From Hirundichthys speculiger (lineage: Eukaryota; Chordata; Actinopteri; Beloniformes; Exocoetidae): a stretch of 64,000 nt of DNA. Within the stretch, counting starts at the first letter, position 1. Each line of letters starts with the position of its first letter. The notes beneath the pieces were generated by a model, which did no database searches, had not been told where the DNA came from, and saw only the letters and a list, made by a program, of their open reading frames with translations. The DNA lies in the NCBI GenBank assembly GCA_018398805.1, contig JAGFBZ010000557.1:28726-92725 (forward strand). The letters are read 5' to 3'. Shown piece by piece: positions 1-64,000 of the stretch. Both the position numbers and the translations under genes were made by a program.

Positions 1-323
1 CATCTGGTCCTCCCAGTGTTTACAGACAGAATTCTGTAGCTCTGGAACCTCTGGACTGAAAACATATACAGAAACACAAATTAAGAAAAAAAAAAGGGGG
101 GCAAAAAAGTTAAAAAAAAAAAACAAAACTCCAGGAACAATGAAGCTCAGTTCCATTAATGAGGTGATCCAGCTGAAGGGAGAAGAGGAAAGGAGGAGAG
201 AGTAGAGGGGTGAAGACACCAGTCAGTGGATCATGTTGGTGTCTCCCTGCAGCGTAGACCTATAGCAGCATAGATGAGGCTGCGTTTCAGACCTGCTCTA
301 GTCTGGTCTGAAAACATCTAAAT
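1..323. other. No gene recognised
   Basis: A-rich stretch at about 86-127, then unremarkable sequence up to the hAT-type MITE. No splice-bounded exon, RNA gene or long reading frame could be supported. Confidence 0.5.
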
Positions 324-772
324 CAGTGGTTCTCAAACCTTTAATCCTGCGTACCAGCTGAGAAACTGTTCAGCTCTCTGAGTACCACCATGATGACCAG
401 TTTTAAAATATAGCCATATATGCCTTCATAATTAGCTTTAAACACACAGAGATATTTATTCCTTTTTGTGGTTATTTATTACCTAAATTGTTACTTTACT
501 GAATCAGACATTTACAACTCTGTCAAACAATTCTAAAATACTCATAGATCTGCACTGCAACTGAATATGTAACTAATACTTTTTATAAGACAATTTCAAT
601 TATCTCAAGCTACACATTTCATTTGAAACATATTTATAGTGCATTGTATGTTTCCGATTTTTTTAAGTGAAAATGTGGAAAAAAAGGGGAAAGTCATGAC
701 ATTCCCCTGCGTACCACCAGAGAGCGCTCACGTACCACCGGTGGTACACGTACCACAGTTTGCGCACCACTG
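324..772. mobile_element. Non-autonomous hAT-type MITE (449 bp)
   Basis: The terminal inverted repeats begin CAGTGGTTCTCAAAC on the left and, read inward from the right end, CAGTGGTGCGCAAAC (13 of 15 bases match). The 8-bp flanks ATCTAAAT (316-323) and ATCTAACG (773-780) agree at 6 of 8 positions, as expected of an aged hAT target-site duplication. The interior is AT-rich and non-coding. Near the right end is the palindromic GTACCACCGGTGGTAC. Confidence 0.75.
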
Positions 773-2486
773 ATCTAACGGACCCTCCAAACAGACTGAC
801 TGCTTCAGTCTCCTTTAACGTCTAACTTGAAGCCTGTCGTCTCTGAGATGGAGCTCCTGGGTTTCTGTATTTCTCTGAGCATTGCCTGGTCTGATCTGTT
901 CACTGCTTCTCTCAGACCATGTCCCTCTTAGCAACATTTTAATCCCCACCTGACTGCTCCAGACCAACCAAACATCTGTGTCATAGAGGTCTGCAGACCT
1001 GCTGGTGATCAGTCCATCAGGTGGATTGATTCCTGTAGAACCAGGAAGCTGCCTGCTGGTTCTCATTTCTTTGGTGCTCTTGTCTTTGCTGCAGGTGGTG
1101 GAGGAGGACACGCCTCTTCCTCTAGACTCCACATCACAGGAAGATCCTTCACTCTGCAGGAGAGGAGGAGGACCAGGAAGGTGAAGAAGAGCTGCTCTCA
1201 TTGGTCAAATCCTGAAGGTTTTCTGTCAGCAGTGAAGTGAAGAAGAAGACAAACAAAGACAAGGACACAAAGATGATCTGGAACAATCTGCTGCAGACTT
1301 TTCATTTTGTTTTCTCTTTTCAGTCCAGATTCACAATTTCTCCTTCTTTTCTTCAGAACTGCTTTATCTCTTTTTCTTTTGAATCTGTTTTTTCCTGTTG
1401 TTCAGAAAACCAAAAACCATGAATCCACAACATAAACAATAAGTTCAAGTCTTATCTCATGCTGTCAGGTGACAGAAATGCAGCCTCATCCCAACTTGGC
1501 AGGATGTTGATGTCCTAGAATCATTCACAAGCCTCTGCATCTTCTCCTGCAGTTTCCAGATGTTCTCTCTGGAGAGCAGGATGTGAGCATCTCCTACCTG
1601 AAGCCAGTTCTCCACCTTCTGGAGGCATCAGTCCAGGCTGAGGACACTGAGGACACTGAGGACACTGACCTCAGATGTTGACAGACCTCAGAAACAACTA
1701 CAGTGATCTCACCACCCAGCAGCTTTTGGATGCTGCATCATTCTTGGAGCTTAGATTCAAAACCAAATCCATCAGTGCAGAAAACATCCCTGCTGCTACA
1801 GCGACTGAAGACTGAATCACCAGAAACAGTGGGGAACACACCTGATGAGGTCAGTGATTGTAGGTGTTTGATCATGATCCCTCTCAGACTCACAGAATAT
1901 AGTTTCTGAATCCAAATGAACCAACTAAACTGTTGTTTTCTGTGTGGCAGAGAAAGAAGCCTCGTTCTGAAACTGTTGAGGATCTCTAGTCTCCACAACC
2001 CTCAGAGGAATCACCAAAGAGGTCTCCTGGAGAGGTCTTCTAGACTGATGTGGCCTCCTCATCTCTGCCTGGACAACTGGAAGATGTCGTAGACCTCTGG
2101 TGGCCTCCTGCTCCCAGACACCGATGGAGAGGATGGTCCTTGACCTGGTGGAAGGTGGACGAGGTGAGTCTTCCTCAACTGTCCAAGATGTCTTGCAGGT
2201 ACAATTGCAGACCTGCCACAGGTGGACCATCATCTGTGTCAGGAGACTATGTTGATACGATAGTTTACCCTGATGTCTTTCTAAGTGTTCGCTCTACAGT
2301 TTTTTTTCACAGTAACCTGTTTACATGATGTCGTCCTTCCATGGATGACAGATATCATCCATCATGATGCAGAGATGGAGAACATCACCTAGAAGAAGAA
2401 CGATACGTAGAGCTGAGAGAAAGCTGAGAGGTTTGGTGATTCGTTTTATCGTTACGGTAACTCAGAGTCAACTTACTCAGAGTTGA
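773..2486. other. Intergenic, no gene recognised
   Basis: Several short reading frames exist on both strands (for example 815-1201 minus and 1925-2233 minus), but none shows a recognisable domain, and no coherent set of splice sites connects them. A short GAGGACACT triplication lies near 1640-1665. An old exon cannot be excluded. Confidence 0.4.
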
Positions 2487-2699
2487 GACTTCCGGGAAGA
2501 TGGCGGCGTGAGTAGACCGCAAGTCCGCTGCTCCGATATACTTTTCTCTCGTTTCTTTATAAATCCATTAATGATATAAACTCAAAGCTTTAAGGCACAA
2601 CTCGCACAGTGAACTTTTAACAACAACGAATATGTCGAGGCACAAACCCCGCAAGACCGGGCCGATCACGGCCCAGGACGCCACTGACAGCAGTGCTAG
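2487..2699 (+). mobile_element. 5' end of an L1-like LINE with YY1-type promoter motif
   Basis: Starts at ACTTCCGGGAAGATGGCGGC. AAGATGGCGGC is the YY1-site type found at the 5' end of many L1 elements. The ORF1 start ATG is at 2632, and its first 22 codons run to 2699, where a Ty3/gypsy element is inserted. The frame resumes exactly at 8402 once the CTAG target duplication is removed, so this fragment and 8402-12800 are one LINE. Confidence 0.8.
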
Positions 2700-2898
2700 T
2701 GTAGCGGGCTGAAGTATCCAGGGCTTCTGAGACACTCTTTCTGCAGACAAAAACTCACAGGCTTGGTACTCTTTTGAAGCGGATGCAACACGCTCCGTTT
2801 ATTGCACAGAACGTTAACAACGTTTTTCCCTCTCTTTCTCTTTTTTTTAAACATCCAGTCGCACGTCTCTGACGTCACACCCGCGCCCCACTCTCACA
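2700..2898 (-). repeat. 3' LTR of the gypsy element (minus orientation)
   Basis: 199 bp, TG...CA bounded, matching 8188-8397 except for an 11-base deletion after GTTAACAA and scattered changes. Just inside it (2899-2912) the minus strand reads a G-run (AAGGGGGGA) suitable as the polypurine tract. Confidence 0.8.
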
Positions 2899-3184
2899 TG
2901 CGTCCCCCCTTATAGCGGAGGATGTCCTCATCTCTCACTACACATGTAAATGAAACACTCAGGGGGGGAAAGAACATAAGCATGTAAAACACAATACATG
3001 AACACAGCTAAACAGGCCATGGAGCAAATATTCAAGAAATACAACCATAAAGTGTAAACAGCCCAGGCAGCTCATATATATGTAAAAATAAAAAAAATAA
3101 ATAAAAAAATAAATAAAACAACATACACGCAACCACCCCTTAAAACACAGGGAGCCAATAACCATCAGCATGTATATAAAACAG

Positions 3185-3613
3185 TCACTCCATAACATAG
3201 TCTCTAAAGCGAGCAGGAGGTCGTGAAGACCTACCAACCCGAGAGAACCTAGGCGGGGCAACAGCCTGGCCAGGGCAACCCCCAGCACCTACGCCACGAC
3301 CACAGGCCCCGTCTCCGACAAAGAGGGACTCGCCCGCAGGGTCACCAGGCGTGGCAGCATCCTCCCGCAGAACAGTGGGTGGGGAAGGGGTGAGGAGGGT
3401 TCTAGACGGGCCCTCAAAAGGGAAAGCCACAGGCAATTCGTAGCGCCGCAGCCTGTCATAGTGGACTGTCTGAAGGGGGGGCTCCTCCCCGAATGGGCTA
3501 CTAATCTGATAGGTGACTCCAACTTCCTCATCCCTGTCCATTCGCCGTTGCACCAAGTAAGGTCCCTTCCAGTGGGGAGCCAGTTTACGGCGGCTCTCTG
3601 TGGGGTCGTTCAA
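3185..3613 (-). pseudogene. Gypsy integrase C-terminal tail (GPY/F module)
   Basis: A 142-codon minus-strand frame with HWKGPYLV, the GPY/F motif that follows the integrase core in many Ty3/gypsy elements. It ends in an Arg/Pro-rich tail closing ...RDYVME. It is in frame with the integrase upstream, but a TGA at the boundary (about 3611-3613, directly after codons reading DLV) separates them. A TGG-to-TGA change would explain the stop. No chromodomain or envelope follows before the LTR. Confidence 0.75.
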
Positions 3614-5000
3614 TCACACAAGGTCCCCAACCTCGTATGGTTCATGCCTCAACCTGGTATCATAGAAAGCCTTTTGCCGTCTGCTTGCCACAATGTTGTT
3701 TTCCCTCGTCAGGCTAAAAGCCGTGTCCAAGCGCCTTAGGAGAGAACTAGCAAAGTCCTCCGGGGACCCATCTACTGGCCTGCCTTGCACCAGCGAGCCC
3801 AGCACCACATCCACCGGTGTCCGGGCCTCCCTGCCGTGTGTGAGGAAGTAAGGCGTGAACCCGGTGCTAGAATGTACACTGGTGTTATACGCAAAAGCAA
3901 CCTGTAAGAGGAAAGAGTCCCACTCCCCCTCACATGACAAGAGCATTTTAGCCAACTGGTCAATAAGTGTTCTATTAAACCTCTCCACCATCCCGTCAGA
4001 CTTCGGGTTGTATGGAGTGGTATGAGTTTTCTTCACACCCAGCAGCCTGCACAAATGTTTCACCATATCAGCCTCAAACTGCCTCCCCATATCTGTGTGT
4101 AGCGTTTCCATCACACCATGTTCCAAAATGTAGCTCTGAAAGAGACACTCAGCCACTGTGGTGGCCTTCTGGTCAGCGATGGCATAAAGGTTAACAAATT
4201 TCGTGAAATAGTCCTCAACAACTAAAACATACCGGTTGCCCTTGGAGGTGACTGGCAACTCAAGTATGTCGGCTGCGACACGTTGGAAAGGCCTCTCTGT
4301 CTGTGAAGTCCTCATAGGGGCATGATGTCGAGGAACTGGGGACTTTCTCCTTTGACAAGCATAACACTGATCACACCAAGCTTTAACATCACCATACATA
4401 GTGGGCCAATAACAAACACCCCGGGCACGTGCCAAGACCCGTTCATGTGCAAGGTGAGCCGTCAAAGGCGTACCATGTAGGTGTCCGAGGACCTCGGGGA
4501 CCAAGACAGCAGGGACTAAAACCTGTGTTGTTTGCCCCACCTCAGACAGCCACACAACCCTGCACAACAGTCCATCAATGAAAGTCAGGCGGGGAAACTC
4601 GTGCCACAGTCTCCTTAAATCCCGGCTGGCATCCTTCAGCCTCCACCTAGGGGGTCTCTGACCTTCCTCCAGCCAGGCCAACACCTGTCTGATGTCGGCG
4701 TCACACCGCTGGAGCTCCCTGACACTGGAGCCATTGTGCGACAGAGTGTAGATTAAAGCTCGGTCCTCACAAGCCTGAGGATCAGGGCTGGAGCTGGAGG
4801 TTGTTGTAGGGGCCGCAGTGGGAATGGAAGTCTCTATGGTGCACACTGTTCTGGAGCCATTGTCTACCACTGTTTGGGTACCTTTGTGCACAAGAGCGTG
4901 GACAGCACCAGGGGAATCAGCATCAGCGAGCTCCGCACTGAGGTCGGGTCTGCGTGACAGAGCATCCGCGTTAGTGTGTTGACCTCCACTCTTGTCAGAA
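3614..5000 (-). pseudogene. Gypsy RNase H end and integrase
   Basis: The minus-strand frame starts in the LINE fragment and enters gypsy sequence at about residue 86. HTNADALSRRP is the signature closing RNase H in Ty3/gypsy. An HHCC zinc-binding module follows (His residues in LGHLHGTPLTAHLAHERV, Cys in CDQCYAC), then the integrase core with its DDE residues in AADILE, HTDMGRQFE and MVERFNR. The core is intact. In a live element it would insert the DNA copy into the genome. The reverse transcriptase that should precede RNase H is missing, so this copy cannot transpose by itself. Confidence 0.85.
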
Positions 5001-5474
5001 TCAGAATCAGAATCAGAATCGTTTTTTAATCGCCAAGTACGTTCACACATACAAGGAATTTTGTTCCGGCAGGTGGTAACACTCTCAGAATAAGAAAGGA
5101 ATATGTAATAAGAAAAACAGGATATGTACATCATATACAAAAGTAAAAAAAAAAAGTAAGTTAAAAAATAGAATAAAATAAAATAAATAGGTAAGTAAGT
5201 AAATAGTATGTACAAGGGTGGTGCAAAGTACACAAGATAGTTCAAATGACAGTGGTTTTTGGATAGTGCAAAAGATTGGTTGAAACCATTTATAAGCTGT
5301 TCATTAAAGTGATGGCAGTGCGGTAGAAGCTGTTTTTAAGTCTTGTGGTTTTGGTGCGCAGGGCTCTGTAGCGCCTGCCGGAGGGGAGGAGGGAGAACAG
5401 GTTGTTTCCTGGGTGGGCGGGGTCTTTGATGATGTTGGCTGCCCTCTTCCTGGTTCCTGGATGGAGCAGTGGAC

Positions 5475-5723
5475 GTACAGTTCCTGGATGGAGGGCAATG
5501 GGGGGGGGCCCCAGTGAGTTCTTCAGTGATCTTTCTGCCCTCTTTTGCCCTCTTCCTGGTTCTGGAGCAGTACAGTTCCTGGATGGAGGGCAGGGGGGCC
5601 CCAGTGATCTTTTCTGCCCTCTTCCTGGTTCTGGAGCAGTACAGTTCCTGGATGGAGGGCAGGGGGGCCCCAGTGATCTTTTCTGCCCTCTTCCTGGTTC
5701 TGGAGCAGTACAGTTCCTGGATG
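5475..5723. repeat. 69-bp tandem repeat within LINE ORF2
   Basis: Units start at about 5475 (irregular first unit), 5576, 5645 and 5714, so the regular period is 69 bp (23 codons). On the minus strand each unit encodes a peptide of the type LPSIQELYCSRTRKRA plus EKITGAP, the same as the single-copy ORF2 C-terminal segment, so it amplified in frame. The array runs into the assembly gap and its true copy number is unknown. Confidence 0.85.
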
Positions 5724-5825
5724 NNNNNNNNNNNNNNNNNNNNNNNNNNNNNNNNNNNNNNNNNNNNNNNNNNNNNNNNNNNNNNNNNNNNNNNNNNNNN
5801 NNNNNNNNNNNNNNNNNNNNNNNNN
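5724..5825. other. Assembly gap (102 Ns)
   Basis: A run of N immediately after the third full 69-bp unit; almost certainly the assembler failed on the tandem repeat. Confidence 0.99.
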
Positions 5826-6384
5826 GGTGGATGGAGGGGGACGGTGATGGAGGAGCACAGGACAGACTGGATGACAGCTGTGTAGAACTGGACCAGCAGC
5901 TCCTGAGACAGGCCGAGTCTCTTCAGCCGGCGCAGGAAGAACATCCTTGCTGGGCCTTCTTCAGGATGCAGTGGATGTTCTTCTCCCACCTCAGGTCCTG
6001 GGAGATGGTGGTCCCCAGGAACTTGAAGGTCTGGACGGTCACAGGGGCTGCAGATGGTGAGGGGGAGCAGGCGAGGGCTGTCTCCTGAAGTCCACTGTCA
6101 TCTCCACAGTTGAGCGTGTTCAGCTCCAGTTGTGCTGACTGCACCAGAGCACCAGCCGCTCGATCTCTCGTCGGTATGCAGACCACTCGTCCCCGTCCTG
6201 GATCAGGCCGATGACGGTGGTGTCGTCTGCAAACTTCAGGAGTTGACAGCTGGGTGCGTGGAGGTGCAGTCGTGGGTGTAGAGGAGAAGAGCAGTGGGAC
6301 AGGACACCCCCTGGGGGGCGCCAGTGCTGACGGTCCGGGTCACCGGAGGACATAGAGACGTTACAACAGTCTGGAATAAAGTCT

Positions 6385-6846
6385 GTGGCCTGCAAGAGAG
6401 GATGTTAATATCTTCAATGCGGAGAAGCCCAGACCCACATCCATAATGCACAAGTCCGCCGCAGGAAATCAAACCTAGCAAAACAGCCTGTGTAGCTCCC
6501 CGCACAACATGCACAGTTTGTTCATAAGGCCTGCCACCCAACTTCAGCGGAAGGGCCACAGTGCCTAAAGTGTCCAATAGCTGTCCATTCACTGCACGTG
6601 CATACAAATACTGCGTATTCAGCACGCGTTTACGCAAAGCTGGGATGGACATCCGGAACTCCTCAGAAATCAACGAAACATTAGAGCCAGAGTCAATTAA
6701 CACAGTCACGTCAACTCCTTCTACCAGTCCTTTAACATAAGCTGTAGACTCGGACTCACCCACCGAACAGGAGTCCACTGTGGGGTCCGGAGTCGCCGCT
6801 GCAGAGTTGTCCTCATGACCCTGTGGTGGCAACACTGGCATCCGGG
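6385..6846 (-). pseudogene. Gypsy retropepsin-type protease
   Basis: The minus-strand frame contains VDVTVLIDSGSNVSLIS, the DSG active-site motif of retroviral-type aspartic proteases with the expected hydrophobic run before it. PLKLGGRPYEQTVHVV and a flap-like segment follow (VLLGL near the end). It would process the gag-pol polyprotein. About 30 codons past the domain the frame runs directly into LINE sequence (TGAPQGV), marking the breakpoint. Confidence 0.8.
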
Positions 6847-8064
6847 TCACGATGCCAGATACTGGAAGTTTCCCCGATCCTCTCCGCGCGGGGATTGAGA
6901 TGGTGACCGTCGTGAGGGAGATAGAAACCTCACTCCCCGCCGCGGCTGACGCTCCTCTGCAAAGCGTGGCTTCCCCTGGTCCTCGCTGTCCAGCCGGCGC
7001 GGCGAGAACCCAGTAGTGGTACCCCGGGTCCCCCGTTCTCGTGGAGACCATTCTCTGGCACTGTATCCACCTTGAAGCCGGCGCTGCGCAGATCGGCCTC
7101 TTGTGCTGTCGTCCCTCCGGAAGTCCATGGAGGTGGACCTGCATCCAAACCCGCCACAAGCGCAGTGACAGGCATGCCGCTGCTCTCTGCGCTCCCCCGG
7201 GCTCTGCAGACGAGCCCCAGGAAAAGGAGAGCCCAGACCGCCACGCTCAGCTCCACAGGTATGAGCTCTCAAATCCCTCACCTCTGATTGCAAATTGTCC
7301 ATCCTCGAGGCGAGCCGTTCTATGGCATGAACTAGCTTCTCTGTGGCGTTTGCATTACAGTCCAACACTCTTGGTGACGCTGGATCGAGAGCGGCCACAA
7401 CAGCAGGATGCGGGTTGGGGTAGGGCAATCCAGGTGTGCTCGCCCTCAGAGCCTGCCTGGCCCGCTCACAACGACCCGCTATAGTCAAAGCCTCCTCCAC
7501 ATCCGTGGCCCCCTGTTCATGGCACTTAACTTGGAGAGCAGGTTCGAGCCCGGCAAGAAAACGTCTAAAAGTCTCACGTTCCTGGCAGCTCTGTCATAGT
7601 CGGAAAAGCCTCAGCCACGAGCCTGGAGAGGTCGGCTGCATAGACCTCCAAACTCTCGTTCGGCTGACGGGGCCGCGCAGAAATGCACGTCTGGAAGTAC
7701 AGGAGGAAAACTGTTTTCTGTCCAAAAGGCGTCCATTAACCGTTCCTTAACTCGCTCATAATCACACTGAACATCCGGCGGTAGAGTGTCCCACAGCAGG
7801 AAAGCTGCGCCGTCCAGCCTCGTAGGAAGAAGATTCACCAAAGCGGCGGTGTAACTCCCGCTCCCGGTCCCCCTCGGCCTGGGCGCGGACCGCGGCTTCA
7901 AACTGCTTCACCCACGTAGCAAACGGCTTCTCACCGTCGCCACGAAACGGCGGGGGAAGCTCGACTCTCACGCCAACCACGCCACCAGTCCATGCATGAG
8001 CACTCCCGAAATACTCGTCATCCATGTCACGGTCCGTAACGTTGCGCTTCAGTCCTCCGAACAT
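6847..8064 (-). pseudogene. Gypsy gag, frameshifted
   Basis: The minus-strand start near 8064 (MFGGLKRNVTDRDMDDEYF) leads into a gag-like region with FRGDGEKPFATWVKQFEAAV. After a frame change comes LPTRLDGAAFLLWDTLPPDV, and after another frame change a long segment with RMDNLQSEVRDLRAHTC. This is the order expected of Ty3/gypsy gag (capsid-like helices, then a basic region). At least two frameshifts break it. A Cys/His-rich stretch (HACHCACGGFGC) may be a degraded zinc knuckle. Confidence 0.65.
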
Positions 8065-8187
8065 GTCGCTCCCAAGCGTTCACACGAGCACGCTAGCCGG
8101 CTAGGCCGACTGAAAAAGTTCAGTAATTGCCGAAAGAGAAAAACCGCTCCAAAAACCAGGTCTCACTCCAGTTACCGCTGCCACCAA

Positions 8188-8397
8188 TGTAGCGGGCTGA
8201 AGTATCCAGGGCTTCTGAGACACTCTTTCTGCGGACAAAAACTCACAGGCTTGGTACTCTTTTGAAGCGGATGCAACACGCTCCGTTTATTGCACAGAAC
8301 GTTAACAACACGAACACCCCTCTTTTCCCTCTCTTTCTCTTTTTTTTAAACATCCAGTCGCACGTCTCTGACGTCACACCCGCGCCCCACTCTCACA
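8188..8397 (-). repeat. 5' LTR of the gypsy element (minus orientation)
   Basis: 210 bp, bounded TG...CA, matching 2700-2898. Adjacent on the minus strand (8187 downwards) is TTGGTGGCAGCGG, in the position and with the TGG start expected of a tRNA primer-binding site. CTAG at 8398-8401 is the target duplication. Confidence 0.8.
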
Positions 8398-8401
8398 CTA
8401 G

Positions 8402-9191
8402 CATGGATAGCTGTGCTAGCATGGATATCTGCCCGAGCGCCGAAGCCACTTCGCAGCCCTCTGATATCACAAAGTTGCTGAACAACATCCGCTCTGAGGT
8501 CTGTACGTCGCGGACCGAGATATTGTCTGAGCTTAAAACACTCAAATCAACACTACAAGCTCATGAGGTGAAGCTGCAAGAAGTTGGCGACTCACTCACT
8601 GATGTGGATGCCCGAGTGGTTACCTTGGAGAAGCTATGCTCTGATCTGGTGCAGGACAACGCGAAGATGAAGTCGAAGCTGGAGGACCTCGAGAACCGTT
8701 CCAGACACAATAACATCAGAGTGATAGGAGTCCCCGAGCGTGAGGAAGGACCCCGTCCCGCCGCGTTCATGGAGGCCCTTTTTCTTGAGGTTTTCGGGGA
8801 GGAAAGCTTCACCAAGCCCCCGGGCGTACACAGGGCCCACCGCTCGCTAGAACCGCCGCCGAAGCAGAACCAACCCCCGCGGCCGATGTTTGTTCGGCTA
8901 CACCACTTCCAGACGAAGGAACATATTCTGCGCCTGTCGAGGGAGAAGGGCCAACTACTCTTCAGAGGAACGAGGGTCCACTTTTATCCTGATTTCAGCG
9001 CCGAGTTAGCCAAGAAGAGGGCCGCATTCATCCCAGTCAAAGGCAAGCTACGCGAGGCCGGTATGGAGTTCGCCCTACCGCACCCAGCTCGTTTACGGGT
9101 CGTCCATGATGGAGCAAAACACTTCTTTGATTCACCCCAGGAGGCTATTACTTTCCTCCAGCAGAAGACCCCGCAACCACCGCTTAACTGA
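8402..9191 (+). pseudogene. L1-like ORF1 (nucleic-acid chaperone), split by insertion
   Basis: Resumes the frame opened at 2632. About residues 30-110 are coiled-coil-like with heptads (DITKLLNNIRSEV... through KSKLEDLENRSR). An RRM-like segment follows (NNIRVIGVPE, PPRPMFVRLHHFQTKEHILR), then a C-terminal domain (LLFRGTRVHFYPDFSAEL...). This is the coiled-coil/RRM/CTD order of L1 ORF1 protein (Transposase_22), which packages LINE RNA. Apart from the gypsy insertion the frame is clean. The ATG at 8262 lies inside the LTR and is not the real start. Confidence 0.85.
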
Positions 9192-9914
9192 AGATATGAC
9201 GCCGGGACTGCGCCGCTGTTTCTTTTTTTTTTTTTTTCTGGTACTGTAAGTAGGCCTCTGGTTGTTAAGCTACTGGGAGCATTAGCCGTTTGGCAGCTCG
9301 AGCTAATGAAGCTAATTTTACTTATTGACTTCTACTAACCACGTTATTATACGCTCCCTTACATGCGCCGTTGAACTTACTCTTCTGACTATATTGCATG
9401 TTTTGACTTGCTATTAAGTGTCTGGGATGCTGTCTTCCTGAAGGGTATTTTGAGTTTAATTTCTGTGTTTTAAAGGATTACCTGGGCTTACTTGGTACAT
9501 ACAGCCCTTTTTTTAAGTTGGTTCTTTTTGTACTTCATATTTTATGTATTTCGTTGCACTGTGACTCATACAATTTGGAGCAGGAGTTAGGTCACGTTTG
9601 ACGAGTGACAGTTCAGTTATAGGTAGACTAATAGACAAGTGTTTCAGGTTAAAGTTAGGCATCTCATTGGGAAGATGTTGTGGGTGGGCTCCAAGGGGTT
9701 CTGGGTAGGGGTGTGTTCTTGCTGTACTGCTTTTTTGTTTTTTATTTTATTTTATTATTATTATTTATTTATTTTATTTTTTTTTAATCTCCCTCCTTTT
9801 CTCTCTTTTAACTCACTCAAGCCCTCCAAATGTGTACCTCATGCCTACGCCCAGACTGGCTTCTACAAACTCAGTCTTATCATGTATTACTCTCATTACT
9901 TTACATTTACCTGA
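9192..9914 (+). other. Long spacer between L1 ORF1 and ORF2
   Basis: Non-coding, T-rich in parts (9222-9237; 9731-9784). Consistent with an inter-ORF spacer of an L1-like LINE; no other feature seen. Confidence 0.5.
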
Positions 9915-12802
9915 ATGAGTGTCACATCTACTGAAAAAACAGTTAAAGTTATTTCCTGGAAGGTCAGGGGGTTGAATCGTCCTGTTAAGCGGAACAAAGT
10001 CCTCTCACATCTCTTGCTTTTGAAGGTCAGAATCGCCTTCCTTCAGGAGACTCATCTTTGTAACTCTGATATCCCTAGGATTCGACGCAGCTGGGTCGGT
10101 CAGGTATATCACTCACAATTTAATGCTAAGAGTCGTGGGTCAGCCATCCTGATACATAAAAATGTCCCGTTTGTTGTTAAGAAGGTTGACTCGGATGCCA
10201 GAGGCCGCTTCGTCATTGTTTCAGGTGAGCTCTATAATAAACCGGTCACTCTGGTGAATCTCTATGCACCTAATTGGGATGATTGCCAATTCTTTATTAA
10301 ATTATTCTCCGCTATCCCAAACATAGATAGTCATGCACTAGTAATTGGCGGAGACATCAATTGCGCTATTGACCAACATTTGGACAGGTCTTCACCCAAA
10401 ATAATACCTCCACCCAAATCGGCAACAGTTATACAGTCATTGTGCACTCAATATGGTCTCTCTGACCCCTGGAGATTTTTGTTTCCTTCAGCTAAAGCTT
10501 TCTCATTTTTTTTCCTCAGTACACCACTCCTACAGTCGCATTGATTATTTTTTGTTAGATAATAATCTTCTTTCCCTAGTTAAAAACTGTTCCTCTGAGA
10601 GCATTGTCATATCAGATCATGCTCCAGTCTCCTTTGAATTGGTTATACCACACCAACCTCCTTCATTTTCGCCCTGGAGACTCAATCCACTCTTACTTGC
10701 GGATGACAATTTTTCAAAATTTCTGACCTCAGAAGTCAAGACCTACCTGGAGTTTAATGACTCTGCTGAAATCTCTAGAACAACCTTATGGGAGGCCCTC
10801 AAAGCATATATCCGAGGCCAGATCATTTCCTACCTATCTAATAATAGAAAACAGGAGGTTGCCAAACTTAGAGAGCTATCACAAGCTATTCATAGTCTGG
10901 ACGAACAATACTCCCGTTCACCTGACCCAGATTTATATAAAGAGAGGCTGCGCCTCCAGGCGGAATATGATTTAATCTCAACCTCCAAGGAGGAACGATT
11001 ATTATTGAAGAGTCGCCACAAATTCTATGAGTACGGAGAGAAAGCTAGCAAGCTTCTAGCCTCCCAAGCTCACCAATACACTTCATCTCGTTTGATACCT
11101 CAAAATAAATCTCCCACCGGTACCATGTTAACCAACCATAAAGACATTAATGATTGTTTTTCTGCATTTTACATGTCAAAACAATGCAGCTCTACTTGAC
11201 TCTTTTTTTGATGGTTTAAACTTGCCAGCTGTTGACGAAGTGGGAAATCCACAGGCCCGGATGGATTCTGCGTTGAATTCTTTAAAAAAATTTCCACGTT
11301 ATTGTCCCTACTACTTCTTGCCATGTTCACAGAGTCTTTTGACCGCGGCCTTCTCCCAACAACCTTAACCCAGGCTTCTATTTCTTTATTGGCCAAGAAA
11401 GATAAGGATCCAATTTTCTGTGAATCCTACAGGCCGATATTTCTCCTTAACGTAGACTTCAAGATTATCGCCAAAGCTCTCGCCCTCCGGTTAGAGACGG
11501 TGCTTCTTTCTGTAATTTCTGTTGATCAATCTGGCTTTATTCAAAAGCGTAATTCTTTTCATGATGTGCGGCGACTCTTTAATGTTATCTACACACCGAC
11601 CCGGTCGGATGCTCAGGAAGCGATCGTTTCTCTAGATGCTGAAAAAGCATTCGACCGGGTTGAGTGGACATATCTTTTTGCTACAATGCAGCGATTCGGT
11701 TTCTCCCCTAGCTTTGTGTCCTGGGTAAGGCTACTATACTCATCTCCGACAGCCTCTGTCTCCTCCAAAAGTGTTCATTCCCCTTACTTTCAGTTAGAGC
11801 GGGGCACGCAGCAGGGCTGCCCGCTCTCGCCACTTTTATTTGTAATTGCCATAGAGCCACTGGCTATATCTCTACGTCAATGTCCACAATTTAGGGGTAT
11901 CACTCGAGATGACATTGTATGCCGACGATTTGCTTCTCTATATTTCCAATCCTGCTCAGTCCGTTCCACCTATCCTCTCTATTCTGCAGAATTTCGGTAA
12001 AATCTCTGGCTATAAACTTAATCTTTCTAAAAGCGAATATTTCACCATTGGCACATCAATTAGTCCTCTGACTCCCTCGATTCCATTTAAAGAAACGCCA
12101 GACGGGTTCAGATATTTGGGTGTGATGGTCACACGCTCTTTTAATGCGCTCTTTAAACATAACTTTGGCCAATTACTGGACCGTTGCAAATAAGATTTAA
12201 CAAGGTGGTCCGCTCTGCCCTTGTCCCTGGCAGGAAGGATTAATCTAATTAAGATGAATGTCCTCCCTCGTTTTCTTTATTTATTCTTGAACATTCCTAT
12301 TTTCATCAAGAAATCCTTTTTTAATAACCTGGATAAATTAATTCTATCTTTTATTTGGGGTAATAAGGGTCATCGTATAAGGAAAGCCTTTTTACAGAGA
12401 CCGAAAAAATTAGGAGGAATGGCCCTTCCGAACTTCCTTTTCTATTATTGGGCAAGTAATATTCAGAAGATACTCTTCTGGACTACTCACTCAGAAACAG
12501 CTGAGGCCCCCATTTGGGTGCAGGGGGAGGAATCCTGTAGCCAGTTCTGTCTCAACTCTATCGTTTGCTCATCTCTCCCTCTATCTGCTAAGGTCAATCA
12601 TCACGCATCTAACCTCTTGATCAAGGAACTGTATAAATGTCCCTTAATTCAATTATCACTCTCATTTAAGACAAATGTCCCTTTGCCTTCCTCATCACCT
12701 GCTGTGACCCACTCTGTATGCAAAACCTGTATAGCAATCAACATCTCTTTGTCTTGGTATAAAAGGGAACGTCCTCTCTGTAAAGACAGAGTCCTCATTT
12801 AA
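9915..12802 (+). pseudogene. L1/Tx1-like ORF2 (endonuclease-reverse transcriptase), degraded
   Basis: The first frame from 9915 opens with the endonuclease motif VKVISWKVRGLN, then IAFLQETHL, LVNLYAPN and the catalytic GGDINCAID. It shifts near 10,500 to a frame with RIDYFLL and SDHAPVSFEL (end of the apurinic endonuclease domain). Another break near 11,200 precedes the reverse transcriptase: FIQKRNSFHDVRRLF, VSLDAEKAFDRVEW, TQQGCPLSPLLF. The catalytic YADD is reached only in a third frame (MTLYADDLLLYI, 11,909). A stop separates the thumb region (12,221-12,802; SLAGRINLIKMNVLPRFLYLF, FIWGNKGHRIRKAFLQRPK). The usual Cys-rich C-terminus is missing, cut by the following ERV sequence. Confidence 0.85.
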
Positions 12803-13670
12803 AATTCTCTGTAATGCTGACTATAAGTTTGTGTATTTTCTCTTTAATAAAATCTAATTTGATTTTCTCATCAAGATCAAGATTTTTTCCACAACAATTT
12901 TGACGCTGCAAAGTAGGATCCTCGCTTGGCCGTCCGGAAGGAGTGACCAGAGACTGATCATCCTGGAATATTAACTTCCAGCCTCCAACCTCAAAACTGC
13001 TATTGAGACAGGAGGACTGACTCACTGCGTCCTGACTGCCAACGCTGGGATCCAACGAACTCAAGTTCTACAATCTGATCCGGTGAGAAATTCATTTTCA
13101 AAAACACATTTGGTCTCAAAGGTTTAGATCTGAGGTGGTTCAACATTCTCCATAGCATTTGGGGAAGGTTAGTCTGTGGGAGTAACCGCGACTGGTTAGT
13201 TTCTGAGATTTTAGTCTGAAACACTCCTTCTGTAAATTAACTCAGAAGGTGAGGTTTTAACTATTTGGAGCAGGCAAACATACTCTGCAAAGATGTTTGC
13301 AGTTTTAGCAAGAGTGTGCACACTGACCCATAAGGAAGTGGGTTCTGATAAATCCAAACCTCTTTCTGATCCTGAGAGTTCCAATGTGGAATATGTGAGA
13401 GAAAAGTACGTCCATGAGAGTGTTGAATGTGTGGTTCTCTGGACTCAGAAATATGGGTTTCCAGTGGGCGGTTCGTTGAGTTTGAATGAGTTGGAAAGAT
13501 TGAATGTGAAATTGACTGAAAGAGAAGAGAAACTGAGAAACAACAACAACAAAAAAGATTTGTGTGAAAGAATGTGAAAAAGATAGCGCTTTGATTTTAA
13601 AATGGGAGTGAATGTGTCTTTTATGGTTGATTCTGGTGCTACTCCATATCTCTGACCCCTGGTTGAGTGT
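12803..13670 (+). mobile_element. Endogenous retrovirus remnant: LTR end, leader, gag start, protease scrap
   Basis: AATAAA near 12,847 with a CA-ended stretch (about 12,896) looks like the R-U5 end of an LTR. A leader follows, then a reading frame at 13,293-13,577 (94 codons) with YVHESVECVVLWTQKYGFP, which resembles the amino end of fish ERV gag proteins by recognition only. Directly after its stop, 13,602-13,650 encodes MVDSGATPYL, the DSGA/T active-site signature of a retroviral protease. Gag and protease are therefore joined by a large internal deletion. Non-functional. Confidence 0.5.
13293..13577 (+). pseudogene. ERV gag-like amino-terminal fragment
   Basis: 94 codons, Met at 13,293, ending in an Asn/Lys-rich stretch. 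No zinc knuckle or capsid motif is visible. The assignment rests on position (after an LTR-like end, before a protease motif) and on resemblance to the N-terminus of fish ERV gag. It may be an unrelated frame. Confidence 0.35.
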
Positions 13671-13673
13671 GGG

Positions 13674-15140
13674 GTGAGCTGAACAGGGGTTTGAAGATCC
13701 TGGTGAAGGTGGGGGTGAGCTGGTGGCCAGGGAGGTGCTGAAGATCCTGGTGAAGGTGGGGGGAGCTGGTGGGCCAGGGAGGTGCTGAAGATCCTGGTGA
13801 AGGTGGGGGTGAGCTGGTGGGCCAGGGAGGTGCTGAAGATCCTGGTGAAGGTGGGGGTGAGCTGGTGGAACAGGGAGGTGTTTGAAGATCCTGGTGAAGG
13901 TGGGGGTGAGCTGGTGGGCCAGGGAGTGTGTTGAAGATCCTGGTGAAGGTGGGGGTGAGCTGGTGGGCCAGGGGGGTGTTGAAGATCCTGGTGAAGGTGG
14001 GTGGGGGGTGAGCTGGTGGGCCAGGGGGTGTTGAAGATCCTGGTGAAGGTGGGGGTGAGCTGGTGGGCCAGGGAGGTGTTGAAGATCCCTGGTGAAGGTG
14101 GGGGTGAGCTGGTGGCCAGGGAGGTGTTGAAGATCCTGGTGAAGGTGGGGGTGAGCTGGTGGGCCAGGGAGGTGTTGAAGATCCTGGTGAAGGTGGGGGT
14201 GAGCTGGTGGGCCAGGGAGGTGTTGAAGATCCTGGTGAAGGTGGGGGTGAGCTGGTGGGCCAGGGAGGTGTTGAAGATCCTGGTGAAGGTGGGGGTGAGC
14301 TGGTGGAACAGGGAGGTGTTGAAGGTGAGGTGGTCCTGGTGATCCTGGTGAGTGGGGGTGAGCTGGTGGAACAGGGAGGTGTTGAAGATCCTGGTGAAGG
14401 TAGCTGGTGAACAGGGAGGTGTTGAAGATCCTGGTGAAGGTGGGGGTGAGCTGGTGGGCCAGGGAGGTGCTGAAGATCCTGGTGAAGGTGGGGGTGAGCT
14501 GGTGGAACAGGGAGGTGTTGAAGATCCTGGTGAAGGTGGGGGTGAGCTGGTGGGCCAGGGGGGTGTTGAAGATCCTGGTGAAGGTGGGGGTGAGCTGGTG
14601 GGCCAGGGAGGTGTTGAAGATCCTGGTGAAGGTGGGGGTGAGCTGGTGGAAACAGGGAGGTGTTTGAAGATCCTGGTGAAGGTGGGGGTGAGCTGGTGGG
14701 CCAGGGAGGTGTTGAAGATCCTGGTGAAGGTGGGGGTGAGCTGGTGGGCCAGGGAGGTGTTTGAAGATCCTGGTGAAGGTGGGGGGGAGCTGGTGGGCCA
14801 GGGAGGTGTTGAAGATCCTGGTGAAGGTGGGGGTGAGCTGGTGGGCCAGGGAGGTGTTGAAGATCCTGGTGAAGGTGGGGGTGAGCTGGTGTGGCCAGGG
14901 GGTGTTGAAGATCCTGGTGAAGGTGGGGGGGAGCTGGTGGGCCAGGGAGGTGTTGAAGATCCTGGTGAAGGTGGGGGTGAGCTGGTGGAACAGGGAGGTG
15001 TTGAAGATCCTGGTGAAGGTGGGGGGTGAGCTGGTGGGCCAGGGGGGTGTTGAAGATCCTGGTGAAGGTGGGGGTGAGGGTGGGCCTGGTGGTGAGATCC
15101 TGGTCCAGGGAGGTGTTGGTGAAGGTGGGGGTGAGCTGGT
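13674..15140. repeat. 48-bp minisatellite (about 30 copies) inside a LINE
   Basis: Unit type GAAGATCCTGGTGAAGGTGG followed by GGGTGAGCTGGTGGGCCAGG and GAGGTGTT (48 bp), with GGAACAGGG variants and occasional one-base indels. On the minus strand it encodes HQLTPTFTRIFNTSLA repeated. This is the LINE ORF2 segment (normally single copy, TDIFNTSLA-like) between endonuclease and reverse transcriptase. The long reading frames on both strands here (617 codons minus, 225 plus) are consequences of the repeat. Confidence 0.95.
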
Positions 15141-16687
15141 GGGCGCTGCTTTAAGCACCTTTCCTGGAACTCCTGTCTGGGCCGGCAGCTTTCTTGGTGT
15201 TCACTGTCAGGAGCACCCGTCTGACATCATGCTCCTGTACAGTGAGTGGAGTGATGGAGGATCCTGGTGGGGGCGGGGCTGGGGGCGGGGCTGGGACAGC
15301 TGGGTGCTGCTGTACAGGTGGGACTCTATTCTTGTCCTGTGGTCTGCCTTGGCTTTCTTTATTCCTCTGTTCAGGTGAGCCCGAGCAGCTCTGTATAGAG
15401 CTCTGTCACCTGACCTGAAGGAGGCGTTGCGGGCCCTGAGGAGAGAGCGGACCTGGCTGGTCATCCAGGGTTTCTGGTTGGGGAAAACCCGGATGGTTTT
15501 GACTACAGTCACATTCCCAATGCAGAACTTGATGTAGTCCAGTACCGGGTCTGTGAAAGTATCCAGCCCCTGATGTTCAAATAAGTCCCAGTCAGTCCGG
15601 TGGAAGCAGTCCTGGAGTTCTGGAAGTGGTCGGGCCCGGTTGTGATTGTCCTTGTGGTGGGCCTGGTTCTTCGTCTGAGGGGGGTGTACGCTGGGGAGAG
15701 CAGGAGGGAAAGATGGTCTGATTGTCCGAGGTGAGGGAGGGGTGTGGATCTGTATGCTAGCTTAATGTTGGCGTAGACGTGATCCAGAGTGTTCTCTCCC
15801 CTGGTGGAGCATTTAACATGCTGGTAGAATTTCGGCAGTACAGTCTTTAGATTGGCCTTATTTTAGTCTCCTGCAATAATGTGAACACCATGTGGGCCCG
15901 CTGATGTTCGTTGATGGTGTTCTGCAGGACGGAGAGCGCTGTGTTTACGTTAGCATGGCGGGATGTAAACAGCCGTGATGATCACTACAGTGAGCTCTCT
16001 CGGTAGAAAAAAAGGCCGACATCTTACAGACATGTACTCTGGGGAGCAGTGTTGATCAATGATTGTCCCGTTGTTACACCAGTTATCATGTACGAAGACG
16101 CAGAGACCCCCTCCTTTACTCTTACTGGAGTTTGCAGTCCTGTCCCAGCGTAGCAAAGTGCGGCCTGCTAGCTGTAGGCTAGCATCGGGGATTTCTGGGC
16201 GAAGCCAGGTCTCAGTGATGATCGTCACACAACAGTCACGAACATAGCGGTTTCCAGCGAGTTGTAATTCCAGCTCGTCCGTTTTATGTACCAGGGATCT
16301 GGCGTTGGAAAGAAACAGGCTCGGTAGAGGTGGCTTGTGTGGCCGTTTCCTTAGCCGTAGCATAACGTTGGACCGGCAGCCCCGCTTCTGCTTCCTCTCT
16401 CGTCTCCATCTGCGCCGCCTCCTCAACCCGAAAACAATCCACGGAGAGCCCGGCGTTTTCGCTATGTCATCAGGGATCACGTGTGTGTGGTGGAAGTCAC
16501 TTGAGATCGGTATTTTCTTGATAGATCCGATGTCCAAAAGTACTTGGCGGATGTACTGGATGTTTGCAGTACTGATGGTCCATGTTAGGGCAAGAAGTAG
16601 GAAGAAATAAAACAAAAAAGAGCACTGGAGTGGAGAGCCGTGTGCTGCTGCGTCCGTGCGCGCCGCCATCTTGGCCATCTTGGCCAA
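15141..16687 (-). pseudogene. L2/CR1-type LINE ORF2, endonuclease half
   Basis: Minus strand from about 16,687: KPPLPSLFLSNARSLVHKTDEL, ITETWLRPEIPDASLQLAGR, GGGLCVFVHDNWCNN and VVIITAVYIPPC are the APE-type endonuclease motifs of the fish L2/CR1-type LINE also present at 4996-6384. Frame breaks follow. At 15,512-15,207 comes KTIRVFPNQKPWMTSQVRSLLRARNA, the linker before the reverse transcriptase. The 48-bp minisatellite then replaces the next part, and no reverse transcriptase core remains. The 5' end carries two CCAAGATGG motifs on the minus strand (16,664-16,685), the YY1-like promoter type. Confidence 0.85.
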
Positions 16688-18060
16688 TCAGGTGCACTAT
16701 TTTCAGCCACGGTCAGCCGGTCACTCCCTGTCTCTCCCTGGATGAAAAATCAAAGTTCCTCAGATTTTCCGCAAACTTTGCACACTGAAAAGTATCCGAG
16801 GTCTGATGCTAACTCTGAGTTTTCAGCCTCCAGGACCTCACCGTTCCTGAGATACGGGCCGCAGAGCAGGTGCTCCTCTCAGGTAAGTGTGTTTTTGGCC
16901 AAACTTTCAGAGTGCTCCAATCCTAACCAAACTGAATATGATTAAAGTACCCCTAATGCACATGATTATACCTGAATATGGGCCCCCAAACAGCTCAGGC
17001 CCCTGAGTTATGGCCCCCCCAAAGGCACTGTACACTGTACACGAACTGGCACTGAGCTGTAATTTTAGTGTGTCAGTCCGTGTGCTCCTGTGTAAACGAA
17101 CTTATCTCTTTCTGTTTTCAGTTTTGCATAGGAAGTGTACAGCTTTGAAAGTGGTTTTCAAGGTGTATCTCAGCCATAAGAGGTCTGATTACCACCAAAC
17201 TCATACTGTATGTTCAGCCCAGGAAGAGGTTTAAAATAAAACAAGGCTGACTCTTCTAGACCCTTAATGGACCAAGTAGGTCCAGAGCTGTCGGAGGCCA
17301 ATGAGACACATATCTCCGAGCTCAGGGTGATCTGGAGGTCTCACTGTACTAGTTTGGTGCAGAAACTCCTTTGGAAAGTGCCTCAAATAACCTTAATTGC
17401 CTAGAAGCTGGGAATGGGCATTTCTGACATGGCAAGCAATTAACATTGGGTTTTGCAGGTTAATTGCCAAAAGAATAATTTTTTCCCAAATCTCATATTT
17501 CAGACTTGAGACCGCTGGGGGGTCCTCTTCCATCCTTATGAGTCTCAAAAGTATCAACGGACGGTGGTTTTGGCTAGTTTCTGCTAACTCACCGAGTTGA
17601 AAAACAAAGTGTCACCTCCCTGTGACAATGGCAAGCATTTGCATTGCCGCCAGCCTTAATGCTTGTCATTGCAATTTTGATGTGAGGAAATGTACTCAAC
17701 TGTACGCAGATTTATCTCTTTCTGTTTTAGGTTTTGCATAGCAAGTGAACTTACAGTTGCTATGCAAAACCTATAATGACAGGAGCAGTGTAAGTACACT
17801 TCCTATGCAAAACTGAAAATGGGAGAGATGATTCTGCATACACAGCCGTACATTTTCTCACATGTCAAAATTACAGCCAGTTTGTGTACACCCTTTAAAC
17901 GGCTGAATCTTAGCCAAATGAGGTCCAATTATCACCAAACTCAAACGGTTTCTTCAGCCCAGGCAGAGGGCTCCACCACCCCGAGCTTGACTCTAAACAC
18001 TTCCTGACCGAACAACTGCATGCTCAGAGTTTCCAGGGCATCCCACTGTACTAGTCTGGT
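16688..18060 (+). repeat. Dispersed repeat, copy 1 (inverted copy at 52,978-54,660)
   Basis: Non-coding. It shares with the reverse complement of 52,978-54,660 an ordered series of blocks: GGATGAAAAATCAAAGTTCC (about 16,739), CAGCCTCCAGGA...CACCGTTCCTGAGATAC (about 16,826), GCTCAGGCCCCTGAGTTATGG (about 16,993), TTTTGCATAGGAAGTGTAC (17,125) and CTTATGAGTCTCAAAAGTATC (about 17,535). The motif TTTTGCATAG(C/G)AAGTG recurs in both orientations. One instance (17,730-17,774) is a hairpin with 16-base perfect arms around a 12-base loop. The family is unknown to me. Confidence 0.75.
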
Positions 18061-18172
18061 GCCAAAGCTCCCGTGGGAAACCCCTCAAATAACCAGGCAG
18101 CTGTGTTTCTGCTGGTTGGAGCAAAAACCTGCAGCCACACGGCCCTTTCATGGATCAGTTTGACACCCCTGA
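18061..18172. mobile_element. Truncated hAT-type MITE end
   Basis: Ends in GTTTGACACCCCTG, the inner-to-outer reading of the CAGGGGTGTCAAAC terminus common in hAT MITEs of fish. The partner terminus is absent upstream. Confidence 0.4.
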
Positions 18173-18184
18173 GTTAGCATTTCT

Positions 18185-18290
18185 AGTCTATAGGCAGGAG
18201 CCTGGCCATTCAAGGCTTTAAAAACTAGATCTTAAAATCAATTTTAAAACTCATGGGTTGCCAGTGAAGGGCAGCTAGGACTGGTGTAAT
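18185..18290 (-). pseudogene. Short LINE ORF2 C-terminal scrap
   Basis: The minus strand reads TPVLAALHWQPMSFKIDFKI, the PVLAALHWLPV-like segment near the end of ORF2 in many fish LINEs. It is about 35 codons with no flanking coding sequence. Confidence 0.6.
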
Positions 18291-18734
18291 AAAGCAATAT
18301 AAATAATGTATATTTAATATGTGTTTTTTACATTAGTAATTCATTTTACACATAATTCAAAAGCAACAAAATATCTGAGGAGCCGAAAGAGCCCATTTCT
18401 TTCTGTGGTGACAACCACATAACTGAGGCCCCACCCACCCCTGCAGTTTTTCTCTAAATGGCTCAGTCCACGTCGCTCTGATTCACCTGCAGATTCACCT
18501 GGAGAAATGAAAACTGTAAAGAAGAAAACCCCATTTTTTTTAAATGTTGATTTTAAAGTTTCCAGAAATGTAGTGAAGAGCATTAATCTGTATTAATAAT
18601 AAAGATTATTATATAATTTTCCACTGATTCCACAATTAAAAATACAGTTATTACAATAATCAATTGTGCCTGAGAGAAACTGCTGAGGTGATAATGATAT
18701 TAATTTAAATTCTCCTTAAAACCCTTTTGGTAAA
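18291..18734. other. AT-rich intergenic, no gene recognised
   Basis: AT-rich. A minus-strand frame at 18,341-18,583 has no recognisable domain. Confidence 0.4.
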
Positions 18735-18996
18735 GAGAGCCAATTTTGGCCCAATATTTAGAACATTTTCCAGGTGACCATCAGGGCCTGAGAGGTATCA
18801 ATGGATTCAATTCAACCTGGAGTTTTTACCGATGTTTTCATGATGTTTCTGAAGCTCAGCCGTCAAGACTTAAAATATCAAATGTATTTAATGTGAGGTG
18901 AGACTATCCACGATAAAATACCATCTACGAACCTTTATTTATCTATTTTTAGATTCAGGAAAGCAAAAGGAAAACAGTTTTATTTCTAGCACATAC
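18735..18996 (+). repeat. Dispersed repeat B, copy 1 (inverted copy at 37,912-38,165)
   Basis: About 260 bp, aligning almost base for base with the reverse complement of 37,912-38,165. Shared blocks include CAGGTGACCATCAGGGCCTG, TTTAATGTGAGGTGAGACTA and TTTTTAGATTCAGGAAAGCA. Non-coding. A LINE fragment abuts its right edge. Confidence 0.85.
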
Positions 18997-19375
18997 CTGA
19001 AGGCGGCGTTGCGGGCCCTGAGGAGTGAGCGGACCTGACTGGTCATCCAGTGTTTCTGGTTGGGGAAAACCCAGATGGTTTTGTCTACAGTCACATTCCC
19101 AATGCAGAACCTGATGTAGTCCAGTACCGTGTCTGTGAAATGTTCAAATAAGTCCCACTCTGTCCGGTCGAAGCAGTCCTGGAGTTCTGGAAGTGCATGC
19201 TGGGGCCAGGTTGTGATTGTCCTTGTGGTGGGCCTGGTTCTTCGTCTGAGGGGGGTGTACGCTGGGGAGTCCGACCACCGCAGTGTCGTCAGCAAACTTC
19301 ACTATGAGGTTGTTGTTGTGGGTCGGACTGCAGTCGTTGGTGTACAGGAAGTACATACAACTGGAAATTTCAGTT
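18997..19375 (-). pseudogene. Rearranged L2/CR1-type LINE fragment
   Basis: The minus strand first reads NNNLIVKFADDTAVVGL (reverse transcriptase with catalytic DD, about 19,350-19,275). It then jumps directly to sequence normally upstream of it: LQDCFDRTEWDLFEHF and KTIWVFPNQKHWMTSQVRS. Two ORF2 pieces have been joined out of order, so this is a rearranged scrap rather than a simple truncation. Confidence 0.7.
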
Positions 19376-19898
19376 GAAACGGAAGTTGGTTGGTTAGCTA
19401 AGTAGTGCGACTTCAGAATTCAGGTAACGGCGGGGAATTAGTGACGTCATGTCAGCAGCCAAAAACCAATCTGACTGAAGTGACAGACTTAATTAATAGT
19501 ATACTGGCTCCAGTAGAGACCACCAGTGTAGTTGTCTGAGAGTTCGGTTTCATATGAGTGTGTGAATGCTAATTCAGAATTATGTCCCTCATGGTACCTC
19601 ATACCAACCGGCGCTGATGTGCTTTTATCGTTCTATCTGTAACAACTACTTTTTTTTTCCAATGACAAATTGTGTTCCATAAGTGTTTTTTTTTTTTTTG
19701 TACTGATCTACGTCTCTGCTGTGGACAGAAATGTTGCAGCTTTCAGTCTCGAGAGAAGATTATTGATTAATTCATGGAAGTGAATTAACACAAAGCTGCA
19801 TCTTTAATAAAACTGTAGTCAGACATGTTCATACAGGTCCGGAGGGTTGGCAGCCGTTTAAACAGCTGACCTGGAGGCTGCTAATAAGTGACGTTCCT

Positions 19899-20043
19899 GA
19901 AACAGAAACGCCCATCTGATATAAAATCACCTCAAATATCAGCTGCAGCTACAGATGAACGTGTTTCCTGAGTTGTTTTACAGCAAAAAGAAAACTCTCG
20001 TTCCTGATCCTCCAACTTCTCCTCTCTGGATTTTAATCTTCAG
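19899..20043 (+). promoter_or_regulatory. Candidate promoter and non-coding exon with ISRE-like motif and TATA box
   Basis: GAAACAGAAAC at 19,899-19,909 fits the GAAANNGAAA core of an interferon-stimulated response element. TATAAAAT follows at 19,920-19,927. A transcript starting about 30 bases downstream would cover about 19,950-20,043 and end at TCTTCAG|GTGAGTC, a strong splice donor. The next good acceptor followed by a signal-peptide ATG on this strand is at 26,924/26,925 of the C80/RTX gene. The link is inference; a LINE and telomere-like repeats lie between. Confidence 0.4.
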
Positions 20044-21119
20044 GTGAGTCAGAAAAGGTCAGATTTCTAACAGCTGGTACATGTATGAGTCATTTGTAAA
20101 TGTGAAATAGTTGGTGTAGAGGCAGAATAACAGTTCATTTTGATAAATACAGTGAAATGTGTTAAGAAGCTGCATAATTTAATAATATATATAAATATAC
20201 GGGGTTTGTAGATTCATAATTTAGTTTAAGTTCATATAATGGTTAAAAATGTTAAAAGCACACCAGAATTTATGTTTTATGTGATTTGGTACGTGTTGAA
20301 TAAAAAGGTGTACTTCCCCTTTAAGAACGCATATGTGACAGGTGCGTCTGATCCTGGGAGCACGCGGTCAGTGCTTCAGAACGCCAGAAGCAAACGGTTT
20401 TCTTACCTGCGTTTCAGTGAGTAGCTGCAACAAGTGTGTTAGTTTCTTTGTTTCTTTGTACCTTTGTGGATAATAACTTTGGATTGGATCGATAAATCTG
20501 GATATTTTTTATATTTTTCTCAAACACAAAAACGTTTTTGGGAGTGGATTTTTGTGCACCTGCATGACTGGGCTGGCTACAGACACCGCCTGTGGAACGT
20601 AACTTCTCACTGAATAGACTATAGAGTAAGCCATTGCGACGTCTCAAGCGCTTCAAACCTCTACATTAGTAAGAAAACCTGCTTGACATCGGACAAGGAG
20701 CCTCTGGAGAGGTTTGTAGATTGCAGTATTCAAGATTCAAGGAGGAACCTGAAAAGATATTCTCACTGAGTTGTTGGAAAGTTCACAGAAGTGGAGGAAA
20801 CCTTGTCTGACTTTTAAAACACACTGTGGCGATTTCAGTTTGAGCAGCAGTTTTATATTTTTACTGTGAGACCTTTGAGTTTCAGTGACATTTATTCTTT
20901 CCAACTCAGTTTTAGTTTGGTGAAACTACGTTCATTCTGTTTCTGAACCAACTAAGAAAAATAAACTGTTTCACAAATATAAACAGTTACAATCATGTTT
21001 GAACTTCATTTGGTTGTTTGTTGTTTCATTTGTAATTGAATGTAACTTTAAGGGAGGGATTATGAGCAGATGTTAAAGTAAAGTGGTTAATTTTATAATA
21101 TTTTAGATTCTTGTCCACT
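20044..21119. other. Intergenic, possible LTR-like remnant, no gene recognised
   Basis: The stretch from about 20,300 (CCCCTTTAAGAACGC) to about 20,985 (AATAAACTG followed by ATATAAACAG) has the feel of a degraded LTR, but paired LTRs, target duplications and coding motifs are not visible. No exon recognised. Confidence 0.3.
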
Positions 21120-23480
21120 CAGATCAGATGGAGAACATCATTGTCAGTTGCATCTCCACGTTAGAAAAGTTTAAAGATGTGATAGAAGGTATAACTGCAA
21201 ACAAAAGGTAACTTTTATTTTTGGTGATTATAATATAGATATTTTTTATTCCTAACAAACTACTATTGATAGAGGAATTTCAACACTAATTGAAAATATA
21301 CTTACTAATAATTTAATAAATAATATAGAAAGTGAATTGTTAGCCGGTGTTTGTAATCTACAGTTGTAATTTTAAATTAATTGAGGATCGCAAAGTAATT
21401 ATGCAAAGGAGGTTAAGAGCGGAGGACACTTGAAACAGGTTCAGAAATGAATTATTATCACACGACTGGAGAAATGTCTACGAAGCAGTGGATGTTGATT
21501 CTGCTAATGATTCTTCTCTGCGACCTTCCTACTGTTATATGACAGCAAAACACAAAAAGACCAAACAAGCTCTGGATTACGGGCGGTTTGCTGAACGCCT
21601 GCAGAAAAAGGACACCCTTTACAGAAAATGTATAAGACTTAAAAATAAAGAGAGAGAAATAAAGTATAAAATATATGAAAATAAACTAAATGACATAATC
21701 AGGAATTGTAAGAAAGATTACTATAATAAAGTATTAGGAAAAATAATAGAAGGGGTACATAGAAATATAATAAACTCTATAAGAAATAAAACAACTAGTT
21801 CTGACTTTCTAGATGAAATTATAGATCATGGTAAGTCGATGGATAAGAAAAGGAGGTGGTGGAAGGCTTCAACAAATTCCTTGTAAATGTGGGGCCTAAA
21901 CTGGCAGAGGAGACAACCCGCCACAAGGGGGAGGTGTTTCACATTATTTTGGACAAGGAGATCCAGATACTATCTTTGTGAGAGACACAGATAGAAATGA
22001 AATAATTGACACGGTTAACAAATTTAAGAATAAAACATAAACAGATTGGAATAACATTGACATGACCTCAATTAGACAAGTAATTATAGCTGTAGCAGTC
22101 CCTTTAGTGCATTTATGTAACCTTTCATTCCAGCTGGGTTCCTTTTCCACCTAAATGAAAATTGCAAAACTGATACCAATATATAAAGCAGGTGAGAAAT
22201 ATCTGTTTACCAATTACAGGCCAGTTCTACTCCTCTCCCAGTTTTCAAAGATAATGGAAAAAATTATTAGCTGGACGGTTGGACAGTTTCATAGGCAATT
22301 ACACATTGATTATGGATTCAGAGTGAATCATTCCACATCATTGGCATTAATGGAGCTGGTAGAAGAGTTGACAAACACAACTGATAACAAGAAGTTTCCA
22401 TTAAGAGTTTTCATAGATCTTGACACAATCAACCATGATGTTCTGCTACAAAAACTGGAAAGATATGGGATCAGAGGAGTCGGGCTCAAATGGATAAAAA
22501 GTTATAAAGAACATAAACAAGAGTTTGTGCAAATAGGGGAAATATTACATGTGGTGTGCCGCAGGGGTCAATTTTAGGCCCCAAATTATTCATATTGTAC
22601 ATAAATTATACAAGCAATGCGTCAAATATATTAAAAAAGGTCATTTTTGCTGACGATACAAATGTTTTTTTGTGAGGTAGACAATCTACAACAGCTATTA
22701 AAGATTGTCTCCGCTGAACTATCTATGTTGAAATTGTGGTTTCATGCAAATAAATTATTATTAAATATAAAGAAAAACTAAATGCATGGTCTTTGATAAA
22801 CGTAAAATACAAGAAAACACACCGGTTGAATTGATGATTGATAGTATCATATTAGAGTATTTGAGAACACATTTCTGGGTGTAATAATAGACCACAATCT
22901 CAACTGGAAAACTCGGGTTAAACACGTTCGGTCAAAACTGGCACAGAGTGAAGGAATTTTAAGTAAATTAAGACACATTCTGAACCACAAAACACTGTAT
23001 ACACTGTACTGTATGCTTTTTTATATAAACTACTGTGCAGAAGTGTGAGGTAATACCTGCAAAAACACCCTGCAGCCAGTATGCACCAAGCAAAAAAAAA
23101 AGTAATAAGAATAGTCAACTATGTGGGAAATACAAATATACTTTATGTATTATGAACACACCAATAATTTTTTTACAAACATTAACTTACAAACATTGAA
23201 CATTAATCGACTAACTCAATTTCAAAACTGTTCTAATTTTATACAAAGCCAGAAACAAATTACTTCCAGGCAACATTAAAAGATGGTTCAGAGACGGAGA
23301 AGGAGAATAAAAGAGGGAATCTAAAGCAGCCAGTGGTTCATAGCACACTGAAAAGCATCTGCACATCTGTCTGTGGGCTGAAGTTGTGGAAAAGCTTCCC
23401 TGATAATATCAAAGAAAATAGACATGAAGCTTAATTAAAAAAAAATGCTTAAAAAATACACATTAGAGAAGTGTAGCAAT
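21120..23480 (+). pseudogene. Jockey-superfamily LINE ORF2, degraded
   Basis: The frame at 21,488-21,886 holds the linker (LYRKCIRLKNKEREIKYKIYE, RNCKKDYYNKVL). At 22,155-22,577 lies the reverse transcriptase: AKLIPIYKAGEKYLFTNYRP, DYGFRVNHSTSLALMEL, VFIDLDTINHDVLLQKLERYG. After a frameshift, VIFADDTNVF (about 22,640) supplies the catalytic DD, and FLGVIIDHNLNWK and INYCAEVWGN complete the C-terminal region near 23,050. The order is correct for a non-LTR retrotransposon with multiple stops and frameshifts. The clade is not determined. Confidence 0.85.
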
Positions 23481-23522
23481 GAGTAATTGATGACAAATTA
23501 AGAAATGTTATATCTATTCTAA

Positions 23523-23553
<31 letters not shown>

Positions 23554-24989
23554 TATAAAGGCTTAATCAACTTAAAATCGATTTTTTTAGATACGATTCA
23601 AATCAATTTCATTAAGCCATGAATCGTGATGTGGCCTCCAGGCCAGCAGAGGGGGCACTCGAGTTAAACTATGTTCTTTTTCAGCGTCACTTTGCGTTCC
23701 AGCTAGCGCCAGCTAAGGAAGGCGGGGTGCGCTGCCTATGCAGATTACGAACAAACAGTGCAGCAGCCAACCAGCAGAGAGAAAAGAAAAGCATGAGTCA
23801 TGGCGGGGGTCGAACTTGAAAGTGAGGTAAATTGGTAAAATTAGAATTCAATTTTTGTTCAGACAGAAATAAATATGCCTTAGTTTGTGCCTGGCTAATC
23901 TACCTCAGGAATTAAAAAATCATTCTCTGATGCAGTTTTGATTTGGAAAGAGTGTAAGAAAAGACCAGTTTAGTTCTGTTTGTATAATGTCTTAGTTTAG
24001 GCTTAAAATAGAGTTAACTTGTTATGTACTAAAGGAAAAAAATTTTTGATAGTGTACTGATTTATTGAAAAGAAGGCAGTAGGACTTTTCTAAAAAAAAA
24101 AAAAGAAAAAGAAAAAGAAAAAAAAAACAGGATTTGACAGATGTGAGAGTTGATAAAACAGACATTCCAGACATTTGCTTTGCAGGTAAAAAGAGGATAA
24201 GAAAAAAAAACAGTAATGTAAAATAAAAAGCACACAACTGATTTTTTTGAATTTTTTTTTTGTCATTAGCTGCTAGTTCTAATCTACTGTACTGAAAAGA
24301 GTGTAAGAGAAAAATCCGTCATTTACCTGTGAATTACTTTTTCTGTTGTACATGATTCCAATCGTGATTCAAATTGTATCGTGAGTTGAGTGAACTGTGG
24401 CGTGACTAATATTATACTATGTTATATTATATACAATACATCAAATTAATGACTATGTAAAAAATGCAAATGAAAGAGGATTGGGATTTAATAAGCTTGA
24501 GTTTTCCTCTGCTGCTTTTTTGAACATACAAATCCCAAAATACATAAACATACAAAACTTTATATTATTACAGTCTGTATTTATCAGTTAATTTTTTTCT
24601 GATAATCTGTTTGATACACCATTGTATTATTATTTATATTATTGTAAATAGGACTGCACAGCTCATATATATTCAAAAATAAATATTGATTCATTCACTC
24701 AGGTTCCAGTTAACCTGAGTTAGCCGTAACCTTGGGCAAACACTCTAAAAATCCTTTCTCACAGCTAAATGTTTCCATTTTAAGGAAACATCCTGGATTG
24801 ACATTGATGCTGGTTCTCAGTCATCCAGGTCACGTTCATCCTCAAAGACTTCAATGAGGACAACCAGATGTCTTCATCCAAGTCTTTGATGATCCTGAAT
24901 TTATGTCTGACCCTTTAATTGCACTTCTACCTCATTTCCCCTTTTCTTGAGGATGACATGAACAGAAAGTGTGTAATTTTCCTCCACTC
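23481..24989. other. AT-rich intergenic with possible old transposon
   Basis: A (TTA)n run at 23,524-23,552. ATACGATTCAAATC (23,592) and CATGATTCCAATCGTGATTC (24,352) may be remnants of the ends of a transposon, but no clean inverted repeat or target duplication can be drawn. Poly-purine tract at 24,090-24,128. No gene seen. Confidence 0.35.
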
Positions 24990-25055
24990 AGCCCTGGGTT
25001 AGGGTTAGGGGTTAGGGGTTAGGGTTAGAGGTTAGGGTTAGGGGTTAAGGGAAGG
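24990..25055 (+). repeat. Short telomere-like (TTAGGG/TTAGGGG) array
   Basis: About nine units of TTAGGG and variants GTTAGGGG and GTTAGAGG, the same type as the larger array at 25,925-26,795. Confidence 0.9.
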
Positions 25056-25924
25056 AGACTGAACCCAACCTCCCCTCATGCGGGAGGAGGGACGGGCACG
25101 GTCCATCCCCCAGCATCCTCCCCCCCCCCCCATATGGAAAAGCTTGCTGGGGTGGCGGTGGACCCTGAAAATAACGGGGTGCACGGGGACGCCCTCTGCG
25201 CCTCCCGCGTTGGACCACTGTTCACCCCCTGTCCTCCATGGACATGTTTTATTCTTTATTTATTATTAAATTAAATGATTTTTATGATATATATAAAATA
25301 AATAAAATGAAATGAAAACATAGAATGAATTTGTTTTTAATATGAAATCAAAAAATCAAAAGAAATGTGTGCCACAGCAGCAATGTTTCGACCCCTGTCG
25401 GTCTTCCTCAGGCTAAGGCACACAAAAAAATGTTATCAGGCTTGAGCTGTGATGTGTCTGCCTTCACTGACCAGAACAGACTGAGTGGGAGGGGCTCTCC
25501 CTTTTAGACCCCTCCCCTTGGACTCACGTTGAAATTATAATCGCCTTTTTCCATTTCACTAATTTTAATTCTGGTAGTCAAGTTTTATGAAATAAATGTT
25601 TTTTTTAACCCCTATTTAATCTTATATCATGGATTTTGTATTTTCAAATCAATTTTTCTTCATGATTCATATTTTTAATTATTTTTTATTTATACATTTT
25701 TAAATCAATTTGTATATATTGTGTTTTTTTTAATGACCATGAATTGAAGCTAGGTTTTATAAAATAATTGTTCTTTTAACCCCCTATTTCATGTTATATC
25801 ATGACATTTATAATTTTAATCACATTTTATTATATAATTTGATATTGTTCTATTTTTTTATTTTTATTTATAAAAATGTTTTAAGCCATTTATATATATA
25901 TTTTGTATTTTTTAAGTATCATGA
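25056..25924. other. AT-rich intergenic with a fish interspersed-repeat scrap
   Basis: ATGTTTCGACCCCTGTCGGT followed by CTTCCTCAGG (25,384-25,413) is a recurrent fish repeat motif. The rest is AT-rich (25,550-25,920), containing two related ~180-base segments that share AGTTTTATGAAATAA-like sequence, suggesting an old local duplication. No gene. Confidence 0.45.
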
Positions 25925-26795
25925 ATTGAGGGTGGGGTTGGGGGATAGGATGGGGTTAGAGGGTTGGGGTTGGGGTTAGGGTTAGGGTTAGGGGTTAGGG
26001 GTTAGGGTGGTTAGGGGTTAGGGTTAGGGGGTTAGAGGTTAGGGGTTAGGGTTAGGGTAGGGGGTTAGAGGTTAGGGGTTTAGGTTAGGGGTTAGGTTAG
26101 GGTTAGGGGTTAGAGGTTAGGGGTTAGGGAGGGTTTAGGGGTTAGGGTTAGTTAGGGTTAGGGTTAGGGGGGTTAGGGTGGGTTAGGGGTTAGGGGTAGG
26201 GGGTTAGGGGTCGGTTAGGGTTAGGGTTAGGTTAGGGGTTAGGTTTAGGGGGTTTAGGGGTTAGGTTAGGGGGGTTAAGGGGTTAGGGGTTGGGGTTAGG
26301 TTAGAGGGGGTTCGGGTTAGAGTTAGGGTTTAGGGTTAGGGGTTAGGGTTAGGGGTTAGGGTTAGGGGGGTTAGGTTTAGATGTTAGGGTTAGGATTAGG
26401 GATAGGGTTAGGGGTTAGGGTTAGGGGTTAGGGTTAGGGGTTAGGTTTAGATGTTAGGGTTAGAGATTAGGGATAGGGTTAGGGGTTAGGGGTTAAGGGT
26501 TAGGGGTTACGGTTAGAGGTTAGGGTTAGGGGTTAGGGTTAGGGGTTAGGGGTTAGGGTTAGGGGTTAGGGGTTAGGGTTAGGGGTTAGGGTTAGATGTT
26601 AGGGTTAGAGATTAGGGATAGGGTTAGGGGTCAGGGTTAGGGTTAGGGGTTAAGGGTTAGGGGTTACGGTTAGAGGTTAGGGTTAGGGGTTAGAGTTAGG
26701 GGTTAGGGGTTAGGGTTAGGGGTTAGGGTTAGAGGTTAGGGTTAGGAGGTTAGGGGTTAGAGGTTAGGGTTAGGGGGTTAGGGGTTAAGGGTTAG
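25925..26795 (+). repeat. Interstitial telomere-like array, degenerate
   Basis: About 870 bases of TTAGGG, TTAGGGG, TTAGAGG and related units. Within it are higher-order repeats; for example GATGTTAGGGTTAGAGATTA recurs near 26,450 and 26,594. It ends about 130 bases before the acceptor of the signal-peptide exon of the C80/RTX gene. Confidence 0.95.
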
Positions 26796-26924
26796 GAGCT
26801 CATCTCTCAGTTTGTCTCCAGAGCCTCCAGTTGTGTGGAAGCTCTGCTGGGGATCAGGGCTGATCTCTGACTTCAGATGGTGCAGGAAGAGTTTCATTTC
26901 TCCTGGTTGTGTCTCTGTGTTCAG

Positions 26925-27016
26925 GAACTGTGCACCGATGGTGGGACGGAGGCAGAGATGGAGGACCCTGCAGCTCCTGATCCTCTTCAGCCTCCTCGGC
27001 CTCTCCAAAGAGTTCG
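26925..27016 (+). CDS. Exon with signal peptide of the C80/RTX gene
   Basis: Acceptor CTCTGTGTTCAG at 26,913-26,924, then 13 untranslated bases, ATG at 26,938, and donor G|GTAAGAG after 27,016 (phase 1). The 26 codons give a basic start (GRRQRWR) and a hydrophobic core (LQLLILFSLLGL), a textbook secretion signal. The acceptor implies a further upstream non-coding exon; the best candidate ends at 20,043. Confidence 0.75.
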
Positions 27017-30000
27017 GTAAGAGACTTTCTGGAGAAGAAGATCATCATGAAAAGTCTTCAGTTGGTAGACGGTCACATGAAAAGGAGTAGTGAGGGAGGG
27101 GGATCTGTGTGGATGCTTTTAGTTTCACCAGAAAGGTTAAATCATTTTCTAATGATCTGATTTCCAGTGAAAGTGTTTCTCCAGGGTCTTGAGCAAATTT
27201 CCAGAAAGAGGAAGCAACAAGAGTTAAATCGTGTTTTCTTCATTGCAGAAGTGAAAGAAGATGAGTGGGAGGAGCTCAGAGCTGACATCACAGCCCTGCA
27301 TCACCTCAGAGGACTGTCTGAACACATGTCTCATGAAAGCATCAGTAACCCTCCAGAAACCTCCAGGTACCTGACAACGACACAAAACTCCTCAGCTGTT
27401 CAGAGTCCAGACGGCGATGTGAAAAAAACCCTGAAAGGACTTGTTTTCTGCTTTCATTTACCAACAAAATGTGATCAACTATCATCTGAGTCACAGTAAC
27501 AGTCAGCTGAGAACTCAGACTGGTATCATTTCTGTCTTTACTGAACATAGTTCACACATCCATTAAACATTTACAGAGCTGCAGGAAAAAGTAAGTGAAC
27601 CCACAGACTAATAGTTAATGAAAATGAGTTTGTAGGTGTGGTTTTGAGGGACCTTGATTGATGAAATACTCTGAAGTCTGCTGTTTATTAGTATCTCATG
27701 ACCTGAACCATGTGTAGCTAAAAAAAAAAAGACCCTTTGTCATGTTCTGCAGCTGGTTGAGGAGTTTCAAAATCACAAAAGGGTTTATTCACAAAAACAA
27801 TATCCAAAAATCCAAAACACGAAAACCCAAAGACACCAGAAATCGAAAAAACACTAAAATGCAAAATACAAACTTAACATTCCGGGAGAAAGACGAGAGG
27901 GGAAACAGCAGAACAGCAACATGCCATGAAGACTTAATGGAGCCACAGAGAACAGGGGAAAATGACAAGACTTAAATACACAGAGGAACAAACGAGGGGC
28001 AGGTGCAGGGAATCAAGGTAACAAGAGGGAGGAAACAAAGCAGAACACAATGAAGACAAGACAGACCTTTCAAAGTAAAACAGGAACCACTGAAGACAAG
28101 GAGAGACGCCAACTTGACACAGACATACACACACAGGGCTGCCATGGCGACCAGGCCATGACATCTCTAAAGATGTTCTACCAAGAGTAGTTGATCAGAA
28201 GTCTGGAGAGACAAACAGAGTCATCTCAGAGAGATTATCATCCATCAGTCCAGTTGGACAAACTGTCTAGAGATAGAGACAGTTTAGTTCTGTAGCTTCT
28301 CTTCCTGGACGTGGACGTTCAGCCAAGATGACTCCAAAGATACGAGGTTTAAGCCTCAATGAGGTCGAGAAGAACCCATGAGGAACAGCTAAAGGCTATG
28401 AAATATCTTCTTCTTCCCTTCAGAGGTCACTACTTTAAACCATCTGCTTCTATCTAACCCTGTCCAGGTCATCAAATATCATCAAAATATGTAAACGTTA
28501 ATCATAATAATTTCACTGATATTGATCTAATTTAACACTGGTGTACTCTTTTATCTGGTGTCAAGAAGAGACTGAAAGAAAAGACCAATTAGAGAGTTAA
28601 ATACACAAGATTGATATAAGGTTTATTATGCCATGCAGAATATTTAATTGGCCGATGGTACAACGTTCTCATCACCACAGAGGTTTTTAAGGACAAATGC
28701 ATACAGAATGTTGAAGTGTCTCCCTTTTTATAGCTCTAAAAGGGAGGGTCTTGTATTCCTCTGCACAATTCTCCTTTATCTCAAAATCCCGGTGGCCTGC
28801 AGCTTACAAGTCTTACAGGATTTGTGTTGACATTCATCACAGTCCAAGAGTAAAGACAATAAAACAGCTGTGTTTCTCTGTGGAAGTCACAAACTTTTTG
28901 AGGTCAGGAGGTCCTGGTGTAAACACGAACTTGCCCCTTAGGTCATAAGACCAGCAGAAAATTTGGATGACAGAATGTTGACACTGAGCATTCCTGAGGA
29001 CCATAAAAGTTTAGTCCTTAACCAGTTGATGTGCACTAAACTTTTGAACTAATTCTGAAATCCTAACAATATCTTGGAGAGATTTGGGCCCCAATCATAC
29101 ACCTCCTGCTAGCCGCTATCCGCAAATTGCGGGGTTAGGAACCTCCGCTAACCGCTAATGCAGTCTTCCGCTTCCCTAAAGCCGCAACCCATTATATCGA
29201 CTCCCTTACTCACATTGTAGGTGTGGCAATGGGCGTGTCTTTTGCCCTTTCCACAAACTCAGTATCTTGCGATTGCGGGTTGCGGATAGCGGGTGGTCAG
29301 ACCACCTGCTACCCTCTACCTGCAACCCGCAACCCGCATGTCGGTGCGTAAAACAGCGCGTCTAAATGGTATCAATGTGCGTCCACCTGGTCACATGTGG
29401 ACGTGCACAAACTGCTCTACCTCTTGAATACACATCACCGTATTACTTGCATACGTTTTTATTCTTTTGAGGTCAGAGGATGTCTGGTCAGCAGTTGTGG
29501 TGGATGTGGGAATAGTCACGGCCAGACACGCCAGTCTGTACAGCTGTGGCATGATCTCATTCAGATGTCTACTGTGGAGGAAACCAAGGAGATCTTTGGG
29601 ACATTTCCCTCCAAAGTCCGTCATGGCCGACATCACAGTCACTTATGTTTTTAAACAGGTCAGATCATCAAATAGAACTCTGTGGCTCTGGTGTCAAGCT
29701 GGAAAAGGTTGGATGAGGGAATTTATTTCTGATATGTCTGAAACTGCTGGTGGTCGAGGAGGGACAGGAACATTATTGTTCGTGATCTTTAAATCGGTTC
29801 TGTAACTGGCAGATAAGGTGGTCCAAAACACTGTTGTGGAGTTTATTGTATGGTGTGCATATCCCTGCTGCATATCTGCCAGATCTGCTAAAGTTAAATT
29901 AGCTAAATTAAGGGATAGCGGGTAGTGGGAGGGGCGGTCCTCCTCTTCCTTCCTCCTCCTCCTCTGCACTGATATATACATATAAATATTTTTACACAGA

Positions 30001-33000
30001 CAATTCCTATCAGCTACCTGAAAGTCCTAGATTGTTGTTGTCCTCCCAGTAAACACGCTCTGGTCGTCTATGGTTTAACTGGCGAGCAAGCCGTTTAAGA
30101 CGATCTCTGCTATTTTCTGAGGGGTTCAACTGAGGCCAAATCACGCTTTTTATACAAGAGTTAATTCAAGAAGTAGAGCAGTTTGTGCACGACCACATGT
30201 GACCAGGTGGACGCGCTCTTGTACGCACCGACATGAGGGTTGCAGGTGCGCTGACCACCCATTACCCACCACCCGCTACCCTCTACCCGCAACCCGCGAT
30301 CGCAGGATACAGAGATTGAGGAAAGGGCAAAAGACACGCCCATTGCCACACCTACAAAGTGAGTAAGGGAGTTAGCATAAAAGGTAGCAGCTTTAGGGAG
30401 CGGAAGATTTCATTAGTGGTTAGCGGAGGTTCCTAAACCTGCAATTTACGGGTAGCTGCTAGTGTTAACGGGGAAGGGTACAATCGGGCCTTAGTCTGTT
30501 AATGTTCAGACATCATTGTTACACATGTCATTGATATAGGATCCTGGACCTAAATAAATGTTGGGACATTGCTGCAGGTTATTGAAATGTTGCTGCAGAG
30601 TGTAATCAAGCTGAACATGGTCCAGAAAGTTAGTATGTCTCTGCTGTTTTTGACCAGACAGTGACGTAAACAGGACGTTATTGACTAGATTTGTCTCTTT
30701 GGGAAAAAAATGTAAGTGTTGTTTTCAGTAGAAAACAGCCTGGATTTACTCAGGAAGAGACCACCAGTAAATATTTCCAGAAGCTTTGACAGATGCAGCG
30801 CTTTGACTTCAAGATCTGTTATTTGACTTTGACTCTCAATTTTATTTCCTTTAGTGGGAAAAACAACATCCAGTCAAGAATCAAAAGATCAGTTTCCAGG
30901 TAAAACTCATTCATGTGCAATTTTCATTTGTTTGCCAAAGATCAAGAACCATCAACAGACTGAGCACTGGTGGTTCAACTGAAGGACAGAAACAAAACCA
31001 ACAGGAATGCTAAAACACAAACATGCCGGAATTTAAAAAAGAAAATGATTTGACTCATCTTTCTTTTAAGTCCTGAAAACCAAACATTCACATTTATTCC
31101 CCAATTAAAAAAAACAGGACAAGGCAGTTTATTTGTATCGCACATTTTAAACAGACTGATCCTGAACACGAGGCAACAGTGGAGAGAAAAACACCTGGTT
31201 AACAGGGAGAACCAGGTTCTTTACTCAGACAAAGAGGAGATTCAAAATGCATTAGCATTAAGATTAAAAGAAATAATGAAGTTAAAAGGAACAGTGTGGG
31301 TCCAGTCCTGGTCCTGGAACCCTGAACCAGCTCTACGTCCTCACCAGGATCCTGGAGGGAGACTGGGAGTCAGTCATGAGCTTGTTTCTGTACCATTAAA
31401 TGTTATTTTTCCACCAGGTTGGACATGGACCTGAACATACTGGGTCTGCTGGATGAACTCCAGAAGTGTTCCAGCTTCCCAGACTGTGTCTTCCAAAAGG
31501 AGCAGGTTAGTAAATGTTTGATAAAAAGAAAAGAAGAACCAAGAATGACATCATACTTTACAAATACATAGACTGATAAACTGGGAACTTTGTTTTGCAT
31601 TTAAACTATTATTCTCAACATGTGTTAGAATTGTCCCTTTCACTAACCATGTTTCTGTTTTGTCACAAAACTTGACCGATATTTAAAAATGTTGATAAAA
31701 CTGTGAAATAACTGTTTCGATTAAAGTGTTTGATATAAAACAGTTCTTCCAAGAATAATGGATGGATGAATGTCCAGAATCTCTTTAATTCAGTTAGATT
31801 CAAGAACATTTTACTGATCCTCAAAGGAAAATTAATAGTTGCAGCAACTGTCATGATCTAAGACTCTTCAATGATTGTAGAAGGTTCCAGATAAGTTCAG
31901 GAAAGATCTCCTGTATTATTGCAGCAGATCTGTAGACACTCTGTTGCTGAATAACTGTTGTTTAGACCAGCGGTTCTCAACCGGTCCGGCTTCAGGACCC
32001 ACCATCACCCTTAATGAAAAGCCGCGACCCAAATCAAGGAAGATTTCCAACTTTTAAAATTTACTGAATGAAAAGATCGTGCAGTTTGAATCAGAGATAG
32101 TAGAATAGAATATCACAGAATGCCAACACCAAAAAAATTAGTTTATTGGTGAACCAAGACAGCAAAAACTATAATGGCATAACCAAAATGACTTCAAGTG
32201 GGAAATATTCCCTTTGATGCTCAATTAGCTGCATTTTAATTAAATCCAAAACACTTCACTTCAGCCTTTTTTAAGACTTAACATGAACAAACATTAAATG
32301 AAAAGTGCAACCACTGAGCAGTAGTTTCAAAACTAACTCAAATATGTAGAATTTGCTGAGTACCCACTTCCTGAATATAAAACAGTTTCCTATTAAAACT
32401 ATCTAGTCACTTATTTAAGCATTAATCATAAAGCTGACATAACAATCAGAACATTTCAGTAACAGCCATTTTTAAGACTCAACAGTGCTTTTATGCACAA
32501 ACATGAAATAAAACAGTGCAACCACTGAGCCAGTAGTTTCAAAAGAACTCAAAATATATAGTTTTATCTGAATAACCATCACTGACCTTTGTCTTCAAGA
32601 TAAGAAAATCCATATCTCATATATTCTTGGTTGTATCTGTGTTTCACCTGCTCAACATACGTAAACAAACTTTACAGGTCTTTTTCTATGGTGTGAACTG
32701 GCGGGTGTCAAAACGCATTACAGGACATTATCGCCATCTGCTGTTAAGGAGTATGAATGACACTTTTTTTTTTTTTTGTTTTTTGTTTTAGCATTTCCTT
32801 CCCCATGCAAAGGGCACGACCCACTTTTGGGTCGCGACCCACTTTTGGGTCGCGACCCACCAGTTGAGAACCACTGGTTTCGAGGATGTTCAGGGTTGTC
32901 CATGATGTTCTTCATTTGATGAAGTTTCTTACTTTCCTCCATTAGCTTCAAACAGAGCCAGACCTCCTTATCTGATGTTAATTGTCCGTTATTAACGGTC

Positions 33001-36000
33001 TACCAGCGACCAAATGCCTAATTAGACTCAGACTGGTGTAACTACTCTCATTGACTTGAATGGTGGTGAATCTGGTCCGGTGTCACCGTTCCACAGGTGT
33101 TCCAGGTTCTGTTAGACTCTGAAATCCTCCAGCTGAGCTGCTGCCTCCTGACCAGGAGAGGCAGCTGCTACAGAGAAGACAATCAGACTCCTTTTGGTTT
33201 GTCATGTGACCTGGAGAATTTAAAAAAAAGGGCTCCTGTCACAGTTTTATGAACTATTTTATTGCCAGAAGAATCATCTCATAAAAACATATTTGCTGTT
33301 TCTGGAGGTTTTTGAGAAACTGATTTGTTTCCAAGTCAAAATAATTGGGACGACTGTGTTAGAAAGGGCATCAGACATAAAACCAACACCGAATCAATAA
33401 CCAGAGGGATAATTATCAGGTGATATGAAACAACAAACGAGACTGACTTTGGAGCTCTGCATCCTCTAATGATCCTCTAATGTTGTGCTTTATTTGACAG
33501 GATTTTGCCGCCTCTTAGCACATATTGAGGAACAAAAGATGGATGACTGGTTGCTGACAGCTTCAGAGATCTCCCACAGCTACAGCCAGAAACTTCTGGT
33601 CATGACTGACAAAGAAAGCTCAACGAATGACAGAGTCCAACAGGAGTACAGCATGGATCCCCGTTACTCAGAGATAGTCAGGGAGGAATGCCTCTTTAAT
33701 CAGTCCTGTGTGCCAGAAGTGGACGGCTACACTGTAGTGAAAATATTTGGAAGTGTTTCAGACGATGGACAGACTGTTTCTGGCCTCTCTGGCTCATCAC
33801 TTGCAAATCTGATGCTGAAAACATCTCTGGGATCAGCAGCGGTGATCTCTCTGGATGGAAACACAACCAGACAGTTTCAACACAACTTCATTAGAGTTCT
33901 CATGCAGCGTGGCCTCAGAGCAGTCTTAGACCAGCCAGGAGAACCAGCAGATTTACCAGGTCATGGATCAGCCTGACTCCGTCTCCATGTACCAGGTTCC
34001 ACAAAGACCCGTTGACCACTCCACACAGTACGACCACCAGCAGATCCTCCTGTTAGAGGATGACATAAAGATCAGAAACGCTGCAACTTTCCTTTATGAG
34101 AAGCATCCAGGAATTTCCTCAGTGTATGTTCTTGATCACAACCTAAAACCAAAACTGATTGGAGGTAAAGACGTACCTCTTTCAGAAAACTCCAGGCTGT
34201 ACCTGGTGGGTCATGGAGCAGCAGATAGTTCAGGAGAGATGAGAGTAGCCAAGTTCACAGCCCAAGATCTGGTCAAAATCATTCAAAGCACCTCCAGAGT
34301 CAGTGATAAAATCAAAACTGTTAGTATAGTGGGCTGTGATGCTGGAGCAGATAAAGCGTTCGTAGAATCTCTGACGAAGGGGGTCCATCAAGCTGGAATT
34401 GAGACAGAGCTGCACCTGAGGAACACCTTGGTGCAGGTTATGCACAATGGACGGAAAATCACTCAAGAAATCACTCCTGATGGGGAGCGCTGGATGCATA
34501 AAGATGACAGCAAGAAGGTGGTGTCAACTGTTGATAAGAATGGAGATGTAATCATCAGAAATGAACCTGGCAGTAGAGGACGGGAGGTTTTCACCAATGA
34601 AAGAAACTACCTGGGTGGTGGTAAGAACAAAAATAGTAATGATGAGGCCAACAGTTCCGAAAAAAGACCATCAAAAAATCAAAAAAAGCAGGCGCAGGAC
34701 TCCAAAAGTAGCTGGCCAGAAGAACCACGGACATTTCTTGACCCAGAGATTTGTAAGAAAGTTGACCAAAATAAACCTGAGCAAATAAAACATGCCTGTG
34801 AAGAACTTGAAAGTCTGACTTGGGGAATATTTCACTCAGAACAAGAACTCCCCAACAAAGTCAATATAGAAAACCTGCAGAATGAACATTATTTATTAGG
34901 AGAAAGACAAGACAATAGTATCAGGTGGATAAATGAAAGACAAGATGATGGTTTAAATGAAGAGCAGAGACTAAGACGAGTCCTGCAAAACTGTTATGAA
35001 ATTAAATCAGGAAAAGATGTCAGAAGCATTATTCGTCACTTCGCAAAAATTGTAGAAAACCGGCCCACGTACCTGATGATAAACGACTGGATCTACTATG
35101 TAGATCCTAAAAAGCTCTATGTTCATCCAGCAGGTAAAAGGCTCGACAATAATGACAACATGGAAAAATGGAGAGAATTGATCAATCTACAGAATGAAAA
35201 AGGAAAAGAAAGCTACACAAACATAAGAAACAATATTAAAAGAAGAGGAAACTATGCTGATTATGTGAGATACATTTTTAATAGAGAAACTGGATTTCCC
35301 TCAGATCCAATATCTACGTTCTGGTTCAACTGGTATTTCACTGCATCAGTCATATCAGAATCTGCCAGAAATTTCCGGACGTTCCCTTTGACTCTGATGG
35401 CTCTTAAAATGACTGAATATGATAATAACAACAACATCAGAGAAATAGGAAAGAGCTTCTTGTTTGAGAAACATTCAATGGCCAGAGGAGGAAGCTGGAT
35501 TAACCCAAACAGGAGAGGATTCGCTGGCTCAGCAGCACCTGAAGATCCCAGTAATGAGGAAGCTTATAAAAAGCTCATAGAATTGGAATATGAAATGTTC
35601 ACAAAATGGAAGAACACTTACAACATAGAAAAAGATAATATAGTGGATAACATGGCTATATTATTAGAAGATTACAAGATATCTGCAGATACTTCACGTA
35701 TGAAAGAAGACTACAGGACTTTCAAGGAGACAGTACATGACAACATTATAACAACTCCTGGAGGTGAAGGAAGACCTTCAACATCTGGAGCTCTGGGAGG
35801 TAACGATGATGGCTACGTAACCACAAGAGACTTGACTTCAGCCACAGAATTAGAGAATACCTTCAAACATGAGTCACACTTCTTAGGGACATCTGCATCA
35901 TTGTCTGAGGAGGTCCACGCTCAGCTAAAGGCAAAATATGGAGAAGCTCTGGAAGGACTGCACCTTCAGGAGGGAACAGCCAGGATAGAAAATGGACAGT

Positions 36001-37592
36001 TTGTCTGTCAGCTTGTGTCTGAAGGTGCTGATCATCAGCCTGTTGAGTTCAGAGTTGAGTTATCACAAGAAAGAAAACTGTTCTGTGGCCTAGAAGGTAA
36101 AGTGATGATGATGGATGAAGCTGATTCAGTGAAAGAAATGTTCGGCTCTGCAGGTTTTGATGTCATGGTTGGGAACAAGAACGAGAACGTGATGGATCCG
36201 TACACTGGAGGTGGGCTGATGTTTGGAGGTGAAGGAAAAGACTCTTACATAATTAAACGTGGATATGGAAACAGCTTATTGATTGATAACTTTGCGGAGG
36301 ATAACAGTACTGATACAGTGCTGGTTGACATGGACTTCCTCGATGGCAGTCAAGTGGTTCTGACCTCATCAGAGAAGGATCTGCATGTCTTCATCACCAC
36401 CAAAGAGGAAGAGCTGAAGCTCAGTCTGCTCGGCTACAATGATGGTGACCAACATCAGCACCTGGAGTTTCAGACCACTGATGGGGTCCGGTTCAAACTG
36501 AAAAACCTGAACTCAGCTGGAGGTGTTCCCCTCTTTCAGACTGAAGCCTTCAAAGTGACTCTGAAACAGTCGCAGGTGGACTGCCGTTTGGACCTCAGCG
36601 CCTTCAGAAACCTGTCAAAGGTCCACACAGTCCAAGGCTGCCCCTCCCAGTCCAACGACATATTAGGCAACATTCAAGACAACGCTTTAATCGGTGGCTG
36701 GAAGGACGACATCCTGGAGGGAGGAGAAGGAGACGACACGCTGATAGGAGGACATGGAGACGACATCCTGGCTGGTGGGACAGGAGACGACACTCTCTAT
36801 GGAGAGGAAGGAAACGACACACTGCTGGGAGACTCTGGCAGGGACATCTTCATTCCCGGTCCAGGCGCTGACCAGGTGGACGGAGGTTCTGGCAGAGACA
36901 CTGTTCTGTACCGGGGCGACCACAAGAAGCATGAAGGGGTTTATGTAAACCTGCTGAGTGGACAAGGTCGCTATGGAGACGCTGAGGGGGACGTGTTGAA
37001 GGACGTGGAGACCGTGATCGGCTCCGTCTACTCTGACATCCTGGTATCCGGATACGAAAGTTCTCTTCTCAAAGGCTCAGATGGAAACGACCTGCTGGTG
37101 TCCACAGGTGACGACTACCTGGTTGGAGGTGATGGAAACGACGTCTACATGTTGGCTTTCAACAGCGGCTCAACTACCATTGACAACTGTGCAAAGGACA
37201 ACGCCACGGACATTTTACACTTGAACCCGTTGTCCTCACCATTATTTGACTGTCAGTTCTTATCCGACCGGGTCGTCCTGACGTTCTATGGATCTGATCA
37301 AACTACTGTGAAGGTTGGACTGAGAGGCTGGGTCAGAGACCATCATGAATGTGGTCATTTGGTGGTGGTTTTCAGAGAGGTAGTGGTCCCAGTGGACAGA
37401 CTCCTGCAGGAGTGTAAACTTAGACTGAAGGAGTCTGTTTGGTCCTCAGTTATAGTCTCTGTCATCTGCATCGGTCTTGTTCTTTTTCACTGTATTTTTG
37501 TTTTACAATTCTCTATCAAATCCATTAGAGAGACACGACAGAAGAAGAGACGAGCTGAATCAGATGTTGCAGCAGAGTCTGTTTCCCTCTGA
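26938..37592 (+). CDS. C80 cysteine peptidase / RTX repeat type I membrane protein, six coding exons
   Basis: Coding exons by splice signals and matching phase: 26938-27016, 27249-27366, 30855-30899, 31418-31505, 33097-33196 and 33501-37592. In order the protein has a signal peptide, a short region with RIKR (furin-type), a Cys-containing unknown region, a C80-family cysteine peptidase, a ~500-residue unknown middle, RTX nonapeptides in three patches, one transmembrane helix and a basic tail. C80 peptidases and RTX beta-rolls are known from large bacterial secreted toxins, where C80 self-cleaves after binding inositol hexakisphosphate and RTX repeats fold on calcium. Their union in a spliced vertebrate gene is unusual and suggests horizontal acquisition. 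The large exon breaks frame once between 33,930 and 33,974, so this allele may be a pseudogene or carry a sequence error. Length about 1,500 residues. Its function in fish is unknown to me. Confidence 0.8.
27249..27366 (+). CDS. Coding exon 2 of the C80/RTX gene
   Basis: Acceptor CTTCATTGCAG, donor CAG|GTACCT; phase 1 in, phase 2 out. Encodes an acidic helix-like segment beginning EVKEDEWEELRADITALHHL. No domain recognised. Confidence 0.7.
27738..28163 (-). mobile_element. Possible solo LTR in intron 2
   Basis: Bounded TGTCATG...CATGACA. On the minus strand AATAAACCC (complement of GGGTTTATT near 27,780) could be its polyadenylation signal. No clear target duplication and no partner LTR, so the call is tentative. 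Confidence 0.4.
28542..29068 (-). mobile_element. Solo ERV LTR in intron 2, same family as 59,770-60,199
   Basis: Shares with 59,770-60,199 the blocks TTTATCTGGTG, TTATTATGC(C/T)ATGCAGAATAT, GGC(C/T)GATGGTACA and a TCCTAACA right edge. Read on the minus strand it begins TGTTAGGATT and carries AATAAA (complement of TTTATT at 28,621-28,626). No internal retroviral sequence remains. It lies within intron 2 in antisense orientation to the gene. Confidence 0.6.
29086..30494 (-). mobile_element. hAT-related element with ~330-bp terminal inverted repeats
   Basis: The left arm 29,086-29,430 and the reverse complement of 30,160-30,494 match over about 330 bp. Shared blocks include AGGTGTGGCAATGGGCGTGT, CATGTCGGTGCGTA, CACCTGGTCACATGTGG and TGCACAAACTGCTCTAC. 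Between them, minus-strand 29,642-29,391 encodes LYRLACLAVTIPTSTTTADQ followed by LKRIKTYASNT, the C-terminal dimerisation motif of hAT transposases. Most of the transposase is gone and the frame overlaps the left arm. No convincing 8-bp target duplication could be read. Confidence 0.7.
30855..30899 (+). CDS. Coding exon 3 of the C80/RTX gene, furin-type site
   Basis: Acceptor TTTATTTCCTTTAG, donor CAG|GTAAAA; phase 2 in and out. A 45-base exon encoding GKNNIQSRIKRSVS. RIKR fits the R-X-K/R-R furin consensus and would separate the first ~70 residues as a propeptide. Confidence 0.65.
31090..31260. mobile_element. LINE/SINE 3'-end scrap
   Basis: GGCAGTTTATTTGTATCGCA and CATTTTAAACAG match the common fish retroposon 3' end (GGCAGTTTATTTGTATAGCAC type). 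Partial, in intron 3. Confidence 0.5.
31418..31505 (+). CDS. Coding exon 4 of the C80/RTX gene
   Basis: Acceptor TTATTTTTCCACCAG, donor CAG|GTTAGT; phase 2 in, phase 0 out. Encodes LDMDLNILGLLDELQKCSSF and then PDCVFQKEQ, a leucine-rich helix with two cysteines. No known domain. Confidence 0.65.
31968..32876. mobile_element. Non-autonomous hAT element (909 bp) in intron 4
   Basis: The termini CAGCGGTTCTCAACC (left) and CAGTGGTTCTCAAC (reverse complement of the right end) are inverted. The 8-bp flanks GTTTAGAC and GTTTCGAG agree at 6 of 8. Near the right end TTTTGGGTCGCGACCCAC is duplicated. No transposase. Confidence 0.75.
33097..33196 (+). CDS. Coding exon 5 of the C80/RTX gene
   Basis: Acceptor CACCGTTCCACAG, donor TTTTG|GTTTGT (weaker); phase 0 in, phase 1 out. 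Encodes VFQVLLDSEILQLSCCLLTR and then RGSCYREDNQTPF. Three cysteines suggest disulphides in an extracellular protein. Confidence 0.6.
33501..33959 (+). CDS. Start of large exon 6: unknown region before the frameshift
   Basis: Acceptor TTTATTTGACAG; continues the phase of exon 5 (GGA TTT TGC...). Encodes about 143 residues up to the frame break, including MDDWLLTASEISHSYSQKLL and IVREECLFNQSC. No recognised domain. In this frame a TGA comes at 33,974; the frame holding the peptidase is closed by TAG at 33,927. The shift must therefore lie between 33,930 and 33,974 and fits one extra base or two missing ones. Confidence 0.65.
33963..37592 (+). CDS. Main 1,209-codon frame of exon 6: C80 peptidase, RTX repeats, TM
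   Basis: Numbering from Met at 33,963. Residues about 20-215: C80 peptidase. 215-300: Lys/Asn/Glu-rich linker. 300-640: helical, unrecognised, with many Trp and Tyr (for example STFWFNWYFTASVISESARN). 640-900: beta-rich, ending in an RTX-like GGEGKDSY...IDNFAED unit. 911-982: eight RTX nonapeptides. 1038-1065: further RTX units. 1161-1183: transmembrane helix. 1184-1209: basic cytosolic tail. Intronless over 3.6 kb, unlike the five small exons before it, as expected of a captured bacterial gene. The Met at 33,963 is merely the first after the frame break; if the break is real, a downstream product starting here would lack a signal peptide. Confidence 0.85.
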   Translation: MDQPDSVSMYQVPQRPVDHSTQYDHQQILLLEDDIKIRNAATFLYEKHPGISSVYVLDHNLKPKLIGGKDVPLSENSRLYLVGHGAADSSGEMRVAKFTAQDLVKIIQSTSRVSDKIKTVSIVGCDAGADKAFVESLTKGVHQAGIETELHLRNTLVQVMHNGRKITQEITPDGERWMHKDDSKKVVSTVDKNGDVIIRNEPGSRGREVFTNERNYLGGGKNKNSNDEANSSEKRPSKNQKKQAQDSKSSWPEEPRTFLDPEICKKVDQNKPEQIKHACEELESLTWGIFHSEQELPNKVNIENLQNEHYLLGERQDNSIRWINERQDDGLNEEQRLRRVLQNCYEIKSGKDVRSIIRHFAKIVENRPTYLMINDWIYYVDPKKLYVHPAGKRLDNNDNMEKWRELINLQNEKGKESYTNIRNNIKRRGNYADYVRYIFNRETGFPSDPISTFWFNWYFTASVISESARNFRTFPLTLMALKMTEYDNNNNIREIGKSFLFEKHSMARGGSWINPNRRGFAGSAAPEDPSNEEAYKKLIELEYEMFTKWKNTYNIEKDNIVDNMAILLEDYKISADTSRMKEDYRTFKETVHDNIITTPGGEGRPSTSGALGGNDDGYVTTRDLTSATELENTFKHESHFLGTSASLSEEVHAQLKAKYGEALEGLHLQEGTARIENGQFVCQLVSEGADHQPVEFRVELSQERKLFCGLEGKVMMMDEADSVKEMFGSAGFDVMVGNKNENVMDPYTGGGLMFGGEGKDSYIIKRGYGNSLLIDNFAEDNSTDTVLVDMDFLDGSQVVLTSSEKDLHVFITTKEEELKLSLLGYNDGDQHQHLEFQTTDGVRFKLKNLNSAGGVPLFQTEAFKVTLKQSQVDCRLDLSAFRNLSKVHTVQGCPSQSNDILGNIQDNALIGGWKDDILEGGEGDDTLIGGHGDDILAGGTGDDTLYGEEGNDTLLGDSGRDIFIPGPGADQVDGGSGRDTVLYRGDHKKHEGVYVNLLSGQGRYGDAEGDVLKDVETVIGSVYSDILVSGYESSLLKGSDGNDLLVSTGDDYLVGGDGNDVYMLAFNSGSTTIDNCAKDNATDILHLNPLSSPLFDCQFLSDRVVLTFYGSDQTTVKVGLRGWVRDHHECGHLVVVFREVVVPVDRLLQECKLRLKESVWSSVIVSVICIGLVLFHCIFVLQFSIKSIRETRQKKRRAESDVAAESVSL
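34023..34605 (+). other. C80-family cysteine peptidase domain
   Basis: About residues 20-215 of the main frame. The catalytic pair is visible: His84 in RLYLVGHGAADSS (codon 34,212-34,214) and Cys125 in VSIVGCDAGAD (codon 34,335-34,337). The spacing and the strand-turn contexts LVGHG and IVGC are those of C80 peptidases. Downstream Lys/Arg-rich strands (GRKITQ, KDDSKKVVSTV) lie where family members bind inositol hexakisphosphate. Both catalytic residues being intact argues for a working peptidase. Confidence 0.85.
36693..36908 (+). other. RTX (haemolysin-type) calcium-binding nonapeptide block
   Basis: Eight consecutive nonapeptides, residues 911-982: GGWKDDILE, GGEGDDTLI, GGHGDDILA, GGTGDDTLY, GEEGNDTLL, GDSGRDIFI, PGPGADQVD, GGSGRDTVL. 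Six keep the GGxGxDxLx pattern closely. Such blocks fold into parallel beta-rolls binding one calcium per turn. Two more units lie at 37,074-37,157 (GSDGNDLLV, GGDGNDVYM), and an RTX-like turn at about 36,207. Confidence 0.95.
37443..37511 (+). other. C-terminal transmembrane helix of the C80/RTX protein
   Basis: Residues 1161-1183 (SSVIVSVICIGLVLFHCIFV then LQF) are uninterrupted and hydrophobic. Immediately after come SIKSIRETRQKKRR, a positive-inside tail. With the N-terminal signal peptide this predicts a type I membrane protein with peptidase and RTX domains outside. Confidence 0.85.
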
Positions 37593-37911
37593 TGTGATGT
37601 TGCAGTTACAGATGACCTGTCTTCAAATTAGAGAACACATTATAATATCAGAATTATAAAGTCTGTTATCAGGTGTTCTCATTATATTTGTCAAATAATC
37701 TCTTATTTTTTGGAAAATCTATATCTTCTTAATTAGAAACATCAGTGAATCTGCTGGAACTGTTGTTTTTGTTGTTTATTGTTATTTTTTTCTCCAGAAA
37801 AACCACGATGAAGTCATACAGCACCAAGCTTGGTCTGGAGAGTTGTCATCAGTGAAATGACGTCCTAGGTGGCGCTATAATAATCTGGATTTGGATCATA
37901 TCTTGAGAACT
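37593..37911 (+). other. 3' flank of the C80/RTX gene
   Basis: AT-rich probable 3' UTR. The first AATAAA motifs (AATAAATAAATAAA near 37,960) lie inside the following dispersed repeat and could serve as poly(A) signals. Nothing else seen. Confidence 0.4.
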
Positions 37912-38165
37912 GTATGTGCTAGAAATAAGACTGTTTTCCTTCTGCTTTCCTGAATCTAAAAATAAATAAATAAAGGTTCATAGATGGTATTTTATCGCGG
38001 ATAGTCTCACCTCACATTAAATACATTTGATATTTTTAGTCTTGACAGCCTGAGCTTCAGAAACATCAGTAAAAACTCCAGGTTGGATTGAATCCATTGA
38101 TACCTCTCAGGCCCTGATGGTCACCTGGAAAATGTTCTCAATATTGGGCCTAACTTGGTTATCTC
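37912..38165 (-). repeat. Dispersed repeat B, copy 2 (inverted relative to 18,735-18,996)
   Basis: The reverse complement aligns with 18,735-18,996 almost throughout, with a short deletion where copy 1 has an extra TTTTCATGA. It begins 320 bases after the stop of the C80/RTX gene. Confidence 0.85.
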
Positions 38166-39040
38166 AGTTAGACACTGAGGGTTTTTTTTTTTTAACTCCA
38201 GAAAATCAAAGCTAAAACATATGACCTATAGACATAGTTTTAGATAATTTAGGTCACAAATATCAACATGCATTGTGGGAGATGAAGTTTAAAGAGAACC
38301 AAGCACCTTTTCACTCATTGGCTGCTGGATGACTTCAGCTCCATGAGCTCCATACTGCCAGTGTTTCAGAGCATCTTGACTGATTTTCCAAAACCTTCAC
38401 AATATTGTGTTTTATGTTCATGTGAGCACTGAAACTACCATAATAAAGAGTAACTCATCCTGCGTGGTCGACTCTAAAGAGTGGCGGTGCTGCCATCTAG
38501 AGGATCAGAAGACTAAATACTCTGTTTAAAAGGCTGATATTTATGGAAAAGTGTTTCCTAACAACCCCAGTTAAAAAACACGTTTGATGCATCTGACGTC
38601 TGTAGACATCAAAGGCAGTGAGTGTTTGGATTTGAACTGACGTCTATAGTCTCTATGTCTTAAGTTCTCGAGGGCTCCAGAACAATGTTGTGGCCGGCTG
38701 GATTCAGCAGACCTGCATTAGTACATGCAGTTAAACCAGTGCACGCTCCCGTGTCTGGAGACTCCTTAGGTAGCGATTTTCAGCATCTTTTTTCGGAAAG
38801 AAAAAATAAAATCCAACTTACCAAAATATGAACAAAGCCCAGGAGATTTCTTCATGAGGTTCAACAGGAAACTCAGAAATGACTCCTTCATAACCTTCAT
38901 AAGTAAAACCTCTATTACTAGTCTGTTATCTATTTATCAGTTTTATTTCCAAACATTATTACTTAACATTTCTGTTTTAGTTCTGGTTATTTTACAATCG
39001 CCAGACTTTATTCTTTTTATTTATGATGATTCAAAATAAA
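38166..39040. other. Intergenic, no gene recognised
   Basis: Mixed AT-rich sequence with a T run near 38,191. No coding motif, exon or transposon end recognised. Confidence 0.4.
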
Positions 39041-39400
39041 GTGTCTCCAGCTTCAAGCTCCTGAGAGTCCACATCAGCCATGAGCTCAGCTGGAACAGCA
39101 ACACATCCAGCCTGGTGAAGAAGTCAACCAACAGACAACCACTTACCTCCCTGACTAAATAAATGAGAGAAAACTCGAATCAAAGGAAACGGCGGCCCAG
39201 CCCTGCCAGCTCTGTGTTTTACATCACCATAGTAAGAGCAGCGTCACAGGTGGCTGGTTGGGAGAAGAGACAGATGAGGATGAGCCTCTCTCAACATCCC
39301 ACGCAGCCAATCCTCTTCAAGCTCTAGAACATCTCACCAACGCCGGTCCGGCACCTGGACTGTAATTTATGTACTTCTTCTTCCCACATACGATGTCAGC
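39041..39400 (+). pseudogene. LINE ORF2 C-terminal scrap
   Basis: The plus strand reads FKLLRVHISHELSWNSNTSS followed by LVKKS, the FxFLGxxIxxxLxW...LVKKA segment after the reverse transcriptase in fish L2/CR1-type LINEs. The rest is frameshifted, and the 3' part (GTACTTCTTCTTCCCACATA, TATACTGCACTCTGCAC) resembles its UTR. Confidence 0.55.
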
Positions 39401-39862
39401 CGCAACATCCTCGTTCCCAAAGATGAAACATTTTCTCTGATATATTTATATACTGCACTCTGCACCTCTAAGTTACTCAGTGGCAGCTGGTGAAGAACAA
39501 TCTCGGCGGGGCTGGTAGGCCAATAGATTTCCCTGCCTAGTCCTTGTCAAGTGACCCGAAGGAAGTTGGAATCATCTCAGCTCTGTTGAAGAGATTTCAT
39601 AGTATAGTGGAGTAAGAAATGTGGTAATTAGTGTGAGTTGTAATCAATCTCTAATTAATGAAATGTGTGATTCTAATCAATAATCAGAAACAAGATGATT
39701 TAGTTGATTTTGTAATGTAGTAATGTTATAGATGTATGTTAATTCTGTATGATTAATATTTCTCGTTGGGTCAAGACACTGTGCATCTGTACTGTCAGCA
39801 GCGGAGCGCTGTGTTCCTCTGTGGAATGTCAACAAGCTAGTTAGCCAAAATAATTCTGCCAG
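39401..39862. other. Intergenic, no gene recognised
   Basis: AT-rich, no exon or repeat family recognised; ends with the CAG target duplication (39,860-39,862) of the Harbinger element. Confidence 0.4.
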
Positions 39863-41158
39863 AGGGGTGAACTACGAAGCAAGTTCAACACAGCCAGGCT
39901 TTCTTTGGGTGAGCTGGCTTAACAAACCTGAAACTCTCCATCAGAGATAACCGGTACCACGACGGTGGTTATCAACTATCTTTGTTAACCGCGGCTTTCT
40001 GCTTTCTGCTCTGTGCGCGTTCACATAAAAGGGGGCGTTTGACGCGTCATTTGACGCCTCTTCCGGATCAAATGGATAGATGGCGGTCCGTATATTTCAG
40101 TCAGGAGGAGCAGGTTTTAATAATGCAGGGCTATGAGGATTTCAAAGAAATCTTTACGGCCAAAAGCAACACTGTAGGTGCGAATAAAGCCAGAGAGGAG
40201 TGCTGGCAAAAAATTGCAGATCGTGTAAATTCGTAAGTTATATTTATTTCACCACTTAATGCACCTTAATTAATCTCCCTCCCTCTTTTAGAGCGCTTAA
40301 ACTTTAAACTTAATGCAGCAGATTTAAACATTATGTAGGTCTGACTGTCCCATTATGAATGATAAATGAAAATCACTTTAGTTTTTTGCTAAATCTATGT
40401 GAAATTAATTTAAGATTTAATATTATCTGTTATACACACTCACCGGCCACTTTAATAGGTACCCTATCACCCTGGGGAATCTTATGAATTATATTAAAAC
40501 ATTTCACATGAAATTCCACGTCACACTGATTATCAATATAATGGACTATTAATTTATGTTACCTGATTTAGTAAAACGCTTCTTTTATTTGAAGCGTGGG
40601 CAGATGGCCAGGGAATACTACAAACATATTCAGCAGTTCAGTAAGAGCAAGTACAACCTTTATTCCAGTATTCTGGCTCAGATTTTCTGCATCACCAACT
40701 GAATGCATGTAGGTTCCCGCGGCAAAGAAACGCAAAGAAACGCACACCGTTTGCGCTACTGTGAGCGCACGGCTGCGTTTGGTGGCGCTGCCAATATCTG
40801 GCTCTAGCAGATTACAAATGTAACGTATTCCCTCAGCTGGAAATCTCTAGCGTTCATAGAGAATATGGTCATGGGAAGCCAGCGGATCAGTCCGGTCTCT
40901 GAATACTCTCCCTCCATTGCACAATCCTGGCGCTAAAGTCAACAGGATTGGGTGAAAGTGAAAGGGCGGCGCTTTTTAGAGCCGATTTGAGCCTAAACTC
41001 TGCACATAACCTGCTCCGGACCAGGTTAAGCTTGCAGAGTAAGTTACCATGGTGATCTAACCAGGTTAAAAGAGAGCCACCTTCGTGGTTCTGGAAATCC
41101 TGGTTTTAGACTCAACATACCTCGCTAACCCTCTAATCTCGCTTCGTAGTTCACCCCT
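39863..41158 (+). mobile_element. PIF/Harbinger-type DNA transposon, internally deleted (1,296 bp)
   Basis: The ends are AGGGGTGAACTACGAAGCAAG (left) and, reverse-complemented, AGGGGTGAACTACGAAGCGAG (right): 20 of 21 match. CAG flanks both sides (39,860-39,862 and 41,159-41,161), the 3-bp target size of Harbinger elements. It contains the Myb/SANT-like ORF that accompanies Harbinger transposases, but no DDE transposase. Inside, CACTCACCGGCCACTTTAAT (about 40,438) is the start of another common fish element, so there is some nesting. Confidence 0.8.
40072..40236 (+). pseudogene. Harbinger Myb/SANT-like DNA-binding ORF, first exon only
   Basis: Met at 40,072: MDRWRSVYFSQEEQVLIMQG, YEDFKEIFTAKSNTVGANK, then AREECWQKIADRVN. 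The Trp residues, FSxEEQxxIM and WQKIADRVN are hallmarks of the Myb/SANT protein encoded by Harbinger elements, which helps the transposase bind the ends. It stops at TAA in a good donor context (TTC|GTAAGT), so it is probably exon 1 of a spliced gene whose remainder was lost. Confidence 0.75.
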
Positions 41159-41299
41159 CAGGTGATCAGTGTGTGTGAAAGTCCTTATAGACGACTGGAA
41201 AAAACAACAACAAAACTGTCCATGTCATCATAACGTTGGTGGAGGGAAAGAAGGAAAAAGTTAGACAGAAATCTGGCCATGAACATAGACAACGTCAAA
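41159..41299. other. Short intergenic, no feature seen
   Basis: Nothing recognised apart from the Harbinger target duplication at its left edge. Confidence 0.4.
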
Positions 41300-41545
41300 G
41301 ACAACTTTAATTTTTTAAGGTTTCTTCCTCTTAAAGTGGAGTTTTTCCTTGCCACTGTTTGGTATAAAGGTTTTTTTTCTCCCTACGTGGGAGTTTTTTA
41401 CCTGCCATTATCACTGATTGGATTTAATTATATAATCTTAGTTAATGATATTTGCTCGGGGGTCATGTTCTGGGTCTCTGTAAAGAGACAATTGTCATTG
41501 TAACAGACGCTATACAAATAAAATTGAATTGAATTGAATTGAATT
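41300..41545 (+). mobile_element. LINE 3' UTR with (GAATT)n tail
   Basis: GGTTTCTTCCTC...TTTTTCCTTGCCACTG and CTCTGTAAAGAGACAATTGT...GCTATACAAATAAAATTGAA form a common fish LINE 3' end. It finishes in tandem TTGAATTGAATTGAATT, which marks the plus orientation. Confidence 0.7.
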
Positions 41546-42631
41546 TTACAAACTTAATGTTTATTCCTATATACATGAATATATTAATATATAACCACGA
41601 AAGGAGAAAATGTACAATGCAAAACAAAGTCTCTATATACAAATAAAATAAATAAACAGACATCATCGAGGATAGTTTCTTTTTCTACACGGGTTTCGTG
41701 TTCTTGGGGGCAAAGAAACAAAGTAGAACAAAGAGGAAATTGCAATTAGAAAAAGTTTTGAACTGGTTCAGTTTAAAATGGTAAATGGCACCGAAGTTCA
41801 GAGGAACTGTGGAGGTTCCTCCAGCACCAGTCCTGTGTTAGTAGTTTTCTTTTACATCAAACTTATTTTCAATGTTACTTTTGTAGATGTAGGATGTTTG
41901 CTATGTTGGGTGCACACACTTGGTAAACACCTTTATGAATGTTGATTTATTTTTGATGAACCTTTTTTGTTTTGGAGGTCTAAGGGGCTGGCTGGGAGAG
42001 AGGGACTGTAATTGGATGGGAGTCAGGAAGTGGAGCGATCCATCAGGCTGCTGGAAGCAGGGGACCAGCCGTTGGGGAATCTTCCCCTCTCATTTCCAGA
42101 AGCTTAGTAGAGGCATATCTTGGTGTTAGGTTGTTTTGTTCAGAATTATGTTATAGATATAAATTGTTCTGCTTTAGTTGTTTAGTGATTCATTGTTTGT
42201 TTGTGGTTTTTTGTTGTTGTTGTTGTCTCAGTCCTTTCCCCTCCCCTCCTCGTTTCGTGTAGGCTAGCCTGAATGTATAAATGTCCCTGTGTGTTCATCG
42301 GGGGGGGGGGTCCAGTCTTTTGTTTATCTGTTAAGTTAGGTGTTTTTGTGGGCCCATTCTTTTATAAGATTTTGTAATTTGTTAAGTTGGATTGTTGTTA
42401 AGTTGGAGAAAAATAAATGGAGTATACTTCTTTATACGTTTGTCCTTGTGCCTTGCTTCTTGGTCCGTCACAGGAACAAAACGAAACTAAACACAAAGAA
42501 AAAAGTCTCTCACACACAAACACTTTCCATTTCATCCGTTTGGTTTGTCTTCTTATAAACACAAACTCTTTTTTTAATTCTTTTTGTTCAGTCAGGTCAC
42601 AACGGGAACATCATTTTCAACACTGGCTATG
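41546..42631. other. Intergenic, possible LTR-like 3' end
   Basis: GTTGTTGTTGTTG and a G run (42,301-42,310). AAAAATAAATGGAGTATACT ... CTTGGTCCGTCACA (42,408-42,471) has the poly(A)-signal-then-CA layout of an LTR end, but no partner or boundary is visible. No gene. Confidence 0.35.
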
Positions 42632-42695
42632 ATGACGCACACACACACACACACACACACACAGATATCTATATATATATATATATATATAGAAT
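42632..42695. repeat. (CA)n and (TA)n microsatellites
   Basis: CACACA repeats from 42,637 to 42,662, then ATATAT to about 42,690. Confidence 0.95.
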
Positions 42696-42734
42696 TTTAA
42701 AATATATATAACCCAACCAGGGTGCTTGAAAATG

Positions 42735-42950
42735 TGTCTGTCTCTGTCTTTGTGTCTATCCTGTCTCTGTCTCTGTCTCTGTCTCTGTCTCTGTCTCTGT
42801 CTCTGTCTCTGTCTCTGTCTTGTCTCTGTCTATCTCTGTCTCTGTCTCTGTCTCTGTCTCTGTCTCTGTCTCTGTCTCTGTCTCTGTCTTTGTGTCTATC
42901 TCTGTCTCTGTCTGTCTCTGTCTCTGTCCTGTCTCTGTCTCTGTCTCTAG
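42735..42950. repeat. (CTGTCT)n hexanucleotide array
   Basis: About 35 units of CTGTCT with occasional CTGTCC, TTGTGT and CTATCT variants. It keeps reading frames open on both strands (Leu/Ser, Cys/Leu, Asp/Arg), which are not genes. Confidence 0.95.
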
Positions 42951-43570
42951 TTTTTAAGGAATGATTATCTGAATATGGACTCTGTTGGAAACAGCTGGTT
43001 CTGATGAACTGATCCGGTCCAAATGAAACTGAGTAGAACTGAGTTCTTCCATCGTTCTTTTGGGTCGTTTTCAGCTCCAACGTTCTTCTCCTGCTGCTGT
43101 TACTTCCCTTCAGATCTACTTTCATCTTCACTTGAATGTCATTTTTCTCTGAAATTAAACTTCCTCTCTTTTCTTTTGTTTTGTATCACCAGATATTTTT
43201 GGAAGGTTATATTCCTCTTTTTACCCAGAATGCTTCATTTCTTCCTGCTGGGTTAGATTGTATATTTTATGCCTCAAACTCTCTATAACCTTTAATTTTA
43301 GTTTGTATCTTATGTTGCTGCTTCAGATTCCTTAAATGTCAGATCTGTAAAGTTCTGGTCCGTGTTCATGAATCCGTTCAGGTCCTCAGATTTGTTGGTT
43401 GCATTTGTTGCATTGAAATAGAAATAATCTCTGTCAGATGTAGAGCTGGAATACTGCAGATGATGGTCATCACAGATCTCAGGTGGAGCGCACCTGAAGA
43501 CGTCCTGCTGATGGACAGATTCATGGACGGGACCGGAGAGGACAACCGAGCTCAGGGACAGCAGAGGCTG
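42951..43570. other. Intergenic, no gene recognised
   Basis: Short frames flow from this stretch into the adjacent repeats. No splice-bounded exon or domain could be supported. Confidence 0.4.
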
Positions 43571-45895
43571 CAGGGACATCAGAGACATCAGAGACATCAG
43601 AGACATCAAGGACATCAGGGACATCAGAGACATCAGGGACATCAGGGACATCAGGGACATCAGGGAGACATCAGAGACATCAGAGGCATCAAGGACATAA
43701 GGGACATCAGAGACACCAAGGACATCAGGGACATCAGGGACATCAGGGACATCAGGGACATCAGGGACATCTGGAACATCAGAGACATCAGGAACATCAG
43801 GGGCATCAGGGACATCTGGAACATCAGAGACATCAGAGACATCAGGGACATCAGGAACATCAGGGGCATCAGGGACATCTGGAACATCAGAGACATCAGA
43901 GACATCAGGGACATCAGAGACATCAGAGACATCAGGAACATCAGGAACATCAGGGGCATCAGGGACATCTGGAACATCAGAGACATCAGAGACATCACGG
44001 TCATCAGAGACATTAGAGACATCAGGAACATCAGGGGCATCAGAGACATCAGGGACATCAGAGACATCAGAGACATCAGGGACATCAGGAACATCAGGGA
44101 CACCAGGGACATCAGGAACATCAGGGACATCAGAGTCATCAGGGGCATCAGAGACATCAGGAACATCAGGGACATCAGAGTCATCAGGGACATCAGGAAC
44201 ATCAGGGACATCTGGAACATCAGAGACATCAGAGACACCAGGGACACCAGGAACATCAGGGACATCAGAGTCATCAGGGGCATCAGAGACATCAGGAACA
44301 TCAGGGACATCAGAGTCATCAGGGACATCAGGACATCAGGGACATCAGGAACATCAGGGACATCAGAGTCATCAGGGACATCTGGAACATCAGAGACATC
44401 AGAGACATCAGGAACATCAGGGGCATCAGAGTCATCAGGGACATCAGGGACATCAGGGACATCAGAAACATCAGGGACATCAGAGGCATCACAGACATCA
44501 GGGACATCTGGAACATCAGAGACATCAGAGACATCAGGGACATCAGGAACATCAGACATCAGAGACACCAGAGACATCAGGGACATCAGGAACATCAGGG
44601 ACATCAGGGACATCAGAGGCATCACAGACATCAGGGACATCAGGGACATCAGGGACATCAGGACATCAGGACATCAGACATCAGGGACATCAGGGACATC
44701 AGGGACATCAGGGACATCAGGGACATCAGGGACATCAGAGGCATCACAGACATCAGGGACATCAGGGACATCAGGACATCAGGGACATCAGGGACATCAG
44801 GGACATCAGGGACATCAGAGTCATCAGGGACATCAGGAACATCAGGGACATCAGGAACATCAGAGACATCAGAGACATCAGGGACATCAGGGACATCAGG
44901 AACATCAGGGACATCAGAGTCATCAGGGACATCAGAAGCATCAGGAACATCAGGGGCATCAGAGACATCAGGAACATCAGGGACATCAGAGACATCAGGA
45001 ACATCAGGGACATCAGGAACATCAGAGACATCAGAGACATCAGGGTCATCAGAGACATCAGGGTCATCAGGGACATCAGGGACATCAGGGACATCAGGGA
45101 CATCAGAGACATCAGGAACATCAGGGACATCAGGGACATCAGGAACATCAGGAACATCAGGGACATCAGGGACATCAGAGTCATCAGGAACATCAGGGAC
45201 ATCAGGGACATCAGGGTCATCAGGAACATCAGGGACATCAGGGACATCAGGAACATCAGGAACATCAGGGACATTTGATACATCAGTGACATCAGAAACA
45301 TCAGGGACATCAGAGACATCAGGGGGACATCAGAGACATCAGAGACATCAGAGACATCAAGGACATCAGAGACATCAGAGACATCAAGGACACCAGAAAC
45401 ATCAGGGACATCAGAAACATCAGGAACATCAGGGACATCAGGGACATCAGGAACATCAGGGACATCAGGGACATCAGGGACATCAGGGACATCAGAAACA
45501 TCAGGGACATCAGAGGACATCACAGACATCAGGGACATCAGAGACACCAGGGACATCAGGGACATCAGGGACACTAGGGACATCAGGGACATCAGGAACA
45601 TCAGTGACATCAGGAACATCAGGGACATCAGAGACACCAGGGACATCAGGGACATCAGGGACATCAGGGACATCAGGAACATCAGAGACATCAGGAACAT
45701 CAGGGACATCAGAGACACCAGGGACATCAGGGACATCAGGAACATCAGAGACATCAGGAACATCAGGGACATCAGGAACATCAGGGACATCTGGAACATC
45801 AGAGACATTAGAGACATCAGAGTCATCAGGGACATCAGAGACATCAGGGACATCAGAGACATCAGGGACATTAGAGACATCAGAGTCATCAGGGA
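43571..45895. repeat. 9-bp minisatellite (GGGACATCA)n, about 2.3 kb
   Basis: Around 255 copies of GGGACATCA with variants GAGACATCA, GGAACATCA, GAGTCATCA, GGGGCATCA and GGAACATCT. There are a few short deletions (GGACATCAGGACATCA near 44,660). Mild higher-order structure is visible: blocks such as TCTGGAACATCAGAGACATC recur. Because 9 is divisible by 3 and only one of six frames contains a stop, very long open frames appear on both strands. Confidence 0.97.
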
Positions 45896-46283
45896 CATCC
45901 AACATTTGTGGACAAAGAGGATGTCCTCTGTCCATCTTTGGTCCTTTCATCCAGACTGCTTTAGTGCCAGAAGGTCCCTCCAGTCCCCCGGTGGACAGTA
46001 AGACCATTACTGGTCCTCTCACCTCCTCACCACCACTAAAACCCTTTTGACGCTTCTTCCCTGAAGAAAACTCCTGTTCTCTGAAAACTGTCTCCACGAT
46101 TCAACATGAGTTTTATTTTTATCTGGTCCAGTTCCTTCCAGTCTGCATGCAAACGTTACTTCATCAGCTGAAAGGACAGTTTCTCTGTCCTTCAGATAAA
46201 ACTTCAGCTGCTTGTCATCAATGACCAGTTTAGACCTGATTAGTCATCATGGTCCTGCTGCTGAATCATGATGCCGTCTATGA
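45896..46283. other. Intergenic, no gene recognised
   Basis: Unique-looking sequence between the minisatellite and the MITE. A frame runs out of the array to 46,050 (plus) and another to 46,097 (minus), without known motifs. Confidence 0.4.
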
Positions 46284-46968
46284 ACAAATCTGATATATGG
46301 CCATATATGTACATATAGGTGACATATTTGCCAAAATATTTTATGATATATGTAAATATATGTAATTGCAATATTTGATTTAAACTTATATTCTAAAATA
46401 CAACATGTGCAAACATGTAGAACAGGTATTTGCTTTTGAAATATATTTTTAAAATATATGGTAAAGTAAGTGGTCTAGATATTTGTATTTGATATATATT
46501 CCAAAATAATTGTTGGAATATGTAGTTTAGATATTTGTTCTTTACATATATGTCAGAATAAATGTGCAAATATGTAGTCTAGATATTTGTTTAGAACATA
46601 TATTTCAGAATAAATGCTCAAACATTCAGTCTAGATATTTGTTTATGACATATATTCCAAAATAATTGTTAAAATTTGTTGACTAGATATTTTTGATGGC
46701 TTATTTTTATATACAAGTCAAATACATATAATGAGCAATATATTGCTATTTCATATACCAACATTGATGCTATACTAATATATGTGACATATATGTTTGA
46801 AAAATATATGTGCTGAATATGCCATACATATATGTGCCACATATATTTTCCATATATAAAAGGGGCCATTTTTGTAATATTTTAAAATATATGTTCACAT
46901 GTGAAAGACATATATGGACACCGATATTATATATGTTATTTAAATATATGGCCATATATCAGATTTGT
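46284..46968. mobile_element. AT-rich MITE with perfect 25-bp terminal inverted repeats
   Basis: Left end ACAAATCTGATATATGGCCA followed by TATAT (46,284-46,308); the right end (46,944-46,968) is its exact reverse complement. The interior is AT-rich, with several imperfect ~65-base tandem units containing GTCTAGATATTTGTTTA (46,440-46,690). TATG precedes and follows within a base or two and may be the target duplication. No coding capacity; superfamily not identified. Confidence 0.8.
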
Positions 46969-47050
46969 GTATGGGAACTTGAGCAGCTCACAAGTATTTT
47001 TATTTGGTTTGGTTCAGAAAGCAGAAGTTTTAGGGCGGCGACACGGACAA

Positions 47051-47175
47051 CTTTCAGTTCCTTGTGCACCAACAGACATATAAGCTGAGGAGAAACCCGC
47101 TGAAAGGACCACAGACTCTCCTTCTGCCCTTTAGCATCAACTCTCCGTCTGGAAAGACGTCCGTTCAGACTTCAG
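47051..47175 (+). promoter_or_regulatory. Candidate promoter and non-coding exon of the LRAT-fold gene
   Basis: CTTTCAGTTCC (47,051-47,061) matches the reverse ISRE core TTTCNNTTTC with one mismatch. TATAAG follows at 47,079-47,084. A transcript from about 47,105 would end at GACTTCAG|GTAAAGG (47,175/47,176), a good donor. The next acceptor is TTTTTCAG at 47,498-47,505, before the signal-peptide exon. Confidence 0.5.
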
Positions 47176-47505
47176 GTAAAGGCTTGTTGTTTCTTCTGAT
47201 TGGTCTTTGGGAATGGAAAGTTCAGGTGACTGTTGCTGCTTCATGTAACTGGATGAATGTGTGCAGGTGACGGTATTTGAAGGTGACGTCCATGAAGGAG
47301 GAGTTCCCATCTCAGTGATTTCATTCTCCCTCAGAGGAGCTTTCTTCTTTGACTCGCGCTGATTTAAAACACAACAATAATTAGTGTGTTTTAAAGCCTC
47401 TCTGTGCTGCTGTCGTTCATGAGGAGGAGTAAACGTCATCCGTGACGTTAGCGTGTCTCTGCGTGGACGGTTTCTGGTTCAACTCTGTCTCTCATTGTTT
47501 TTCAG

Positions 47506-47556
47506 AGTCTCGTATCCGTGTTCTTCTCCTGATCATCATGACGAGCTCAGCTTCAT
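47506..47556 (+). CDS. Exon 1 of the LRAT-fold gene
   Basis: Acceptor CATTGTTTTTCAG; 32 untranslated bases, ATG at 47,538, donor T|GTGAGT (phase 1). Encodes MTSSAS, the first residues of the signal peptide continued in exon 2. Confidence 0.7.
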
Positions 47557-50500
47557 GTGAGTTCATCACTCTTGACTGGTTTGAACTATTTATTCACAAA
47601 ATAAAAACACAACATCAAAGGTTTTCATGGAGAAAAGTCAAAACTCCACATTAATTTGGGCTCAATTCTAGTCAAAGTCAGCAGCATGTGTTTGGTGCAG
47701 AAGAGAAATAAAAGCTCTTAAAGCTGAACCTGGTAACTCTCAGAAGAAGACAGAAGCTCCGCCTCCAACGCTGCTCCCTCCCTCTCTGCTGTGCTTCAGC
47801 TCCGCCTCCAACGCTGCTCCCTCCCTCTCTGCTGTGCTTCAGCTCCGCCTCCAAAGCTGCTCCCTCCCTCTCTGCTGTGCTTCAGCTCCGCCTCCAAAGC
47901 TGCTCCCTCCCTCTCTGCTGTGCTTCAGCTCCGCCTCCAGCGCTGCTCCCTCCCTCTCTGCTGTGCTTCAGCTCCGCCTCCAACGCTGCTCCCTCCCTCT
48001 CTGCTGTGCTTCAGCTCCGCCTCCAGCGCTGCTCCCTCCCTCTCTGCTGTGCTTCAGCTCCGCCTCCAGCGCTGCTCCCTCCCTCTCTGCTGTGCTTCAG
48101 CTCCGCCTCCAAAGCTGCTCCCTCCCTCTCTGCTGTGCTTCAGCTCCGCCTCCAAAGCTGCTCCCTCCCTCTCTGCTGTGCTTCAGCTCCGCCTCCAAAG
48201 CTGCTCCCTCCCTCTCTGCTGTGCTTCAGCTCCGCCTCCAGCGCTGCTCCCTCCCTCTCTGCTGTGCTTCAGCTCCGCCTCCAAAGCTGCTCCCTCCCTC
48301 CAGAAGAGATAGTCATGCATCCACAGGCCGGTCTGTCCAGATATTTTAATCAGTTTCTATTTCCTCTCCAGATCTTTTAGCGTTGGTGAATCTCCTGTTG
48401 CTCCACACGGCCGACGCTGCTCCTCTGAACCAGCCACGAGGTAACGAAGTAACGAACACGTTTCATCCTGTTAGCTGGGAGGAGTCATGAAAATAATAAT
48501 AAAAAAACACTTATAACTCTGCAACTTCTCAGCTCCATCCAGCCACTGATGGTTGTAGTTGCATTTTTAATCATCAGAAGTTCACAGTGAAACACTGAGT
48601 GCTTGTTTGGTCCGTAGTTTTAGTAAATCAGGTGATCTGTTCCTCCAGATGTCTCCTGTCCAGGGTCTACAGATGACACAGTCACTGACATGGTGAGGAA
48701 ATGAGCCTCATATGGTTTGAATGTGAGTTATAGCTGTTGATTTAATCTGGGGGTCTGGTTGACCCGGTTTAGCTGCTCCGACATGAACAGGTGGCTTTAT
48801 TTCCTGGTTCTGGTTCTGCAGCAGCTCCACTGTCACCTTCAGATGGAGACGTTCAGTTTTAGCTTCGTCTCTTTAAGACAAATCACCAGTCTGCTCTGAT
48901 TGGTCAGCCTTTTCAACGCCCTCATTTGGCTGTTTGAGTTACCACTGGTGTGCCCCAGGGCTCTGTACCGGTGCCCCTTCTCTGTAAATACAACATCTGT
49001 TTCCACTGGTTCTGACAACCATCTCTACCGCTCCATCAACCTAATTTAATCACCTGACAGCCTCATCAAATTAAAATCCTGCTTTTCCTCCAGTTTTCGT
49101 TGCTGTCAGGATTAATGACTCGTTTCTCCCTCTCTGAACTCAAGAGCGGGAAGGAACCAAAGCCGGGGGACTTGGTTGAGATTCTCCGTGGCGTCTATGA
49201 GCACTGGGCTGTTTATATCGGCGGAGGCTACGCTGTTCACTTCATAGCCAATAGTGAGTCACACACACACGCACACGTGCACACACACGTGCACAGAATG
49301 AGCCGGAGGTTCACCAAGGTGGAAGTGCCGAAATATGCAGGTCTTCAAATGACCACTAGGGGCAGGCTCCTAAAGTGAAACCACAACCTAAACCACTGAA
49401 ACCACCACTGGTGGTTAGAAAATGGCGTTGTCCAAACCACGGAGCGACACCGAGGTGGCGTGCACGTGCGTCTGCGTTTTGAGCTTCATGTGGGTTCATC
49501 AGAACTGAGTTGCTGCTGCTGCAAATATGTTCCAACATGGAGCAAAGAACCCGTTTACAAATGAGTCTGAAGGTGCGGTTTGTCCCTGAAGGCTCCAGGC
49601 TCCTGCCTGTCTCAGGTGAGATGGGCGTCGTCAAGAAAACCAAGCTGCGGGACCTGGTGGCAGCTTACAAGTGGAGAATCAACAACGGCATGGACGACGA
49701 GTGCAAACCGCGGCCAGCTGAGGACATCGTGGAGGAGGCGTGTAGGCGGGTCGGCGCCAGCGAGCCCTACAGCCTCCTCAACTACAACTGTGAACACTTT
49801 GTCAACGAGCTGCGCTACGGCCTGCGCAGGTCTGTGCAGGTACGTGGAGCCCAGACCTGGTTCCTGTGTGGAACCAGGTCTTCTTCCTCCTGTTGTATTC
49901 ACAACTAGCAGATCTACTGGGACGAGCAAGCAGGCGTTCATTTCCTCAACGTTCTCCATGTTCAGGTCACAGGGCCAGCAGCTCTCATGAGTGGAGCTGA
50001 CGGTTTCTTTGAGGAGAAACTGTTAACATCTGATGCTAAACAGCCTCGTATGTTGCTGCCGCTGCAGCCAAACGATCATGACAGCTCTTCCAGGTCGGTG
50101 GCAGCTTCCAGCAGCAGCGTATCAGCGTGAATCTGCTGTGAAACAGTCGTTGAAGCGGAGCAGAAGCCTGCAGGAACATGAGTCTGAGAGAGCGTCCAGA
50201 ACTGTGTGGATCATTTTAATGCAGCTTCAGCTCCGCCTCCAACGCTGCTCCCTCCCTCTCTGCTGTGCTTCAGCTCCGCCTCCAAAGCTGCTCCCTCCCT
50301 CTCTGCTGTGCTTCGGCTCCGCCTCCAGCGCTGCTCCCTCCCTCTCTGCTGTGCTTCAGCTCCGCCTCCAAAGCTGCTCCCTCCCTCCAGAAGAGATAGT
50401 CATGCATCCACAGGCCGGTTTGTCCAGATATTCTAATCAGTTTCTATTTCCTCTCCAGATCTTTTAGCGTTGGTGAATCTCCTGTTGCTCCACACGGCCG

Positions 50501-52454
50501 ACGCTGCTCCTCTGAACCAGCCACGAGGTAACGAGGTAACGAACACGTTTCATCCTGTTAGCTGGGAGGAGTCATGAAAATAATAATAAAAAAACACTTA
50601 TAACTCTGCAACTTCTCAGCTCCATCCAGCCACTGACGGTTGTAGTTGCATTTTTAATCATCAGAAGTTCACAGTGAAACACTGAGTGCTTGTTTGGTCC
50701 GTAGTTTTAGTAAATCAGGTGATCTGTTCCTCCAGATGTCTCCTGTCCAGGGTCTACAGATGACAGAGTCACTGACATGGTGAGGAAATGAGCCTCATAT
50801 GGTTTGAATGTGAGTTATAGCTGTTGATTTAATCTGGGGGTCTGGTTGACCCGGTTTAGCTGCTCCGACATGAACAGGTGGCTTTATTTCCTGGTTCTGG
50901 TTCTGCAGCAGCTCCGCTGTCACCTTCAGATGGAGACGTTCAGTTTTAGCTTCGTCTCTTTAAGACAAATCACCAGTCTGCTCTGATTGGTCAGCCTTTT
51001 CACGCCCTCATTTGGCTGTTTGAGTTACCACTGGTGTGCCCCAGGGCTCTGTACCGGGGCCCCTTCTCTGTAAATACAACATCTGTTTCCACTGGTTCTG
51101 ACAACCACCTCTACCGTTCCATCAACCTAATTTAATCACCTGACAGCCTCATCAAATTAAAATCCTGCTTTTCCTCCAGTTTTCGTTGCTGTCAGGATAA
51201 ATGACTCCTTTCTCCCTCTCTGAACTCAAGAACGGGAAGGAACCAAAGCCGGGGGACTTGGTTGAGATTCTCCGTGGCGTCTATGAGCACTGGGCTGTTT
51301 ATATCGGCGGAGGCTACGCTGTTCACTTCATAGCCAATAGTGAGTCACACACACACATGTGCACACACACACGTGCACAGAATGAGCCTGAGGTTCACCA
51401 AGGTGGAAGTGCCCAAATATGCAGGTCTTCAAATGACCACTAGGGGCTGGCTCCTAAAGTGAAACCACAACCTAAACCACTGAAACCACCACTGGTGGTT
51501 AGAAAATGGCGTTGTCCAAACCACGGAGCGACACCGCGGTGGCGTGCACGTGCGTCTGCGTTTTGAGCTTCATGTGGGTTCATCAGAACTGAGTTGCTGC
51601 TGCTGCAAATATGTTCCAACATGGAGCAAAGAACCCGTTTACAAATGAGTCTGAAGGTGCGGTTTGTCCCTGAAGGCTCCAGGCTCCTGCCTGTCTCAGG
51701 TGAGATGGGCGTCGTCAAGAAAACCAAGCTGCGGGACCTGGTGGCAGCTTACAAGTGGAGAATCAACAACGGCATGGACGACGAGTGCAAACCGCGGCCA
51801 GCTGAGGACATCGTGGAGGAGGCGTGTAGGCGGGTCGGCGCCAGCGAGCCCTACAGCCTCCTCAACTACAACTGTGAACACTTTGTCAACGAGCTGCGCT
51901 ACGGCCTGCGCAGGTCTGTGCAGGTACGTGGAGCCCAGACCTGGTTCCTGTGTGGAACCAGGTCTTCTTCCTCCTGTTGTATTCACAACTAGCAGATCTA
52001 CTGGGACGAGCAAGCAGGCGTTCGTTTCCTCAACGTTCTCCATGTTCAGGTCACAGGGCCAGCAGCTCTCATGAGTGGAGCTGACGGTTTCTTTGAGGAG
52101 AAACTGTTAACATCTGATGCTAAACAGCCTCGTATGTTGCTGCCGCTGCAGCCAAACGATCATGACAGCTCTTCCAGGTCGCTGGCAGCTTCCAGCAGCA
52201 GCGTATCAGCGTGAATCTGCTGTGAAACAGTTGTTGAAGCGGAGCAGAAGCCTGCAGGAACATGAGTCTGAGAGAGCGTCCAGAACTGTGTGGATCATTT
52301 TAATGCAGCTTTAAACCGTTTCTCCAGCTGAAGGACGTGTGTTTCCTCTGTGCAGGTGCAGACTGTCAGAGAAACCGGCCTGGCTGCTGGTCTGGAGGCC
52401 GTCATTGGGCTGGGAACCATGATGGCCTCTATGGTTTCATCCAGACTGGTCTGA
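47506..52454 (+). CDS. Secreted LRAT-fold (PLAAT/HRASLS-like) protein with tandemly duplicated exons 2-5
   Basis: Coding parts: exon 1 47538-47556; copy A 48372-48440, 48649-48692, 49094-49253, 49616-49839; copy B 50459-50527, 50736-50779, 51180-51339, 51700-51923; last exon 52356-52454. Exon 1 plus copy A plus the last exon join with matching phases into about 204 residues: signal peptide, LRAT/H-rev107-type domain, hydrophobic C-terminus. Known family members are thiol phospholipase A/acyltransferases using two His and a Cys; all three are visible here. A secretion signal is unusual, since PLAAT proteins are normally cytosolic or membrane-tail anchored. Copy A lacks its own last exon and copy B carries an in-frame stop, so a working transcript would have to skip copy B's exons. 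Confidence 0.8.
47757..48300. repeat. 43-bp minisatellite, array A (about 12-13 copies)
   Basis: Unit CAGCTCCGCCTCCAACGCTG then CTCCCTCCCTCTCTGCTGTG and CTT (43 bp); the AACGC position varies to AAAGC or AGCGC. Because 43 is not a multiple of 3, the same peptide appears in all three plus frames. It lies in intron 1, just before exon 2A. Confidence 0.97.
48372..48440 (+). CDS. Exon 2A: rest of the signal peptide
   Basis: Acceptor TTCCTCTCCAG, donor G|GTAACG; phase 1 in and out. Encodes [20 protein letters not shown] and then QPR. The hydrophobic core and an Ala-X-Ala-like site (TADA before APLN) complete a secretion signal. Confidence 0.75.
48649..48692 (+). CDS. Exon 3A of the LRAT-fold gene
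   Basis: Acceptor GTTCCTCCAG, donor ATG|GTGAGG; phase 1 in, phase 0 out. Encodes [15 protein letters not shown], a short linker. Confidence 0.65.
48930..49060 (+). pseudogene. LINE reverse-transcriptase scrap in intron 3A
   Basis: Reads [13 protein letters not shown] sequence (CACTGGTGTGCCCCAGGGCT then CTGTACC), the GVPQGSVLGPLLF motif of LINE reverse transcriptases. Also present at about 51,020-51,150 in copy B because it was carried along by the duplication. Confidence 0.55.
49094..49253 (+). CDS. Exon 4A: LRAT domain, two catalytic histidines
   Basis: Acceptor TTTTCCTCCAG, donor ATA|GTGAGT; phase 0 in, phase 1 out. Contains [20 protein letters not shown] then [11 protein letters not shown]. 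The His in EHWAVY and the His in AVHFI correspond to the two active-site histidines of H-rev107-type enzymes, and GDLVEI is a family signature. Frame open throughout. Confidence 0.85.
49616..49839 (+). CDS. Exon 5A: LRAT domain, catalytic cysteine
   Basis: Acceptor CCTGCCTGTCTCAG, donor CAG|GTACGT; phase 1 in, phase 0 out. Contains [20 protein letters not shown], then [26 protein letters not shown] is the invariant motif with the nucleophilic Cys. I place the acceptor here, although the frame is open further upstream (to 49,510), because phase and family alignment fit. Confidence 0.85.
50226..50388. repeat. 43-bp minisatellite, array B (about 3.8 copies)
   Basis: Same unit as array A. It begins directly after TTTAATGCAGCTT, where the unduplicated sequence (52,301 onward) instead continues TAAACCGTTTCTCCAG, so its left edge is the duplication junction. 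Confidence 0.97.
50459..51923 (+). pseudogene. Copy B of LRAT exons 2-5 (exon 4B carries a nonsense codon)
   Basis: Exons 50459-50527, 50736-50779, 51180-51339 and 51700-51923 keep the same splice sites and lengths as copy A, offset 2,084-2,087 bases. In exon 4B the codon TTA of copy A is TAA (51,198-51,200), a stop before the catalytic histidines. Other differences are few (T to R in exon 3B, S to N and R to P in exon 4B; exon 5B appears identical). An ATG directly follows the stop, so a secondary start could yield an LRAT domain without a signal peptide. Confidence 0.8.
52356..52454 (+). CDS. Last exon of the LRAT-fold gene: hydrophobic C-terminus
   Basis: Acceptor TTTCCTCTGTGCAG; phase 0 in. 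Encodes [20 protein letters not shown] then [12 protein letters not shown] and stop TGA. This resembles the C-terminal membrane-associating segment of PLAAT enzymes. It exists once, after copy B only. Confidence 0.75.
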   Translation: MQTVRETGLAAGLEAVIGLGTMMASMVSSRLV

Positions 52455-52977
52455 CTGGAGCTTTCATGGTTTCACCAGAGCTGCTGCAGAGTCTCCATGC
52501 AGATATCTGCAGTTTAGGAGGAAGTGACTTCTGTCTGTGGTTGGAGGAACAATGAAAGGCTGGCTGGTTTGGGACCAAACACAGTCTTTTGAAGGTGTTT
52601 TCAAACGTCTGCAGACAACACAAGTTCATCAGAGTTTCCACTAATTAGACTCAGATACGTCAAATCAGAGGAACAACAGGCCTGCTGAACAGAAAAAGTG
52701 TTTCATCATCAGTACATTGTTCATTGACTTCTGTTGTTGTTGAGTTTTTTCAAAGATTTGCCTTTAAATAAAAGAACCACACAAGAGACAGTTTCTTTCT
52801 TTTCAGCTTTTGCAAAAGGAGAGAGCACACATTCACCTTTATGAGACACAAAAGATGAAACAGCGCAACTCTGACTCCCCTCTGGAAAACGCCTGCTTTT
52901 ATTAACCAAGGGGGGGGGGGGTTGTCAGACAGGATATAACACAGAACGTAACAGTGACTTTTTTTTTTTTTTTTTTG
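52455..52977. other. 3' flank of the LRAT-fold gene
   Basis: Probable 3' UTR and flank, with AAATAAAAG near 52,767 as a possible poly(A) signal. G run at 52,910-52,920 and T run at about 52,960-52,976. No further gene. Confidence 0.4.
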
Positions 52978-54660
52978 GTTTTACATAGAAAGTGTATGTA
53001 CACTTACAATGCGAAACTTTAAACAGAAAGAAATAAGTCCACGTACACAACCACACATGGACTGATACGCTAATATCACGGCTCGGTGCCAGTTCCTGTA
53101 CACCATATAATGGCAGGAATTAAGGCTGGCAGCAATGCAAATGCTTGCCATTATCACAGGGAGGTGACACTTTGATGTTTTTTTGGTCCAGAAACCCAAA
53201 TCTTCAGAAATGTCACTAAATAGAGGGCCAGACAGCCCTGGGGGCCCCTGTGACTGGAACAGGGGCCAAGAGGTGAAAAAAGACCAAAATCTGAAAGGTC
53301 TCTAATCGAGGTTTGGACCTTGGAAACACACACTGGGGGGTCTCAGCCAAGCGTAAAGCATGAGTGTTTGGTCATATGTAAACCTGGGTCCCAAAAGTTA
53401 TCTGATGGCCTTGTGGCTTTGCAGGAGTGATAGAGGGCACCTGTGGGATGCTGCAGTCCAAATATGAGCCCCCCCCCAGCCCAAGCACATAGCCTTCCAC
53501 TGCAGTTTTGTTCCTGTACAAAAACAGGCACTGAGCCGTAATTTTGACATGTCAGTCCGTGTACGCAACTTTACGTGGACTTATCTTTTTTTTCGGATTT
53601 GAAAACCTTAAACAGGAAGAGATAAGTCCGTGTACACAACCGTACACAGACTGAGACGCTAATATGACGGCTCGGTTCATGGCAGGAATTAAGGCTGGCG
53701 GCAATGCAAATGCTTGCCATTATCACAGGCACGTGACACTGTCATTTTTCAGATCGTGAGTTAGCCAAAAACCTGAATTGAGCCCAAAACTAGCCAAAAC
53801 CCTCCGTCCGCTGATACTTTTGAGACTCATAAGGATGAAAGTGGTCTGACATATGAGATTTGGGAAAAATCTCTCATTTCGGCTATTAACCTTCCAAACC
53901 CCAATGATAAATGCTTGCCATTGTCAGAAATGTCTATCCCCCACCCTGAATCCAATTGAGGTTGATGAGCCACTACCCATGGGAGTTTCTGCACCAAACT
54001 AGTACAGTGGGACCTACAGATCAAGCCAAGCTTGGGGATATGTGTCTCATTGGCCTCCGACAGCTCTGGACCTACTTGGCCCAGGAAGGGTCTAGAAGAG
54101 TCAGCCTTGTGTTATTTTAAACCTCTTCCTAGGCTGAAAAAGCAGTGTGAGTTTGGTGGTAATCAGACTTCTTTTAACTGAGATACACCTGGAAAACCAC
54201 TGTTTAGAGCCGTACACTTCCTATGCAAAACTGAAAAAGAAAGAGATGAGTCTGTGTACACAACAGTACACGGACTGACACACTAATATTACGGCTCAGT
54301 GCCAGTTCCTGTACAGTATACAGGGCCTTTGGGGGGGCCATAACTCAGGGGCTTGAGCAGTTTGGGGGCTCATATTCAGGTATTCTCATGTGCATTAGGG
54401 GTACTTTAATTGTGGTCAGTGTGGTTAATATTCAAGCACAAATTTTGGCCAAAAACAAACAAAAACACACTGAGAGAATGAGCACCTGGTCTGCGGCCTG
54501 TATCTCAGGAACGGTGAGATCCTGGAGGCTGAAACTTCAGGGTTAGCAGCAAAACTAAGGTTCCTTTAACTGTGCTTTGGTAAAAATCGGGGGAACTTTG
54601 ATTTTTCATCCATGGATGGACAGGGGGTGCCCTGCGGACCGAGGCCGAAAATAGCACACC
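52978..54660 (-). repeat. Dispersed repeat, copy 2 (inverted relative to 16,688-18,060)
   Basis: The reverse complement reproduces the block order of 16,688-18,060. Internally, 52,979-53,170 and about 53,590-53,740 repeat one another (GACGGCTCGGTTCATGGCAG, GCAAATGCTTGCCATTATCA). The element therefore contains its own tandem duplication, with TTTTGCATAGGAAGTGTAC-type motifs at the joints. Non-coding; family not recognised. Confidence 0.7.
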
Positions 54661-54739
54661 AATCCCGGGTACTCTGTTGGGGAGGCCTGGTCCCCGCCCT
54701 GGAGGTATTGAAATGCTCCTCTCAGGCTTACACTTCAGT

Positions 54740-56130
54740 ATTCAGCCATGTGATCACAGCAAAAATACAACCACCACCCTTTCCTCTTTGATTCACAAAA
54801 TGTGGCCCTTTATCACTGTAGATAGTCTGTGGGAGGCCATGAGCTGGGATGGTGGTTTTACAGATAGCTTTGGCTACTGCTGGTGCATCTGCCAGCTTTG
54901 ATGAGACTATTTCAACCCTTTTAGAAAAGGCATCAATCATCACCAGAGAATATTTGTATGGTCCACTTTGTGTCAACTCAATGAAATCCATATGCATAGG
55001 AAAGGATAGGAGTGTTTTGGGAATTAGCCTCTTTTTGGCCTCATGTTCCCATGTGGATTGTGCTTCACACAGGTTGGACATGCTTTGCAAACATTTTTTT
55101 AGTGTTTTAACCATAAAGTAGTGAAATGTTGTTGTATGATAGCAGCCATCCCTCCTGTTGACACATGACAAGGCCCATGTGTCACAACTGCTGCTGCTTT
55201 AAACAGCGACTTTAGCAGAACAGGTTTGTTATTAACCTGATAAATATGTTCTTCATCTATTGTGGCACCTTTCATGGTCCACATTTGTTTTCTGAAACTG
55301 GAGCATTGTTTTGCATGTCTTTTATTATGGTTTTGTCTATGAGATGCTTTTCTGCATCATCTGACAAGAAGTTTCCATGTCCATATTTACCTGCTGCAGC
55401 TTCTTTTGCAGTTTGATCTGCTAATCTGTTTCCATTAGAGTTCTCATCTTCGTCTCCAGTGTGTGCAGCACATTTGCATACAGCGAGTTTGGCAGGCAGA
55501 TGAATAGCCTGCAGCAGATCTGTTAACTGTTTAGCGAAATAAAACAGAGTGGAGAACTCATATTGACTGTCTGTGTATATTGTGACTTCTCGTCCTTTTG
55601 CTCATTTGCAGGCTCTTGTTGGTGCAGTTAGTTCAGCAGCTTGTGCTGACATGTGGCCTGGAAGTTTTGTTGCCTCTACAACACGGGAGGGCAGCTGTAC
55701 AATCACGTAACCACTCTGGTTATTTCCGTGAGAGTCCTTTGAACATGATCCGTCCACAAACCACTTGAGTCTTTCAAGTCTGATCTGGGCAGCTGTAGAT
55801 GCTCTGTGGCGTCTAAACAGTTGTGGGGGGTACCATCTTCAGGCCAGGGGTCAAGTGTTGCTGGATTGAAAACTTTACATCTCTTTATCACAATATGAGG
55901 TTGTGGCAGAAGTGTAGCAGTGTAGGATAAATGTCTGGCTGGTGAGAGGAAATTCATCTTACTTTGCAGAAGTAACACATCCACTGCATGTGGGACTAAC
56001 AGTTACATTTTATGGAAAAGGACCACATCTGCAGACTGTGTCACGGCAAGAGCTGCTGCACAGACAGCTTGAACACATTCAGGTAAGGACTGTGCCACAG
56101 GATCCAGTTTTTTAGAGTAGAGCGCTGGGT
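54740..56130 (-). pseudogene. Endogenous retrovirus pol: RT connection, RNase H, integrase
   Basis: Minus strand from about 56,130. The reverse transcriptase connection region contains VAQSLPECVQAVCAAALAV and LLPQPHIVIKRCKVFNPATL. RNase H follows (WFVDGS and VTIYTDSQY with acidic catalytic residues, about 55,760-55,560; CAAHTGDEDE). The integrase core comes last (FIELTQSGPYKYSLVMIDAF; TIYSDKGPHFVNQ, about 55,000-54,770). The order is that of a gamma/epsilon-type retroviral pol. Several stops and frameshifts; no polymerase fingers or palm visible upstream. Confidence 0.8.
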
Positions 56131-56869
56131 CTTGGATCATTAGGTGCTCTAATATGTGGCTCTAATTAGGTGCTCTGACATGTGTTTGTTGTTGTCTAAT
56201 GCTGAGAGCCACCATGATCACTGTGATGGTGGGAAGGACATGAATCTGTGCAGGGTGATCAGATCAGACCATGTTCATCACACAGCAGCAGCCTGAGGGT
56301 CAGCTAAAGACCAGGACCACGTCATGAGTCCTCAGACAGACTACTAGAGGAAAACTGGAACATTTCAGCTTCATTTGATGTGACTCATCAGGAATCAGTG
56401 AAAAGAACAAAGTTGTTGCTGCTGTTTTGTTCAAATGTTTATTTCATCTGTGTGAAGAGCTTCTATAAACCACGATGAACTGGATCAGAGAGGACCTGAG
56501 CAGCTACTACTGACAGATCAACTTCCTGCTCTTATCTTTTACATCCTCCTCGGCTCCTTCTCTTCTCCAGCCTCTGTGACATCCCTGCACATGCTCAGTA
56601 TCCTTCCCCCACAGAGACACTTCTGATTACATCACTGTTACCAGGAAACAGGCCACTGGTAAAAGTTACCAGACCAGTTCAGAAAGAAGTTCAGGTGTGG
56701 CTGGAGGGAGCTGCAGGACCAACAGGTCTGATTTACTACAACAGACACGAGGGACGTCAGGAGGCTACAAGCTAGAACAGCTGCACTGACCTCCAGGAGA
56801 AAATAGAGACTGTAGGTGGAGACGTGGACTCAGAGAGGACTGATGCTGTTGAGATCAGTTGGTGGCCCT
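56131..56869. other. Intergenic, no gene recognised
   Basis: No exon, transposon terminus or coding motif recognised. Confidence 0.4.
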
Positions 56870-57545
56870 TTATTACCACTTTATCATCACTTTTATTACC
56901 ACTTTATTATAACTTTATTACCACTGTATCACTTTATTACCACTTAATTATCAATTTAATATGACATTATTATCAGTTTATTATTACTTTATCACTTTAT
57001 TATCACTTTATCATCATTTTAGTACCACTTTATATTCACTTTATTACCACTTTACCACTTAAATATGACTTTATTATCACTTTATTGTCACTGTATTACC
57101 ACTTAATTTTCACTTTATCATTTTATTGACTTTATTATCACTTTATCACTTTATTATCACTTTATTATCAATGTATGGTCACATTATTATCAATTTAATA
57201 AGACTTTATTATGACTCTATTATGACTTTATTATTACTATCACTTTATTATCACTTTATTACCAGTTTATCACTTTAATATGACTTTATTATCACTTTAT
57301 TATCACTGTATTATCATTTTATTTTCACTTTATCACTTTAATGACTTTATTATCACTTTATCACTTTATTATCACTTTATCATCACTTTATTATCACTTT
57401 ATCATCACATTATTATCAATTTAATAAGACTTTATTATCACTTTATCATCACTTTATTATCAATTGAATAAGACTATTATACTTTATTATCACTTTATCA
57501 TCACTCTATTATCATTTAATCACTTTATTATCCATTTATCACTTT
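56870..57545. repeat. Degenerate (TTTATTATCAC)n-type array
   Basis: About 670 bases of interspersed CTTTATTATCA, CTTTATCATCA, CTTTATCA and ACCACTTTATTA units without a strict period. It lies at the 3' side of a minus-strand gypsy fragment. Confidence 0.9.
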
Positions 57546-57730
57546 ATAATGGTAAATTGTAAATTGACCGCACTTATATACCACTTTATCCACACCAAGG
57601 TGCTCTCAAAGAAGTTTACATTGGCCTCTCATTCCCCCATTCACACACACATTCACACACCAGTGGGCGGCAGCTGCCATGCTAGGTGCTGCCAATCCAC
57701 TGGGGGAAGTTAGGGTTCGGTGTCTTGCCC
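57546..57730. mobile_element. Common fish interspersed repeat fragment
   Basis: TATACCACTTTATCCACACC, TTTACATTGGCCTCTCATTC, CCAGTGGGCGGCAGCTGCCA and GTTCGGTGTCTTGCCCAAGG are successive blocks of a retroposon tail found throughout fish genomes. It is inserted in the RNase H part of the gypsy element. Confidence 0.7.
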
Positions 57731-59300
57731 AAGGACAAGGAGCTTTTCGGACTGTTAAAAGCTCCTTGTCTCCGATGGTGTAATTCTTCTCTCTGGAGGG
57801 AGTCATTTAGAGAAGATGGCGCATGGATGGAGCCTGTTGTCTGAGGGAGACCATTGTGAGAGGACTGCTACAACTCCTGTGTCAGAAGCATCAACCTCAA
57901 CAATGAACTGAGGCTGAAGGTCAGGAACCATGAGAACTGGAGACCTAGAGAAGCAGTCCTTAAGTTCAGAAAACGTCTGATTGGCATTAGTGTTCCAGGT
58001 GAAAGGTAGTTTAGATGATGTCAGTCAACGTTAGGAAGAAGCTATGGTACTGTACTGTTTGATAGGGTGATGGTAGACATTTGGAAAGCTGGGAAAGCAC
58101 TGTAGTTGCTGACATGTCTTGGGGATCGGCCAGTCTCTCACCGCAGCCACTTTACTAGAGTCCATTTCCATCTTACCAGGGGAAATTACATAACCCAAAA
58201 AAAGAGACAGAAGTTTGGTGGAACTCACATTTCTCTGCTTTGACGTAAAGCTGATTTTGGAGAAATCATTGAAGAACACTCCTTACATGTTGTATGTGTT
58301 ATTTTATAGAGCGGGAAAAAATATAGATGTCATCTAGGTAGACAAAGACACATTTGTCAACCAAGTCACGAAGAACATCCTTCACAAGAGCCTGAAAAAA
58401 AACAGGAGAAATCAAAACGCATTACCAAATATTCATAGTGACCCTTTGGGATTTTGAATGCGGTTTTCCTCTGTCACCTCAGATTTGCAGTAGATGTTAG
58501 GCAATGCAAAGATCTAGTTTACTGAACCATGTAGCCCCCTGTAAAAGCTTGAAGGCTAAGGAATTAAGGAGAAGTGGGTACCGATTTTTAACAGTTATTG
58601 GCTTTAAACCTCTATAGCCAATGCATGGTCAAAGCCCTCCATCCTTTTTCCCCACAAAGAAAAAACCCTTGCCCCAGCTGGAGAGGAAGAGGGGCGAATG
58701 ACGCCTGCTGTTAGGGACTCACTGATATACCTGTCCATCGACTTGTTCTCTGGTGGTGACACCGAGGACCCCCTAGGTGTCCTCTAGGGGTTTTGGTTCC
58801 TGGCAGTAAGTCTATGAAAAAGATCATAGGATTGATGATGAGGAAAAAAGATCTAAGAAAGAAGAGTTGAACACCTCTTGGAAGTCATAATATTCACTCA
58901 TAACCTTGGATGGGTCAGCATAACTGTCTTCAGGAGACTCAGTCTTTCTGGGTTTGGTCAGGTCAGGTCAAAAAACAGCTAGGACCCCAGCCTAGTACCT
59001 CAACCCTTAGTCAAAATGTGGGATTGTGCTTTGGCAGCCAGTTGAGACCAAAAATCACAGGAGCAGCAGAATGAATGAGAAGAAAACATACCCGTCCCCA
59101 GTGATTGCCTGAGGTGAGGACTTGGACAGGTTCAGTCTGTTCAGACAAATAACGGTTCTCTCAGTGGTTGTCCTTTGAGGAGGAGTTGGTCAGCTCAGGA
59201 AGTGTGAATGAATTCTGTGTCAGTCCCAGAAGCCACAAAAACCATCAAAGGGTAGGATTGTGAATGCAACAGGAATGGCACTTAAAGCGTGAACCAGTAG
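57731..59300 (-). pseudogene. Sushi-ichi-like gypsy protease/RT/RNase H, degraded
   Basis: Minus strand: the reverse transcriptase active site [11 protein letters not shown] (complement of about 58,350-58,320) contains the catalytic YLDD. After it come LFLGYVISPGKMEMDSSKVA and VRDWPIPKTCQQLQCF (58,200-58,080), the standard Ty3/gypsy RT thumb and RNase H entry. REKNYTIGDKELLTV (about 57,795-57,750) is RNase H. Frameshifts and stops throughout. The protease is expected near 59.2 kb but not clearly readable. Confidence 0.8.
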
Positions 59301-59769
59301 TGACCTCCCAACCACTACTGAGTCTTCCCCTTTAACGGACAGGACCAGACCATGTGACCCTCACCTCCACAGTACAGACAGAGTCTCTTTCTGAAACTGT
59401 GGTCATGCTCCTCCAGTCAGTTGGATTCTCCCGATTTGCATGGGTTCTGACTGGTCCGAAGACCTCTGGGATACAAGGGGTCCCAGACTTTGAAGTGGGT
59501 AGGTAGGGACCACTGGCCTGGTGAAGGTTGAAATATACCTTCCCCTCTCATGACATTGTTCACAGAATCGAAGGCCAATTCTGGCGGTCGGTTTCTTGAG
59601 CTCTTCCAAGCTCTTGAGCGATTGTCTGGCTACTATTTCGTCTTTAACAGTGTTCATAATCCCTGATAAAAGGCATCAAATAAGGCTGAATCATTCCAAT
59701 CACTGTCCTCTGAGAGGATATGGAAGTCTATAATGTAGCCCTGCTTTAAGGTTGCAAAGTCTGTCTCCG
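59301..59769 (-). pseudogene. Sushi-ichi-like gypsy gag C-terminal part
   Basis: Minus strand: DSDWNDSALFDAFYQGL, NTVKDEIVARQSLKSLEELK, then SEPMQIGRIQLT and a CCHC zinc knuckle (LCLYCGGEGHMVWSCPLKG, about 59,390-59,335). The EPMQIGR-then-knuckle layout is the sushi-ichi/Rtl signature. One stop lies between the QIGR motif and the knuckle. The 5' part is cut off by an ERV LTR at 59,770. Confidence 0.8.
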
Positions 59770-60199
59770 TGTTCTTTTTATCTGGTGCCTAAATGACAAG
59801 TCTAGAAGCAAAAGGTCAATCAAGAATTTAATACAATCATGAATACAAAGAATTATTATGCTATGCAGAATATTTTAATCGGCTGATGGTACACTTGTTC
59901 ACAACATCACCGAGATGCTGCCATGAACAAAATGCACGCTGCAAGTTCGTTGTGTTCATCTTTTAAGGATCCAGAGAAGGCGTGTCCTGGGTTTTATGGT
60001 CTTTTGTCCAGATGGTCACTGTCCCACAGTCTGAGTTAATCAACAACTGTTGTTCCGGGGTCTTCAAACTGGTGATGGGGGTCGAGCGGATGTTGTAGTA
60101 ATTAAGTCGTAAACCTGAGCTGAGAAACTCACAGCATTCCTTCATGCTAAGTTTCAGTTAACAAGTTAAAATCTACCTGGTTAATTCTAAATCCTAACA
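59770..60199 (-). mobile_element. ERV LTR, same family as 28,542-29,068
   Basis: Bounded TG...CA with the shared blocks listed for the intron-2 LTR. It interrupts the sushi-ichi gag. The retroviral gag at 63.2-63.9 kb on the same strand may belong to this LTR, in which case it is the 3' LTR and the partner lies beyond the window. Confidence 0.6.
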
Positions 60200-63100
60200 A
60201 ATCTCCACTCAAAACATGATTTATTCACGTTTTCCAAATCAACTGTACAACCTATCCAGTATTCTATATGTATAAAAGATTTCTATATCCCTTCTAGATA
60301 TTAAAGAAAACCTTTTATGTGAAAACAAAACCAAACAAATTTACTAGAACCTCCTGACCACCCCAAAAACATGTAAACACATTCTGTAATATGTCATAGA
60401 ACTGATATACACTCATGAACTCTATAGGAACTGTAAATTGTAAAAATATGAATAAAATAAACATCTATAATGTATTTAATTAATGAGTTCATCCCAGTTT
60501 GAAGAGAAGGAGATCCAAAATGTCAGATGACAGGCCAGTGTGACACTACAGATGAAGTGAAAAGATGGCCTCCAATGGATTAAAACGATGTGAAGAAATT
60601 ATTGAAATCCTCCGATCTCCTGAAGTTGACATGTGCACGTCAAAAGGAGTGGTCAGCCTAGAACTCAGCCAGGAACGTCCACTCAGATCATCCACTCTGG
60701 TCGTAAAACATCACAGTATCTGCCACAGGACTCTTTAATGGCACCATAAAGGGGGTACTCTGAATACTCCAAAACCTGTCACTGAAAGCACAAGACAGAG
60801 GTTGCACAAATAACATTCATCTAATCTATGTTAGTTCAAAAGAGGTTACAACAGACTCAAGAGAGATGTTATGGATTAGAAAATATCCTGGAATATCAAT
60901 AAGTGGATCCAAATCGGCTCACCTTCCGATCTTAATCCACGATTATTAGAAAACTGTCAGTACTGTTATAATGTTAAAGTCAAAAACCTTGTGCAGAAAC
61001 ATGCAGTATGTGTGTTAGAAAAAGATAGAAAAACATATTAAAAACTCGTTGTAAATTCATTACGGTGAATATAATTTTAGAATGGTAATTCACTTCTTCC
61101 CTTTTTATCCCTTACAAAAAGCCTTTTCGCTCACTTACAATTATCTTTCCTTTATTATATTCCACTTTATCACCTCCATTCTAGTCTCTTCCACTCATGT
61201 CCTTCAAAATATAAATGTCCTCACATACTTTCTCTGTCCTTCTTTAATGCATTCATATTTTCCTTATTTTCTTCTTTCTCCAATCTTTAAAAAAAAAAAA
61301 AAATGCCACACTCCCTCAGGAAGTGATAGCTAAGACCGTCCCAATTATATACAAAAATTAAATCACCAAAGAAAAAATGAGAGAATTTTCAACCCAACAT
61401 GAGATTATCAATTGTCACAGGACGCAGCCCCACCCCCCACCACAACCCCATCAAATCAACCATGAACGCCAGACCCTACAGCTTCCCCTTGTGTCGGTTT
61501 CCTCAGCAGCAGAGTCTTTATATCAGAGTATGCCAGCCATAAACGTTCTTTGAACAAATGTCTGTGTACATTCACGAGAGCCCACCTCGCTTTCAGTGTC
61601 TTTTGGAGATCAAGCAGCAGCAGAGCTGAAGTCTTGTGTTGACCAATGCGTTGAAGATTCGTCCTTAGAGGAAATGTGTGTAGGGGTCACCATAAAATCC
61701 AGATCCACAGAGACCAAATGAGCCATAAAAAGGAAGCAGGAACTGATCCGTGAACAAGACATCCCCCTAACAACAGCCACTCTAAGTCACAAATCTCTCC
61801 ACCACTTTACGGCACTAAGAGTAAACTGAATGCGGCCACTAAATTAGAGGACTTGTAATGTTTAACTACCTACAGAAGTTTAAAACCCAATAACTCTAAG
61901 AAAGACAGAACTCCATTCTTCACAGGAAATAAATCCCAAAACAAAAATCAATACTTTGACTAACTCCACAAAATGTTCCAACAGCATTAAGACAAACCCA
62001 AAAAAAATTAAACTGCTAACAATCGTTCACAAGAATAACCATAACTTCCCTTATCAAATCATTTAAGTATCATTTATAATAAGCAATACAATCCACCTTT
62101 ATATTCACCATATCGAATAAATATGTATAATTAAAATAGACTGAGGCCTTCTGACTAGCCAATTTATCAATCAGAGACACCTAATATATTCCTATAAAGC
62201 CAATATAAGTGAGAGACTCTGCATAACATTAAACCCATCACATCTAATCCCACAGAATGAAAGAAACACAGAATTAACATGCAAAAACATGTCAAACAGA
62301 GTAGAAACTTCAGCACAGCTATAGAGTAAAGTGTTAGTTCTGACATCAGCATTTATAACATCAAACGTTGTATCAAAACACTCATATAATGAAATTCTCC
62401 CACACATTGATCTCAGTACACCAACCTTCTGGTATACTTCATCAGTATATTATATTATTTATACTATAATATTATTATAATATCAAGTTAAAGCAATTTA
62501 ATAATACCCCAGTTTCAAATCCTATAGTCATATTATTTGTCTTTTCGTCAGGTAAAGAGGTCCATAGTCAGTTTCGAACCTCACGTCAGTTTACAGTCAG
62601 TCCTGTCAGCAACCAGAATATAACGTGGGTCATATTCAGTATTGTCATTTTTGTCTTTGTAGGCCATCACACACACACACACCAAAAATGAAACTAAATA
62701 AAATAAAATAAAATTTAAAAACAAGGACCATGGTCTTTTAAAAAGCTCAAAAAAGGATGAAGAGGAACACATGAGAGAAAAGAAAAGAAAAGGGAGGGGG
62801 CTAAGGAAGAAAGCCCAAGGAGGGGGTGTGCAGAATGAGAAAAATGTTTTATTTTCCTTTTCCAGTAATGTTATGTATCTGTAATTCTTCAAAACCTTAG
62901 GTATTATTATGTTCATGTGAAACGTACTTCATCATTCTCAATTTTAGCCACCTGTGAACCTTGCTACAAGTAAATAAACATTTTCCACCTTCTTAACCCC
63001 CCTTTAACTACCGCAGGACAAAGGAGCACTTCTCTGTTATCTGTCCCACCAGAGGAAAGGGGGGGAAGCTAAAACATGCCCCTGCCCCTCAAGGGTTGTA

Positions 63101-63240
63101 AAACCACATATCTGCATTCCACCTACTAAACTGTCTTTAACTGCCTTTTATTTAAATACTGATCCAAAAACCAAAAGTACTATCCGACCAGATATCACGA
63201 TAAACAGATTCACCAAACACCCATATCAAATATAAAATAA
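60200..63240 (-). other. AT-rich stretch between LTR and gag, possibly degraded ERV interior
   Basis: A minus-strand frame at 62,581-62,916 (111 codons, with a hydrophobic run) lacks recognisable viral motifs. A runs near 61,288-61,302. I could not identify pol or env here, so the interior is either deleted or too decayed. No host gene seen. Confidence 0.35.
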
Positions 63241-63249
63241 AAGATGATT

Positions 63250-63960
63250 CTGGATTCACTAAAAGTCACCCGTTATCTTCTGCAGCATCTACCGTTGACC
63301 CAGAGGCTGTGAAAAGATTGTTGTGTAAGCTGAGAAGAAGGGGAAGGATAATGCTGACTGCATTAGACCATCATGATCAGATCGAGTAGAACCCGAATTA
63401 TTACAATCTCTGGCCCAATGTCCCTGCTGTCCACAACGAAAACATGAATCCCGAAGACGTTGAGAATTAGGCTTTTGATTTTTCTTACATCCCCGATCTG
63501 GGACACCACATCTAATCAGAAATGCCACATCAGGGGGGTCGAGGGGCACCCTCCGTCTGTTGTATAATTGTCAACCGTATTTCGTCCAAAAAACAGTGGC
63601 AATCCGAATAAAATCTCTCTGCCTTACCTAGGGCTTTAATAGTTTTCATCTTCTGAAAAACATTTGCTTGATAATTCTGCAAATCAGCTGCTGTCAGACC
63701 CTACGCAGCTTGTCATAAAATTAATGGAAACTTTTCAGGATTGACCACCCCTCCCTCTACTACTGACTCAACCCAAGGAAAGTGACCACGTTTCTGCATT
63801 TCTCTAACCCAGCAAATGAATCTCTTCTCAGCTTTCCCACGTTCCAATCTCAGCACCTTATGCAACCATCTAGACAAAGTCATATGAAGTACCGATCCCA
63901 CAGAACCGGGTTCACTCCCTGACCACGTCCTACTCGTTTTATCAAGTTACGACAGACACG
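63250..63960 (-). pseudogene. ERV gag: capsid end and nucleocapsid zinc knuckle
   Basis: Minus strand: KRFICWVREMQKRGHFPWVE (about 63,820-63,760), then LTAADLQNYQANVFQKMKTI, QTEGAPRPP, and the CCHC zinc knuckle CFRCGQQGHWARDC (about 63,455-63,410). Capsid followed by one knuckle is the gag order of gamma/epsilon-like retroviruses. Stops (about 63,720 and near the PP motif) and a frame change disable it. The rest lies outside the window. Confidence 0.75.
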
Positions 63961-64000
63961 GACAAACATAAAACATATACAGCAAAATTATACACGCAAT

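Follow-up and report, generated by a model that had tools for sequence, protein, structure and literature searches.

An apparently resident gene of Hirundichthys speculiger combining a MARTX-type C80 peptidase domain with RTX repeats

Introduction

In giant bacterial toxins, self-cleaving proteases of the C80 family are known to act as the release switch, which is triggered by InsP6, a molecule found in animal and plant cells. A gene in which a C80 peptidase is combined with RTX repeats was proposed in a preliminary description, made from the letters alone, of a 64,000-base stretch of the fish Hirundichthys speculiger (contig JAGFBZ010000557.1; this whole stretch is called the window hereafter, and positions count from its first base), and horizontal transfer with subsequent domestication was suggested as its origin. 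The locus thereby raises the question whether such a module is truly resident in an animal genome and what it might do there. A vertebrate gene with catalytic dyad and trigger pocket retained would be one of few cases in which the processing enzyme of a bacterial toxin was put to use in a vertebrate, and the further question arises whether vertebrates possess a protease that responds to InsP6 outside their cells.

The preliminary description knew of no vertebrate system of this kind, but the combination of C80 and RTX in a vertebrate is already in print, though uncharacterised: the nurse-shark plasma protein Seq34341 was reported to possess peptidase C80 family, Ca2+-binding and RTX (COG2931) domains (PMC9207270). 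It is mentioned in one sentence, the passages concerned name neither a function nor an origin, and it does not belong to the four of ten uncharacterised shark proteins for which the study names homologues outside cartilaginous fishes at 65% coverage and 50% identity (PMC9207270). Beyond it, no further vertebrate C80 protein appeared in the titles and abstract openings of the literature matches listed. The shark report suggests that such a protein is obtainable from blood (PMC9207270).

Results

The main open reading frame

The main ORF comprises 1,209 amino acids (33963-37592, forward strand, as are all parts of the gene named below), so that the uninterrupted coding stretch of 3.6 kb described earlier was found as a single frame. 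This frame is open from 33930, and the longest stop-free run after base shuffling of 33930-37592 (300 shuffles) was 163 codons. Residues 22-167 (34026..34463) were identified as Peptidase_C80 by Pfam (E 7.7e-21; 75.4 bits against a curated cut-off of 23.8), with matches to the MARTX CPD in sequence as well as fold, and the best PDB matches of this part were MARTX protease domains (E 1.9e-10 for the whole ORF as query, 1.8e-11 for the domain by itself). The dyad named in the preliminary description, His84 (VGHG, 34212..34214) and Cys125 (SIVGC, 34335..34337), occupies alignment columns that hold His and Cys, respectively, in 59/59 bacterial rows, and Cys125 shares its column with C3727A of PDB entry 8yjc. 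Structure prediction, which had been put forward as a check on the domain, returned the C80 fold in an AlphaFold model aided by 19 bacterial C80 rows. Seven of the eight contact residues of the InsP6-binding basic pocket are retained, counted at the residue numbers that we presume for these contacts; position K180 is soft, with K in its column in only 30 of 59 bacterial rows. With dyad, fold and pocket residues in place by computation, we infer an autoproteolytic activity of the domain together with its InsP6 trigger, cleavage site and role.

The RTX part was recognised as well (HemolysinCabind, Pfam E 1.2e-17; 63.9 bits against a cut-off of 23). Its nonapeptide block spans residues 901-981 (36663..36905), and CyaA is its best PDB match, with E 5.3e-49 over five stretches. 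The earlier count of eight consecutive nonapeptides was about right, in-register units starting at residues 901, 910, 919, 928, 937, 946, 955 and 973; the run is, however, interrupted by a degenerate unit at 964. The further RTX turns also announced there were found near residues 728-760 and 1037-1065, where they belong to two RTX-like beta modules on either side of the main block (approximately residues 728-825, 36144..36437, and 1037-1125, 37071..37337), which are alike with E 4e-7 in a two-sequence comparison. A weak resemblance of the first module to DUF3491 (E 0.0052, 15.1 bits) lay under the curated cut-off of 25 and was rejected.

Between C80 and RTX lies a middle region (residues 205-640, 34575..35882) of low AlphaFold confidence. 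No Pfam family matched residues 201-700, no plasmid match was obtained by tblastn for residues ~200-690, residues 201-640 had no match at E 0.1 among 1,400 ORFs of bacterial loci, and a profile comparison showed no homology of the region to MARTX tails. Neither an adenylate cyclase or pore domain nor any other clostridial-toxin domain was recognised by Pfam in the main ORF.

Near the C-terminus hydropathy predicts a transmembrane helix (residues ~1162-1184, 37446..37514), with a maximum of 2.98 compared with 0.98 at most before residue 1130, and seven K/R follow close behind in a basic tail. According to the positive-inside rule the basic flank of a membrane helix lies on the cytosolic side; the tail is therefore predicted in the cytosol, and C80 and RTX outside, where calcium is high. 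A membrane topology with a signal peptide and one C-terminal helix would result.

Exons upstream and the offset of frames

Exon candidates upstream were scored with generic splice-site weights and with a coding model trained on this very gene. Exon 1 (26938..27016) provides a start codon and a hydrophobic segment of 26 residues, judged by eye to resemble a signal peptide, and ends at a GTAAGA donor (score 2.4). Exon 2 (27249..27366) is in phase with it (acceptor 4.3, donor 1.0) and both open and coding-like in the single frame that is compatible (+10.1). For exon 3 the top internal candidate of 27367-33600 is 31418..31505, whose phase fits exon 2 (total 15.8); a rival at 29472-29658 has the same phases and scores 11.3. 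A weak candidate for exon 4, 33097..33205 (total 4.1, donor -0.3), fits in phase both exon 3 and the acceptor at 33501; it is the best of 31506-33480 at loosened thresholds and absent at stricter ones.

The preliminary description had five small exons joining the large one by phase. This is only partly right, since the first four are phase-compatible in the manner described, but the fifth piece, from 33501 onward, is in a different frame than the main ORF and reaches a stop at 33971-33973. Candidate GT-AG introns within 33701-34040, of 50 bases or more and with a fitting length modulo 3, include none that convincingly bridges this piece and the main ORF, as their donors are weak, with at most 5/9 consensus bases. 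Two coding-like frames overlap at 33930-33973 of the window, the upstream one stopping at 33971-33973 and the main frame being open from 33930. By arithmetic, an alternative route is phase-compatible in which 31505 is joined to the acceptor (score 2.6) that precedes 33996, so that 33097-33205 and the 33501 piece are skipped; signal peptide and main ORF would then share a frame, and the probable dead C80 described below would be left out. The offset could have its cause in splicing, in decay, in a translational frameshift or in an indel, be it of the assembly or of an allele. Because the frames differ and a convincing bridging intron was not found, the locus may have decayed in part, contain a sequencing error or be spliced in another way, and the chain of exons upstream of the main ORF is a prediction from sequence.

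A probable second C80-like domain

The piece at 33501..33973 (acceptor score 3.8) has a coding log-odds of +17.1 and no stop in its frame up to the terminal one, whereas the two remaining frames have -2.2 with 10 stops and +6.8 with 6. Aligned to the C80 alignment by hhalign it scored 27.46 over 58 columns, with an HH probability of only 22.9%; 150 shuffles averaged 13.2 and peaked at 25.84, so that 0/150 reached this score, and a reversed copy as well as five pieces of the main ORF scored 10.1-14.5. Pairwise alignment of the piece to C80 was insignificant (Smith-Waterman 35, equalled by 145 of 1,000 shuffles), Pfam had no C80 match for it up to E 1, and a C80 profile search did not exceed 3.0 bits, with E 0.0037 in a one-sequence search. 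Its single-sequence AlphaFold model was unusable (pLDDT 36), though strands and helices follow one another much as in C80. At the aligned catalytic positions His and Cys are lost. On this mixed evidence we regard the piece as a probable though unproven second C80-like domain, degenerate and presumably dead in catalysis, which is an addition to the preliminary description.

Genomic setting

CpG observed/expected is 0.44 over the main ORF and 0.39, 0.44 and 0.55 in three flanking stretches; within the gene it falls to 0.29 over 33501-34560 and rises to 0.64 over the RTX stretch, which is less depleted than the rest. Bacterial C80 loci range from 0.75 to 1.14 with a median of 0.96 (63 loci over 5 kb, taken whole). 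The window carries integrase, aspartic-protease and reverse-transcriptase ORFs of retrotransposons as well as many tandem repeats. CpG depletion, retrotransposons and tandem repeats together indicate that the gene is resident in an animal-type genome, as had been supposed from the start.

Retrotransposon remains were located at 3614-7593 (reverse strand; integrase and aspartic-protease ORFs), 8193-12802 (forward; a weak L1-like ORF and reverse transcriptase) and 54728-55198 (reverse; a second integrase piece). Degenerate telomere-like GGGTTA repeats lie at 24996-25051 and 25928-26796, the larger array ending ~140 bases before the proposed start codon. At 13691-15086 a 48-base unit is repeated in ~29 copies within a strongly G-rich stretch (GC skew 0.49 over 14001-16000), at 43552-45899 ~261 copies of the 9-base unit TCAGGGACA leave long open stretches in several frames on both strands, and an assembly gap of 102 N (5724-5825) adjoins a 69-base tandem repeat. 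The window held no second copy of the gene (protein match, E 1), no Rfam match at gathering scores and no tRNA.

Bacterial relatives

When contigs were scanned with three aligned C80 domains, 64 loci were retrieved, all 64 of them gamma-proteobacterial by title. The scan used two sequence patterns, drawn from the domain of the window together with one sequence from Vibrio and one from Proteus, which favour MARTX-like sequences; the loci are therefore no census, and closer bacterial relatives may have been overlooked. A first scan of contigs with residues 1-719 and without the C80 alignment gave 13 pattern matches and no relatives, and viral contigs gave 1 and 56 pattern matches in two scans, again with no relatives. 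Two phage records matched the RTX part only, the best 20 of 1,687 plasmid records found with the whole ORF matched the RTX half only, and the BFVD fold search had no match at E 0.001 or better.

From 61 of 66 bacterial loci a C80 ORF could be extracted, 50 of which contain a simple RTX motif behind C80; two of the eleven without it are C80-only stretches. The C80 tree comprised 59 of the 66 loci and left out L064 and L065, whose extracted pieces were too short, and Xenorhabdus L027, L032, L038, L043 and L058, which were listed as relatives by the contig scan yet had no tblastn match at E 1. The branch that carries the domain of the main ORF measures 4.32 changes per column, and its nearest neighbour, joined with a support of only 32/55, is the Thalassomonas protein of locus L013. 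The expected clustering inside MARTX sequences of Vibrio and Aeromonas was hence not recovered, and a single long, weakly joined branch cannot name the donor. A transfer from bacteria to animals is suggested by the abundance of C80 in bacteria.

Discussion

We give roughly an even chance to the explanation that the locus is a resident animal gene with MARTX-type C80 and RTX of bacterial origin, now encoding an extracellular, calcium-stabilised and InsP6-triggered self-cleaving protein. A bacterial MARTX-type protease module would have been acquired together with RTX calcium-binding repeats, presumably long ago, since the DNA now has the CpG depletion of its host and, seemingly, introns. The signal peptide of exon 1 would direct the protein into the secretory pathway and the one C-terminal helix would anchor it, leaving the short basic tail in the cytoplasm, while C80, middle region and RTX would face the outside (or the plasma, if shed), where the RTX blocks, on meeting calcium, would fold up as a rigid stalk of beta-roll type. 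As the dyad is kept and the InsP6 pocket nearly complete, C80 would probably stay closed until InsP6 or a like polyanion from broken cells (or dietary phytate) is met. Opened, it might cleave itself at a leucine close by, whereby a fragment would be freed; it would thus act as a shedding switch triggered by damage or infection. The extracellular trigger is the weakest step of this mechanism: InsP6 is mainly cytosolic, and a sensor for it that faces outwards is odd.

Two other explanations are each rather unlikely. The first regards the product as a domesticated structural or signalling protein, in which C80 fold and RTX stalk have been retained for the sake of binding or adhesion rather than proteolysis. 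The upstream C80 copy, if real, is already degenerate, and catalytically dead toxin domains have a precedent in animal surface proteins, the teneurins (PMC3482391). Against this, the main copy, which has diverged from its bacterial counterparts by about 70%, still keeps its dyad and seven of the eight pocket residues, and this speaks in favour of selection for activity. The second, to which we assign the same low probability, is a decaying locus, in which a once longer C80-C80-RTX gene had its frame broken between both C80 domains and the large ORF is the survivor. The frame offset with its stop at 33971-33973, the want of a good intron and surroundings rich in repeats and retrotransposons would fit; on the other side stand 1,209 stop-free codons versus 163 in the longest run of 300 shuffles, the phase-compatible skip from 31505 to 33996 and the fact that the offset could equally be an assembly error or an allele.

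It is quite improbable that the protein is an effector, i.e. a secreted weapon against microbes or parasites, whose C80 frees a part of the protein inside an InsP6-holding target cell as in MARTX, even though the InsP6 pocket is kept and C80 precedes RTX with a spacing like that of bacterial tails. MARTX effectors lie before C80, where the upstream part is short here; moreover, the predicted transmembrane helix would tether the protein, and the middle region matches no known family. Bacterial contamination or a chimeric assembly is hardly credible, because the gene is CpG-depleted like its flanks, has splice-compatible exons upstream, shows a best-segment identity of at most 38% to any bacterial locus, encodes a predicted transmembrane helix with a basic tail, and a protein with such domains is reported from nurse-shark plasma (PMC9207270), although the relatives found are bacterial, the collections searched being bacterial, phage, viral and plasmid ones and PDB.

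The self-cleaving protein that we favour can be set beside Seq34341, which shares with it the occurrence of C80 and RTX in a vertebrate, the comparison extending to the domains reported (PMC9207270). If the two are related, the family may be older than the divergence of sharks from bony fishes; independent transfers may likewise have occurred. As a speculation, one old family of plasma or surface proteins, derived from bacteria, might be common to sharks and bony fishes: an InsP6-triggered, self-cleaving C80 would sit on an RTX stalk folded by calcium, in some members with a dead sister C80 as partner, and as extracellular sensors of InsP6 (from cell damage or phytate) these proteins would shed a signal by autoproteolysis. 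A like history, in which a toxin scaffold or processing peptidase was adopted by animals, is described for HINT in hedgehog, ZU5 in PIDD and GHH in teneurin, domains unrelated to C80, which is not named in the part of that work on toxin-derived animal domains (PMC3482391).

Among known toxins, the cysteine protease domain of TcdA/TcdB has only 14-18% identity to the C80 of the window. CyaA-type blocks are the best PDB sequence match of its RTX part, but the adenylate cyclase and pore domain of CyaA are missing from the ORF by Pfam. With MARTX toxins (RtxA of Vibrio, Aeromonas, Photorhabdus, Xenorhabdus and Proteus) the protein has the C80 fold, the dyad and the InsP6 pocket in common, whereas C80 identity is ~33% at best over the domain, and a signal-peptide-like exon and a transmembrane helix are found in place of type I secretion. 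No long ORF with MARTX N-terminal repeats or effectors was seen upstream in the window, where small exons were searched non-exhaustively and exon structure is uncertain. A profile of 49 bacterial tails from C80 to the end matches residues 6-245 with E 1.8e-28 (one-sequence search) and, past residue ~245, only the RTX and that weakly, so that homology to the MARTX C-terminal arm was not recovered throughout. The spacing from C80 to RTX is similar, RTX lying at residues 901-981 in the window protein and the motif 756-959 residues behind the C80 start in 49 bacterial ORFs, one of which also has it at 485. Thalassomonas L013 has the motif at 1,394 and beyond: its 3,683-aa ORF (6812-17860) carries C80 at ~residue 1044 and RTX motifs ~1,400 residues further, unlike the other C80-RTX ORFs.
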